From the NCBI GenBank assembly GCA_039583875.1, contig CM077149.1, positions 21,837,194 to 21,901,193 on the forward strand: DNA of 64,000 nt. The letters run 5' to 3'. Positions 1-64,000 of the stretch are shown piece after piece. The stretch is from Platanthera guangdongensis (lineage: Eukaryota; Streptophyta; Magnoliopsida; Asparagales; Orchidaceae). Position 1 is the first letter of the stretch, and each line of letters begins with the position of its first letter. The notes below the pieces were generated by a model that searched no databases, had not been told where the DNA came from, and was given only the letters and a program-made list of their open reading frames with translations. Position numbers and translations under genes: made by a program.

Positions 1-3000
1 AAGATTGCCTCCAACAAATGTGCAGAAACCTGAAGTCAATTTGCGGTCCCCTTTGTCATCCGCATAGCTTGAATCAGAGTACGCTTCAACCCTAAGGTGA
101 CCATTTTTCTGAAATAGGAGTCCTTTCCCTGGAGCAGCTTTAATATACTCTAATATCCTCAGAGCAGATTGTAGATGACACTCCCTCGGAGCTTGCATGA
201 ACTGGCTCACCTTGCCAACAGCATAAGAGATGTCGGGTCTGGTTACCGTGAGATATATGAGCTTGCCCACCAGATGCCGGTATCTCGTAGGATCGGAGAG
301 AAGAGGTGAGTCATCTGTCCAAGTTTTGTCTTCTCCAACAGCCATAGGACAACGTGTAGGTTTAGCACCAGTCAGTCCTGCCTCCTTTAAAAGATCAAGA
401 GCATACTTCCGTTGTGAAAGGACCATGGAGTTGGGCTTTCTAGAGATTTCAATCCCCAGAAAGTATTTCGGGGAGCCCATATCCTTTGTGACCAGATGTT
501 GATGAAGGTGTTTCTTGGTCATCAATATCCCATCCTGGTCATCGCCAGTAAGAAGAATGTCATCAACATAAACCGCAAGAACAACAAGACCAGAGGCGGT
601 TTTCCGAACAAACAAGGAGTGATCTGCTGAGCTTCTTGTAAAACCAATGGCCGCAACAATGCCACTGAACTTGTCAAACCAGGCACGAGGACTCTACTTG
701 AGGCCATAGATAGCCTTCTTTAGCCGGCATACCCGTGTCTCCCCCTGAGCAACATACCCAGGAGGTTGCTCCATGTAAACATCCTCCTGCAGATCACCAT
801 AGAGGAAGGCATTCTTAACATCTAGCTGCGAGATGGGCCAATCCTTGTTGACAGCCACAGAGAGAAGAACCCGAATAGTGCTGAGACGAGCCATGGGAGA
901 GAAAGTGTCAAAGTAATCAATCCCATAAGTTTGGGTAAAACCCTTGGCAACCAGGCGAGCCTTATAACGATCCACACTGCCATCCGGGAGAAACTTCACC
1001 ACGAAGACCCAGCGACAGCCAACAACATCTGTGCCGAAAGGAGGAGGAACAAGGGTCCAGGTACCCCGTTCAGTGAGAGTAGCAATCTCCTCATACATGG
1101 CAACTTTCCAATGAGGAATAGTAAGGGCCTCCTGGTAGGAACGGGGGGTGCCAGTGGCCGAGATAGCCAGTGCAAAAGCTCGGCCAGCAGGGGTAAGACG
1201 ATCATAGGAAACAACTGCAGCAAGCGGGTGTTGGGTACAGGCCCGAACCCCTTTGCGAAGAGCAATCGTGAGATCCAGGTCAGCAGGTGCCGCAGTATCC
1301 GGAGTATCCGTGGTGGAGAGAGCTGGCCCGGGAGTAGAGAGAGATGGCAGCGGAGTGGAGGAAGAAAGCGGAGTAGAGGGTGGAGATGATGAGGATGGGG
1401 AAGACGGTGGAGTGGGTGGAGAGGGCAGAACAGCAGTGGGAGCAGAGGGAATGGATGGATTGGTATGAGAAGTAGGATCAGGAGGAGTAGAAGAGGAAGC
1501 GAGAGAGAAGTAAGAGGCATTGGCAAAGAAGGTGACATCCACAGAGACAAATTGCTTGCGGGTAACAGGGTCAAAGCAGCAATATCCTTTCTGAGTGGGA
1601 GAGTAGCCCAGAAAGACACATTTGGTGGCATGTGGTGAGAGTTTGTCACGGGTGGCAGCGGGAGAGTGCACAAAAGCGGTGCACCCAAAGATGTGTAGAG
1701 GAAGAGGAAAGGGATCCTTGTTTGGATAAAGAATGGAGAAGGGGGTAGCACCGTGGAGAACTGTGGAGGGAAGGCGATTGATGAGATAGCAGGAGAGGAG
1801 TACATCATATTCCCAATAGGAGCGAAGAACATGCATTTGAGTCATCATAGTGCGAGCGACATCAAGGAGGTGACGGTTTTTGCGTTCCGCCACCCCATTT
1901 TGTTGGGAGGTGTAGACACAACTTGTTTGACGAATAACACCATGGTGAATACAAAAGGAGGAGAAGTCGTGGCTAAGATATTCCTTAGCATTGTCAGAAC
2001 GAAGGAGTTTAATAGACGTATCAAACTGAGTCTTAACCATAGAATAAAAGGAGGTCCAAACAGAGAACAGCTCGGAGCGATCTTTGAGAAGATATACCCA
2101 CGTACATCGAGAGAAATCATCAATGAATGTGACAAAATAGGAACTACCCCGACCGATGGTGAGGTTAGGAGCGGGACCCCATATGTCAGAGTGAACGAGG
2201 TCGAACGGACGGGAAGAGCCCCGACTTTGCATTGGGGGGAAGGATGAGCGGTGATGTTTGCCAAGTTGACATGCATCACAGTTTAGAGGAGGATGATGAG
2301 GAGGGAGGTGCGGCAAGAGCTGGCGGAGAATTCGGGGAGGAGCATGTCCAAGGCGAAGATGCCATTGGAGAAGATATGTAGAGGAGGAGGAGAAGGCGGA
2401 TAGAGCAGAAACGTTGTCGAGGAAGTAGAGGCCACCACTCTCAGTCCCGGTAGCAATCGTCCGTTGGGAGTCCGGATCCTGAAAAGTACAAAAGCTAGGG
2501 GTGAATATGACAGAACACCGTAGTTGCTTGCATAAAGAAGTAACCGATAATAAGTTGCACGGAAACTTGGGCACATAGAAGGTATCAGCCAAGCAGAGAG
2601 ATGGAGTGACTTGAACCATGCCCGTCCCATGGACCGGGGAGGGAGATCCATCAGCAACAATGACCGGGGGCAACTGAGCATGTGTGTCAAGAAGAGAGAA
2701 ACATTGAGGATTGCCTGCCATATGATTGGTTGCACCAGAGTCGATGAGCCATCTTCCGCGAGTAACAACATGAGCACTACCAGAAGAGGTGACCACGGAG
2801 GCGGACAGGCTGGAGGAGGGGAAAGCCATGGAGGCAAGAGAGGAGCAAGCTGCGACGATAAGAACAAGCCGCGAGAAGAGAAAAGAGCACCAAGCCGGGC
2901 GAACAGAAACAGGTCGGGCGGCTAGGAAGGCCGCTACCAAGAAGCAGAGCAAAGCAGAGGGAAAGAAGTCACACAGCTTGAAAAAGTCGGGCGAACAGAG

Positions 3001-3072
3001 GAGAACAGGTCGCACGGCAAAAGATGAGGCCGGCGCGACTAGCAAGCAGGAGCGGGTAGAAGGGAACAACAA
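1..3072 (-). pseudogene. Ty1/copia pol (protease-integrase-RT-RNase H), 5' part of element, one in-frame stop, runs off left edge
   Basis: Reading the minus strand from 3072, a roughly 110-residue hydrophobic, Ser/Pro/Ala-rich leader is followed by the protease motif [14 protein letters not shown]. Then come a GAG-pre-integrase HHCC zinc finger (WHLRLGH .. CDACQLGKH), an integrase core ([27 protein letters not shown]) and a copia reverse transcriptase ([21 protein letters not shown]). The frame stops at a TAG at 694-696, directly after KKAIYGLK, where the family has Q (CAG to TAG). It then continues in the same frame with SPRAWFDKF, the YVDD-box AVYVDDILL and the start of RNase H (YSDSSYADDKGDRK) to position 1. 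No gag UBN2 domain or CCHC knuckle precedes the protease. Lineage within copia is not resolved. The family assignment is firm; inactivity is inferred from the stop. Confidence 0.93.
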
Positions 3073-3391
3073 GTAGAGCGCGAACAGCAGCGGCTAGCAA
3101 GAGGTCAAAGGCACAGCGGGGAAGAGGTCGCGCGGACTGAAAAGGCCGAGCGAACAGAAGAGAGAAGAAGAGCAGGTGACCGCGACCAAGATGCGGGTGA
3201 GAAAGGAACAACCCGCACGGTCAGGCAGATCACAGCAGCAAACCGCGAGTATAGGGGCAAGCCGATAGAAACAAGCCGCTCGAACAGGGCAGCGGACAGA
3301 AGAGAAGGCAAGCCGCGAGAGAGGTCGCGGATAGCGGAAAACAAGCCGCTAGAAGCAGAGAGTGCACAGAATCAGGAGGAAATGATCGTGT
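3073..3391 (-). other. Copia leader between PBS and pol: repetitive purine/CG-rich DNA where gag should be
   Basis: On the plus strand this stretch is a loose repetition of words such as AAGCCGC, GAACAG, AGAAGAG and GGTCGCGCGG. It shows no gag-like open frame on the minus strand. In an intact copia element about 1 kb or more of gag would lie here, so gag has been deleted or never belonged to this lineage member. The low-complexity composition extends into the first part of the pol reading frame (about 2790-3072). Confidence 0.6.
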
Positions 3392-3403
3392 CCTCTGATA
3401 CCA
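3392..3403 (-). other. Primer-binding site (initiator tRNA-Met type) of the left copia element
   Basis: The minus strand reads TGGTATCAGAGG immediately downstream of the LTR end. This is the usual plant copia primer site complementary to the 3' end of initiator tRNA-Met. It fixes the LTR boundary at 3404. Confidence 0.9.
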
Positions 3404-3774
3404 TGTTAAAAGTAGCGAAAAGAAAAGAGCAAACGGATAGACTTTTGAATAATTGAAATTTTATTATCCAAAAAAGGTATCTATTACAAAGGTATGCCCT
3501 CCTTTATATAGAATGGAGGAGAGATGAGAGAATACAAATAAGAGATGTGGGACTATAATTTACAGGACTAAGCTGACTATACAAAACAAACCGCACAAAC
3601 CGCGCGGTTAGACAGCAGGGTAAACCGCACGACTACCACCAGAGAGGAAGAGAGACTGCCAGGGTAGACCGCCATACCGCCCGGTCTCCAAGCCGGCTGA
3701 GACAAACCGCCAGACCGCGCGGTCTTCAACCCGCCAAGACAAACCGCCAGACCGCCCGGTCACCAACTTCAACA
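3404..3774 (-). repeat. 5' LTR (371 bp) of the left copia element
   Basis: Bounded by TGTTAAAAG at 3404 and TTCAACA at 3774 on the plus strand, giving TGTT..AACA termini, with the PBS abutting the low-coordinate side. The 3' LTR lies beyond the left edge, so the target duplication (expected to begin TACCG at 3775) cannot be verified. The element inserted into the Athila/Tat-type LTR that resumes at 3775. Confidence 0.85.
3598..3762 (-). repeat. GC-rich palindrome cluster in U3 of the copia LTR
   Basis: Contains AACCGCGCGGTT (3598-3609, a perfect palindrome) and AGACCGCGCGGTCT (3712-3725, a perfect palindrome). It also contains near copies TACCGCCCGGTC (about 3675-3686) and AGACCGCCCGGTCA (about 3749-3762), among many AACCGC words. 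In element orientation this is the U3 side of the LTR, where promoter or enhancer sites are expected. Confidence 0.8.
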
Positions 3775-4847
3775 TACCGCCTACTCGTTTGAGTAGGACT
3801 CGCACTTTTATTGCTTTCATTTCCAGCCTACTCGTTTGAGTAGGACTTGAAGTTTTATCGCTTTCATTTCTCGCCTACTCGTTTAAGTAGGACTTGCATT
3901 TTATCACTTTCCATTACTGCTTTCATTTACTGCTTTCATTTACCGCCTACTCGTTTGAATAGGACTCGCACTTTCAGTTCTACATTTCTTTTTGCAAGTC
4001 ATCCCCATTCCAATGAGTGGCTAACCGCTCTTAGCCCTCAATATCGAAGAGCATTGGGACAGATAAAATCTCTTTAAATAATTAAAGGTCCTCTTTTTCT
4101 TGTTAATTAAATTACTTAAGGTTTGCCCCGGGTTTACGACGCTTAGAACCACATATCAATATGTGGGCTCTATTTTCGTAGTCCATACGCTAACTAGCGG
4201 AGAGTCCGTGCGTATGAACCGATCACCCCTGGGTTAAGGAAGTTTTGCACTAACCCTCGAGAAATGAGGCGCGGAATTCTACCGGATTGGGTTCCATACC
4301 AAATAGCGGTGTTCTTAGCATAATGCGGGCATTAAGAGGAATCCTTCGTCGGACGAGAGCCCGGTCGAATAGTCTTAATATTCAGGTGAGCGATAGTTCT
4401 AGAGATATGTGAGCTCATGTTTGTGGAACCTCCACGGCCAAGTCTCCGCTTAATTAATTTGAAATTTAGGATCTCTATTTATTAAAAGTTATTTTAGTTC
4501 AAATTCAATTCGGTAGCATTGTGCTAAATTCTTCATCGGCTCCTTTTTAATGTTTGTTTTTTGTTTTTATATATATAAATAATAACCCGACAAGTTATTT
4601 TTTGTAAAATAATAGTCCACTTCAGGGAAGAGTAGAAATAATCAACCCGTCCCCGAGAACAATACGACCCCGATATTCCTCACCGGAATATCTTGTACTA
4701 CATGTGATAGGTGCACTTGCCTCCTTTCGTTAAAACTCGGTTTCAACTTTTTTATAGATAATAAATCCGCTCCCTCCGTTCTTCCAAAATAAAACCACCC
4801 TCTTTTCAAAAAATAAACCCGCGGAGCTCCGCGAGTCATAACCATCA
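3775..4847 (+). repeat. Right part of an Athila/Tat-type long LTR (copy 1), left part displaced by the copia insertion
   Basis: Homologous along its length to about 8475-9564. Shared landmarks include the CCTACTC..GAGTAGG hairpins, a segment ending in CCACATATC, the run GAGGCGCGGAATTCTACCGG and the final AACCATCA. It ends at 4847 just before a tRNA-Asp-type PBS. The start lies to the left of the copia element, outside the window. Divergence from copy 2 is clearly visible (many substitutions and indels), so this is an old element. Confidence 0.8.
3780..3962 (+). repeat. Hairpin array, unit CCTACTC-GTTT-GAGTAGG, four copies
   Basis: Copies at 3780-3797, 3827-3844, 3874-3891 and 3945-3962. Each has 7-bp complementary arms around a GTTT spacer and is separated from the next by GACTYGCATTTT..GCTTTCATTT-like linkers. 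The first period is 47 bp. The 3874 copy has GTTTAAGTAGG and the 3945 copy GTTTGAATAGG, each breaking or weakening one pair. Confidence 0.85.
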
Positions 4848-4853
4848 AGTTTT

Positions 4854-4872
4854 TGGCGTCGTTGCTGTGGAG
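4854..4872 (+). other. Degenerate primer-binding site (tRNA-Asp type) after LTR copy 1
   Basis: TGGCGTCGTTGCTGTGGAG resembles the TGGCGCCGTTGCCGGGGA site used by Athila-like gypsy elements. It lies 6 bp after the LTR end AACCATCA, a gap usual for that group. Several substitutions mark it as decayed. Confidence 0.7.
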
Positions 4873-5234
4873 TTTTCGTGTTGTTATTTCGAACTCTAGA
4901 AAACTATTACTTTACCTATTTCTATATATAATAAAAAAATGACCAACAAAAATTAATAGTAATAATAATAATAATAAATTACTTTAAAAAAACAAACAAA
5001 AAACTTTTAAAAAATTATCATATTATTATTATCTATAAAAACAAAAAAAATTGAAATGACGTCATTTCCTAAAAAATTTTAAAAAAACTAAAAAAACTAA
5101 AAACTAAAAAACTAAAAGATCTAAAGACTAAAAATCAAAAAATCTAACAAACTAAAAAAAAATAAAAAACCTAAAAAATAAAAAAACTAAAAAAAACCCA
5201 CCTAAAAATCAACTAAAAAACAAACAAAAAATAA

Positions 5235-5291
<57 letters not shown>

Positions 5292-6838
5292 ATTTGTTAT
5301 TAAAAATGTATGTATCTATAGCAAAAAAATCGATATATAATAATTTGTTTTCGTTTCTCTCATTTTTCATTTTTCGCACTTATATTTTCTGCACCAATCA
5401 AAAATACTAAAAAATTGCAAAAATTTAAAACTTCAAAAAAAAAATTCTTGTTTTTATAATCAAAAACACAAAAAAAATTTAAAAAAAACAAAAAATTCAA
5501 AAAACTTATAACACAAAAATTCAAAAAAATTATCTTTTACTTTGTAAATTTTTTTGTAAAAAATCTTTCTATTTCCCCCTCTTTTCTTTGTAAATAACAC
5601 ATCTTTCTCTCCCCTTTCTTGTAATTAATTTCATAAAAACTAAAAAAAATCAAAAAAATTTAGAAAATCCAAAAATCCTAAAAAGAGAATAACTCTGAAA
5701 AATCCAAAAAAAAAGAAAATAAGCAAAAATACAAAAAAAGATAAAAAATACAAAAATACCAAAAATTTTGTTTATTATGAAACAAATAAATCGAATATTT
5801 CATTCTTATCCCCTTTTCTCTCTCCAAAAATCTAGTTGTGATTTAATTTATAAGCGAATTTTATTAATTCTTTGTTTACTATTCGTTTATTAATTGGAGA
5901 TCGATAGATTTAGATATCTAGAGTTAAGTTTTAAAAAATTCAGTATGTCTTTTTTATTTTAGATAAGGGACTTGTTTTCAGCACAACTTCTAATTTATCT
6001 AAATAGTTGCACATTTATTTTGTGAGAAAATAACAACCCTAGATTTCAAATTATGTTTACTTCAAGCTTTTTTTGAAATATAGGAACGTTCAATTTATAA
6101 AGGTTGCTCTCAAAATTTTTTTTATTAAATCTAGTTTTCTTTCTGAAAAAAAAACATCTCTTTTTTATGTCTTACTTGGCATGATTTTGATCTTTAAAGG
6201 AACCTACGTCAATGGGAATAAGATTTCGTTCCGTAAACATAGACATCCAATGTTTTTAAAAGATTATATGTTACGCAGTAAGATGATAAAATGCATTACT
6301 CCTATACATATACATTGCGTCATTATGAAGTTGTTCAAAAAAATATTATATGTTATGAAAAATAAGATTTCATTTTCCTAAACATCCACATTTAAACCAG
6401 AAAATTCATGAGAGGTTTGAGCGAAAAAATAGACCTCACCTCTAAGTCAAAGCCCTCTTCATAAACCACAACATCCCCCTCCGCCAATTTCAAATGATTC
6501 TAGATTTAATTTTAAAATCTTTTTGAGAGCATAATTTTTAAATTACATTATTTCCTTTAATTCTTATAAGCTAAAGTTTCTATAATTCCAATCTATTTTT
6601 GTTAACCTAACAAATACAATTTTTTTCTTTTTATTTGATTATATCGAGAAGTTTTTAGCTGAAACTCATCCTCTATTTAGTTTTTGTCATAATTTAGGAC
6701 TTAACTATTATACCACGGATAATTATTTTGATCTTTCTTTCGATTAATTCAAGAGGTAGCAAAACTTAGGATATCTTTTAATTCGTTATAAGTATATCTC
6801 CAACTTTTGCTCTGGAATAGCAAAAGCTTAAGTATGGG
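4873..6838 (+). mobile_element. Non-coding internal region of a LARD-like Athila/Tat-type element
   Basis: About 2 kb lying between a PBS and a PPT-like AAGTATGGG (6830-6838) directly before the second LTR. No gag or pol homology is visible in any frame. The first 900 bp is extremely A-rich, with repeated CTAAAAAACTAAAAA words (about 5080-5220). Internal DNA without coding capacity between long LTRs fits a large retrotransposon derivative (LARD), but deep decay of a former autonomous element is also possible. Confidence 0.6.
5237..5288. repeat. (TA)n microsatellite
   Basis: Uninterrupted TA dinucleotides of about 50 bp embedded in A-rich DNA. Confidence 0.98.
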
Positions 6839-7034
6839 TGTATTTGATAAGTTGTAAATATAAGTATTTTTACGCACATTACTTAAGTCATTTTAATTTA
6901 TTTTCGTTATTTTTTGTTAATTTTCTTCAATAAAATGATTCTTTTTTGTAAATATTATTCTAACTTAGCTTTAAATTTGTTTTCATAACTTTTTCAGGAA
7001 AAGTCAAAAATTCTAAATTAAATTCCCGTGTACT

Positions 7035-7560
7035 TCTCAGTCACGCCCGTGACGTGAGCGTGTTACTTGATCCTAACAGAAAGTTACCGCCAGCTTGACG
7101 ATCGGCGTTCGACGTTCATCGAACTGCCCGGCACGCCCGTGTCCCGATTCGACACGCCCGTGGCACGCCTGTGACACGTCATCGCCACTCGATGCCATCG
7201 ACACTTGACTCCAGACAACCACTCGATGCCACCGCCACTCGACGCCAGCCAACCACTCGATGCCATCGCCATGCGGCGCCATCTCCATTCGACGATCGTC
7301 GAATCGTCTGTCATGCCCGTGTCAATATTCGACATGCCCGTGACCAATCCACCTGTCCCAGACAAGACATCGCTGGCGACAAAATGACATGATGCCTTCC
7401 CTAGATAAACATCCCTGACATGCCTCCCCAACATGCCCGTGACCGCAGGGTCACGCCCGTAACTTCCACGTGTATAGCCCCAAAGTCAAACCAGTAATAA
7501 ATTTTGTGGATCACTTCAGCAACAGTAGCTACAAGCCCGTGACCTGAGGCGTGTAATCTG
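7035..7560. repeat. Cluster of CACGCCCGTGAC-like motifs plus a CACTCGATGCCATCG repeat
   Basis: GTCACG-CC-CGTGAC at 7041 is a 6-bp inverted repeat around CC. Related CGCCCGTG or GCCCGTG words recur near 7134, 7158, 7314, 7337, 7434, 7454 and 7533. Between 7185 and 7290 an imperfect unit of about 36 bp (ACCACTCGATGCCATCGCC) repeats about three times. Several open frames drawn here (for example 7073-7434) are by-products of this repetition. Confidence 0.75.
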
Positions 7561-8334
7561 GAAATTTTTGATAATAAATAGAACTTCTCTGTAATGTCTA
7601 AGGGTTCGTTTTTTTTGGACCATTTTTCTTAGGGTAGGTGTTGCTCTGGTGTTTTCCATGCTATGTAAAGGAAATTTCTCCCCCTCTCTTTAGTTTTTGT
7701 TTTAGCTTTCCTTGTAACTCGTTGTTAACTTAATAAAATTTGTAGTTTTCTTCCCTTATATGTTTTTGGAATGCATCTGAGCAACCTACTCTAAGTGATC
7801 TTTTGTATCTTTTTTTTTGTTTTCAAGCTATTATTTCGCTTAGTTTAGTTCTAGGATCTCTTATAAGTAGTTGTTATAATAGCATTTTTTTCTCATGCCC
7901 CTTAGCTTTTTATAGCTTTTTATGTTGATTTTGTTCTTCATTTCATTCTTATAAATTCGTAAAAGTGTTTTTAAAGTGTTTTCCATTTTTCTTCAAGTTA
8001 GGTTTTCCTTTTTAGGTTGTAAAACTTTTTGTTCTTTTCAATTTTATTTCCACTTTTTAAACACTTTTATCAAGTAATAAGAATGGAATTATAATCGTTT
8101 TAATTTTTGAGCATTTCGATTTTTGTTTTAAACCTTTGCTCGATTAATTTTTATTTTCCTTTTTTAGGCACTTCTATCACATTCTAGGAGTAGAAATATA
8201 ATTATTTTAATTTTTCAATCACTTTGTTTTTCTCATTTTATATGTGTGCGTGAGTCTATGAGTTATATTTTATTCAAGTAGAGTGTGTGCATTTTATTTT
8301 ATGTAGAGTGTGTGCATGTGTGCATCTATTTCCT

Positions 8335-8680
8335 CCTACTCGTTTAAGTAGTACTCGCTTTAATTTCAAGCCTACTTGTTTGAGTAGGACTTGTCATTTT
8401 CCGCCTACTCATTTGAGTAGAACTTGTCATTTCCCGCCTACTCGTTTGAGTAGGTATTGTAATATTGCTGCTTTGATTTACCGCCTAATTGTTTGATTAG
8501 GACACGCAATTTTACAGCTTTCATTTTCCTCCTACTTGTTTGAGTAGGACTCGTAATTTTACTGCTTTCATTTCCCGCCAACTCGTTTGAGTAGGACTTG
8601 CATTTTATCGCTTTCCTTTACTGCTTTCATTTACTACTTTCATTTATTGTTTTCATTTCCCGCCTACTCGTTTGAGTAGG
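8335..8680 (+). repeat. Hairpin array CCTACTC-GTTT-GAGTAGG, eight or more copies
   Basis: Copies start near 8335, 8369, 8403, 8437, 8482, 8529, 8577 and 8662. Most keep pairing between arms. The 8482 copy reads CCTAATT-GTTT-GATTAGG, where the change in the left arm (C to A) is matched by a change in the right arm (G to T). Others use CCTACTT opposite GAGTAGG, a T-G wobble. This is the same array as at 3780-3962 in LTR copy 1. Confidence 0.85.
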
Positions 8681-9570
8681 ACTCGCACTTTCAATTCTGC
8701 ATTTCTTTTCGCAAGTCGTCCATATTCCGATGAGTGGCTAATCCCTCTTAGCCCCCAGTATTGAAGAGTTTTGGGACAGATAAAATCGCTTTAAATAATT
8801 AAAGGTTCTCTTTTTCTCGTTAATTAAATTACTTAAGGTTTACTCTGGATTTACGACGCATAGAACCACATATCGATGTGTGCACTCTATTTTCGTAGTT
8901 CATATGTTATTTAGCCGAGAGGTCGTGCATATGGACCGATCACCCCTGGGTAAAGGGAGTTTCACACTAACCCCCGAGAGAGGAGGCGCGGAATTCTACC
9001 GGATTGGGTTCCCACCCAATAGCGGGGTTCTTAGCGTAATACGGGCATTAAGAGGAATCCTTTGTCGGATGAGAGCTCGGTCGAATAGTCTTAATGTTAA
9101 GGTGAGTGATAGTCTTAGAGATAGTTGAGCTCATGTTTGTGGAATCTCTACGGCCAAGTCTCCGCCTTAATTAATTTGAATTTAGGATATCTATTTATTA
9201 AAAGTTATTTTAGTTTAAATTCAATTTGGTACTGTTGTGTTATTTCTTCATCGACTTTTTTTAATGTTTATTTTCTGTTTTTTATATATATAATTCATAA
9301 ACCCAACAATTTATTCTCGGTAGAATAATAGTTCACTACAGGGAAGAGTAAAAATAATCAACCTATCTTTGAGAACAATACGACCCCGATATTTCTCATC
9401 GGAATATCCTATACTACACGCGATAGGTGTACTTGCCGCCTTTCGTTAAAACTCGGTTTCAACTTTTTTATAGATAATAAATCCGCGCGCCCTGTCCTTC
9501 CAAAATAAAATCAACCGCTTTTCCAAAAATAAACACGCGGGGGCGCCCCGAGTTTTAACCATCAACGTTT

Positions 9571-9590
9571 TTGTCGTCGTTGTCGGGGAC
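9571..9590 (+). other. Second PBS-like site after LTR copy 2
   Basis: TTGTCGTCGTTGTCGGGGAC follows the LTR end by 6 bp, just as the PBS follows copy 1. Only a 5' LTR should be followed by a PBS, so copy 2 appears also to have been a 5' LTR. Confidence 0.7.
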
Positions 9591-10929
<1,339 letters not shown>

Positions 10930-12790
10930 TATTCATTCCCCTCTTCAAGCAAGAGCCAGAGGTGTGACCTAACCTATTACATTTGGCACACTTCACATAG
11001 GCGGTGGATATCACTTTTTGCGTGGTACTCGGGTTCCTGCGAGACAAATGATGTGGGTATTTTATTTAACATGATTAGTGTTATTTTTCATAAATCGTTT
11101 GCCTGGATTTGCTGGAAAAGAAATATTCCTGATTGTAGAGATACCGTCAGGCGGTAGCTCACAGTGTTTGAATCCAAGCCCGAATTTTCCAGATCCCTAA
11201 CACTGATAACCCAATAGAATATCTAGAGATTTTTGGCCTATTCCAAACTTTTGGATAGCAAGGTTCAGGTCATGGATCTTTGCCTTTAACATGGTGTTTT
11301 TTGTGACCAGCATCACACACCAGTTTATGAATTTCTTCTTTTCATTCTCAATGAGGCTACGAGAAGTTTGAAGCTTCCTTTCCAAGTTCTTCCTCTCTTC
11401 AATGAGAGTGTTAATTTTGGAGGAAGTCTCGGAGAGGTTCTCTTCTAATTTTTTTATTTTGCACAAGGAGTGAGAGCACTATTGGCACTCAACCTTCTCT
11501 TTTCCACATTTCACTTATTCATTATTCACACATTTCAACTCCTTTCTCAGTTGTTTATTTTTAGATTTCAAAACACTATTCTTATTACCAACATCATCTA
11601 ATTTATCATAAAGAGTTTCATATAATTCAACGAGTTCTATGTTAGTGGACGGAGATATCTCAGTGTCTCTTTGGATACAGGATTCACCGTCTGATTCGTT
11701 GTGATGTTCCCCCATTAGACAGAGATTCGCCTCGTCTTCACTGCTTGAGATGGAGGTGCTTGACTTGTCAGAAATAGTATCATCCTATATCGAGGCTTTG
11801 AGCTCTTTCCTCTTTCCTTTGTATCTGTCTTGCCTCCCATTTTCTTCCTTTTGGAGCTTTAGGAAATCTCTCTTTATATGTACAGACATGTGACAGTGGT
11901 AGCACTCAGGAATAGACTTTTCTTCGTCGCTTTCCGTCCCCTTTGTCGATTGGGTCCACCTCCACTTCTCTATTGCACCTTTCTTTAGAAAACTTTTGTA
12001 CTTCTCTTATCTTTTTTGATCCTTCAGGAATATTCTAAATTCCCAAACAAATAAGCTTTCTTCACCTTCATCATCATACTCTTCTATTTTCAGTGCTAGA
12101 GCTTTCTTCTTTGGCTCCTTTGAGTATTCCTCACTTTGTATCTTCAACTCTAGTTCATGGATTTTTAGATTCCCAATGAGACTTTCAATTTCTATGGTAT
12201 TGATGTTATGTGACTCAAGAATGGTAGTCACTTTTGGATTGAACTGTGGAGGAAAAGAACGCAAGATTTTTCACACCAAGTCTCCATTTGTGAATGTCTT
12301 CCCGAGAGATCTAGAGGCGTTGACGATCTTCGTGAAGCGTGTGTACATGCTATCAACCTACTCATTGATCTCCATTTGAAATTGTTCATATTGAGAATTC
12401 AGTCAAAACAACATTGACTCCTTTATCGGAGAGGAACCTTCATGCGTTAGCTCTAGTAATCGTCATATATCAAACACAATATATCAATTGTATATTCAAT
12501 TAAATTTAGTTTTGTCTAACGCGCAAAAAAGAGACTTCATAGTTTTCGCATTGTTATTACATTTTAGTTTATCAGAGACATTTCATTTGTCATGTTGTTT
12601 CTCCAAAACTTGATCACCCATAGTGATAGTGGGTACAGTGTATTTCGTTTCGATCATGGTCCACACGTTCATGTTATATGCCATCAAGAAAATTTTCATG
12701 CGCGTTCTCCAGTGGCTATAGTCACTCCTCATAAACAGTGGGATCTGCTAACACCTTGGCCCTCAGGGAAAGCATGATTAATGTTGGTCA
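10930..12790 (-). pseudogene. Decayed Sirevirus (Ty1/copia) gag remnant
   Basis: Read on the minus strand from 12790, fragments occur in the order of a Sirevirus gag. A start region DYSHWRTRMKIFL (about 12680) is followed by the end of the UBN2 domain (FNPKVTTILESHNINTIEI, about 12240). A degenerate zinc knuckle (CYHCHMSVHIKRDF, about 11900) has lost its last Cys to Phe. Coiled-coil segments follow (11515-11715 and 11197-11466, ending LDILLGYQ), and an intact CCHC knuckle (CAKCNRLGHTSGSC) lies near 10955-10990. The frame changes repeatedly and stops abound. Pol is missing downstream. The element belongs to the LTR at 12843-14229. Confidence 0.85.
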
Positions 12791-12829
12791 TATTATTTCA
12801 AGATTTTAACCCTTTTTGAAGTAACCTCC

Positions 12830-12840
12830 CTCTGATATCA
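12830..12840 (-). other. Primer-binding site of the decayed Sirevirus
   Basis: Minus strand TGATATCAGAG, a one-base variant of the tRNA-Met site TGGTATCAGAG, placed 2 bp from the LTR end TCCAACA. Confidence 0.8.
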
Positions 12841-12842
12841 TT

Positions 12843-14229
12843 TGTTGGATCTTGTGGCCAACCTTAGAGGTGGGTGAATATGATTTTATGCTTTTTTAAA
12901 AAAATTCAAATAATTTTACACAGGAAAACTAGTTTTGGATGCTACCGCGGGGCGCTAGCTTACTAGCGCGCGGCAGTGGGTTACTGGCCTCGTTTTCTTG
13001 GACAAACTCCACCTTAGAGATGCATACACCCTTCAGAGATCTACTGGCATACAACCACAAAGTCACACACAGAATGAAGAACAACAAATAATTTTATTCA
13101 AATAGAAACGACAGTGGTTTATAATTACGAGCACTAGATCTTCATGGTGCAGGGGATCAATGGCGGTGAAATTCAAATTTCTTTTCGTTTTCTATACCAA
13201 CCCACTATCTGGACCGGTTGGCTCTCTCCATTTCCCTCCACCAAAGGTCTTCGAGATGGCTCTTCACCTTCACACTAGAAAGTATCTTAGATCCTACTAG
13301 ATCCCCCGATCTAGACGTCCCTTCCCCGGGATGATTTCTCACAAAATCCTTCCGGATTCCGATAAACTACACCGGTCGATTTACCTCACCCTCAAACAAT
13401 CAGAAAAGAGAAAAATACAAAAGGTGTAACGAAGATTTCAAAAGTGATTCTCCCTCAAGACGATTCAATCATTGAGTAGTGCATGACCGGTGCTAATGAT
13501 CTTTATTTTATTGCAACCGATAAACTTCTCTTAGTCGTTGTAGTCCTTTGCTCGCAAGAGATCTTGGTGTGTAAATGGGAGGGAGTCGGCTTTCTCTTCC
13601 TTTGACGGAGACAGTGGAACACTACTCAAAGACAGCACACGAACCCTAGAATGAAATTATGCCTCTCCTCTTGAAAGGAATAAAGAAATGGAATTCTTTT
13701 ATACATATTTGAAAAATAGGCTACTGCTGGCAGTAGGTTGTTATGATTCGATGTCACAACTATCGCATGGATTTGGTCAAATATTCAAAAAAGATATTTT
13801 TTCGCTCTTTCGTGCTAGCGTGACGCGGTACCCAAGTATCGCTTGGTGGTAGCACAATCTGCTTGATGATGTTTGAGAGCGCTAGCACTGCGCGGTAGTA
13901 AGCAAGCGATGTGCGGTAGTAAGTTAGCGATGTGCGGTAGTAAGCTAACGCTACGCGGTAGGCCACAGAGTGCATGTCCTGAATAAATCTTGAAGCTAGC
14001 AAGGGTGGTAGCTCTAACTCCACACGGTAGGTCACCAATCACCAATTCAGATTGAATCCATGCTAGCGCTCTGTGGTAGTGCTAGCGCGCGGCGGTAGGT
14101 TGTAGAGTTGTGTACTTCGATTTTTTTGAACATGTAAACCTACACACTATACTAAACACAAGTGTGATCAAACACAACATGAGATTTGATATTGTCAAAC
14201 AGAAAAAATGTGAACCATAGGCTCCAACA
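12843..14229 (-). repeat. 5' LTR of the decayed Sirevirus, 1387 bp
   Basis: Ends form a perfect TGTTGGA..TCCAACA inverted pair. The U5 end reads (minus) TTCACCCACCTCTAAGG, a feature shared in form with the young copia element at 24812-38209. The high-coordinate 120 bp are homologous to 60950-61066 and, in reverse, to 62656-62720. So three LTRs of one family occur in the window. No partner 3' LTR is present for this copy. Confidence 0.88.
13885..13975. repeat. Short tandem repeat, CGGTAGTAAGCTAGCGATGTG-like, about 21 bp x 4
   Basis: Successive CGGTAGTAAG words at about 13900, 13921 and 13936, ending in CGGTAGG, inside the Sirevirus LTR U3. GCTAGCGC and CGCGGTAG words recur elsewhere in the same LTR (12945-12985, 14065-14100). 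Confidence 0.7.
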
Positions 14230-14499
14230 ATCGGTATGAGGGTCAATGGCTTGATGACCTCTGCTCGAGATGTCTAAATACGTCTGAGGAGGTCCAAGCA
14301 AGCTCCGGGAATAACCAGACTTGAGAAGAATAAAGACCACACTCTCTTGGCCAATACTAATGGTCTTATTATCTCAACACAGTGTGCTAATAATTTTTTC
14401 ACTCTTTTTCTAAAAATATCTTTAGCAGTGGTTTTATGGGAGTAAATTGTTTGCTAAATTCATGCACCAATCTTTTGATAATAAGGAGGAAATAAGAGG
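14230..14499. other. Short unclassified segment
   Basis: Between the Sirevirus LTR and the end of the Tat-lineage pol. It is probably the 3' untranslated part of the Tat-like element, into which the Sirevirus inserted. Nothing coding recognised. Confidence 0.4.
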
Positions 14500-17400
14500 A
14501 GTACCTTGGCGTAGGAGTAATATATATTCAAGTCCTCACAATTCTAGGTGTTTTGCAATTCCCTCTTCTCATGAGATTATAGCTGATAGGCTCTGTTCTT
14601 GAGCACCTCTTTGATTACAAAAGGTCATTCCCAGTTGGGGTTAAGCTTTCCCACCGAGACTCCCCCCCCCCCCCCCAGTTGCATCCACCTACTTCAGAAT
14701 GAGGTCTCCCTTCTCAAACTGCTTCACCTGTATGTCCTTGTCGAAGTACTTATACATCCTCCGCTATGTTTCTGCCTGTCCGACCATCGATTGATCCCTG
14801 AGTTTCTCGATTAGTCAAGATTACACTTTAATTCTTCGTAATTGTTATCCATCCATTCACTTTTGCATTGCCAGAAAGGAAGACATGTGGTCTTTCTACA
14901 TCAAATTCCATTGTGATGAGAGCTTCAGATCCATATGACAATTTGAATGGAGTTTCACCAGTTGCTGAAGAAGGAGTCGTCCGGAGGGTCCAAAAAACTG
15001 CAGACAACTGCTGCGCCCAATTTGCACGAGTGCTCTCCAACCTCTTATTTAATAAATTCAGGATCTGCTTATTGCTGGCCTCCACCTATCCATTACTGTG
15101 TGGATGATGAACTAACGAAAACTGAAGCTCTATTCCCACTTGATCACAGAAGCTGGTCAACTCCTCGCTTGTGAACTGTGGACTGTTGTCTGTAACAATA
15201 ACCACCAGGAGCCCATAATGGCAAATGATTTCTCCCATGATGAAGTTCTTTACTACTTGAGTCATCATTCTGACCAATGCTCTGCCTTCTACCCACTTGT
15301 TGAAATTGTCAATCATTATAAGGATAAAGTGCTGATGTCCGCTTGCAATTGAGAATGTGCCTATCAAGTCCATTCCCCGGACGGTGAATGGCCAGGGAAT
15401 AGAGATAGACTTAAGTTGTCATGCCGACTAGACCTGGAGTGGAGTGAACTTATGTCACCTTACACATCTCCTAATGAAGTCCACACGGTCGTTTCTGATT
15501 ATAGGCCAAAAGTGTCCTTGGTGGAGAATTCTTTTTTCGAGAGTTCTCGCCCCCAAATGACTTCCACACTCTCCCAAATGTATTTCTCGTAGTACCAGAG
15601 GAACCTCTTCTTCTGTCACACATCTTTCTAAGGGTAAAAGGAGGGTCCCTCGATAGAGAACCTTAGACATCAAGATATAGTGGGCTATTTTTAGTTTGAT
15701 CCATTGTTTTTCACTCACTAAAGGAATAATTTCTCTAGTTGTGAAGTAATGCATGAATGGGTCTATCCACGATGAGTGTTGATCAATCTCCATAACTTAC
15801 GCATCATCTATTGTCAAGTATAATAACTCTGCGAGGACACCCCCAGCCAGATGCTCATCTTTGGCTAATTTATTGGCCTTCATATTCTCCACCCTAGTAA
15901 TATGTCAAATATTGAAGGTGCAGAAGCGCCTGATTTCCTTCTTAACAAGAGTCAAATACTTATGTAGGAGCAGCTCCCGTTCTATGAATGTGTCTTTGAC
16001 TTGCGATGCGATGACTAACGAATCTATCATTAGTTATATATCTCCAACACCAATTTCCTGATCCAATCTCAGCCTTGTTAGTAACGCTTCATACTTGACT
16101 TGGTTATTTTTAACAGGAAAGGAGAACTTGAGTGCTTGCTCTATTCTAGTACCACAAGGAATAACTAAGATGATTCCAAACCCAATATAGTTCAGTCTGA
16201 AAGCTCCATCCACAAACATTTTCCGACAAGGTAGAGCCAAAATTCCTTGCTCGACGATGTCATCGGCTGCAAAATTGATGTGTAAGTTAACTAAGACTTG
16301 AGCCTTGACAGTGGTTCTCAGGATATACACTATATACAACTCGCTATGCTCGATGACCCATTTTGCTAATTGTCCAGAATGGTATGGTTTTCCAGAAAAG
16401 CTCTGAAGGGGTGATCTATAACTACTTTCATGGAATGAGCTTGGAAATACAGTCAGAGACTACTCGCTAAGACTATCAAGGTTGGGGCTAACTTCTCCAG
16501 AATTGAGTAGCGCATCTCGACATTCTTTAGCACATAATTGACTTAAAGAATGGGAAATTGCTTTTTGCATTCTTCTCGGACTAAGACTAAACTTATGGCA
16601 TCTTTGCCAACTCCTTGGTACAAGAATAGTTCCTCTGACTGGCAGGGGCTCTGGAGTAGTGAAGTTGTAGTTAGCTAAAGTTTTTATTACTCGAATGCTC
16701 AGTTACACTCCTCGATTCACTCAAATTTCTTTCCTCTCTAAAGGGTTTTGATGAAGGGGTCATACATGTCTCTAGAAAGCGAGACGAAGCGGTTACGTCC
16801 CACTATTCTTCCTACCAGCTGTTGAACATCCTTTGGATTTCTTGGGGGATACATTTACAAGATGGACTTACAAGATTAGGCTCTTGACCCTACGGGGTGA
16901 GGAGGTACCTGAGGAACTTCCCTTTGTTGTCTTTGAAGGTACAGTTGACCTGATTGAGCTGCTTATCGAACTTACGAAGAGTGGTGAATGCCTCCATTAG
17001 ATCTATAAGATGGCTCTCCATCTTATTGCTCTTGACGAGCAGATCGTCGATGTAGACTTCCATATTTCATCCCTTCTAATACCTGAAGACATGATCCATC
17101 ATCATACGGTATGTTGCACCACCATTCTTTAGCCTAAATCTAATGACTCGATAGCAGAAATAGCCCTCGTTCATAATGAACGAAATGTGGGGCACATCAG
17201 GTTCATGCATCTTTATCTGGTGATACACTAAAAAGCATCTAGGAAACTCATCATTGAGAATCGTACTGCATAGTCAACCAACTAATCAAACTGAGGTAGT
17301 AGATATTAGTCCTTGGGACATGCCTTGTTAAGACGGGTGAAGTCGACATACATTCTCCACTTCTCGTTAGCATTTCTTACCATAACTACATTTGAGATCT

Positions 17401-17690
17401 AATTACAGTACTGAACCTCTCAGATTAACCCAAATTCTAATAGCTTTGATACCTCTTATCAGATGGGATTAGTGAGGGTAGTCTCCACAGCTCACTTCTT
17501 CTGCTTCACTAGTCTGAAAACGAGGCGGATGTTGAGATGATCACAAGCAACATCCAAGCTAACCCCTGGCATGTCGGAGACTGACCATGCGAAGACGTCG
17601 AGGTTATCCAATAGACACCAGATGAGTAGTGTCTTATCCTTTCCTTCTAACTCGGTGTTAATAGATATAGTTCTGCTCCTATCTCCCTTA
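14500..17690 (-). pseudogene. Decayed Tat-lineage Ty3/gypsy pol (RT, RNase H, archaeal-type RNase H, integrase)
   Basis: On the minus strand, pieces occur in pol order. The pre-RT DVFAWSVSDMPG lies near 17600. RT has KWRMYVDFTRLNKACPKD (about 17350), a block ending RLKNGGATYRMM and the catalytic box VYIDDLLVKS (about 17050). A second, Tat-specific RNase H has MFVDGAFRLNYIGFGIIL (about 16200). The integrase zinc finger is at 15455-15793, and the integrase core has DLIGTF, VIVTDNSPQF and HHPHSNG (15086-15373), continuing in 14828-15085. A C-terminal GKLNPNWE follows (about 14625), where the usual Gly codon is now TGA. Many stops and frame changes make this an old, dead copy. Lineage call rests on the extra RNase H and the CPKD RT motif. 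Confidence 0.9.
14670..14682. repeat. Poly-C run
   Basis: A run of about 13 C within the decayed pol. Similar C runs occur at about 26990, 38171, 42517, 43606 and 44759. Confidence 0.9.
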
Positions 17691-19036
17691 GAATGGGCAC
17701 ATCTTGAACTTCCTGAGTGGGCTCAATGTGTGTCCCATGCGCAAACTTCTTCTAGGCTCCCGCACCCATCGCACAGCCCTTGACAACTATTCGCTTGACC
17801 TTGCAAGTGTCCGGCTACATCCTCTCTAAGGGGCCCTGACAGCCTCCGCCTATACCATTCGTGCAACAGGCACACACATCTTGGAGCGGACAAACACTAT
17901 GGTTGCCCACAGATTGTAGGCGTGATTTCATCAATCGTTTGATCCATGCTTACCACATCAAATTTTATTGGAGCCAAAATTGTGGCCAACACTCTGCGTG
18001 TTATACCAAAGTTGGGTGGTCAACAAAGGAAAGAGAAGTTTGCAAGTGATCGGTTATAAGCCCTAGAGAGTCAAGCAGCAGAGGCACAAAAATGAGAATG
18101 TCACTGGCAGCGGTGAACACTTGACTTAACCGCTACGACGAATGTCTTTCTTGCCGCTAGCTTTTGGATTATACTGGGAAAAGATTACAAGTGGTATGAA
18201 TCAATTCGTCGTAGAGAGTCTAATGGTGAGGGCTAGTTAACTCTCTGGAAATCCGAACGGGTCTTCTTCGTTGCGACCTTTGGTAGGGGGTGTGTTGGGC
18301 AAAGCATACTTACAAAGGGAATTGCGGGATATTGTGACCAAAAGATCCTACCCCTTCAGGATAAGGGAGAATGCTAGGAGCTCTGCCTCAAATCCCACCA
18401 CGACCAAAGAGATGATCCAGGAAGAAATAGACCCGTTGAGAGGGCCAATCATCCGCAATGCTACTGGGGAGAAGATGGTGACACTTGCGCCATCCTTCAT
18501 GTTAATGGTCTAGGGGAGACCTAACAACGAAGACGCATCAGAAGGCGACTGGGCAATGGTCATACCCGCATTCAACATTTTTGAAGGAGTGATCGCCCGT
18601 GAAATATTTGAAAGGGCAAAACAAAGTCGATAGGAGGAATTCACGATGGAGTCCCAACATTGAATAGCGCGGCTGGAGGAAGAGGTCACCTGCATACCAG
18701 CGGACAATATCAAAAAACTAGAAAGTGTACCTGAGGACAAACCATCGTTAAAGCATATAAAGATCGTGGAACGCGCTGGTGATCGAGGCACGGATGGGAT
18801 CAAGTGGTGAGAGACCATGTGGATGCTCCTTCCCAATTGTCGGAGACCTAGAACTGGTCTATTGTCCCCCGCCAATAATCCATTGCTATCCTACCCGTCG
18901 TGGGGGCAAACATGAGAGAGTTGCCTCAGACTCATGCACAATTACAGGTTGCACACAAGTGAGGGGAAGCTTTGTGGAGTGTTTTCCTGAAGCAAACGGA
19001 CACCGAGATAGCCATGTGTTCAACATTTGGGCCTAC
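17691..19036. other. Unclassified segment upstream of the Tat-like pol
   Basis: In minus orientation this is where gag and protease of the Tat-like element would lie, continuing at 38437 after the chromovirus insertion. No gag motif is recognisable. A plus-strand stretch at 18271-18813 reads as open sequence with three stops and is listed separately. Confidence 0.4.
18271..18813 (+). pseudogene. Unrecognised open stretch, interrupted by stops
   Basis: Frame 18271 runs 80 codons to a TAG at 18511-18513, then continues in the same frame with DASEGDWAMVIPAFNIFEG, REIFERAKQSR and a coiled-coil-like LEEEV .. KKLESVPEDKPSLKHIK. Two further stops occur before a TGA near 18811. Composition looks protein-like, with charged residues and few rare codons, but I cannot assign a family. 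It runs opposite to the surrounding Tat-like pol, so it may be a captured fragment or chance. Confidence 0.25.
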
Positions 19037-19041
19037 ATGGG

Positions 19042-19551
19042 TGATGGGACCTCCAAAACGTTAATTGATATTTCCGGCGGACTTTCGTTTCCGGTGAGAG
19101 AGGGACAGAGAAAAATTTGGAGGGGAAGGTCGAGAGAGGGAGAGAGAGAGATAGAGAGGAAGAGAGAGAGAGGAAGAGAGAGAGAGAGAGAAAGACAGAA
19201 TGAAAGAGAACTAAATTCTTTATTAATCCATGCATAAAAAATCTGATTACAAAACACCTCCTTTTATAACCCCTTTGACCCAACGGTCAAAAACATATAT
19301 AAAAACTAATAAACAATTCGTAATAAAGCTGAGGCTGATGGCTGGTGTTTGGAAGCGGATTCAGCAATGATGTTGCCATGTGTTCAATGATCCTGTTTGT
19401 TGATAAAGGTGGGCTCTGTTGTGATGTTGCCATGTGTCTGGAGATTCATTTCGATTGTAAACTGAAGAGCTGTGGTAAAGCCATATGTTGCCATGTGTCA
19501 AAATCAGGATGGATCATTTAATGCTGAGCTGAACGTGTCAGCATCCCAACA
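19042..19551 (-). repeat. 3' LTR of the chromovirus (510 bp)
   Basis: Plus-strand ends TGATGGGACC and CCCAACA. It contains a (GA)n tract (about 19136-19193) that is longer than in the 5' LTR (about 24635-24667). This accounts for most of the length difference between 510 and 483 bp. Apart from that tract and scattered changes the LTRs match closely. A PPT-like purine run lies some 50 bp away at about 19595-19615. Confidence 0.92.
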
Positions 19552-19808
19552 ATACTTGGCTCTTTTAAAACAATCGATGTACGCATTGATCTCATTTCTA
19601 TCCCCCTTCCGCTTTTGTGTTAGGGTTTTGGTCTGGAGAAAAGCTTAGGTTGTCGTACGGCATGGACGAAAACGCAAGCGAAGAAGAGAGAAGCAAAGGA
19701 CTTCGACTGGATGTGAAAGCCGGAGATGGTAGATGCAGGCGCTGAGGAGAATGAAGAAGAACTAGTCCGGCGGCATTTTCGCCTGCGTTGAAAGCTGGTA
19801 AAATCGAA
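19552..19808 (-). other. 3' untranslated region of the chromovirus
   Basis: Between the stop codon of the polyprotein and the 3' LTR. It contains a minus-strand purine run AAGCGGAAGGGGGATAG near 19597-19615. No additional gene recognised. Confidence 0.6.
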
Positions 19809-20610
19809 CTAATCTTCATTCGGAGGGTGAAGCGTGTAAGGACGGTGTCGTCCAGAGTGTATTTTGCGTTGTTTCCATGTTGTGGAAAGTAGATCTGAGA
19901 GTTCCGTGTCCGTAGACGTTGACTCGAGAGTGTTGGTTGGTGGCTGTAGAGCAGTAGGTAGAGTGTCTAGATCTTCCCAGGTACTATCTTCGGGTGGAAG
20001 ATCCTTCCACTGGACTAGCCCCTGCCGGATCGGTAGATTGTTGCGTATAAACTGTCGCAGACTAACCACTGCTAATGGAACATGCAAGGGCATATTCTTA
20101 TGGCTCTGTTTGGGTAGGGGCGTCACATGGGGGTGGGTAGCATTGTGGTATGGTTTGAGCAGTGATATGTGAAATACCGGGTGTATTTTACAGTCCTCCG
20201 GGAGTTGCACTCGGTAAGCCGTTTCTCCAACGACTTCCAGAATTTGGAAGGGTCCGTAAAAACGAAGAGAAAGCTTTCTGCAGCTTGTTCGCTTGAGAGA
20301 GAGTTGACAGTAGGGATGTAACTTTAATAATACCCAATCGTGCACTTGAAAGCGTTTCTCGAGTCTTTTTTTGTCTGCATAAATCTTCATACGATTTTGA
20401 GACTGTTGGAGGTGTTGTTTGAGTTGATGGATGATAGTGTCTCTGGTTTGCAGTGTAAGATCCACAGCTTCATTCTGACTAGTACCTGCACAGTAGGTAA
20501 ATAGCCCAGGGGGCTGGCGACCGAACATGGCCTCGAAGGGAGTGATGTCGGTCGATGTGTTTAGAGTCGTGTTGAAATGATATTCTGCTAAACTTAAGTA
20601 ATTAGACCAT
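19809..20610 (-). pseudogene. Chromovirus integrase C-terminus with GPY/F module and chromodomain
   Basis: The minus frame continues the integrase after a frameshift near 20610: KWSNYLSLAEYHF, FEAMFGRQPPG, then LKLHPYCQ .. LRFYGPFQILEVVGETAYR (GPY/F), HPVFHISLLKPYH, and a chromodomain with LVQWKDLPPEDSTWEDLDTL. It ends LHPPNED. Chromodomains of this class bind modified histone tails and steer integration to heterochromatin. The frame is displaced by one base from the upstream pol: an A-run at HEHPK reads 5 A where 6 would keep frame. That single deletion disables the continuous polyprotein. Confidence 0.93.
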
Positions 20611-23600
20611 TTTTGGGGTGTTCATGAGTAAACATTCTTAAATATTGTTGCAGACTTCGGTTAGTTTGCTCCGTCAACCCATCAGTTTGTGGGTGATAAG
20701 CCGAACTATATAGTAATTTGGTATCTTGTAGTGTGAATAGGTCTGTCCAGAAATTACTTAAGAAGACGGAGTCGCGATCGGAAATTATCGACGTTGGTAT
20801 GCCATTGAGTTTTCCAACTGATTCCCAAAAAACTACTGCTGCATTTGGCGCAGTTAATGGAGGAATCAGGGAAGCGAAATGAGCCGCTCGCGACAATCTG
20901 TCGACTATCACCATGATTATTGTGAAATTATTAGATTTTGGTAATTGTGTGATGAAATCCATAGTGAGGTCAGACCAAATTTGGGTCGGGATAGGTAAGG
21001 GTTGGAGCAACCCATAGGGCAAATGGTTTGAGGCTTTAACCTTTTGACATAGATCACATTGGTTGATGTATTCGGTAAAGTGTTGTTTCATGTTATGCCA
21101 GTGAAAATTATTTTGAATTTTGTGTTGTGTTGCCCTAATTCCTGAATGCCCTCCATAGTGAGTATTATGTGAATTAGTGAGGATTGTTTTGATTATAGGT
21201 GAATTTTGAGGGATGAACAATCTATGTTTGTAGTAAATTTTGTCTCCTAAGTGGGTCCAGTCTGGTCGGGCATGAGGGTTTCGGTGTAATTCGCCTAGCA
21301 ATTGCTGGGTGAATTGGTCAGCAGCATAATCTTGCTGTAAGCCGTCCAATAAGGAAGAAGTGGGTGTGGATAAGGTCATATGTAGTAGATGTGTCGTTGT
21401 TGAAAGTGTGTTGTTTGATGTCTCTGTGGTGGATTCAGAATGGTCCGAACAAGATCTGGATAGCGCATCTGCCACTATGTTATTTTTGCCGGGTTTATAT
21501 TTGATCGTATAATCAAACCCAATCAGTTTTGCTAAGAACATTTGTTGTTCAGGGGTGTGCAAATCCTGTGTGAGGAGATTGTGTAAACTTTTATGATCAG
21601 TTAGTATTTGAAAACGGTGACCCCGTAAATATTGCCGCCACTTGGCAACGGCGGAAGTTACCGCATACATTTCACGGACGTATGTCGACTTGCGTTGCAT
21701 TAGTGGTGTCAACTTCTTACTGAAATACGGAACTGGGTTATTGTTTTGTAATAATACTGCCACTATGTCGATGCCCGAAGCGTCGGTTTCTATGGAGAAT
21801 TGTTCAGCAAAATTCGGTAAGGTCAATATTGGTTTCGAGATTAGAGTTTTTTTAAGAGTTTGGAATGCTGTCTCCGTGTGGTCATCCCAAACGAATTGAG
21901 TTTTGTTTAACAAATCAGATAAAGGTGCCGCTATTATTGAAAAATTCTTAATAAATTTTCGATAAAACCCTGCTAAACCGAGAAATACTCGTACGTCTTT
22001 TTGTGTCTTAGGTGTGTAATATTGTGCAATTGCTCGAGTGTTGGTTTGATTTGGGAAAACCATGCCTTTCGTAATGCAATGGCCTAAAAATTCAATATCT
22101 TCTTTCAAGAAGAAACACTTGGAAAAATTTTTTTCCATGATATTGTCAGTTAGTATTTGGAAAACTGTTCGTAAATGGAGAAAATGTTCCTGTTGGGTGG
22201 TACTAAAGATGAGTATGTCATCAAAAAACACAACAATGAATTTGCGTAAGTATGGTCGAAATATGGAATTCATTAACGATTGAAACGTGGATGGCGCATT
22301 GGTTAGGCCAAAAGGCATGACCGTAAATTCGAAGTGCCCGTGGTGTGTACGGAAGGAGGTTTTGTGAATGTCTGTTTCGGCCATTCGAATTTGATGATAT
22401 CCTGATCGTAGGTCTAATTTAGTAAAAAAACGGGCATGGAATAGTTCGTCCAGTAATTCATCGATAGTGGGTATCGGAAACCGATCTTTTATTGTGATGT
22501 TGTTTAAGATTTTGTAATCGACGCAGAAGCGCCATGTACCGTCTTTCTTTTTGACCAAAATGACGGGTGAACTAAAACTTGATATACTTGGCTGAATAAG
22601 TCCCGCATCCAACATCTCAATTACTAATTTCTCAATTTCATTTTTTTGATAATGAGGATAACGGTATGTTTTAACGTTAAATGGTTGAGAGTTTGGTAGA
22701 AGTGGAATGGTGTGGTCTATGGAGCGTCGAGGTGGGAGAACTGGGTTGTCCTGAAACAAGGAGTTAGATTCGAGCAGCAAATTTTTGAAATTTGGTGGTA
22801 AGGCTGGATCTAAAATTGGTTCGGGTGGACCTTTTTGGCTGGTTTGTGGTAGGTCATTGGTTAATATGCACAGTGCCGATGATTATAGGGACATTAAACG
22901 AGCCACCTGCGATGATGAAACCGTCCTATGAGGGTTGGTGGGTTGACCCTGTAACGTGATTGGACCCTTCTTTGTGGTATATGTTATCGTTAGGTTTGAG
23001 TAGTCGGTGGTCACAGGTCCTAAGGATCAAATCCATCGTACTCCCAAGACGATATCCGCCCCATTGAGGTCCAGGACCTACAAATTTATTTTGTAAACAT
23101 TTGTTTGAATGAGCAGGAGTAAGTCGACACATTTGCATGTGCATAAAACCAACATTCCGTTGCCCATAAAAACTTTAAAAGGTTGTATTGCGAGTACTGG
23201 TAGTTGTAAAAACTTGGTCACCCGTTCGGAGATAAAATCGTGGGAACTTCTGCTATCAATTAAAGTTTGGAAAGGATGGAGTCCTAAGTGTGAAATCACA
23301 CGCAAGCATGTGCCTAAGGGGTCACCTGTGAGGGCAAAAAAACAAACTGAACCATTCTGATCCACTACCTCTTGGATGGGTTCATCGGTCACGTCGTCTG
23401 GTATATCGTGCTCATCACTACCCTGGAAGTATAACAATGTGCCGGAGCCTTTACAATGATGACCGTAGGTGTATTTGTCGTTACAACTATAACATAAGCC
23501 GAGGTCTCTATGTCGTTGACGTTCGGCGGCGGACAGCCGGCGAATTGTGTATTGAAATTGTGGTTTGGGTATGTCTGATATATTGTTGACGGGGTGCCAT

Positions 23601-23960
23601 TGTAGTCGGGGTAGTTGTGGTCGGGTATGGTATTCAGGTTTTTGGGTGGGTGGTGGGTACTCTACACGTGGGCGTGGAGGTTGGATGGAAGCATTTTCTA
23701 ATTCCTGATCCTCTACCATCCGTGCAAGTGCGTAAGAGTCATGTAAATCTGTTGGTCGTTGCATTTTAACAACACTACGTATATTTGGTTTGAGGCCCGA
23801 GATAAATATACTCGTGATAAATCCTGGTGTAAGACCAGGTACTTGTGTTAACAGTTCTTCAAAGTGGTTTTTATATTCAGTGACTGTGGTGGTCTGTTGT
23901 AATTGTTTTAATGACCCCGTTGGGTCTTCATAACCAGAAGGGCCAAAACGTTTTATTAGT
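20594..23960 (-). pseudogene. Chromovirus gag end, protease, RT, RNase H and integrase core
   Basis: One minus-strand frame from about 23960. It holds the end of gag (FVEALIKRFGPSG, LARMVEDQELE) and a zinc knuckle of chromovirus form (CYSCNDKYTYGHHC). The protease has LIDSRSSHDFI, where the usual Gly after DS is Arg. Stops are TAG near 23078, TGA near 23035 and TAA near 22890. A long RT follows ([24 protein letters not shown], catalytic VVFFDDILIFS), then RNase H (SIETDASGIDIVAVL, ILTDHKSLHNLL, NNIVADALSR). The integrase has the HHCC finger (HTHYGGHSG .. CDLCQKVK) and D,D,E residues in TMDFITQLPK, SIISDRDSVF and TDGLTEQTNR. Domains are well kept, so decay is recent; three stops and a mutated protease argue against autonomy. 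Confidence 0.93.
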
Positions 23961-24510
23961 GCCTCAACGAAGTTGGAAAAGTAATATTAGGTAGATCGCG
24001 TAGTGTCGCTTGATACCAGCGCGAGGCTGGACGATCAAGATGACACGGCGCAATGAGCAAAAAGTCTCGTGGATTTATTTTGTGATATTGAAAATATAGT
24101 TGTAAGTTGTAAAGAGAATCCGTTGGGTCGCCCTCACTAAAACGGGTGCAATTAAATTTGAAATCTGAAAGGGACGAAACGACCTGGTGCGATGAGGGGG
24201 AATGTCCAAGAATGCCCTGGGAGGTACTAGCTTGGCCAAAATCGGAGGTTTTTGTCCTTGCATGTAGCAGGTCTAAAGAAGTCTGCATCTGTTTGAATTG
24301 CGCCATCATATCGCTGCGTAACGTGTCGATCTTGTCCGCAGCATCCGTTCGCGTCTTGACGATTTGTTGCACGAGAAAAGTCTCCTTTGTCTGCATATCG
24401 TCGCGCAGGTCGGTCATTTGAGTTGCCCGAGCCGCCCGCTCGGCATGGATAGCTTCTTGTAATTCAAGAAACTGGCTGTGTAATTCTTTGGAGCGTGTAT
24501 GGTCCGCCAT
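23956..24510 (-). pseudogene. Chromovirus gag N-terminal part, frameshifted
   Basis: Starts at MADHTRSKELHSQF (ATG at 24510, about 20 bp after the PBS). It has a coiled-coil-like first 80 residues, then the retrotransposon gag core (FNCTRFSEGDPTDSLYNL, HLDRPASRWYQ). The frame ends LPNITFPTSLRH. Loss of one T in a TTTTT run near 23980 explains why the next part (SNFVEALIKRFGPSG) lies in another frame. Confidence 0.9.
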
Positions 24511-24529
24511 TCGGGAGGGGAAATTCAAT

Positions 24530-24545
24530 CAATGAGAGCACCAAT
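24530..24545 (-). other. Primer-binding site of the chromovirus
   Basis: Minus-strand ATTGGTGCTCTCATTG directly abuts the 5' LTR end (CTATCA). Primer sites of the form TTGGTGCTYTCATTG are common in Reina-type plant elements. Confidence 0.7.
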
Positions 24546-24811
24546 TGATAGGACCTCCAAAATGTTAATTGATATTTCCGGCGGACTGTCGTTTCCGGTG
24601 AGAGAGGGACAGAGAAAAAGTTGGAGGGGAAGGTCGAGAGAGGGAGAGAGAGAGAGAGAGAGAGAGAAAGATAGAATGAAAGAGAACTAAATTCTTTATT
24701 AATCCATGCATAAAAAAAATCTGATTACAAAACACCTCCTTTTATAACCCCTTTGAACTAACGGTCAAAAACATGTATAAAAACTAATAAACAATTCGTA
24801 ATAAAGCTGAG
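24546..24811 (-). repeat. 5' LTR of the chromovirus, first part (before the copia insertion)
   Basis: Begins TGATAGGACCTCC on the plus strand and matches 19042-19313. It is interrupted after AAAGCTGAG, whose CTGAG is the copia target site, and resumes at 38215. Confidence 0.93.
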
Positions 24812-24956
24812 TGTTGGGTACATTGGTCAAATGTACCTGATTTGAAGAAGCCTCACCCAACTCAATGATATACATCATGATGTATTTGATGTATGTTTGA
24901 GTTACTTGTGCAGGTTAGGTATTCACTGGACTGAAGCTAAAACTTTCTAAGTCCAT

Positions 24957-25935
24957 GTGTCGACACCCAGAGGGAAAGTGTCGACACTTGAGAAAGCTTG
25001 TGTCGACACCCAGACAAGTAGTGTCGACACTTGAAGAAGATGTGTCGACACCTGGGATGCAGAGTCGACACCAGACATAAACTGTCGACACAAGGAGCTG
25101 TGTCGACACTCAGTGAAGAAGAATGCAGAGAAGCAGTGTCGACACTTAGCAGAAGTGTCGACACCTAGAAGAGCTGTGTCTACACCAGAAAGTGTCGACA
25201 CTTGGAGTTGTGTCGACACTCAGCAAAATTCTGCAGAGACTAAGTGCAAGTGTCGACACTTAGCACAATGTGTCGACACTTAACCAAAAGAGTCAAACCT
25301 TGAAGTATGTGTCGACACTCAGCACAATGTGTCGACACACAACCAAAAGAGTCAACACTTGAAGTATGTGTCGACACTCAGCACAATGTGTCGACACACA
25401 ACCAAAAGAGTCAACACTTGAAGTATGTGTCGACACTCAACACAATGTGTCGACACACAACCAGAAGAGTCAACACTTGAAGAAAGTGTCGACACCCAGC
25501 ACAATGTGTCGACACTCAGTTGAAGACTCAAAGAAAGTGTCGACACATGAAGCTGTGTCGACACTTAGCAAAGAACAGAAATATCTACAAAAATATTCTA
25601 AGTACAAGTGTCGACACTAAGGGAATGTGTCGACACTCAGCTGAAGAATCTATATTGAAGACTTGTGTCGACACCAAGAAGCAGTGTCGACACTTGACAG
25701 TTTCAACACATGAAGATGTGTCGACACAAAGGAGATGTGTCGACACTTAGAAGAATTTAACAAGTTACAGAAGATCAAGTACTTGTGTCGACACTCAATT
25801 CCAAGTGTCGACACCTGAATAAGAATCTGTGTCGAGACATACAAGGAGTTGTGTCGACACCTTGTAGACTTGTGTCGACACTTACACAGCATGTGTCGAC
25901 ATTTGGTCTATAAGTGTCGACACTTAAGAACAGAA
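24957..25935 (+). promoter_or_regulatory. U3 array of GTGTCGACAC palindromes (about 36 copies, near 20-22 bp spacing)
   Basis: Perfect 10-bp palindrome with a SalI core. The first copies start at 24957, 24978, 25000, 25021, 25042, 25062 (GAGTCGACAC), 25082 (CTGTCGACAC) and 25100, i.e. intervals of 21, 22, 21, 21, 20, 20 and 18. Where an interval is about 40, a decayed copy such as GAGTCAACAC or GAGTCAAACC sits midway. Flanks are mostly purine-rich (AGAAG, CAAAAGAG) and not conserved. The array ends upstream of the TATA box, so it lies in U3. It is repeated in the 3' LTR at 36148-37126. Interpretation as protein sites is inference. Confidence 0.9.
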
Positions 25936-26079
25936 AGTCTCGACACTATCTGACAGTTAGAGAATTTCAAGAATTGACTGGATGACGTGACAGCTGCCGT
26001 TCCAGCCAGTCTACAGCACTTGTCAGAGATCTCAGAAGTCAGTTATGAACCGGACCAGCCGGTTACCATGAAGAAGGCC

Positions 26080-26088
26080 TATAAATAG
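26080..26088 (+). promoter_or_regulatory. TATA box of the 5' LTR
   Basis: GCCTATAAATAGGC context, the only strong plant TATA box in the LTR, about 145 bp after the palindrome array and 16 bp after the AACCGG..CCGGTT hairpin. The copy in the 3' LTR is at 37271-37279. Confidence 0.8.
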
Positions 26089-26576
26089 GCACAGACTATT
26101 TACAGAAAAAAAGGTTGTCGTTGTTGTTGTGAAGAGTTAACAGAAGAAGATTAAGTTCTGATTGAGTTCAGATTAATATAAGAGATTTGTTCAAGTGGTT
26201 GCTGATCAAGTTATCCAAGTGATACAAATCAAGAAGATCGTGCTGTCCAACGACAGATCTAAGAAGTTGGAGAGAGAGAGCTCCAATCAAGAATTCAGTC
26301 TTTGGAACTAGGCTGAGAAGAAGGATTCAGAAGCATCTGGATCTTAAGAAGCAGAGGTCAAGGAACAACTGCAGAGGATTCAGACTTATTCAGTTCTACT
26401 CAAGAAGCTTTGAAGGAAGCTAAGTCAGTTTGGATCTATCTGAGTTCTTCCAAGAACTCAGCAAGAAACTCTCAACTCCTCTCTTATTTTCTGAGTTGTT
26501 GAGTTATTTGTTGTAATACTATTTTAACTTGTAGGATCTTTGGATCTGAGTGCATTGTAAGCCTAAATTTATAAAG

Positions 26577-26745
26577 GCTGAGGGTAGGGCTTGATAGCCT
26601 GAGTGTAGGAGTTGAAGAACTCTGAGTGTAGGCCTTGATTGGCTGAGTGTAGGCCTGGGTGGCTGAGTGTAGGCCTTTGTGGCTGAGTGTAGGCTTTGGA
26701 GAAAGCTGAGGTGTAAGGCTTTGGGCCTGAGGTGTAGGAACCTAT
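26577..26745 (+). repeat. Short tandem repeats GGCTGAGTGTAGGCCT in the transcribed part of the LTR
   Basis: CTGAGTGTAGG words recur at intervals of about 20-40 bp, and related GAGGTGTAGG words follow. The same block lies at about 37766-37935 in the 3' LTR. Located between TATA box and PBS, so it would be in the leader RNA. Confidence 0.8.
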
Positions 26746-27023
26746 TTGGGTTCTGAGACAGTGGAGAAGTTTGGCCGAATCTAGTACACTGCTAGATAGG
26801 CGAAGGGGGAAAGTGGATGTACCCAAAGATTGGGGAACCACTATAAATCACTGTATGCTGTGCTGTGAATGTGCTGTGTATGTTTGATTATTGCTGATTG
26901 CTGTAATAGACTACTTAGAAATCTGTGATATAACTGTTTGGCTGCCAACAAAGTTAGAAAAGGATTAGGTCACCTATTCACCCCCCCCCCCCCTCTAGGT
27001 GTTTAGGTACCATATCTTTCAAG

Positions 27024-27034
27024 TGGTATCAGAG
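27024..27034 (+). other. Primer-binding site (tRNA-Met) of the Sirevirus-like element
   Basis: TGGTATCAGAG, 2 bp after the LTR end TTTCA. Confidence 0.95.
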
Positions 27035-27137
27035 GGAGGTTCCTCAAAACAAGGACTAACAGTCTAAGGAGATCCTGTTTGGCAGAAACAGTATAAGTCA
27101 GAAAACAGATTCAAGAAATTCAAGAACTTCAAGAAAC

Positions 27138-29180
27138 ATGGGTTCTTATGAGAATCACAAAGAGTTGGTTTCCATGAAGTTACCCATATGCAGGAAGGAG
27201 ATCTTTGGAATCTGGAAAGAGAGGGTAAGGCTATTTATGGAAGCCTCTGACCCTAGAATATACATCACAGTAAAGGAAGGGCCTTATGTGCCAATGAAGA
27301 TTTCAGTATTGGATGCAAATCAGAGTACTCCAAAGGATTTCTCTGAGATGACCAAGGATGAAATTGTCCTAGCCACTATGGACAAGAGGGCACAAAACAT
27401 AATAGTGAGTGTCATTGATGATGCAACTTTTCAGAACTTAATTCACTGTAAAACAGCAAAAGAAATGTGGGATACCCTCATTGTCTATATGGAAGGTTCT
27501 GAAGAAGTTAGGCAAGATAGGAAGTCCTTGCTTAATCAAGAGTATGAGAGCTTTAGGCAAGGAAAGGGAGATAGCATCACTGAATGCTACAAGAAGTTCT
27601 ATAGAATAGTTAATGAACTCATGTCTTATGGAAGAGAGTTCACTAACTATGAACTAAATGACAAGTTCTTAAGGTCCCTAACCAAAGATTGGGACACCAA
27701 GATCTGTGCCATAAGAGAAATGGCCAAGTTGGGGGAAATTCCTCCTCCCACACTGTTGGGAAAGCTATTATCTTATGAAATGCAGTTAACAGTAAGAAAA
27801 GAGGAGGAGAAGTCAACAAGGACTGAGCACAAAGAAAGGACTGTTGCTTTCAAGACAGAAGTTCCCAGAAAGAGCAGGAATAAGTCTTCAACTCCACCTC
27901 CAGAAGTAGTTGAATCAGAGTCTGATGAGTCTATAAGCACAAAGTCTAAGAGCAGTGAAAGTGATGAAGACTTTGCTGCTTTCACCAGGCACTTTCAGAA
28001 GTTTTTGAAAAAGAAACAGTGGAGGTCAAGGCCTTCTACATCTCAAGGAAAGGAAGACTCTTATCAGAAAAAGAGGTCTTCAAAGTATGACAAGAAAAGG
28101 ACAAAATCAAGCAGGGCAACTAGTTCAAAGATTGTTTGCTATTGCTGCAATAGACAGGGTCATGTCATTGCTGATTGTCCTGAGAAAAGAAAAGAATCCA
28201 GTGACAGGAAAAAGACTCACTTCAAAGGGAAGAAAGAGAAGTCTTTTGTTGCCAAGAATGAGAAGACTCTTTCAGATATTTCTTCTTCAGACACTGATAC
28301 TGATGCTGAAGCCTACATAGGGCTATTTGCTGAAGAAGAAGAAGAAGACTTCATACAGATCTTGGAGTCAATTTATGAACAAGAAGACAGTCATTGCCAA
28401 GGACTAATGGCTTTGACAGAGAGTGCCAAGATCCTGGAGCAGCCAGGACCTAGTCAGGTACAAAGTCCAACTCTAAGTTCAGTTTCTTGTTCTAGTTCAG
28501 AATCAGAATCATCTTCATCAAATGATGGAAGTGGTTCTGAGTCTGAGGATGATATTCATCAGCTTATAGATGAATATAAGGTGCTGTTACAGGCTTATAA
28601 GAAAAGCAAGTCCCTTGCCAAAAGTCAGGCAAAGGAGATTGCTGATCTCAAGGCTGCTGCAACAGAATTTAAGAAGCAATTTGATCAAAAACTGAATGAG
28701 GTAGCTAGGCTGAAACACATTACAGTGATTCAGATGGGTACTATCACATTTAAGAATGATCAAATTAAGAAACTGGAGACAAATCTTCAGAAAGAGAGAG
28801 AACTGGTTACAAAGTTTTCAAAGCCTAAATCAGTTCTACCTTTGATTGATGATTTTACTCATCACAAAGGTAAGGCTGGACTGGGTTTTGTTAAACCTGC
28901 CAGGACTGTTCAGGATCAGTCCAAGCCCAAGGGCAAGGCCCCAACATTCAATAAGTCAGCTGCAGTTAAGACAGCAAAGTCTGTACCTAAGCAAAGGTAC
29001 AATAAGTTTGAATGTTGGTGTTGTGGCAAGGTTGGCCACTTTGCCTTGGATTGTTGGCACAATGGAAGTGCCAAAGGGAGAAGCAAGCTACCTGGTGGAA
29101 AGCCAGTAGGTAGCTGTGTCATGTTGCAAACTAACAATCACCAAGGATCCAAGTTTACTTTGGGTTCTAAGGTTCATTAA
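27138..29180 (+). CDS. Gag polyprotein of the Sirevirus-like element (680 aa, two CCHC knuckles)
   Basis: Forms the virus-like particle that packages element RNA. The N-terminus (MGSYENHKELVSMKLP) leads into a UBN2-type gag core at about residues 50-215 (KEMWDTLIVY, SYGREFTNYELNDKFLRSL, SYEMQLTVRKEEEK). A Ser/Glu-rich linker follows. The first knuckle CYCCNRQGHVIADC is near residue 334. Then come an acidic stretch, a coiled coil at about 490-560 (LLQAYKKSKSLAKSQAKEI), a basic segment, and a second knuckle CWCCGKVGHFALDC near residue 624. Two knuckles far apart are unusual for copia gag. The frame is uninterrupted. It ends with TAA in the same frame as pol, 6 bases before the next ATG-led frame. 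The start is the first ATG after the PBS with gag-like sequence directly behind it. Confidence 0.93.
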   Translation: MGSYENHKELVSMKLPICRKEIFGIWKERVRLFMEASDPRIYITVKEGPYVPMKISVLDANQSTPKDFSEMTKDEIVLATMDKRAQNIIVSVIDDATFQNLIHCKTAKEMWDTLIVYMEGSEEVRQDRKSLLNQEYESFRQGKGDSITECYKKFYRIVNELMSYGREFTNYELNDKFLRSLTKDWDTKICAIREMAKLGEIPPPTLLGKLLSYEMQLTVRKEEEKSTRTEHKERTVAFKTEVPRKSRNKSSTPPPEVVESESDESISTKSKSSESDEDFAAFTRHFQKFLKKKQWRSRPSTSQGKEDSYQKKRSSKYDKKRTKSSRATSSKIVCYCCNRQGHVIADCPEKRKESSDRKKTHFKGKKEKSFVAKNEKTLSDISSSDTDTDAEAYIGLFAEEEEEDFIQILESIYEQEDSHCQGLMALTESAKILEQPGPSQVQSPTLSSVSCSSSESESSSSNDGSGSESEDDIHQLIDEYKVLLQAYKKSKSLAKSQAKEIADLKAAATEFKKQFDQKLNEVARLKHITVIQMGTITFKNDQIKKLETNLQKERELVTKFSKPKSVLPLIDDFTHHKGKAGLGFVKPARTVQDQSKPKGKAPTFNKSAAVKTAKSVPKQRYNKFECWCCGKVGHFALDCWHNGSAKGRSKLPGGKPVGSCVMLQTNNHQGSKFTLGSKVH

Positions 29181-29186
29181 TTTGTT

Positions 29187-32100
29187 TTGCAGGTGAATCC
29201 AAGTGGCCATACCCCAACATGGTACTTGGATAGTGGATGTTCCAGACATATGACTGGAACAAGGGGACTACTGAAGGACTATATTCCAATCAAAAATGGT
29301 CCTAAAGTGACCTTTGGTGGTTCTGAAAAAGGAATCATCAAAGGATTTGGTAACATTTCTTCAAACCTTGTTACCATTACTCAAGTGGCTTATGTTAAAG
29401 GGTTGAAACACAACCTTATAAGTATAAGTCAGTTAAGTGATGTAGGGTATGACATCTCATTTGTTAAAAATGGTTGTCATATCAAGAGGTCAAGTGATCA
29501 AGAGATTATTTTGACAGGATATAGAAAGAGGAATGTCTACTGTCTAGACATTATGATTGAGAACAATGGTTCTCTTGTTTGTCTTGTAGCTGATGAGACA
29601 GTCTCTCATTGTGTCAAGTGGCACAAGAGGCTAGCTCATCTTAACTACAAGACTATTAGCAAACTCTTTAGCAAAGAGTTAGTGAGGAATGGTCCTCAAG
29701 TTAAGTGTGTTAAAGATGGTATTTGCTCAGCTTGTCAAAAGGGCAAGCAGACTAAATCCACCTTTAGAAGCATAGATAACAAAGATGCTGTGAGGTGTTT
29801 ATACCTCTTGCATATGGATCTATTTGGTCCAATGCCAGTTCACAGCTTAGGTAGGAAGGTCTATACCTTTGTAATTGTTGATGACTACTCAAGGTTTTCC
29901 TGGGTGTTCTTCTTAAGGCAGAAATCTGAAACACCTAGTGTCTTCTACAGCTTTGTCAAGCAAATTCAGAATGAACTAAATAGTACTGTGGTCAAAATTA
30001 GAAGTGACCATGGTACTGAGTTTCAGTCTGAAAGCATGACAAAACTATGTGAAGACTTTGGGATATTTCAAGAATTCTCTTCACCTAGAACACCTCAGCA
30101 AAATGACATTGCTGAAAGGAAGAATAGGACCTTGATAGAGGCTGGTAGAACCCTACTAAGTGATACTTCACTGCCAGAGTATTTCTGGGCTGAAGCAGTT
30201 AACACTGCATGCCATGTTATAAATAGGGCTACCATCACTAAAAGGCTAAACAAGACCCCCTATGAAGTTGTGAAAGGCAGGAAATCAAATCTATCCTATT
30301 TTAGGATCTTTGGTTGCAAATGCTTCATACTTAACAATGGGAAGTCTTACATAACTAAGTTTGCTGCCAAGTCCCAAGAGGGAATTTTTGTTGGGTACAG
30401 CAACAATAGTAAGGCTTATAGAGTATACAACTTGACTACACAAGTTGTAGAGGAGACTGTGCATGTAGTTTTTGATGAGACTAAACTTATTAACAATGAG
30501 TTGTCTAGCAATGTATGCAGCCCCACAGGTTTGACAAAGAGATTGGACAAGCTTACTATAGAAGAGATGCCTGCTGCAAGACAGCAAGTAGAAGGCAATA
30601 GCAGTTGTCCAGGGGGAGAACTACATGTACCAATAGCTGAAGAAATACAAGAAGTACAGCATGATGCAGATGCTGAAGAAGTTCAACCTGAAGTTAGGAT
30701 GCCACCAGCCAACAGGCATCTAAGAGATCATCCAGTAGAGCTGATTATTGGAGATCCAAGACAAAGAGTTCAAACAAGGAGCAGAAATCAGGATGATGCA
30801 ATCTATTCCAGCTTTTTGTCTCAAGTTGAACCTAAAAGATTTGAAGAAGCAATACAAGATCCACAATGGACTGAAGCTATGCAAGAAGAGCTAAATCAGT
30901 TCAAGAGATGCAAGGTGTGGGAATTGGTTCCAAAACCTAAATACCACAATGTTATAGGAACTAAGTGGATCTACAGAAACAAGTTAGATGAACAAGGGGT
31001 CATCATTTAGAATAAAGCAAGACTGGTTGCAAAAGGATATAGGCAAGAAGAAGGTATTGATTTTGATCAAACCTTTGCCCTAGTAGCCAGACTGGAGGCC
31101 ATAAGGATGTTCTTGGCCTATGCAACCTATCAAGGATTCAAGGTTTACCAGATGGATGTCAAGTCAGCATTCTTAAATGGTAATCTTAAAGAAGAAGTCT
31201 ATGTGGAGCAGCCTTCAGGTTTTGTTGATCCAACTCTACCTCATTATGTCTATAGACTTAGGAAAGCTTTGTATGGGTTAAAGCAAGCTCCTAGAGCTTG
31301 GTATGAAACCCTATCTAGTTTCCTCATTGAGAACAAGTTCTCAAGGGGGAAAATAGATAAGACTCTATTCCTTAGGGAATCTAGAGGCAAAGTCATACTT
31401 GTCCAAATATGTGTAGATGACATTATATTTGGGTCTATTGAAAGCAGCCTTTGCAAAAAGTTTGCAAAACTTATGCAAGGTCAGTTTGAAATGAGTAGTA
31501 TGGGAGAGCTGAAGTTTTTCTTGGGTCTCCAAGTTAAACAGACTGAAAGTGGTTTGTCCATTTGTCAGTCCAAGTTCACCCTAGAACTCATAAGGAAGTA
31601 TGGTATGGATTCATCCAGCACCATGAAGACTCCTATGGGGTCAAGTATGTCTCTTAGCAAGGATGATGCAGGGAAACCTGTGGATGAAACCTTGTATAGA
31701 GGGATAGTTGGCTCCCTATTGTACTTAACTGCTAGTAGACCAGACATCATGTATGCTACATGTGTTTGTGCCAGGTATCAAGCCTGCCCCAAAGAGTCTC
31801 ACTTGACTGCAGTCAAGAGAATTTTGAGATATCTAAAGGGCACTCCCTATCTAGGCCTCTGGTACCCTAGGAATGGAGACTTTGATCTAACAGGTTATTC
31901 AGATGCAGACTTTGCAGGATGCAAAGAGGATAGAAAGAGCACTACTGGAACCTGTCAATTCCTAGGTGGAAGACTAATTTCATGGAGCAGCAAAAAGCAG
32001 ACTAGTGTGGCTATCTCCACAGCTGAGTCAGAGTATGTAGCTGCAGGAAGTTGCTGTGCTCAACTTCTATGGATTCAACATCAGCTAGTGGACTATGGAT

Positions 32101-32354
32101 TTCAGGTAAGTAGAACTCCACTCTTCTGTGATTCTACAAGTGCTATTTCAATAGCTAACAACCCTGTATCTCATAGTAGAACAAAATATATTGAGATTAA
32201 ATATCACTTTCTTAGGGAGCATGTAGAAAGAAATGATATTGCACTTGAATATGTTAAAACTGATAATCAGATAGCTGACATGTTTACTAAGCCCTTAGAA
32301 GAAGCTAAGTTCAATAGATTCAAAATTGAACTAGGTATGATAAACTTAGACTAA
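29187..32354 (+). pseudogene. Pol of the Sirevirus-like element, one in-frame TAG
   Basis: Protease WYLDSGCSRHMTG (residues about 12-24); GAG-pre-integrase with HKRLAHLNYK .. CSACQKGKQ; integrase core LHMDLFGP, KIRSDHGTEF and QQNDIAERKNR. The linker ends TRSRNQDDAIYSSFLSQ; RT follows with GTKWIYRNKLDEQGVII, then TAG at 31008-31010 where the family has a basic residue. The same frame then continues [34 protein letters not shown], the catalytic [10 protein letters not shown] and RNase H ([41 protein letters not shown]). It ends [13 protein letters not shown]. Features are those of Maximus/SIRE copia pol. Everything except the single stop is intact. Confidence 0.93.
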
Positions 32355-32387
32355 GTTTACAGACTAGAAAATTGACTAAGTAAAAAG

Positions 32388-32740
32388 GTGTCGACACATA
32401 GACAAGTCTATGTCGACACAGAATAGTGGTATCGACACTTCAGGAAAAACGTGTCGACACATCTAGGAATGTAGTGTCGACACTTCAGAATGTTAGTGTC
32501 GACACATGTCAAGTAGGTGTCGACACATCCAATATGGTGTCGACACTTATGTTTTACTCAGAATTTTCTAAGTAAAGTCTCGACGATGTGTCGAGTTATG
32601 TTGTGTCGACACATAACCAAGTGTCGACACATATTATCTGTTGACTAAACTTGTGTCGACACATGTGTGTCGAGACATTATAAGTCAGTGTCGACACTTA
32701 TTGCCAGTGTCGACACATGTTAAGCTAGCTGTCCCGCCTG
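32388..32740 (+). promoter_or_regulatory. Internal array of GTGTCGACAC palindromes upstream of the third ORF
   Basis: Starts at 32388, 32410, 32429 (GTATCGACAC), 32451, 32474, 32496, 32517 and 32537: intervals 22, 19, 22, 23, 22, 21 and 20. Further copies run to about 32725. Two more half-conserved copies (about 32788 and 32826) lie after the TATA box. Same motif and spacing as the LTR array, but the linkers differ, so it is not simply a recent copy of LTR sequence. Confidence 0.88.
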
Positions 32741-32762
32741 TTCACCTTCAAAATCAGAAAGG

Positions 32763-32771
32763 TATAAATAG
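32763..32771 (+). promoter_or_regulatory. TATA box of an internal promoter for the third ORF
   Basis: GGTATAAATAGGG, 106 bp before the ATG at 32869 and directly after the palindrome array. This repeats the order array, TATA, transcript seen in the LTR. The leader is C/T- and A-rich, as in plant 5' UTRs. Confidence 0.65.
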
Positions 32772-32868
32772 GGTTCTATCTTTGATTGTCGACACGCTTT
32801 CAAAGTTTCGAGACCAAAACTCTTGTGTCGACATTTCTCTCTTCTAAAGACAAATTCTCCAAACCCTA

Positions 32869-35712
32869 ATGGCTCCCAAGCTCGAGGAAAACGTCAACGA
32901 AGGCTACGAACTTGTGCGCGGCACATTCGACGATGGCGATCAAGATATCAAGTCAGTGGTTACCCTAGTCAGCGATTCAGGACTAGCATACTTGGTTTCA
33001 GAACCAACCAAGATATGGAAGAAGGAAGTGCTTGAATTCCTTACTGGAGCAACTGTGGATGACTCTGGATACAGAATCAAATCCAGAGTGCATGGAACCA
33101 AGGTCAAGGTATCACCCAAAAGTCTGAGAAAGGTACTTCAGCTACCTAAGACTCAAGAAGAAGAAGAAGTTTCTACATCCAAGACCAGGGAAGCTTTGGT
33201 CTGGTGTGGTCTTGATTCTAAGATGAAGATAGGTTCAGTCTTTAATAGAAAAGGCATGAACAGTCAAGGAAAATTTCTGTCAGAGATAGTGGGTAAGGTC
33301 ATTCTCAGTAAACCTGGAGGGCATGACAGGGTGTCAGCCTCAATGTTCAATATCATGACAAGAATCATCTTCACCCTAAAAACAGATTGGTCAATGGTCA
33401 TCTATGAAAAGATCAAGGAAAGTCTGAAGAAGCCCAATCTGGGCAGAATTATAAGTCTCTACCTGGCTGGTACAATACCAGAGGTAATGAGCACTGCTGC
33501 AGGTAGCAAAATCAACCACATGAGAAAGATGGATATGAGGATCTTTTCAAGGTGTGAAAGAGTGTTGTCCAAGGAAGTGGCAACCCTAGAAAAGCCAGTA
33601 TCTGCAAAAGAAATTCCTCCTAAGAAGAAGAGAAAGACTGTGCAAGTGGCACAAGAGTCCTCAAGCAGTTCTGAGAATGAAGAACAGGTGGTGTTCACAC
33701 CTGATGATCAGGAGGAAGAGACAGTAGTCAAGTCTCCTGCTCCTCAAGAGACTGCTGAGATCCAGGGGGAGCTGCCTCATGCTAGCCCCATCCATAGGGA
33801 TCACAGCCAGGGGGAGCTTCCAGTAGTAGAAGAACCATCTACTCTGGACAGTGAGCAAGCCACCATCATTATTCAAGAGGTACTCACTGACTTAAAAACT
33901 TTAGAATATCTTATAGAAGATGCTGATTTGTCTGATGTTCCTCAGCAAACTCAGCTACCTAGCCAAGCTCCAGATGTTGTTCTTGAAGACACATCTGCTG
34001 TTGTGCAAAATGTTCCAGATACTACTCAAGTAGTTGAAGAACCAAGTACTTCTCCTGCACAGTCACCTCCTGAATACACAATGGAAGACCTCTTTCTGAA
34101 TTTAGATCAAGAGGATTTTGACATGGACAAGGTTGCTGCTGAAGATAAGAGTGCTGCTGCTGAGGGGGAGCACATGTCAGTTCAGGATGAGCCTTTAAGG
34201 CCAGAGACTGAGAAGGCACTTGATGTGCAAGCAGACAAACCTGAGAACCCTAAGAATAGAGTTGATATTACCAGCACTTCTGCCTCTGAGGATGAGGAGA
34301 GTGCTAGGGCCAAGAAGAAGAAAATCTATGTTTTTAAAAGAAGAAGTCAGAATTACAAGAAATCCCTACAATCCATTGCCCCACAGCCTATAGTTCAACA
34401 AGCCCCAACTGCTGACTATAGTGCTTTACTGATTGCACTACAGATCAAAATGGATGAACAAAGGAAAGCCATAGAGGCTTATGTTGATGCAGGGCACAGA
34501 TCATTACAGTTTGATCTTGCTCAAGATATAAAATCTATAAGGTTTGAGATGAATCTCAACAAGAAAGAAATGACTGACTGCTTCCACAAGGGTGGGAATG
34601 CAGTAGTTTATTTGGCTACTCACCAGGAGAAGATCAAGACTCAGGTAGATGATATAGCATTAAAACAAGAATATGTGCTGGAGAATCAGTTAAGAATGAA
34701 TGATAATTTGACTGCCTCCCACAATGCTATAGTCACTGAATTGAAGAATAAGACTGCTGAATCTTCTACATCTGCTGCTGCCAAGGCTGATTTTGATAAA
34801 GTCTTTCAAGCTGAGATTTCTGCTGTCAAGACTGTCATTCAAGATTCCTAGAAGGCCATCTCTGAACAGCTCACTAAGCTCAAACCTTACTTTAAGGATG
34901 GCATCAGGTACTTGGACAGTCAGATTAGATTTCAAAAGGATGATGTAAGAGACCATGTGGCCCAAGAAGTCATAAAGGGGGAGAGAGTATTAGTCAAGGC
35001 TAGCTCTGACCATACAAAATGGATATCTAACTCCATCAGAGCTACTCTAGGCTATCCTTCACTCTGTGATGATGATAATGTTGCTGAATCAGGGATTCAA
35101 AGTGCATATCTTGGAGGTGAGCGACCAGAGGTAGCTCAAGTGATTTATCCACCTCCAGATTTTGAAATGATTCATGCAGATGTCAGCACAATGTATAGCC
35201 CAACTGCAGGAAAGTCAAATGTTGTTCTGGAAAAGGTTGTTCAACCTATTACTGCAGCTATGCAAGAGGCATTAGAAAAAGAAGAAGAGACAAGACTGTC
35301 AAAGAAGAGGTTTAGGGAACTAGCAGAACAAAAGCCAGATTTTGAACAGTGGAGCCCTACCTCTAGGAATATAATTCTAACTGCCTGGAAAGCTTCCAAA
35401 GACAACATGAATGACAGGAACAAGTGGTTCTCAGAAGCAGAATGGAGGAAGCATGAGATCAGGCAGGAAGCCATTGTCTAGTACAGAAGAAAGGCTAAGT
35501 TAGGAAAGCTACCTCCTACTGCAGTGGAGCCTAGCAAGTACTTTCCTAAGCCCTATCATTATTTTGAGAGGCAGAAAATCAAGGCTGAAGAACAAAAGAA
35601 GAAGGACTCAAAAGGCAAGAAGCCTCCTGATGCTGAGCCTACTGCTGCTGCTGTCAAGGCTAAAGTCAAATCTGGCAAAGGAATTGTTATTAAAGAACCT
35701 GATCAGAAATAG
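32869..35712 (+). pseudogene. Third ORF of the Sirevirus-like element: about 947-codon nuclear-type protein, two TAG stops
   Basis: One frame throughout, interrupted only by TAG at 34849-34851 and 35479-35481. Residues about 40-210 form a folded-looking domain (WKKEVLEFLTGATVDDSGYR, MNSQGKFLSEIVGKVIL, SASMFNIMTRIIFTL, LGRIISLYLAGTIP). It resembles, by my reading, the 'putative plant transposon protein' domain found in other plant retroelement accessory ORFs. A basic PPKKKRK at about 250 looks like a classical nuclear signal, followed by a SSSSSENEE acidic patch. A long acidic, Pro/Gln-rich linker comes next, then a second basic cluster (RAKKKKIYVFKRRSQNYKK, about 480). A helical coiled-coil region (about 520-700) leads to a Lys-rich tail. 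No transmembrane segment is evident, so it does not look like an envelope protein. Start chosen at the first ATG after the TATA box. Role unknown. Confidence 0.8.
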
Positions 35713-35987
35713 ATTATGAATTAAACTTGATGCTTATTGTAATCTTTTAAGTGAAAAACATTGTTGTACACCATTGAAAATGTATAAGGAACAATATTGG
35801 AACAATATATGATAAATATAGTATGATTGTTCTGAAATGTGTCTGTTTCTTATTTGTTCTGCAAATGTGTATATGTGTGAAGTTTTACATATTCATGTTA
35901 ACCCTGCTGATTATAATCTGCTTTACATCATTTTGTAATTTTTAATTATGGATGGTGTATATCATTGACTAAGGGTTATGACTTCTC
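35713..35987 (+). other. 3' untranslated region of the Sirevirus-like element
   Basis: AT-rich DNA between the third ORF and the PPT, with TTGTAATC and AATGTATAAG polyadenylation-like words. No further ORF. Confidence 0.6.
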
Positions 35988-36002
35988 CAAATAGGGGGAG
36001 AT
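35988..36002 (+). other. Polypurine tract of the Sirevirus-like element
   Basis: AAATAGGGGGAGAT directly before the 3' LTR (TGTTGGG at 36003). Similar AGGGGGAG words lie inside coding regions at about 30609, 33766, 33808, 34164 and 34978. Confidence 0.9.
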
Positions 36003-38209
36003 TGTTGGGTACATTGGTCAAATGTACCTGATTTGAAGAAGCCTCACCCAACTCAATGATATACATCATGATGTATTTGATGTATGTTTGAGTTACTTGT
36101 GCAGGTTAGGTATTCACTGGACTGAAGCTAAAACTTTCTAAGTCCATGTGTCGACACCCAGAGGGAAAGTGTCGACACTTGAGAAAGCTTGTGTCGACAC
36201 CCAGACAAGCAGTGTCGACACTTGAAGAAGATGTGTCGACACCTGGGATGCAGAGTCGACACCAGACATAAAGTGTCGACACAAGGAGCTGTGTCGACAC
36301 TCAGTGAAGAAGAATGCAGAGAAGCAGTGTCGACACTTAGCAGAAGTGTCGACACCTAGAAGAGCTGTGTCTACACCAGAAAGTGTCGACACTTGGAGTT
36401 GTGTCGACACTCAGCAAAATTCTGCAGAGACTAAGTGCAAGTGTCGACACTTAGCACAATGTGTCGACACTTAAACAAAAGAGTCAACACTTGAAGTATG
36501 TGTCGACACTCAGCACAATGTGTCGACACACAACCAAAAGAGTCAACACTTGAAGTATGTGTCGACACTCAGCACAATGTGTCGACACACAACCAAAAGA
36601 GTCAACACTTGAAGTATGTGTCGACACTCAACACAATGTGTCGACACACAACCAGAAGAGTCAACACTTGAAGAAAGTGTCGACACCCAGCACAATGTGT
36701 CGACACTCAGTTGAAGACTCAAAGAAAGTGTCGACACATGAAGCTGTGTCGACACTTAGCAAAGAACAGAAATATCTACAAAAATATTCTAAGTACAAGT
36801 GTCGACACTAAGGGAATGTGTCGACACTCAGCTGAAGAATCTATATTGAAGACTTGTGTCGACACCAAGAAGCAGTGTCGACACTTGACAGTTTCAACAC
36901 ATGAAGATGTGTCGACACAAAGGAGATGTGTCGACACTTAGAAGAATTTAACAAGTTACAGAAGATCAAGTACTTGTGTCGACACTCAATTCCAAGTGTC
37001 GACACCTGAATAAGAATCTGTGTCGAGACATACAAGGAGTTGTGTCGACACCTTGTAGACTTGTGTCGACACTTACACAGCATGTGTCGACATTTGGCCT
37101 ATAAGTGTCGATACTTAAGAACAGAAAGTCTCGACACTATCTGACAGTTAGAGAATTTCAAGAATTGACTGGATGACGTGACAGCTGTCGTTCCAGCCGG
37201 TCTACAGCACTTGTCAGAGATCTCAGAAGTCAGTTATGAACCGGACCAGCCGGTTACCATGAAGAAGGCCTATAAATAGGCACAGACTGTTTACAGAAAA
37301 AAAGGTTGTCGTTGTTGTTGTGAAGAGTTAACAGAAGAAGATTAAGTTCTGATTGAGTTCAGATTAATCTAAGAGATTTGTTCAAGTGGTTGCTGATCAA
37401 GTTATCCAAGTGATACAAATCAAGAAGATCGTGCTGTCCAACGGCAGATCTAAGAAGTTGGAGAGAGAGAGCTCCAATCAAGAATTCAGTCTTTGGAACT
37501 AGGCTGAGAAGAAGGATTCAGAAGCATCTGGATCTTAAGAAGCAGAGGTCAAGGAACAACTGCAGAGGATTCAGACTTATTCAGTTCTACTCAAGAAGCT
37601 TTGAAGGAAGCTAAGTCAGTTTGGATCTATCTGAGTTCTTCCAAGAACTCAGCAAGAAACTCTCAACTCCTCTCTTATTTTCTGAGTTGTTGAGTTATTT
37701 GTTGTAATACTATTTTAACATGTAGGATCTTTGGATCTGAGTGCATTGTAAGCCTAAATTTATAAAGGCTGACGGTAGGGCTTGATAGCCTGAGTGTAGT
37801 AGTTGAAGAACTCTGAGTGTAGGCCTTGATTGGCTGAGTGTAGGCCTCGGTGGCTGAGTGTAGGCCTTTGTGGCTGAGTGTAGGCTTTGGAGAAAGCTGA
37901 GGTGTAAGGCTTTGGGCCTGAGGTGTAGGAACCTATTTGGGTTCTGAGACAGTGGAGAAGTTTGGCCGAATCTAGTACACTGCTAGATAGGCGAAGGGGG
38001 AAAGTGGATGTACCCAAAGATTGGGAACCACTATAAATCACTGTGTGCTGTGCTGTGAATGTGCTGTGTATGTTTGATTATTGCTGATTGCTGTAATAGA
38101 CTACTTAGAAATCTGTGATATAACTGTTTGGCTGCCAACAAAGTTAGAAAAGGATTAGGTCACCTATTCACCCCCCCCCCCTCTAGGTGTTTAGGTACCA
38201 TATCTTTCA
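36003..38209 (+). repeat. 3' LTR of the Sirevirus-like element (2207 bp)
   Basis: Nearly identical to 24812-27021. Observed differences include T/C at the 36209 region, ACTGTCGACA versus AGTGTCGACA, CATACTTAAG-type changes near 37110 and a shorter C run (about 11 versus 13). It carries the palindrome array at 36148-37126 and a TATA box at 37271-37279. Confidence 0.95.
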
Positions 38210-38214
38210 CTGAG

Positions 38215-38431
38215 GCTGCTGGCTGGTGTTGGGAAGCGGATTCAGCAATGATGTTGCCATGTGTTCAATGATCATGTTTGTTGATAAAGGTGGGCTCCGT
38301 TGTGATGTTGCCATGTGTCTAGAGATTCATTTCGATTGTAAATTGAAGAGCTGTGGTAAAGTCATATGTTGTCATGTGTTAAAATCAGGATGGATCATTA
38401 ATGCTGAGCTGAACGTGTCAGCATCCCAACA
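38215..38431 (-). repeat. 5' LTR of the chromovirus, second part (after the copia insertion)
   Basis: GCTGCTGGCTGGTG .. CATCCCAACA matches 19334-19551 closely, proving that the copia element landed inside this LTR. Followed by the outer TSD ATGGG (38432-38436). Confidence 0.93.
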
Positions 38432-38436
38432 ATGGG

Positions 38437-40524
38437 TGACGATCATCCCGTAGATCGATTTCAACGCATTTGGTTTTCTTGGGGCCGGCGACACTGTAGC
38501 TAATACAGAAACATTGACGACCACTTTGTTCGCTGCCTTTGGAGATGGGGACCCGATGCCTGAGGTGATGACTTCCTCGACGAGGGGTGTGTTCTTTTTC
38601 CTGAATAGTATCTTAGTAAAATTTATTATTATTAAGGACTCACTTTCAATTCACCAGGTTGTGAAGCAGAGCCCTCTTGAAGAATGTGTGTTTGTGACAA
38701 CTTTGCAAGCTATACGGGAGGAGCTAGCGCTGATTGATGGCTAAAATTTTGAATAAATATTATTATTCAAATTTTACGAACTATAGGCAAGAACACATAT
38801 CGTTCATAGTATAGGATATTTTAGAATTAAAATATCAAGCATAGTATATTTTTGGGTCTGTTGATTGCTTCTACTCACGCAAATTAATATTATTTTATAG
38901 AAATATAAAATGGGTAATTTTCTAAAGAAATAATGAAAGAGAAAATTAGAAAGAGAGCATTTGATCGGGAATCCTTCTTAAGCAAAATAAATCGTAAATC
39001 ACAAATTCAGAAGTAAAGATTGAGAAGAATTCGACCGTGGAGGTTACCAAATCAAGATAGAGCCTCTCAAAAGAGAACTACCAACTAACCTTAAGTTGAT
39101 TGATTAAGACCCCTTGGCTAGTTGAAATCTCTAAGCTTGCTTTTGTCGGTAAACCCCACTATTGGATTTGACTCTATTCCGGAAGATTTATGTCATACTC
39201 TCTCGATGAGTTCATGCAACTCCTTTTAGCAATAAGTGATCTACTCGTAATCACGGATCTCTCGATCAAGTAGAATACATATCAAGACTTGATTTTCATA
39301 CAACGGAAATATGAAACCAATATAATAAAATCAAAGGTGAATTGTAATTTTCCAAACAAAAGCTATGAAAGAGAGATTATGAAATAAGTTAACTCAAAAA
39401 TTCATCCAATCAAAAGCTATAAAATTAGCTAATCATGATAAAAGAAAATAATATTTTATAACTAAGGAAATTACAAGTGCATAAAATGTAAAGACTAAGC
39501 TAGGAATTGAAATTGCAAAACTAAAAAAAAGTTACAATGAGTAAAATGCAGGAAATTGAACTAAAAAATGATCCAAATCGAAGCAAGGACTAGATCCTTT
39601 TCACCATGGCAGCAGCTAGGATTTTATAGGTAAAAAATATGAAGTCATGTCCTTAGGTCACGTCTGTGACCTAGGGCACGTAAGGTATGAAACCGTCATC
39701 TTGAAAGCTCCGGAACGTTGGGAGAAAACTTGCAAAATCCACAAATCAGCGCTACGCCCTAGGTCAAGCCCGTGACCTAGGGCGTGTCTAGACTTGGTTA
39801 GCAAACAGTGGGAAATGGCGTGATTTGTAATCAATTTGGCTGTTTCGGGAGAGGTCACGCCCCTTGGTGATCGCAAGAAAATAGTGAACTTTGACCCGCG
39901 CAGTCCCGGTCGCGTGGTTTTTTACCCGGTTGAGGGGTTTTCCCATGTAAAAACTTCATGTGTATGATGATCTATCTCATTAACTGTGTGCGCGTTCGAT
40001 CATTCTGGGAGCAAAGGAGGTCGAGGTTATTCTGGTCTGATCGGGACGTTGAGTTAGACCGCAAAAATCTAAAAATTAAAACTAACAAATTTTGAAGAGA
40101 CATAAAATAAAGAAATACATAAAATAACTCTTTAAAAAGCATATAAATAAAACTCATAATTAAAAATACTTTGTCTAAATGAAGATAAAGTTTCGAGGAA
40201 TTTAATATTACAAAATTTATTTTATTAGAAACTCTTTTTAACAAGTTTTTTCAAGTTTTTCAAGATTATGGATTTTATATTAAAATAAAATAAATACATA
40301 AATATTTTTTTATTCTTGGACTTCCCAAGGGATACCCAATGACAATCTCGCAAGATACTAGGCAGTTTTGTGGGATGAAAGCTCAACCCAACCCTTTCGC
40401 AAGAAATTATATTTTTAAACTTTTATAATTTTGTACAATTTTTGAAAGATTTCTATTTTTTTGGATTTTTTTATATACAACAAAATAAAACGAAATCACC
40501 CTCATACATAAAAATAAAGATTAT
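38437..40524. other. Non-coding AT-rich DNA, probably decayed LTR or internal retroelement sequence
   Basis: Right flank of the chromovirus. Contains GTCACG/CGTGAC-type words (AGGTCACGTCTGTGACCT near 39655, AGGTCAAGCCCGTGACCT near 39762, GGTCACGCCCC near 39852) like those of the LTR at 7035-7560. The 39900-39960 part shares scattered blocks (GTGGTTTTTTACC, GGGTTTTCC) with 43225-43260, suggesting that a unit longer than LTR A/B is duplicated. No gene supported apart from the uncertain open frame at 38514. Confidence 0.4.
38514..38744 (+). other. Unrecognised short open frame with an exon-like end
   Basis: 76 codons. The last part (VVKQSPLEECVFVTTLQAIR to a TAA) follows a T/A-rich stretch ending TTCACCAG, which looks like a plant 3' splice site. 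It may be a captured terminal exon or the remnant of the Tat-like element's upstream region. I recognise no family. Confidence 0.2.
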
Positions 40525-41080
40525 TGTACAATCACCGTATTTGCTGAGTGGGCCCCCGACAAGTTTAGGCTATTGTGGGGCATTCAGGCCCAAGAAGATC
40601 AGATTGGCGAATGAGGAAAGCTAACCTGCACTCGCTCAGTGCCCAAAGGAGCACTCGCCCAGACTAGTAAGAAAGCAATCAGGCCCTCAGGCGAGTGCGT
40701 TTAGCTCCTTAGAACAACAGAGTTTGCCTGTTAGCAGAGCACTTTGGGCTACATATAGCTGTTTAGAATAATGAAGTTGTGTTATTTGCATGTCAGACTT
40801 TGAAATCTATAAATAGACCCAAGGGGTACCTCAGAAGACAAGCTTTTCAGTTTTCTAGTTCTCTGATCTTCTTGTGTTTTCTAAGGTGCCCTTAGCTCAG
40901 CACTGGCTAAGGAGTAGAAGCACTCTAAGATCTTTCAGGTGTGTGGTGAGACCTCCATGTTGGAGCCTTGGGTCAGTTTTGAGTTATAAGTCTTCGATCA
41001 GCCAAGCTTGTTAGGAGAATTGTGAAATCACCACTTCCCCAAGGGTTTGAACTCCTCAGAAGCCGGTTCTCATTCCAACA
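40525..41080 (+). repeat. LTR-like repeat A
   Basis: TGTACAATCACCG .. CATTCCAACA. Homologous in direct orientation to 43580-44751: TGTACAA start, GAGTGG/C..CCC, ACTCGCCCAG, a TATA box with following GACCCAAGGG (40808-40816), and CTTAGCTCAGCACT..GGCTAAGGAG. It is shorter than copy B because it lacks the 41-bp tandem array. Confidence 0.7.
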
Positions 41081-43579
41081 ATTATCCTCAATGTTTATAA
41101 GTCAGGTGGGAGAGGAAGGATAAGTAAATAAAGTGTCGAATAAGTAAATTGCAAGAAAAATAAAAACAACCAAGGGGTGCCTTTCAAGAGCACTTTCTTT
41201 TTCTCATTTTTAGCTAGACAGTTATTATTAGTTAAAAGAAAATAAAAATAAAAGTGCACAAGAAACTCTCTTAATTCACGCTTAGATGAATGTGTCAATG
41301 TGAGTCACTCGACTACTCCAGTTAAATGTTGATTCTTCTTTTAATCTCCGTTTGCTTGAGAATGCAAATCCAAATCACTTATACATACCTGAGGTATTTA
41401 GATTTTTATAGATGAGGAGAAAATGGATCGTCGAAGATGTTTGGTTGTAACGCCTCGCCTTCTATATGAGAATCGTTAGAATTAAAAGAATCAAAATATA
41501 GCGAATCAGAAAAAAATTCATAAGGAGTTTCCTGTCAAAATATATGATTAAGCTTTGGTTACTTATTTTTTAAAATAAAATTTTCATTTGAAAATTCTAG
41601 TGAATTACCAAGAGAAATAAATTCATTGGACTCAAAATGTTCATGAATTTCATTTTCAACATAAATTGGAAAATTTTGTGAAAATTCATGACATAAAATA
41701 AGACCAAGGAGGAGATCCTCTATTTTGTTCGGCATGCCCTAAACATAAATAAATTTTTGGTAAAGCAAACTTTCTTGATCTTCGGAATAAGAAATTATGG
41801 GTTTATAAAAAAAATCATGTTCTTGAGTTCCTGAGTAACTAAATTATCCAAACGGAGAAAGTGCATTAGAATAAAAATTGCTCACTTCAAACTTTTGGGG
41901 CAAAGATCTAATTGAGTTTGTGAAAATTTCTCAAAATTTGATGAAAAGGCTTGTGGTGCAAAAGGAGAAGAAAAAATTTTGGATGTAAAGAATTATCTTT
42001 ATTGCTCGCGTAACTATCTGGGTGATCTTGGCACAATGAATAATGCACATCGGAGGTAGAAGAAAAATTATTCTCATGAAAATTAGAAAATTTATTTTCA
42101 TTAAAGCAGGAAAAATTATTCTCATAAGAAGTGGAAAAATTATCTCATAAGAAGTGGAAATATTATTATCATAATAGATGGGGTCCCCCCTTGAAATTTT
42201 GAAGTCAAGTCGGCAAAACTCGGACCGAGTACACGTGAGCCCGACCAGACCGATTACGCGCATTAAAGTCACAAGCCCCGGAAACCCCCAGAGAGGAAGC
42301 TAAACCCATACACGTGCACAACAGGGTCGCGCAGGAGCGCGACTGCGCCCCATATAGCATGCGCATACATGGCCCGTGCACGGCCAGCCCGTGCGGTCGC
42401 ACCCTGCACGGTCACACCCTGCACGGTCACGCACGGCCAACCGGCAAGGTCGCACCCCTGCGCGACCGCACATGGACGGCACGCACGGCCGCGGGGCAGC
42501 GTCCCCGCGCGGCTGCACCCCCCCCCCCCCCTTGTGGTCGCGCGCACACATAGCTGCGCCCCACGCACGCGTCGGTGTCGGGCGCCTCTACCATCAACAA
42601 CCCTCGCCATCTCTGTCCGCCTCCTTCATCGCCGACCTCTGCTGCCTCCGAGCACTTACCCGAGCTGCCCGAACTGCCCGGTGGGCACTCCCATTATTTC
42701 TACAAAATTAGTGTCTAGGTGATTGAAACGGAGCACGCCATTCACAACCACAAATCACTCTCTGGTGCAATTACCACCATAATCCTCCAGAAAACAAGCA
42801 ATTCCAGATACGAGGGAGAGCTCTGAGGTTCTCAGACGGGATCGTGGACTTAGGTCAATTATTTGCTCAAGAATTCTCTTCGCTTTTCTCCTTTCGCTAA
42901 GATTTCAACATACTCCAAGTCACGTCAACCGCCTATGCGAGAACGCTCCCAACAAGGCTCTGCATTAACGAGAGAGCTCCCTCTATAAGCTCTGTGGACT
43001 TGGAGAATTTTCCAACCGAAAAGCTCCTACCATGGTTCCACGAGCTCAGCAACATTCCAAGACTGGGGCGCTTCCGTCGAGGCTTCGAGGACTTAGCCAT
43101 CTTTTCCTCATTTTTTTGTATTTTGCACCTATAACGGAGTAGAGGTTTGTCGTCCTCTAAAATCAAATCAATCTTTGTAAAAATCTGAGAAGCTAGTGGA
43201 TTTTGGCTCGACACATCTCCAGCCATGTGATTTTTTACCATTTTCGGGTTTTCCACGTCAAGAAATGCCTCCTGTCATTTGTTGTGGTTTACATTAAATG
43301 TTTGCGCGTCCGGTCTGACTCTGAGCCAATGCGGTCTGATTTCTCCAGAACAGGAAAACATCGGGTGACCCGTAACAAGAATGGGACAAATTATTTTCAT
43401 AATATAAATTTTGAGAATAAGAATAATAATAATATTCTTCACTTCGAAGATGTGCACCACAAAAATTACAAATAATTAGGTGTTTCCTTGCGGCTTCAAA
43501 TATGTTAACTTTATTTTGAAGCTCGACAATTTTCGCGGCCAAATGACATAATATTTTGGTTTAGAAAATAAAAAACTAT
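41081..43579. other. Non-coding DNA between LTR-like repeats A and B
   Basis: AT-rich except for a GC-rich island at about 42220-42720. The island has repeated CCCTGCACGGTCAC words and a poly-C run (42517-42530). Open frames on both strands of the island overlap each other and read Arg/Pro/His-rich composition; none is supported. If A and B are a 5'/3' pair this would be the internal region of a LARD. Confidence 0.45.
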
Positions 43580-44751
43580 TGTACAACCACATATTCGATG
43601 AGTGGACCCCCCCCCCACCCTCCAGGATTAGTGTGGCGCAGGAACTCCAGAGGCGAGAGGGCTCTAGAAGCCGAGCCGGACACCTTCTGTCCTTGGCGTC
43701 GAGTGAAGCTGGCGCTATCAACGCCTTCCGCACTTGGTGTTGAGTGAAGATGGGGTTGTCAACATCTTCCGTTCTTAACGTCGAGTGAAACTTGTACTCT
43801 TGACGCCTTCCGCCCTTGACGTTGAGTGAAGCTGGCGCTGTCAACACCTTCCGCTCTTAGCGTCGAGTGAAGCCTGTACTCTCGACGCCTTCCGCCCGTG
43901 GCATTGAGTGAAGATGGCGTTGTCAACGCCTTCCGCTCTTAACATCGAGTGAAGCTTGTACTCTCGACTCCTTCCTCCCTAGGCGTTGAGTGAAGCTGGC
44001 GTTGTCGATGCCTTCCGTTCTTAGCGTCGAGTGAAGACTGTACTCTCGATGCCTTCCTCCCTTAGCGTTGAGTGAAGCTTACGCTCTCAACTCCTTCAGT
44101 TCCTTGGCATTAATTAAAGCTTGTGTTGTCAATGCCTTCTGATCATTGCTCAGGAAGATGTGCGAGACCCTTCCCGACTTGCATTCGCCCAGGGCAAAAA
44201 GGTGTCTCGCCCGTAGAAGACGGGGTGGCTCTCGCCCAAAGAAGGCATGAATGGTCTCGACAGTTCTAAGCAAGTGTTCTTTAGACCCCGCGTCCACCCA
44301 GAGTGGGGGTGCCGTGGAGGAGAGTGTCTGGCTTCCCCAGTATTCGCCCCTTTAAGTGAGTGGTGCCCACATGGACCACTTGCCCAGTGGGGTCTAGAGG
44401 CAAAATTACTTGGATACCCTTGCAGGGTTGTATATAGCCTTTTAGAATAGCGGAGTTTGTCTGTTGGCAGACCACTTTTGGCTGCATATAACCATTCAGA
44501 ACAGCAGAGTTACGCTATTTGCAAGTCAGGTTTTAAAAGTTATAAACAGACCCAAGGGAGTACCTCAGGACGCATGCTTACTTGTTCTATGGTCTTATAG
44601 CGCTTTCTGAGGTATCCTTAGCTCAGCACTTGGCTAAGGAGGGGAAGCGCTCTAAGAACTTTTGGGTGTGTGGTGGGACCTTCGTGCTCGAGCCTTGGGT
44701 TAGTTCTAAGTACTAAGCTTTATGTCAGTTAAGTTTGCTGGGCAAAGTATA
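43580..44751 (+). repeat. LTR-like repeat B, truncated at its right end by a solo LTR
   Basis: Starts TGTACAACCAC, like A. Contains the 41-bp array (about 43690-44135), ATTCGCCCAGGG, a TATA-like TATAAACAG at 44541-44549 and the CTTAGCTCAGCACTTGGC block. The sequence that follows CTTGTTAGGAG in A is lost at 44752, where a Tekay-type LTR begins. Confidence 0.7.
43690..44135 (+). repeat. Tandem array of a 41-bp unit in alternating forms, about 11 copies
   Basis: Unit CTTCCGCTCTTAGCGTCGAG then TGAAGCTTGTACTCTCGACGC. Successive copies alternate between a GTACTCTCGACGC form and a GGCGTTGTCAACGC form, so the higher-order period is about 82 bp. Every unit contains GTCGAGTGAAG or GTTGAGTGAAG. Confidence 0.85.
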
Positions 44752-45899
44752 TGTAAGACCCCCCCCCCCCCCTCCCGGATCCCAAAACACGGCACGAAGG
44801 GGGTCTTATGCCCGGAATAGCTGCCTTGCGGTAGCATTAGCACACGGGCTAACCTGTACCACAAGACGCCTATTCCGCCGGCTACAACCAATATCAATTT
44901 AAACATGTCAACCCAACCAAAATAAGCAAGAAGTCAAATCCACACCAAGCATATATGTCCAAATACATCAAATGGAGAAGCTAAAACATGCTTCTACAAT
45001 ATCAGAGTATAGCTATAAAATTGCCCAAACTAGCTACATCAGAGTCGCTCAACACTCACATCCGTAACCGACGGTAGCGACGACACCGTCACATGAGGCC
45101 CTGTCATCCTGGCCTGGTTTCCTGTTGCATAGTCTGCGGCTGCTCTACCTACGGGGTGACCTCCTAAAAAGGAAGATGTAGCAACCGTTAGTCGAAAATA
45201 CTAAGTGGCTTCTCATCCGCTCCCCCGGCGACTCCTCGGCACCGGGGGAGGAAAGGAATAAGGTTAATATATACAAGTAGTAAAACAGGTACAAGCATGT
45301 GGTAATAGTACATGAACAACAATATTATAAACTAGCAGTTCTACTTGAGCAATAGTAATTCAACAAGTACAAGTAACTACAGCAGGTAAGTAACTTAACT
45401 TATAAGGATGCTCATACAAGCTTATAAGTTAAGGATCGGTTTACATAAAGTAACTCATCATATAGGAGTGCCCATACAAACTTATACGATGAGGATCTTA
45501 TTGTGCAATGTTATGAAATGGTATGTATGCTATGCAATGACTCACCCATGTTCAAGCACATGCAATTGCTATGTCGACACAGACTATAGTTCCCACTATT
45601 CGAGCAGGTAGCTAACCTCCCAGGCATCAACCGTCGTGGCCAGGCGGTGACAGTAGAGCGAGTATCTCTACTACTAGGCGGGTATCCACACTACTTCACA
45701 TAGGCCTCTATACGCCTCAACGCTAAGAACACAATAGCAGAGCCCATGCATATTATGGCCCAGCGGGGGTCTCGAGTAGATGTGCACCGAGAACACAGCC
45801 CCAAACTGGCCTTGTGTGACTCGGAAGGGGCCTCGGAAGAAAGCACGAGGACACAACCCAACCGTTCACTTGGCACGGAAGGGGCCACGGGACGTGAAT
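44752..45899 (-). repeat. Tekay-type solo LTR, first part (minus orientation), split by the Tekay element
   Basis: Begins TGTAAGACCCCC, the reverse complement of the GGGGGTCTTACA end of the Tekay LTRs. It continues with the block CTTATGCCCGGAATAGC .. GCACACGGGCTAAC, homologous to the reverse of 50480-50550. Conserved hairpins lie at 45394-45433 and about 45453-45492. It ends at the GTGAA target site and resumes at 60161. No internal sequence or PBS adjoins, so it is a solo LTR. Combined length is about 1.47 kb, much shorter than the 4.68-kb LTRs of the intact element. Confidence 0.8.
45394..45492 (-). promoter_or_regulatory. Counterpart hairpin pair in the diverged solo LTR
   Basis: Sense (minus) strand order: CTCATCGTATA / TATATGATGAG (10 Watson-Crick pairs plus one G-T) around a loop with TTTGTATGGGC. 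Then CTTAACTTATAAG / CTTATAAGTTAAG (13 perfect pairs, plus strand 45394-45406 with 45421-45433) around CTTGTATGAGCATC. Order and loop match the intact Tekay LTR, while paired positions differ by compensated changes. Confidence 0.8.
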
Positions 45900-48800
45900 G
45901 TAACATCCCATGTTACTTCTAGACCCCTCAACTTAGATTGGGTTAGGCATGGGGTGAGATTTGAGGAGACCAACTAGGTTTGACCCTAGGTAGTGGGTGG
46001 TAGCCATGTGGGGCCCACTATAAGACCATAGTCAAACTAGGTCAAACTAGCCTAAGTGGGGACCCTAGCCACACCATGACCCCACCACATTGCCCTAACC
46101 CTAAAAACAATCTAAGTGGACCCTAGGGTATGTCACTGGGTCAACATTTTGACCCCAGTTGACCAAGGTCAACCTTGGGCTTAATTTGGTCAAACCCACA
46201 CCCATAGGCCTAATTAACCTAAGTGGGGCACCCCCTTGACCCAAACCAAGTTGGGTGGTGCCACTAGACCCATTTCCACCAAGTGGGGTCAGTCCACCCA
46301 CCATAGTTGACCAGTCAACCCCAAAAGTCAATTTGGTCAACAATTTGACCTAAGGAATGAAATGAAGGCCAAGTCATTCCCCCTTGGACCAAGCCCACCA
46401 AAATTGGCCCATAGTCAACCCAAGTGAACAAGACCAGCCATACCCCTCTAAATCAGGAGAGAGAATACATGCAAGGGGGTAAAATTGGAAATTTTAGGAG
46501 AAGAGGAGAGAGAAAGAGGAATGAAGGAAATGGTGGCCACATGGCCACCCCATCAGCTGACTTAGGCTGCCCAAAACCAAGTGGCTGACCTCCCCTCTTC
46601 ATTTCCAGCAGGAAACCAGGGCTGTGAGCCACATGGCAGCTGGGTGAAATCTCCAAAGCTCAAAACCGAGCTATCATTGGAGTTATCTCCACTTATAGGC
46701 CACCTCAGTCCAAACAAACCTCACCATTAGTTCCAGAAGGCTGAAAGGAGTGGAGTTCGACTGTTTAATCATGGAGAACGGTAGAGATTTGAGCTTTCGG
46801 GGTGGAGCTCGCCGGCGCACCACCACCACGGCAAACCGCCGCCTGACCCGCAGCCAAGCCCCGATTATGGTGCGTTTCACCTCACCTCTTCCCGTACTAA
46901 CTTTCTAGATCGAACTGGGGAGATATCGGGCTCAATCGAAACCGATGCCATGAGAGGAAATGGAGAAATTCGAGCTTTTCTTTTCTTGCTCGGGTTCGCC
47001 GGAGGAGCCAACTCCGGCGGCCCCACCGCCGGGAAACGCTAGCCCCCACCTTAACGAAGGTGGTGGCGATATCCGCCGGCGGTGGTGGTGGCTCAGCTGG
47101 CCGGAAATCGCCGGCAAAGTCGCTCCAGGCCGGCTCGATCTCAGCCATTGGCTGGAGGTAGACGACGACCAGATCCCGTTGGATCTTACTTCAAGATTCG
47201 TGCTACAGAATAAATAATTCATTTTAATTAATGTATTGAATAGTAACATTTCTGTCACACTTTTTCAGTTACCTTGCATGTTAAATATAGGCCTCCTAGA
47301 GGCATTTCCAGACCTTAGACCCTTAATGAAAAATGTATCCTAGGGTCTTACCTTTAAAATGCCACCCTAAACATACATTTTGGTGTAGTGTACAGTCCTG
47401 TAGGACATTTCTCCTAGGACTGGTCCTAGACTAGGTCAAAAATTATATTGGATGCCCTGGTCTCAATATTAGTCACCATGACCCCAAATTTTGGGAACAT
47501 GCATGATTAGGGCTTACTTACCTCCTGCCAAAATATAGGAATTTTTGGAAAATATGTTCCTATAGTTTTTGGTAAAATATCAAAATTTAAATAAATGACA
47601 TATATGGAGTTCTACTCCTCCCCATGGCCCCAAATTTTGGTGGTGGGTCAGTGGGGTCATCCTTGGTGCATGATAAAATTTTCAGCACCTTGGGTTCACT
47701 GCATGTTGGGGAATCCACTTGCATGTGCTAGCCTATGTTTAACCTTGGTGTGCAAATAGCAAAAATGCAATTTGGTGAATTTAGTCCAATGGTTACATGC
47801 ATGAGTCATGAAATTATTTACAGTGGTTCATTAGGGTAAATTTCACTCCTCAAATTAATAAGGTAATTGTTGGAATCAAAATTCCATTTATTGGAATTTA
47901 TTTTAAAAATAGCTATTTTGGCATTAAAAATTTGAAAATAGGATTTATTCAAGTACAAATCCAAACAACTTTGCCAAGGCATAGATTACATCACATTTGA
48001 CTTAGGAAAATTATGATTTCTCTGTTTTGAAGAACTTTGGAGTAGATGCCCTAAATTTCCCATTTTACCCTTATCATGATAATTCTTGAAATGATGGATT
48101 TATATCTCTGAAAAATTTGGAATTTATTCTACTATTACAAAATGTTGTTATAAGTTTATCACAAATTTCTCAGAATTTAATGGATGCATTACTTGTGTTA
48201 AATTAGTACAATGGCATTTTGGTAAATATCTTATATTGGAATCCCATAGGCCATCTTACATTAAATGTTGATGATTCTCTGTCAATAGCCATAAATTAGT
48301 GTTCTAAAGGCCCTGTAATTTTTCTGGAATTTTTGAGTATATAATGCTTATACTTCATTTGGAAAATGGAATTTTTGTGGAATTGATATTAAATTGAAAA
48401 TGATAATAAATAATTTAAGGAAAATTATAAAATTCTGTAGGCAGTAATATTTTGTCAATATACCTCTCAGGAAAAATTCCCTAGGTCAGTGGATGCTTAA
48501 TCAAACCACTTCATGTGTAAAGTGACCTAGCATTCGAATTAAAAGAATTAATTAAATGACTATTTGGCCAAGAAAAATTAAGAGAATCCTTAGGGTAGTT
48601 CCCTTAGTCCATAATACCTTAGGATAAATATTTAGATGCAAGATGCCTTAAGTTTTGGAAGATCACAATTCTAGGGTAGGCATAGGTCATGGTCTGCATA
48701 TAACACAAATAGGTCCTGCCTTAGGGGAATTACCAGGGGATTGATTATCGGCAGAAATAAGAGAGAGTCCAACATGAGTAACCCTGGTGGGTAGAGTTGT

Positions 48801-50583
48801 CTTAGTGAGAGATTAAATGCAAGTCTTAGCTACCAACTGGAGCGGGGATCGGCGGAAGACCGTCGTTTTCCTGGTAATACCTTAAGTTACTAGGGTTATA
48901 CTAAAGCAATAAGGAGAGCTGGGAAGATACATGGGTAGCCATCAACTAAAATAACTATCCTTGCGAAAGGGAACGCTGGGCGTAATCCCAACACAGTTCC
49001 TAGTGCCCCTTGAGAGCCCTTCACAGGGAATACCGGGGGCAGTCCTGGGATTAACCTTAAATCTCTAAGTATAATAAACTGTAGACAAGAGTAGTATAAT
49101 AGGCTAGGACATTGACGTACCTTCTCGCCCGTGTGGGGTTGGAGAGATTCATGATATATGCTCACCCGTTTTGGGGTTTGAGGGAGTTGGCATAAAGGCA
49201 CTGATGTGCGTTCTCACCCGGGTTTGGGTTTGAGGGATTCAGGACGGGTTTTTGTCCTGCGAGTGGAAGGCTCGGTATGAATTACTTGCATGTGCATAAA
49301 TATCGTAGCGGGGCATGCGGTACTGGCCGTTCGTCACACCGATGGCAGTACGGTGCACCAGGCGGTTGTGGGAGTTAGAGGGGCCAGTGGGTTGTTTTAC
49401 ACTGCGGTCTGGAGGACGACCCCCGATAACACACATCCGACCCAACAAGACTGACGGGTTTGTCAGCAAAGTACGTACGCGAGACTCTAGAGTGCACCTT
49501 GGACGTGTACAGAGGCGTATGAGAGGGGTCTAAGGCTTGGTAGTGTGCATACCGGTCTAGAAGCGGAGACGCCCGCTCCGCTGCTGCCGTAGCCACAGCG
49601 GTGGTACCCGAGAGTGATGCTAGCTCTCAAAAAGTGGGAACTAAAGGTCTGTGATCACAGAGTCGTTGTGTGTGAGTTGCACTTGCCTGCGCATAAAATT
49701 GCATCATATCATTCATTCATATTAGGTCATACGCTTCATAGATCCTTATCATATAAATTAGTATGGGCTCTTTTATATGATAAGTTAAATTTCCTGGAAA
49801 TCCTAACTTATATATTTGTATGGGCATTTATATAAGTTAGGGTACGTTTGTGATGATAGCATAGTGGTAGCTTTGCTTATTTACTTGTTCATACTGCTGC
49901 TTCTTTACTTTTCATTACTGCACTACTCTTACTTGTTACTTATACCGTACATAGAATTGCTAGAGTAGAACTACAGTACTTATTACATCATTAGTTAGAT
50001 ATTGTCACCTGCTTCCACTTTGTTACCCCTTGTTATCCTCCGCTTCGTCCTCCCGCTCGGTGCCTAGGAGCTGCGGGGCGAGGTGCGGAGGAAACGACTT
50101 AGTCTTTTTGACTAATGGTCGGTGACCAACTATTTTTAGGAGCCCGTGGAGATGGAGCACCAGCACGTCGAGGAGGCAGGGCATGAGGAGCAGATACCAC
50201 TTCAGCAGGCTACTTCCACTACTGTGCGTCCTCAGGTGGGACGAGAGCGATGTTCTAACATAGCTTCCGCATTTATGATTTTGTGAGAGAGAGATTTGAT
50301 GTACTGGGCATAAGCCCTTTTACTCTTTTTCTGTACTATTCTGTGGACTATTGTACTATTCATTTCCTTTATATGATTGTACTGTGACTTGTGTACTGAT
50401 GGCATTTTATACTCAGTTTTACTTCTTATTTCTCATATTGGCCTACAGGTTAACGATCGTTCTAGCCGGCAGAATCGGCGTATTGCGGTGTCGACTAACC
50501 CGTGAGTTAGTGCCACCGTAAGACGGCGGTTCTGGGCATAAGATCCGGTAGCCCTCCTTGGTAAGGGGGAGGGGGGTCTTACA
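45900..50583 (+). repeat. 5' LTR of the Tekay element (4684 bp)
   Basis: TGTAACATCCCATG .. GGGGTCTTACA. Holds a GTCAACC/GTTGACC-rich first 450 bp, a GC-rich block with GCCGCCGG words (46800-47150) and AT-rich middle DNA. Distally lie two hairpins at 49745-49841 and a third inverted repeat TCCTCCGC..GCGGAGGA (50036-50043 with 50085-50092). Open frames here (for example 46960-47217) are duplicated in the 3' LTR but have no recognisable product. Confidence 0.95.
49745..49841 (+). promoter_or_regulatory. Two tandem hairpins with a shared GTATGGGC loop (Tekay 5' LTR)
   Basis: Hairpin 1: arms CTTATCATATAAA (49745-49757) and TTTATATGATAAG (49772-49784), 14-nt loop TTAGTATGGGCTCT. Hairpin 2: arms CCTAACTTATATA (49802-49814) and TATATAAGTTAGG (49829-49841), 14-nt loop TTTGTATGGGCATT. 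Both stems are 13 perfect pairs of different sequence with a common loop core. The same pair is at 59317-59413 in the 3' LTR, and in diverged form in the solo LTR. Confidence 0.85.
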
Positions 50584-50586
50584 AAC

Positions 50587-50595
50587 TGGTATCAC
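50587..50595 (+). other. Primer-binding site of the Tekay element
   Basis: TGGTATCAC, 3 bp after the LTR end TTACA; a tRNA-Met-type site as in Tekay chromoviruses. Confidence 0.85.
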
Positions 50596-50766
50596 TTGAA
50601 CAACGATCATATGAGAAAGAACTCCACAACATGGGACCACCCCCGCCCCAGCATTAGTTTGCGGACAAACTATGCAGCGGAAGCAGTGGTGTGCCCATGT
50701 GTAAAGTCACATAAATGGTCCACAAAGTACAATATTTTAGGCCAGTTTTGTTTTAACCTTACCTTT

Positions 50767-51886
50767 ATGCAACCTCCACAGGTCGCAGCGCCGCAAAATG
50801 TGGCTCCTCCCCCTCCAGCTGCCACTCCATTCCTACATACGGAGATGGGGCAGACCCTGACGGCGATTTTGGATGCCTTTAGAGCCCAGCAAGTCCCAGC
50901 TCCACAGCCAAATCCGGGGTCGAGCTGGCTGAGTGCATTCAAGAGCCTGTCCCCACCGACGTACCGCGGGACAGAGGATGCGGTGAAGACAGAAGAAAGG
51001 CTGGAGGCCATACACGAGATCTTAGCGGGCATCAGCTGCCCAGTCGGCCAGGAAGTACCTCTAGCCACCTCCGTGCTAGAGGCCCACGCAAAGAGATGGT
51101 GGAAGTCAGTCCGGGAGACTACTTATGCGGACTTTGAGCTGTCAGAGATTTCTTGGGAGGAGTTTGGCGATGTGTTCCTGGAACACTTCGTCTCTGCTAC
51201 GGACAGGGATGCTTTGGAGGAGAGGTTTTTGAACCTCAAGCAGGGGACCAGATCAGTGATAGAGTACCAGAGAGAGTTCTCCCACTTGGCCAGGTTCGCG
51301 GGGATTCAGGACACCGACGATAGGAGGTATGCAAAGAGGTTCTACCGGGGCCTCAGGGATGATCTGAGGCAGGCTCTGTTATTCATTTCACATGGCACAT
51401 CCAGGCAGATCATCGAGATGGCGAAGAAGCTGGAGGCTGACCAGCTGATGGTGCGAGCCGGAGGGAAGAGACCATTTGATGGATCGACATCAGGTGAGGG
51501 CAGTAGGGGCTCTCAGAGAGGCAGGACCATTGGATACAGGAGGGGTGGGGGACGTCGTCGTCCCAACTTCAGGCAGGAGCAGGGGCCTCCTCCAGCTTTG
51601 GCTCCCCCACCTCTACAGATACATGATCCGAGGAGACAGGATGACCGAGGCCACCGACAAGTGGTTTGTTACGGATGCCGCCAGCCTGGGCACATCAGGT
51701 CGGAGTGCCCGCACCGATTCCATCCCCCTCCTCCTCCTCCACCTCCAGTGGCCCCTGTACAGCAGGGCCGAGGACGAGGCCGAGGACGAGGCCGAGGTCG
51801 GGGATATCATGGCAGGAGGCGCGAGCAGGAGCAGATATACGCCTTGGACCTCACAGAGCCGAGGAATCCCGAGGAGGTTATTACAG
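50767..51886 (+). CDS. Tekay gag, joined in frame to pol by a candidate intron
   Basis: Start chosen at ATG 50767 (MQPPQVAAPQNV). The open frame extends upstream to 50596, but that part looks like leader. Gag core: FKSLSPPTYRGTEDAVKTEE, LEAHAKRWWKSV, FGDVFLEHFVSATDRDALEE, LARFAGIQDTDDRRYAKRF. An Arg/Gly-rich stretch and a CCHC knuckle CYGCRQPGHIRSEC (about residue 300) follow. Without splicing the frame ends eight bases on as GT followed by TGA-like end (51894). With the 100-nt gap 51887-51986 removed it reads ITG into [17 protein letters not shown], which is the normal gag-protease junction of this family. Confidence 0.9.
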
Positions 51887-51986
51887 GTACTTGAAGTTAA
51901 TAATGAATTTCTTGGATTTCCAATGATATATATTTAGTACCTGGAACTATAGGATAACAATTAACTTTCACATAAACAAACCTCAG
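51887..51986 (+). other. Candidate intron between Tekay gag and protease (100 nt)
   Basis: TTACAG|GTACTTGAAG at the donor and AAACCTCAG|GCATAG at the acceptor. The insert is strongly AT-rich and has stops in the gag frame, whereas both neighbours are GC-rich coding sequence. Splicing keeps phase exactly (first base of a Gly codon before, the other two after). It could instead be a small AT-rich insertion that happens to have splice-like ends. Confidence 0.65.
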
Positions 51987-54115
51987 GCATAGTCATGATC
52001 AGCGGCAAGCCCGCTCATACTCTTTTCGACACGGGTGCTTCACACTCGTTCGTATCCGAGGCCTTCATCGACGGACTCGAAGGCGTGGAGAGGTTCCCTG
52101 GACTAGAGATGAGGGTACGTCTACCCGATGGATCGGAGCTGCGGACCACTGCACATTGTGATATGGAGGCCGAGATTGGCGGCAAGGCATTTGAGGCGCC
52201 GGCGACCATTCTGAAGTTGCAGGACTTTGATTTGATCTTGGGCATGGCCTGGTTGCATCGGAACCATGCCCAGATAGATTGCCCGTCCAGGAGGATCACG
52301 CTAAGACATGGCGACTCTCATGTTATCGTTGAAGGTATCCAGCCTATCTGCCACCTACTGTTATCTTCTATACAGGCTGTGAAGGCCCATGAGCAGGGTG
52401 AAGAAGTCTATATTGTCTGCTTCGAGATGGTGGGAACAGAGGCGACTATCTCAGATATTCCAGTGGTCCGGGATTTCTCCGATGTATTCCCGGAGAAATT
52501 GCCCGGACTACCGCCTGCTAGAGACTTGGATTTCAGGATTCAGCTAGTACCGGGAGCGAAGCCGGTGTCCCGGGCACCCTACAGGATGGCTCCTAGAGAG
52601 TTAGCAGAGTTCAGAACCCAACTGCAGGAGCTAGTCGAGTCAGGATTTGTACGGCCTAGTTCATCGCCATGGGGAGCGCCAGTTCTATTTGTGAAGAAGA
52701 AGGACGGATCACTGCGATTATGTATAGATTACCGGGAGCTGAACCGGTTGACGGTCCGCAACACCTATCCTCTACCTCGGATAGATGAGTTATTTGACCA
52801 GCTACAGGGAGCATTCTGGTTCTCCAAGTTAGATTTGCGATCCGGCTATTATCAGCTCCGTATCAGGGAAGAAGACATACCGAAGACGGCTTTCAGTTCG
52901 CGCTATGGACTATACGAATTCACGGTGATGCCTTTTGGGCTCACGAATGCTCCTGCTGCATTCATGATTCTGATGAACCGTGTTTTCGAGCCTTTCTTAG
53001 ATCGCTTCGTGATAGTATTCATCGACGACATCCTTATTTATTCTCGGACTCAGGAGGAGCATACGGAGCACTTGGCACAGGTCCTGCAGAGGTTGAGGGA
53101 GACACAGATGTACGCAAAATTTTCGAAGTGCCAGTTCTGGTTGCAGGAGGTGGCTTTCCTGGGGCACACGATCAGTGGGGCTGGGTTAGCTGTGGACCCA
53201 GCCAAGATAGCGACGGTGAGGGATTGGCCACGGCCGAAGACCGCATCTGACATCCGCAGTTTCTTGGGACTAGCAGGCTATTACCGTAAGTTCGTGGAGG
53301 GGTTCTCGAGGATAGCACTCCCCCTCACGTCCTTGACGAAGAAGGACACAGATTTTGTTTGGTCAGAGCGGTGTGAGACGGCTTTTCAGGAGCTGAAGGA
53401 CCGACTCATCTCATCCCCCATTCTTGCGCTTCCATCTGGGAGCGAAGGATTCCAGATCTACACGGACGCCTCTTCTCAGGGGATGGGTGCAGTCTTGATG
53501 CAGCATGGACACGTTATCGCTTATGCTTCGAGACAGTTGAAGAAGCATTAGCATAACTATCCAGTACATGATCTAGAGCTCGGGGCTGTGGTTTTCGCCC
53601 TGAAGATATGGAGGCATTACTTATATGGGATTCATTGTGACATCTTTTCAGATCACAAGAATCTCAAGTATATCGATACGCAAAAAGACCTAAACCTGAG
53701 ACAGAGAAGGTGGCTGGAGTTCCTCTGTGATTATGACTACAAGATCCACTATCACCCGGGGAAAGCGAACACGGTTGCGGATGCTTTGAGCAGGAGGGCC
53801 GGCACTTCTGGACCAGAGCCCCGATTGATGACCATAGAGCTGCTTCAGATGATGGAGGACATGCACATTACCGTGGTGTCCGAGACTGAGCCAGATGTAT
53901 ATAGAGAGTATTTGAGCTCAATGATCAGCGACGATGATATACAGGAGCGCATCCGAGCACATCAGAGGCTGGATGCTGCGTTACAGCCGATTTTCAGTGC
54001 CCTAGAGAGGGGCAAGGTCGAGGACTACACGCTACAGGATGATCTTCTTCGGTTCCGGGGGCGCATCTACATACCAGCAGGGGCAGTATTCGAGATGACA
54101 TACTCCGAGAGGCAC
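51987..54115 (+). pseudogene. Tekay protease, reverse transcriptase and RNase H, with one nonsense codon and one frameshift
   Basis: Protease has [16 protein letters not shown] and [19 protein letters not shown] has [46 protein letters not shown] and the catalytic [10 protein letters not shown]. RNase H has [19 protein letters not shown], then RQLKKH followed by TAG at 53549-53551 where the family has Glu (GAG to TAG). The same frame resumes with [29 protein letters not shown] and [10 protein letters not shown]. Near 54108-54111 a duplicated GA (TCCGAGAGGCAC instead of TCCGAGGCAC) shifts the frame into the integrase. The catalytic residues of all three enzymes are present. Confidence 0.93.
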
Positions 54116-55385
54116 ATTGCTCGAGATATTCAGTGCACCCCGGCATCACCAAGATGTGGGCAGATTTGCGGAGATCTATGTATTGGCCCGGGATGAAGAG
54201 GGAGATCACGGATTTTGTGACCCATTGCGAGACCTGCCAGCGTGTGAAGGCGGAATGCAAGAGCCCGGGAGGTTTACTACAGCCACTGCCAGTTCCAGAG
54301 TGGAAGTTTGAGGACATTGCTATGGACTTTGTACATGGATTGCCTCGCTCCCACTCCGGACATGATTCTATATGGGTTATAGTGGACAGATTGACCAAAG
54401 TCGCGCGGTTTATTCCAGTTCGGAAGGATGCCCCAGTTGCAGTTCTGGTGAGACTATTTGTGGAGCAGTACATCAGATATCATGGTATCCCCAGGACTAT
54501 TGTTTCGGACCGTGATGGTCGGTTCACTTCGAGCGAGTGGAGGGCCGTGCATGCTTACTTGGGATCTCGGCTTACTTTTAGCACCGCCTTCCACCCGCAG
54601 ACCGACGGACAGACCGAGCGGACCATCCGGACCATGGAGGACCTGCTCAGATTATGCATATTGGATACGGGGAGGCCTTGGGAGAGGCTGCTGCCATTGA
54701 TTGAGTTCTCGTATAATAACAGCCACCAGGCTAGCATCAGGATGGCTCCATACGAGGCGCTTTATGGGAGGAGATGCCGGACACCGCTATCATGGGTACA
54801 GGATGTGGATACCAGGGCTCTGGGATCTGATTATATAGAGGACACTGAGGCTCAGATTCGATTGATCAGGGATCGGCTACTGGAGGCCCAGAGCAGGCAG
54901 GCAAAGTATTATGATGCTCGGCACCGGCAGGTGGAGTTCCAGGTTGGAGACAGGGTATTCTTGAAGATACGTCCAGTACACGGTGTTTCACGGGTGCGGA
55001 GGCACAAGAAGCTCAGTCCACGTACATGGGGCCCTACCTGATCCTGGAGCGGATCGGCCCCTTAGCTTACCGACTGCAGCTGCCACCGGAGTTGGGTGCA
55101 CTACATGACGTCTTCCATGTCTCTTCCTTACGGAGAGCTCTCCTTCGGCCGGAGCAGCACATCACTACTACAGCCGGACCGGTAGAGCCTGACAGATCAG
55201 TGAGATTGGAGTCGATCCGGATTGACGATACAGCCATCCGAGTGTTGCGGAAGAAGAAGGTTCCCCTTGTGAAGGTGCTGTGGTCCAACCATGGACGGGA
55301 AGAGCACACTTGGGAGCCGAGAGATCTGATGCTGGAGCAACACCCGGAGCTATTCGCATCAGGTACATTTAAGTTATGCTTTTAA
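54105..55385 (+). pseudogene. Tekay integrase with C-terminal chromodomain, one frameshift
   Basis: Follows in the next frame: [20 protein letters not shown], zinc-finger Cys pair CETCQRVKAEC, core residues AMDFVHGLPRSHSG, TIVSDRDGRFTS and HPQTDGQTERTIR, then LIEFSYNNSHQAS and FLKIRPVHGVSRVRR. A missing base in CCACGTACATGG (about 55020) shifts into 55026-55385. That part carries GPYLILERIGPLAYRLQLP, HDVFHVSSLRR and a chromodomain-like end (VKVLWSNHGREEHTWEPRDL). Family members would be continuous here, so both shifts are recent lesions. Confidence 0.92.
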
Positions 55386-55430
55386 GATTCTTGATAATTC
55401 TTGCAATTAGAACCCCGTAGACCCGAACTT

Positions 55431-55450
55431 AAATTTCGGGGACGAAATTA
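55431..55450 (+). other. Polypurine-tract region of the Tekay element
   Basis: AAATTTCGGGGACGAAATTA, the signature word of Tekay/Del elements, 20 bp before the 3' LTR (TGTAACATCC at 55471). Confidence 0.9.
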
Positions 55451-55470
55451 TTTTCTTGTTTATTGGAATT

Positions 55471-58400
55471 TGTAACATCCCATGTTACTTCTAGACCCCT
55501 CAACTTAGATTGGGTTAGGCATGGGGTGAGATTTGAGGAGACCAACTAGGTTTGACCCTAGGTAGTGGGTGGTAGCCATGTGGGGCTCACTATAAGACCA
55601 TAGTCAAACTAGGTCAAACTAGCCTAAGTGGGGACCCTAGCCACACCATGACCCCACCACATTGCCCTAACCCTAAAAACAATCTAAGTGGACCCTAGGG
55701 TATGTCACTGGGTCAACATTTTGACCCCAGTTGACCAAGGTCAACCTTGGGCTTAATTTGGTCAAACCCACACCCATAGGCCTAATTAACCTAAGTGGGG
55801 CACCCCCTTGACCCAAACCAAGTTGGGTGGTGCCACTAGACCCATTTCCACCAAGTGGGGTCAGTCCACCCACCATAGTTGACCAGTCAACCCCAAAAGT
55901 CAATTTGGTCAACAATTTGACCTAAGGAATGAAATGAAGGTCAAGTCATTCCCCCTTGGACCAAGCCCACCAAAATTGGCCCATAGTCAACCCAAGTGAA
56001 CAAGACCAGCCATACCCCTCTAAATCAGGAGAGAGAATACATGCAAGGGGGTAAAATTGGAAATTTTAGGAGAAGAGGAGAGAGAAAGAGGAATGAAGGA
56101 AATGGTGGCCACATGGCCACCCCATCAGCTGACTTAGGCTGCCCAAAACCAAGTGGCTGACCTCCCCTCTTCATTTCCAGCAGGAAACCAGGGATGTGAG
56201 CCACATGGCAGCTGGGTGAAATCTCCAAAGCTCAAAACCGAGCTATCATTGGAGTTATCTCCACTTATAGGCCACCTCAGTCCAAACAAACCTCACCATT
56301 AGTTCCAGAAGGCTGAAAGGAGTGGAGTTCGACTGTTTAATCATGGAGAACGGTGGAGATTTGAGCTTTCGGGGTGGAGCTCGCCGGCGCACCACCACCA
56401 CGGCAAACCGCCGCCTGACCCGCAGCCAAGCCCCGATTATGGTGCGTTTCACCTCACCTCTTCCCGTACTAACTTTCTAGATCGAACTAGGGAGATATCG
56501 GGCTCAATCGAGCCCGATGCCATGAGAGGAAATGGAGAAATTCGAGCTTTTCTTTTCTTGCTCGGGTTCGCCGGAGGAGCCAACTCCGGCGGCCCCACCG
56601 CCGGGAAACGCTAGCCCCCACCTTAACGAAGGTGGTGGCGATATCCGCCGGCGGTGGTGGTGGCTCAGCTGGCCGGAAATCGCCGGCAAAGTCGCTCCAG
56701 GCCGGCTCGATCTCATCCATTGGCTGGAGGTAGACGACGACCAGATCCCGTTGGATCTTACTTCAAGATTCGTGCTACAGAATAAATAATTCATTTTAAT
56801 TAATGTATTGAATAGTAACATTTCTGTCACACTTTTTCAGTTACCTTGCATGTTAAATATAGGCCTCCTAGAGGTATTTCCAGACCTTAGACCCTTAATG
56901 AAAAATGTATCCTAGGGTCTTACCTTTAAAATGCCACCCTAAACATACATTTTGGTGTAGTGTACAGTCCTGTAGGACATTTCTCCTAGGACTGGTCCTA
57001 GACTAGGTCAAAAATTATATTGGATGCCCTGGTCTCAATATTAGTCACCATGACCCCAAATTTTGGGAACATGCATGATTATGGCTTACTTACCTCCTGC
57101 CAAAATTTAGGAATTTTTGGAAAATAGTTTCCTATAGTTTTTGGTAAAATATCAAAATTTAAATAAATGACATATATGGAGTTCTACTCCTCCCCATGGC
57201 CCCAAATTTTGGTGGTGGGTCAGTGGGGTCATCCTTGGTGCATGATAAAAGTTTCAGCACCTTGGGTTCAATGCATGTTGGGGAATCCACTTGCATGTGC
57301 TAGCCTATGTTTAACCTTGGTGTGCAAATAGCAAAAATGCAATTTGGTGAATTTAGTCCAATGGTTACATGCATGAGTCATGAAATTATTTACAGTGGTT
57401 CATTAGGGTAAATTTCACTCCTCAAATTAATAAGGGAATTGTTGGAATCAAAATTCCATTTATTGGAATTTATTTTAAAAATAGCTATTTTGGCATTAAA
57501 AATTTGAAAATAGGATTTATTCAAGTACAAATCCAAACAACTTTGCCAAGGCATAGATTACATCACATTTGACTTAGGAAAATTATGATTTCTCTGTTTT
57601 GAAAAACTTTGGAGTAGATGCCCTAAATTTCCCATTTTACCCTTATCATGATAATTCTTGAAATGATGGATTTATATCTCTGAAAAATTTGGAATTTATT
57701 CTACTGTTACAAAATGTTGTTATAAGTTTATCACAAATTTCTCAGAATTTAATGGATGCATTACTTGTGTTAAATTAGTACAATGGCATTTTGGTAAATA
57801 TCTTATATTGGAATCCCATAGGCCATCTTACATTAAATGTTGATGATTCTCTGTCAATAGCCATAAATTAGTGTTCTAAAGGCCCTGTATTTTTTCTGGA
57901 ATTTTTGAGTATATAATGCTTATACTTCATTTGGAAAATGGAATTTTTGTGGAATTGATATTAAATTGAAAATGATAATAAATAATTTAAGGAAAATTAT
58001 AAAATTCTGTAGGCAGTAATATTTTGTCAATATACCTCTCAGGAAAAATTCCCTAGGTCAGTGGATGCTTAATCAAACCACTTCATGTGTAAAGTGACCT
58101 AGCATTCGAATTAAAAGAATTAATTAAATGACTATTTGACCAAGAAAAATTAAGAGAATCATTAGGGTAGTTCCCTTAGTCCATAATACCTTAGGATAAA
58201 TATTTAGAGGCAAGATGCCTTAAGTTTTGGAAGATCACAATTCTAGGGTAGGCATAGGTCATGGTCTGCATATAACACAAATAGGTCCTGCCTTAGGGGA
58301 ATTACCAGGGGATTGATTATCGGCAGAAATAAGAGAGAGTCCAACATGAGTAACCCTGGTGGGTAGAGTTGTCTTAGTGAGAGATTAAATGCAAGTCTTA

Positions 58401-60155
58401 GCTAGCAACTGGAGCGGGGATCGGCGGAAGACCGTCGTTTTCCCGGTAATACCTTAAGTTACTAGGGTTATACTAAAGCAATAAGGAGAGTTGGGAAGAT
58501 ACATGGGTAGCCATCAACTAAAATAACTATCCTTGCGAAAGGGAACGCTGGGCGTAATCCCAACACAGTTCCTAGTGCCCCTTGAGAGCCCTTCACAGGG
58601 AATACCGGGGGCAGTCCTGGGATTAACCTTAAATCTCTAAGTATAATAAACTGTAGACAAGAGTAGTATAATAGGCTAGGACATTGACGTACCTTCTCGC
58701 CCGTGTGGGGTTGGAGAGATTCATGATATATGCTCACCCGTTTTGGGGTTTGAGGGAGTTGGCATAAAGGCACTGATGTGCGTTCTCACCCGGGTTTGGG
58801 TTTGAGGGATTCAGGACGGGTTTTTGTCCTGCGAGCGGAAGGCTCGGTATGAATTACTTGCATGTGCATAAATATCGTGGCGGGGCATGCGGTACTGGCC
58901 GTTCGTCACACCGATGGCAGTACGGTGCACCAGGCGGTTGTGGGAGTTAGAGGGGCCAGTGGGTTGTTTTACACTGCGGTCTGGAGGACGACCCCCGATA
59001 ACACACATCCGACCCAACAAGACTTACGGGTTTGTCAGCAAAGTACGTACGCGAGACTCTAGAGTGCACCTTGGACGTGTACAGAGGCGTATGAGAGGGG
59101 TCTAAGGCTTGGTAGTGTGCATACCGGTCTAGAAGCGGAGACGCCCGCTCCGCTGCTGCCGTAGCCACAGCGGTGGTACCCGAGAGTGATGCTAGCTCTC
59201 AAAAAGTGGGAACTAAAGGTCTGTGATCACAGAGTCGTTGTGTGTGAGTTGCACTTGCCTGCGCATAAAATTGCATCATATCATTCATTCATATTAGGTC
59301 ATACGCTTCATAGATCCTTATCATATAAATTAGTATGGGCTCTTTTATATGATAAGTTAAATTTCCTGGAAATCCTAACTTATATATTTGTATGGGCATT
59401 TATATAAGTTAGGGTACATTTGTGATGATAGCATAGTGGTAGCTTAGCTTATTTACTTGTTCATACTGCTGCTTCTTTACTTTTCATTACTGCACTACTC
59501 TTACTTGTTACTTGTACCGTACATAGAATTGCTAGAGTAGAACTACAGTACTTATTACATCATTAGTTAGATATTGTCACCTGCTTCCACTTTGTTACCC
59601 CTTGTTGTCCTCCGCTTCGTCCTCCCGCTCGGTGCCTAGGAGCTGCGGGGCGAGGTGCGGAGGAAACGACTTAGTCTTTTTGACTAATGGTCGGTGACCA
59701 ACTATTTTTAGGAGCCCGTGGAGATGGAGCACCAGCACGTCGAGGAGGCAGGGCATGAGGAGCAGATACCACTTCAGCATGCTACTACCACTACTGTGCG
59801 TCCTCAAGTGGGACGAGAGCGATGTTCTAACATAGCTTCCGCATTTATGATTTTGTTAGAGAGAGATTTGATGTACTGGGCATAAGCCCTTTTACTCTTT
59901 TTCTGTACTATTCTGTGGACTATTGTACTATTCATTTCCTTTATATGATTGTACTGTGACTTGTGGACTGATGGCATTTTATACTCAGTTTTACTTCTTA
60001 TTTCTCATATTGGCCTACAGGTTAACGATCGTTCTAGCCGGCAGAATCGGCGTATTGCGGTGTCGACTAACCCGTGAGTTAGTGCCACCGTAAGACGGCG
60101 GTTCTGGGCATAAGATCCGGTAGCCCTCCTTGGTAAGGGGGAGGGGGGTCTTACA
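55471..60155 (+). repeat. 3' LTR of the Tekay element (4685 bp)
   Basis: Matches 45900-50583 with a small number of differences that I could see, for example CCCACTATAAG versus CTCACTATAAG, AACCGATGCC versus AGCCCGATGCC and ATTAGGGC versus ATTATGGC. Hairpin pair at 59317-59413. Confidence 0.95.
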
Positions 60156-60160
60156 GTGAA

Positions 60161-60486
60161 CACCGAGGACACAGCCCAACCGCCCAAAGTCTAACTGTCA
60201 ACTCCCGTCGGTGTGACGATCGGCGAGCCCGTAGACCTGCCACACTATCCTTAACCCAGGATTACGACACTCCGTGTCGACTCACACTACATGTATATAT
60301 AGTGGACATTCAGGTTTATTGAGTTCAATATTAACCCCCTAATGCTTCCGTTAGAATGCTCTGAGTTAGGATGTGTGTACTAGTCTTTGATATTAACCTA
60401 TAACCCCGTCGTCTGTTTGTGATCTAAAGTGTGGGGCCCCGACCGGACCTTTTATTATATGTCATGTAACGGATGGAAGTGTTACA
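60161..60486 (-). repeat. Tekay-type solo LTR, second part
   Basis: Continuation of 44752-45899 after the Tekay insertion. The right end GGAAGTGTTACA corresponds to the reversed TGTAACATCC start of Tekay LTRs. Confidence 0.75.
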
Positions 60487-61066
60487 GTAAGTCTGTCAGC
60501 TATCCTCCGAATCTGGAATAATATTCAAAAATGAATATTTTCTTTCATATAATGCTACCGTCGCGTAGTAGGTAGGTAGCGCTCCGTGGTATCCCTGTCT
60601 TGATGCACTCGACACCTCAGTCTCAATGGTCTCAATGCTTGGGAGTGTTGAGTGAGTTACTGCGGTGCAATACCAATCTAGCACCCGACGATAGTCCTGT
60701 CTCGATATTGTCGATGCCTCTGACTCAATGCTCTCAATGACTCTGGTCATTGAGTGATTTACCGCGGTGCGGTACCAAGCTAGCACCCGGAGGTAGTCCT
60801 GTTTCGAGAGATTGTCAAATAATTCATTGAGCTAGACCAGGCAGTAGGACTAGTGCTGCGCATTAATTTCCCTAGCGCTTTGTCCAATTAATTCAGGCTA
60901 CCGCTCGACGTTAGCTGCTACTGCTCGGCGGTCAGTTCCTTAGGAGAGCTCCTTGTATTTCTTGGACCTGTAAACCTACACACTTTACCAAACACAAGAT
61001 ATAATCAAATACAACCTGGGAGTTGATATTATCAAACTAAGGATATGTGAACAGTCGGCTCCAACA
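60487..61066 (-). repeat. Sirevirus LTR fragment (minus), 5' truncated
   Basis: Ends GGCTCCAACA like the LTR at 12843-14229. The last 110 bp align with 14110-14229, and TATTCAAAAATGAATATTTTC aligns with about 13785-13805. Contains GCTACCGTCGCGTAG and CTCAATG-rich repeats. The left part is missing where the solo Tekay LTR ends. Confidence 0.8.
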
Positions 61067-62642
61067 ATTCCTAAATCTACAAAATACAATCTCAAATCTG
61101 AAAAATTTTCACTCAAAACTTCATGAAATCCCAACAAATCTTTCTTTATATGTTTTAATCCACAAATACTTAAGAAAAGAAACAAAAATACCTTGATATG
61201 GGGATTTTGTCAGCATCGAGTTCAGGTTTCGCTCGAGGTTTCACAAAAAATGATATACTCAATGCCTTCATTCCAAATCTGATGCTATTTATAATTTGGT
61301 GCTATTATCAATCAGTGATATCCGATATCTCTTGGCAATAGCTCCAAATTGCTAAAAACTTACTCTGATCGGATGTAAATATTTGTATAATTGCCACTAT
61401 TCTTTTAATCCAAATATTATTGTTTTATCTTGTTTAGGCATTGCACAATGTGTATTCACTTATATTGAGTTACCTCTAATATTGTTCACTTATTCAAGCT
61501 TTTAATATCATTCTCATTATACAATTTAACTAATGTATTATAATTGTTCAATCATTTTCGCATGGCTCTAAGTATGAGAAATATTTTATTTATGATAATG
61601 CTCTCTCACACACTATTTTGAATATTTTCATGTGTTTACCTTTATTGCATATGTGAATTGTGTTTATTATACCATAACCACTAGAATTCCATAAACTCTT
61701 ACTTTATCCTTGATTTCTTTCCGCAGTTCAACTTTGATTACCATATATTGCCACAAGTGAATTTAGAGTCATTTGTCATGCCTAAAAATATTATATTGTC
61801 TAAACAAAAAAAACAAAAACAAAAAAATTGGATGGCAAGGAACCTCCACCAAGCACTACTCAGCCTCCTGATAAGTGTTCATAAGAATTGGGAGGTTGAG
61901 CACCTTGGAAAGAATTATAAACTGTCATGTGTAACCCCTATATGGATGTTCATTCAGTCTATGTGCTATGAATAGATCCGTACAAGTACGGATCTTTATG
62001 CATATTTTTATGTTATGTTTGTACTTTTCACTTGTTCATTTTTATACATATGTATTTTCATTTAATTCTCACATGTGCACTATATTACCATCTGTAACAT
62101 TTCTTCTCATGAGAATTGGACCAAAAATAATTCTAATTCTTATCTTCACTAGTGTATGTGTCCATGGTATAACTGGATGAATTTGACAATGTTTGTGTTC
62201 ACTCGCATTCTCTGTTACTATGCATTGTTCCACATGTCCTACACTAGATATTCTAATTTTCATTTTCATATTTTGCTTATGTAGGCACTCTATATTCACT
62301 ATATAACCTCAACTTTACTTTTTCTCTTCTTTACATCACCTCTTCCGATCTCAAATTTCTTTTGATAATACCAAAAGGGGGAGAAATTTCTAAGAAACCA
62401 TTTATTCTTTATGATCCTCACAGCGGGAGACTTATAAACGTAACTTAAATTACTACCTAACTTAAATTACTACCTAGTAAATAAAATTTCTGAATGCTTC
62501 TATTTATGAGGAGTGCACATGCAGGGGGAGAGTAATATCCAAGCGGAGTTTGTGCACATGCAAATTCTTAGTCTTGCTCATCACATTTTATAATGATCTA
62601 TAGATCATTCATGGTTTATTTCTAAGTGGATTTATTATTATC
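61067..62642 (+). other. AT-rich 3' internal region of a Sirevirus, unassigned
   Basis: No pol motif is recognisable. It contains an upstream PPT-like CCAAAAGGGGGAGA (62371-62384) and the final PPT at 62643. Duplicated PPTs before the 3' LTR are a described Sirevirus habit. A perfect inverted repeat GATCCGTAC-AA-GTACGGATC is at 61975-61994. The open frame 61748-61975 (Lys/Gln-rich) is unrecognised. Confidence 0.5.
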
Positions 62643-62655
62643 AAAAGGGGTAGAT
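62643..62655 (+). other. Polypurine tract of the right-hand Sirevirus
   Basis: AAAAGGGGTAGAT directly before TGTTGGAG at 62656. Confidence 0.85.
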
Positions 62656-64000
62656 TGTTGGAGCTAATAACAAATCTCATTTGTATTTGATCATAGTGTG
62701 TTTATGGTGTGCAGATATAATAGGTCTAACACTCTAATCATTTGGGCCTAGATTCAAGATTGAAAAGGTGATTCTCCTGGTGATATCCAGTATTGCCACC
62801 AGGCGATAGCTCAAGGGAAAGTTACCGCATGATCTCTATAGTGTACAGTTATATACGATATCGCCCGACAATATCTATATCTCCTAGACGATGGCTAACG
62901 ATTGGCCACGATCGAACGATCCCGCAGAAACCTCAGAATCATGAGACATGTGGCAGTCGGATATGATATCGCTGGCAGGCGATAGCCAGTATCGCTAGTG
63001 ATAGCTATAAAGTATAAATTTGGCTCATTTTTCAATGGAGATTTTGACTTTCATAATCTGGAGTATTCATTCTCGTGCATCTTTTCCAGAGAGCTCCAAC
63101 ATCCAAAAAACTCTATCTTGCCAAGAAGGTTTAAGAGCGAAAAAGTGATCACTCTATGCGGCATCTCAAGCAACTTTTGTGAGGATCTGTTGTCATCTTC
63201 AGCACTTCATTTAGAGAGACTTTTTATTCTGAAAGTTATTCTTTGTACTTCTTCATTTCATCATTGTAATCATTAGATGAAATCACCGCCTTGTGTGTGA
63301 CAGCTTGTCTGTTGAGCTCCAACATTCAAAAAACTCCATCTTGCCAAGAAGGTTCTCGAGCGAAAAAGTGACGACTCATATGTGGCATATCAAGCAACAT
63401 TTGCGAGGTTTCGTCGTCATCTTCAGCACTTAATTTAGATGGAGTTTTAATTCTGAAAGTTACTCTTTGTACTTCTTTATTTCATCGTTGTAATCGTTAG
63501 AGGAAATCACCTCCTTGTGCGTGGCATCTTGTCCAGAGAGCTCCAGCATCCAAAAAACTCCATCTTTCCAAGAAGGTTCAAGAGCGAAAAAAGTGACAAC
63601 TGAAATGCGGCATCTCAAGCAACCTTTACGAGGATTCGTCATCATCTTCAACACTTCATTTAGAAGGAGTTTTATTCTAAAAGTTATTCTTAGTACTTCT
63701 TCATTTTATCATTATAATCATTAGAGGAAATCGCTGGCTTGTGTGTGCCATCTAAGTCCTTGCGTGGCTTAGGAGAAAATAGCCGCATTATCCGCTCTAA
63801 TCCTTATGTGACTTAGGGAGTTTTTGTCGCCTTGTGTACAGTGACTAGATCATGGTGAGATCTAGGGGAGACTAGTAGCAAGATCTAGGGAGAGATACGT
63901 TATAGCTGGCCAGTTCTTGGAAGAAAGACTAGTGAAATCAAAAGGAGTTTATATTTTTCTTAACCTTGATCACTAGCTTTATAGAGATTCATTGTTTTTT
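62656..64000 (+). repeat. 3' LTR of a Sirevirus, runs off the right edge
   Basis: TGTTGGAGCTAATAACAAATC matches the reversed end of the LTR at 12843-14229 (TGTTGGAGCCTATGG, CAAATCTCATGTTG, TTTGATCA). It has clustered GCGATAGC and GATATC words at 62780-63005 in U3, then a triplicated 224-bp unit. The end is not in the window. Confidence 0.82.
63085..63755 (+). repeat. Three tandem copies of a 224-bp unit
   Basis: GAGCTCCAACATCCAAAAAA-type starts at 63091, 63314 and 63538 (periods 223 and 224). Each unit runs through TCTTGCCAAGAAGG, GCGGCATCTCAAGCAAC, TCATCTTCAGCACTT and TTGTAATCATTAGA to CTTGTGTGTGRCA. Copies differ by scattered substitutions, so the triplication is not very recent. Confidence 0.9.

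Follow-up and report, generated by a model that had tools for sequence, protein, structure and literature searches.

Palindrome arrays in the LTRs of Sireviruses, present again before the env-like gene, were described by Bousios et al. in 2010 (PMC2829016), so that this layout is already known. In that account, the RM palindromes occur in high copy number within the LTR's upper half, ahead of a TATA box, where they form CpG islands; extra copies precede the ENV-like gene and an internal promoter was suggested, which could not be conclusively identified. The parts of the article consulted here name no binder for the palindromes. In maize, the LTR palindrome regions of Sireviruses are highly variable hot spots of sRNA mapping (PMC5311732, where a 2016 paper on the maize palindromes is cited). 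Outside the retrotransposons, VANC proteins of VANDAL DNA transposons bind a short, non-palindromic motif repeated in noncoding parts of the element, and both binding and demethylation have been shown (PMC5735166). A variable CpG-rich LTR block is also found in the CpG islands of Del-type Gypsy elements, in an account whose consulted text does not use the word palindrome (PMC4029996).

The locus described here lies in a 64,000-nucleotide stretch of the Platanthera guangdongensis genome (the window) and is a Sirevirus-type Copia element, with the domain order gag, integrase and RT between its LTRs. The right end of the 5' LTR was placed from TGGTATCAGAG at 27024, which we take to be PBS-like. 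The features are as follows.

24812..27021, forward strand: 5' LTR, Sirevirus-type Copia, repeated directly from 36003 on, with 99% agreement in the initial 300 bp; right end approximate
24957..25946, forward strand: U3 array of the 5' LTR, 33 exact GTGTCGACAC sites and 10 decayed ones with 1-2 mismatches
26080..26087, forward strand: LTR TATA box TATAAATA, called from the sequence
27138..29180, forward strand: gag ORF (Retrotran_gag_2, zinc knuckle)
29187..32354, forward strand: pol (gag_pre-integrs, rve, RVT_2), with an in-frame stop at 31008-31010
32388..32716, forward strand: internal array upstream of ORF3, 11 exact and 3 one-mismatch sites
32763..32770, forward strand: internal TATA box TATAAATA, 106 nt upstream of the ORF3 ATG
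32869..35712, forward strand: ORF3, with a basic N-terminal domain (pI 9.5), an acidic middle (pI 4.1), a basic patch and a C-terminal part
32883..32974, forward strand: CpG cluster close to the promoter, with 10 of ORF3's 11 CpGs
33622..33636, forward strand: first basic cluster of ORF3, KKKRK, residues 252-256
34312..34350, forward strand: second basic cluster of ORF3, KKKKIYVFKRRSQ (KKKK...KRR), residues 482-494, in modified form in the relatives P0002, P0004, P0006 and P0009
36003..38212, forward strand: 3' LTR; right end approximate, set from the 5' LTR length
36148..37137, forward strand: U3 array of the 3' LTR, 33 exact and 11 decayed sites, beyond the region covered by the earlier note

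Visual inspection showed a purine run adjoining the 3' LTR. The palindromes cluster in U3 upstream of the TATA box, and the arrays precede two TATA promoters, that of the LTR and ORF3's own. The latter is a candidate promoter given by the internal TATA box, an element found here where the promoter had stayed elusive in the published Sireviruses (PMC2829016). Among 30 copies of the family, the best matches to the window ORF3 among 101,501 first-look candidates, TATAAATA lies at -105/-106 in 24 and at -82 in 1, while 5 carry TATAAATT.

In the window, 77 exact GTGTCGACAC sites were counted against 0.03 expected from shuffles: 33 in the 5' LTR (24957-25923), 11 upstream of ORF3 (32388-32716) and 33 in the 3' LTR (36148-37072). 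With up to two mismatches allowed, these numbers rise to 43, 17 and 44, respectively, and more decayed sites lie in the ORF3 leader (32786-32834). The earlier note had estimated about 36 sites per LTR, which amounts to the 33 exact ones plus some decayed copies, and about 14 upstream of the third ORF, which are 11 exact and three one-mismatch copies within the array. All 30 fetched copies have 10-13 exact sites ahead of ORF3. Across 11 LTRs, 29-35 exact sites per LTR were found (43-44 with decayed sites, in the window), compared with at most 14 per 3' LTR in Table 3 of PMC2829016. Furthermore, GTGTCGACAC lacks the CGG-CCG core of most Sirevirus RMs, a core also missing from Tnd-1, one of 13 published RMs (PMC2829016). 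The element is extremely abundant, and the whole genome holds 2,076,908 copies of GTGTCGACAC versus 2,228 of the reversed pattern.

LTR spacings below 30 bp average 19.8-19.9 bp (sd 1.6-1.7, range 16-24). From neighbour to neighbour, the phase coherence at 10.5 bp reaches 0.64-0.66, but array-wide just 0.25-0.27, with a best array-wide period of 19.45 bp; a strictly helical phasing is not borne out for the LTR arrays. For the ORF3 array (17 sites, spacing 14-23), the best array-wide period is 10.7 bp with a coherence of 0.72, the top of a scan with no null, which favours the earlier note. Overall, the two-turn phasing claimed there is only weakly borne out, and spacing in the LTRs is loose. 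Decayed copies do fill some of the long gaps, as had been proposed, but 7 of the 42 spacings in the 5' LTR still measure 31-53 bp at two or fewer mismatches.

Comparison between copies revealed strong constraint on the 10-mer. In the ORF3 arrays of the 30 copies, differences amount to 0.33% at sites versus 6.4% in linkers, and in 11 LTRs to 0.7% at exact sites, 6.6% at decayed sites and 10.0% in linkers. Sites are therefore 14-19 times less divergent than linkers, with copy diversity understated since the 30 copies were chosen as best ORF3 matches. The borders are sharp at 10 bp: flanking bases are unconstrained, save for slight constraint at -1 and +3, and decayed sites have lost most of their constraint. 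Variants common to several copies occupy 2 of 120 site columns versus 46 of 209 linker columns, and single-copy variants 6 of 120 versus 20 of 209; shared variants are thus scarce at sites and single-copy ones less so, which indicates that the constraint was exerted mainly before insertion. The same contrast was observed in L091, the sole divergent subfamily read, whose ORF3 is 75% identical over 392 residues and whose motif is unchanged. Against the exact sites of the window, 1 of 101 aligned site bases differs versus 25 of 206 linker bases, or 2 of 120 versus 44 of 304 when L091's own sites are also counted; an alignment gap takes up nine site columns, the greater part of a single window site. 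The suggestion that selection acts on the site and much less on the linker is supported by these data, and evolution appears to delimit, to the base, a functional unit of 10 bp. Linkers had been called unconserved. They are far more divergent than the sites but retain some likeness within one array, where their first 8 nt are 38% identical versus 28% when shuffled, and the 5' LTR also contains tandem repeats of a 59-bp unit (25250-25545).

These observations suggest, with somewhat better than even confidence, that selected binding-site arrays, possibly methylation-sensitive, drive the LTR promoter as well as an internal one, from which a probably nuclear protein would be expressed. Each GTGTCGACAC would be bound by a nuclear protein with two-fold symmetry and sequence specificity. 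The arrays would serve as upstream activating regions of the LTR promoter, which would produce the gag-pol RNA, and would likewise activate the internal TATA promoter for ORF3, presumably encoding an accessory protein that may feed back on the arrays.

The binder of these arrays could be a host transcription factor, a reading whose chances fall only slightly below even; ORF3 would then merely be the driven gene ('env-like' or accessory), with no DNA contact. The same 10-mer was identified in unrelated Gypsy-type arrays, with 1 site in L005, 2 in L006, 6 in L070 and 7 in L071 (L006 and L070 adjoin a Gypsy integrase, and L005 and L071 were placed with these two on DNA similarity), and four sites occur in the Copia element L001. 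No ORF3 was seen near these sites within the 2.4-3.0 kb examined. Arrays in families without ORF3, which the earlier note regarded as refuting, were thus partly observed, with fewer sites, and LTR palindromes are also reported from the ENV-less Sireviruses OPIE-2, PREM-2, Osr8 and Tnd-1 (PMC2829016). Non-autonomous or foreign elements could likewise exploit an element-encoded factor, however. In addition, extra palindromes before ENV in 9 of 9 ENV-bearing RM elements, with linker copies in 0 of 4 without ENV, tie the array to the gene, though not the binder to the site (PMC2829016). The motif stays the same where ORF3 has diverged by 25%, as in L091, which speaks for a host factor and also fits binding by ORF3. 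Among the listed papers that contain the GTGTCGACAC string, none concerns plant elements, judging by title or abstract start.

Every site holds a CpG, as the earlier note stated, and the remaining element is nearly CpG-free. No CpG was found in gag and pol versus about 208 expected (gag region 27001-29180, 0 versus 86; pol 29187-32354, 0 versus 122), and the pol ends of the 30 copies contain 6 versus 1,051 expected (O/E 0.006). Across gag, pol and ORF3 beyond codon 35, C|G at codon boundaries occurs 0 times versus about 124 expected, and arginine is encoded by 1 CGN versus 119 AGR codons. Around the ORF3 ATG, CpG O/E is 0.9-1.6 from -300 to +100 (exact sites masked, decayed ones not) and 0.00-0.02 from +200. 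Of the CpGs in the LTR arrays, exact sites contain 351, decayed sites 36 and linkers 4, the last versus 166.5 expected. These nearly empty linkers weaken the idea that CpG at the sites is due entirely to regional protection from methylation. With the element body virtually CpG-free, the CpG that survives in the regions examined appears confined mostly to the sites and to promoter-proximal DNA. The near-absence of CpG from the body is no part of the consulted account of Sireviruses (PMC2829016). Unlike the CpG-free coding region of this element, those Gypsy coding regions of the genome that were tested do contain CpG, which separates the element from Gypsy elements despite the CpG-rich LTR block that it has in common with the Del type. 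Among the literature matches listed, no title or abstract start reported CpG loss in retrotransposons.

Independently of the nature of the binder, this loss could reflect mere deamination of a long-methylated family, of no benefit to the element, an explanation we regard as serious though somewhat short of an even chance. Gag-pol shows an excess of TpG and CpA, as after CpG decay. On the other hand, comparison elements in the same genome retain an O/E of 0.55-1.01, and 0.006 lies far under what mutation balance alone would presumably leave, by general expectation rather than computation. CAG and CTG are also methylated in plants, and here they are undepleted. Under the favoured reading of selected arrays, the main on/off mark would be CG methylation of the sites, given that the body offers almost no CG to methylate. 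A stronger version, which we hold only tentatively, is that the body was purged of CG targets, with CG kept almost solely in control sites and promoter edges; palindrome methylation would then be the main heritable CG mark, cleared by the bound factor, possibly ORF3.

The window ORF3 has in-frame stops at 34849-34851 and 35479-35481; in other copies the frame is open for as many as 1,070 codons. Its pN/pS is 0.125-0.41 in the 30 copies, the N-domain value being biased downward by their choice as best ORF3 matches. Both basic clusters of the earlier note are present, KKKRK from residue 252 and KKKK...KRR from residue 482, and the first is absent from the relatives P0006 and P0009. No membrane-spanning segment was detected in the pieces examined, where the peak 19-residue mean hydropathy is 1.18 (ORF3 1-660) and 0.66 (second open piece), nor in the relatives P0006 (1-890) and P0009 (1-780), with peaks of 1.27-1.28. 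From its sequence, the product is probably nuclear. Pfam, a PDB sequence search and profile-profile comparison recognised no DNA-binding domain, and the single PDB match was weak (Ap4A hydrolase, E 0.0078). Structure models were of low confidence (N-domain pLDDT 38 with 8 sequences, C-terminal piece pLDDT 41 with 4). The nine related proteins found included none from beyond Platanthera, in a search part of which scored only about 8,000 candidates sharing most words.

The position of ORF3 recalls Grande, a Gypsy element. Its gene23 also encodes an accessory nuclear protein between pol and the 3' LTR from its own promoter but, unlike ORF3, is antisense to gag-pol (review PMC7264820). Gypsy loci with PF20167 (Transposase_32; L009-L038 and L081-L090) likewise have an extra ORF after pol. 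PF20167 was rejected for the ORF3 N-domain: the score is 24.2 bits against a Pfam cut-off of 45 (31.4 for the best of 4 relatives), hhalign of shallow profiles did not support homology, and GTGTCGACAC was found in 0 of the 40 fetched loci. We take these loci to be 'Athila-type'.

On a further reading, the model of the earlier note, ORF3 would itself be the binder: like VANC, it would activate its own element or relieve silencing by occupying the arrays and holding off methylation of their CpGs; we consider this doubtful, though worth retaining. The nuclear-type clusters, basic N-domain and constraint agree with it, as do the CpG kept around the ORF3 promoter and the array-driven promoter itself, which could create a feed-forward loop. 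The lack of a recognised DNA-binding domain, the nearly CpG-free LTR-array linkers and the sharing of the site with elements showing no ORF3 within 2.4-3.0 kb weigh against it. The resemblance to VANDAL elements lies in the short motif repeated in noncoding parts and an element gene whose regulatory role is, in this case, merely possible (PMC5735166).

It is improbable that the palindromes act chiefly as RNA or DNA hairpins or as small-RNA hot spots targeted by host silencing. The sRNA mapping in maize favours such a role, but a host target should diversify, as the highly variable maize regions do (PMC5311732), and the 10-mer here is almost frozen amid drift. That the arrays are a functionless by-product of tandem duplication, as the 59-bp unit and residual linker similarity might suggest, is scarcely credible given the 14- to 19-fold lower divergence of sites, their sharp 10-bp borders and the largely unconstrained decayed sites.

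Beyond the known layout, the new elements are the apparent site-level constraint with 10-bp borders, the candidate TATA box of ORF3 and the near CpG-free body. With about two million sites in this one genome, the binder would face a vast amount of DNA that could serve as decoy or target. Since CpG has been lost almost everywhere else in the regions examined, the sites look like a methylation-addressable on/off switch, and this near-total loss provides a concrete, testable link from the arrays to DNA methylation. If true, nature would have produced in this element a vector almost free of CpG, with such a switch ahead of both promoters.

On its sequence, the retrotransposon in the window is a Sirevirus-type Copia, a membership assigned because of its Copia domain order and array layout.

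Features of the Sirevirus-type Copia element (window coordinates)
From 24812: 5' LTR
27138-29180: gag
29187-32354: pol
32869-35712: ORF3, the third ORF, in the 'env-like' position
From 36003: 3' LTR

The window copy contains two in-frame stops in ORF3 and one in pol; in other copies of the element, the ORF3 frame stays open for as many as 1,070 codons. The palindrome arrays claimed by an earlier note are present: the window contains 77 copies of the 10-bp palindrome GTGTCGACAC versus 0.03 expected, and the genome of 4.25 Gb contains 2,076,908, versus 2,228 for the reversed pattern. At 25250-25545, a 59-bp unit comprising two exact sites and one decayed site (1-2 mismatches) is repeated in tandem about four times, and such repetition is the probable mode of array growth. 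The two-helical-turn phasing proposed in the same note is hinted at in the array before ORF3, with a best period of 10.7 bp and a coherence of 0.72 (the best of a scan, with no null), but is not borne out in the LTRs, where spacing is loose (mean 19.8-19.9 bp, range 16-24 bp) and array-wide coherence at 10.5 bp is just 0.25-0.27.

Conservation was assessed in the 30 copies that best match the window ORF3 among 101,501 first-look candidates. All 30 carry 10-13 exact sites upstream of ORF3 with mostly identical spacings, and divergence among them affects 6.4% of bases in the linkers between sites and 0.33% in exact sites. Across 11 LTR arrays, compared without pairing the window's own two LTRs with each other, linkers diverge by 10.0%, decayed sites by 6.6% and exact sites by 0.7%, with 4-15% in the immediate flanks of the 10-mer. 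Multi-copy variants, which mostly predate insertion, occupy 46 of 209 linker columns versus 2 of 120 site columns; for single-copy variants, the counts are 20/209 and 6/120. A divergent subfamily (L091), whose ORF3 shows 75% identity across 392 residues, exhibits 12 exact sites before ORF3, largely in register with those of the window. Between the two, 25 of 206 linker bases differ versus 1 of 101 aligned window-site bases, with 9 site columns gapped. Judged from these alignments, selection targets the 10-mer much more than the linker, as had been suggested.

A TATA box, TATAAATA, is located at -105/-106 of the ORF3 ATG in 24 of the 30 copies; one copy has it at -82, and the remaining five carry TATAAATT instead. 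No further TATAAATA was found from -1500 to -140 of the ATG in these copies, and the LTR has the same TATA box downstream of its array, at 26080. In the portion of Bousios et al. 2010 compared here (PMC2829016), an internal ENV promoter is proposed, yet not conclusively identified, whereas the window element has a TATA box before ORF3, at 32763.

The body of the element is nearly free of CpG in the regions examined. In the window, gag with its leader contains 0 CpG (86 expected) and pol 0 (122 expected); gag-pol at 27001-32354 has none versus about 208 expected. ORF3 holds 11 versus 130 expected, 10 of them inside its first 105 nt, with zero at 32975-35121. Summed over the 30 copies, 900 bp from the 3' portion of pol contain 6 CpG versus 1,050.6 expected (zero in 25 copies), and ORF3 nt 150-2190 contains 39 versus 2,741. 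The observed/expected ratio (O/E) is 0.55-1.01 in comparison regions of the same genome and 0.64-1.01 in comparison elements within the window.

CpG-control elements in the window (parts used)
694-3072, minus strand: another Copia
19809-24528, minus strand: Gypsy
50596-55041, plus strand: Gypsy

This loss operates at the nucleotide level, because C-to-G codon boundaries vanish (0 versus about 124 expected), G-to-C boundaries persist (81 versus about 88), and CGN and NCG codons are nearly gone (Arg CGN 1 versus AGR 119; NCG 0 versus NCH 543), in counts covering gag, two open pol pieces, and ORF3 codons 36-660 plus a second open piece. In 500 codon-order shuffles of gag and the first part of pol, boundary CpG averaged 58.7 with a minimum of 42, versus 0 observed. 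CAG and CTG are not depleted. In the 11 LTR arrays, 351 CpG fall in exact sites, 36 in decayed sites and 4 in linkers (166.5 expected in linkers); linkers before ORF3 retain more (65 versus 101 expected, 30 copies). Near the ORF3 promoter, with exact but not decayed sites masked, O/E stands at 0.9-1.6 between -300 and +100 relative to the ATG, falls to 0.22 between +100 and +200, and is 0.00-0.02 beyond that. A smaller increase near the promoter is present in three LTRs, where O/E is 0.61-0.85 between -250 and +50 relative to the TATA box.

Both basic nuclear-signal-like clusters described earlier were found in ORF3; the second is common to four relatives, and the first is missing from the related proteins P0006 and P0009. 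The N-domain is basic (pI 9.5), the middle acidic (pI 4.1), and no membrane segment was found in the pieces examined. Across the 30 copies, pN/pS is 0.14 for residues 1-230, a value biased because copies were picked by that domain, 0.41 for 231-480 and 0.125 for 481-730. Sequence searches recovered nine related proteins, none beyond Platanthera, and structure prediction gave no usable model. Pfam Transposase_32 (PF20167) was rejected as the identity of the ORF3 N-domain, its match staying under the cut-off. Both are very large families, with 101,501 (ORF3 N-domain) and 24,535 (PF20167) first-look candidates genome-wide.

Genomic GTGTCGACAC was classified by element in the first 100 places listed, all within the first 2.2 Mb of contig C1. 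Sequence-confirmed copies of the window's family account for 44 (L008 29, L069 11, L091 4), and 35 lie in two arrays that resemble it in spacing alone. Another Copia (L001) contributes four, one is unclassified, and 16 are in Gypsy-type arrays, where L006 and L070 adjoin a Gypsy integrase (62-64% identity to the window's Gypsy) and L005 and L071 were assigned by DNA similarity to L006/L070.

Gypsy-type LTR-like arrays on contig C1 of the host genome
Near 475 kb: L070
Near 482 kb: L071
Near 64 kb: L005
Near 70 kb: L006

In these four arrays, ACACGNNCGTGT palindromes are interspersed with GTGTCGACAC, and the repeating unit in L070 and L071 measures about 103 bp. No ORF3 was seen in L006 or L070 in the interval separating the integrase from the array. 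L001/L004 (C1:3888-7007) represents a distant Copia, with 27% identity in the second pol piece, and its LTR-like region holds about a dozen TCGACGAA motifs and four GTGTCGACAC. In a Gypsy at L090:790-1110 (contig C19 near 111.93 Mb), six exact TTCGACGATCTCC plus variants, resembling motifs in L001, precede a PF20167 ORF. Among the other 39 PF20167 loci, no similar array was found in the 11 checked for frequent 8-mers or in the 30 checked for palindromes; one PF20167 locus, L027, has six TGAGCTCA palindromes inside 3.5 kb.

The simplest reading is that a symmetric nuclear protein would bind the GTGTCGACAC arrays and so drive both the LTR and ORF3 promoters. ORF3 may close the loop as the binder, given its own array-driven promoter, its nuclear signals and constraint, and the linker palindromes that accompany ENV in the published elements compared (9/9 with ENV, 0/4 without; PMC2829016, in part). 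However, no binding domain was recognised in ORF3, the motif is unchanged despite 25% ORF3 divergence, and GTGTCGACAC also occurs in the Gypsy-type arrays and the other Copia, with no ORF3 seen within the 2.4-3.0 kb examined. This occurrence fits a host factor that binds GTGTCGACAC, or other elements hijacking the factor of the window element.

The array layout is already known (PMC2829016, in the part compared). Against the compared portions of that paper and of PMC9023349, PMC5735166, PMC7264820, PMC5311732 and PMC4029996, the motif, array size, base-level constraint, internal TATA box and CpG-free body appear to be new. The sites and promoter edges hold nearly all the CG in the regions examined, which makes CG methylation at the sites a plausible switch for arrays that would act as binding sites at both promoters.
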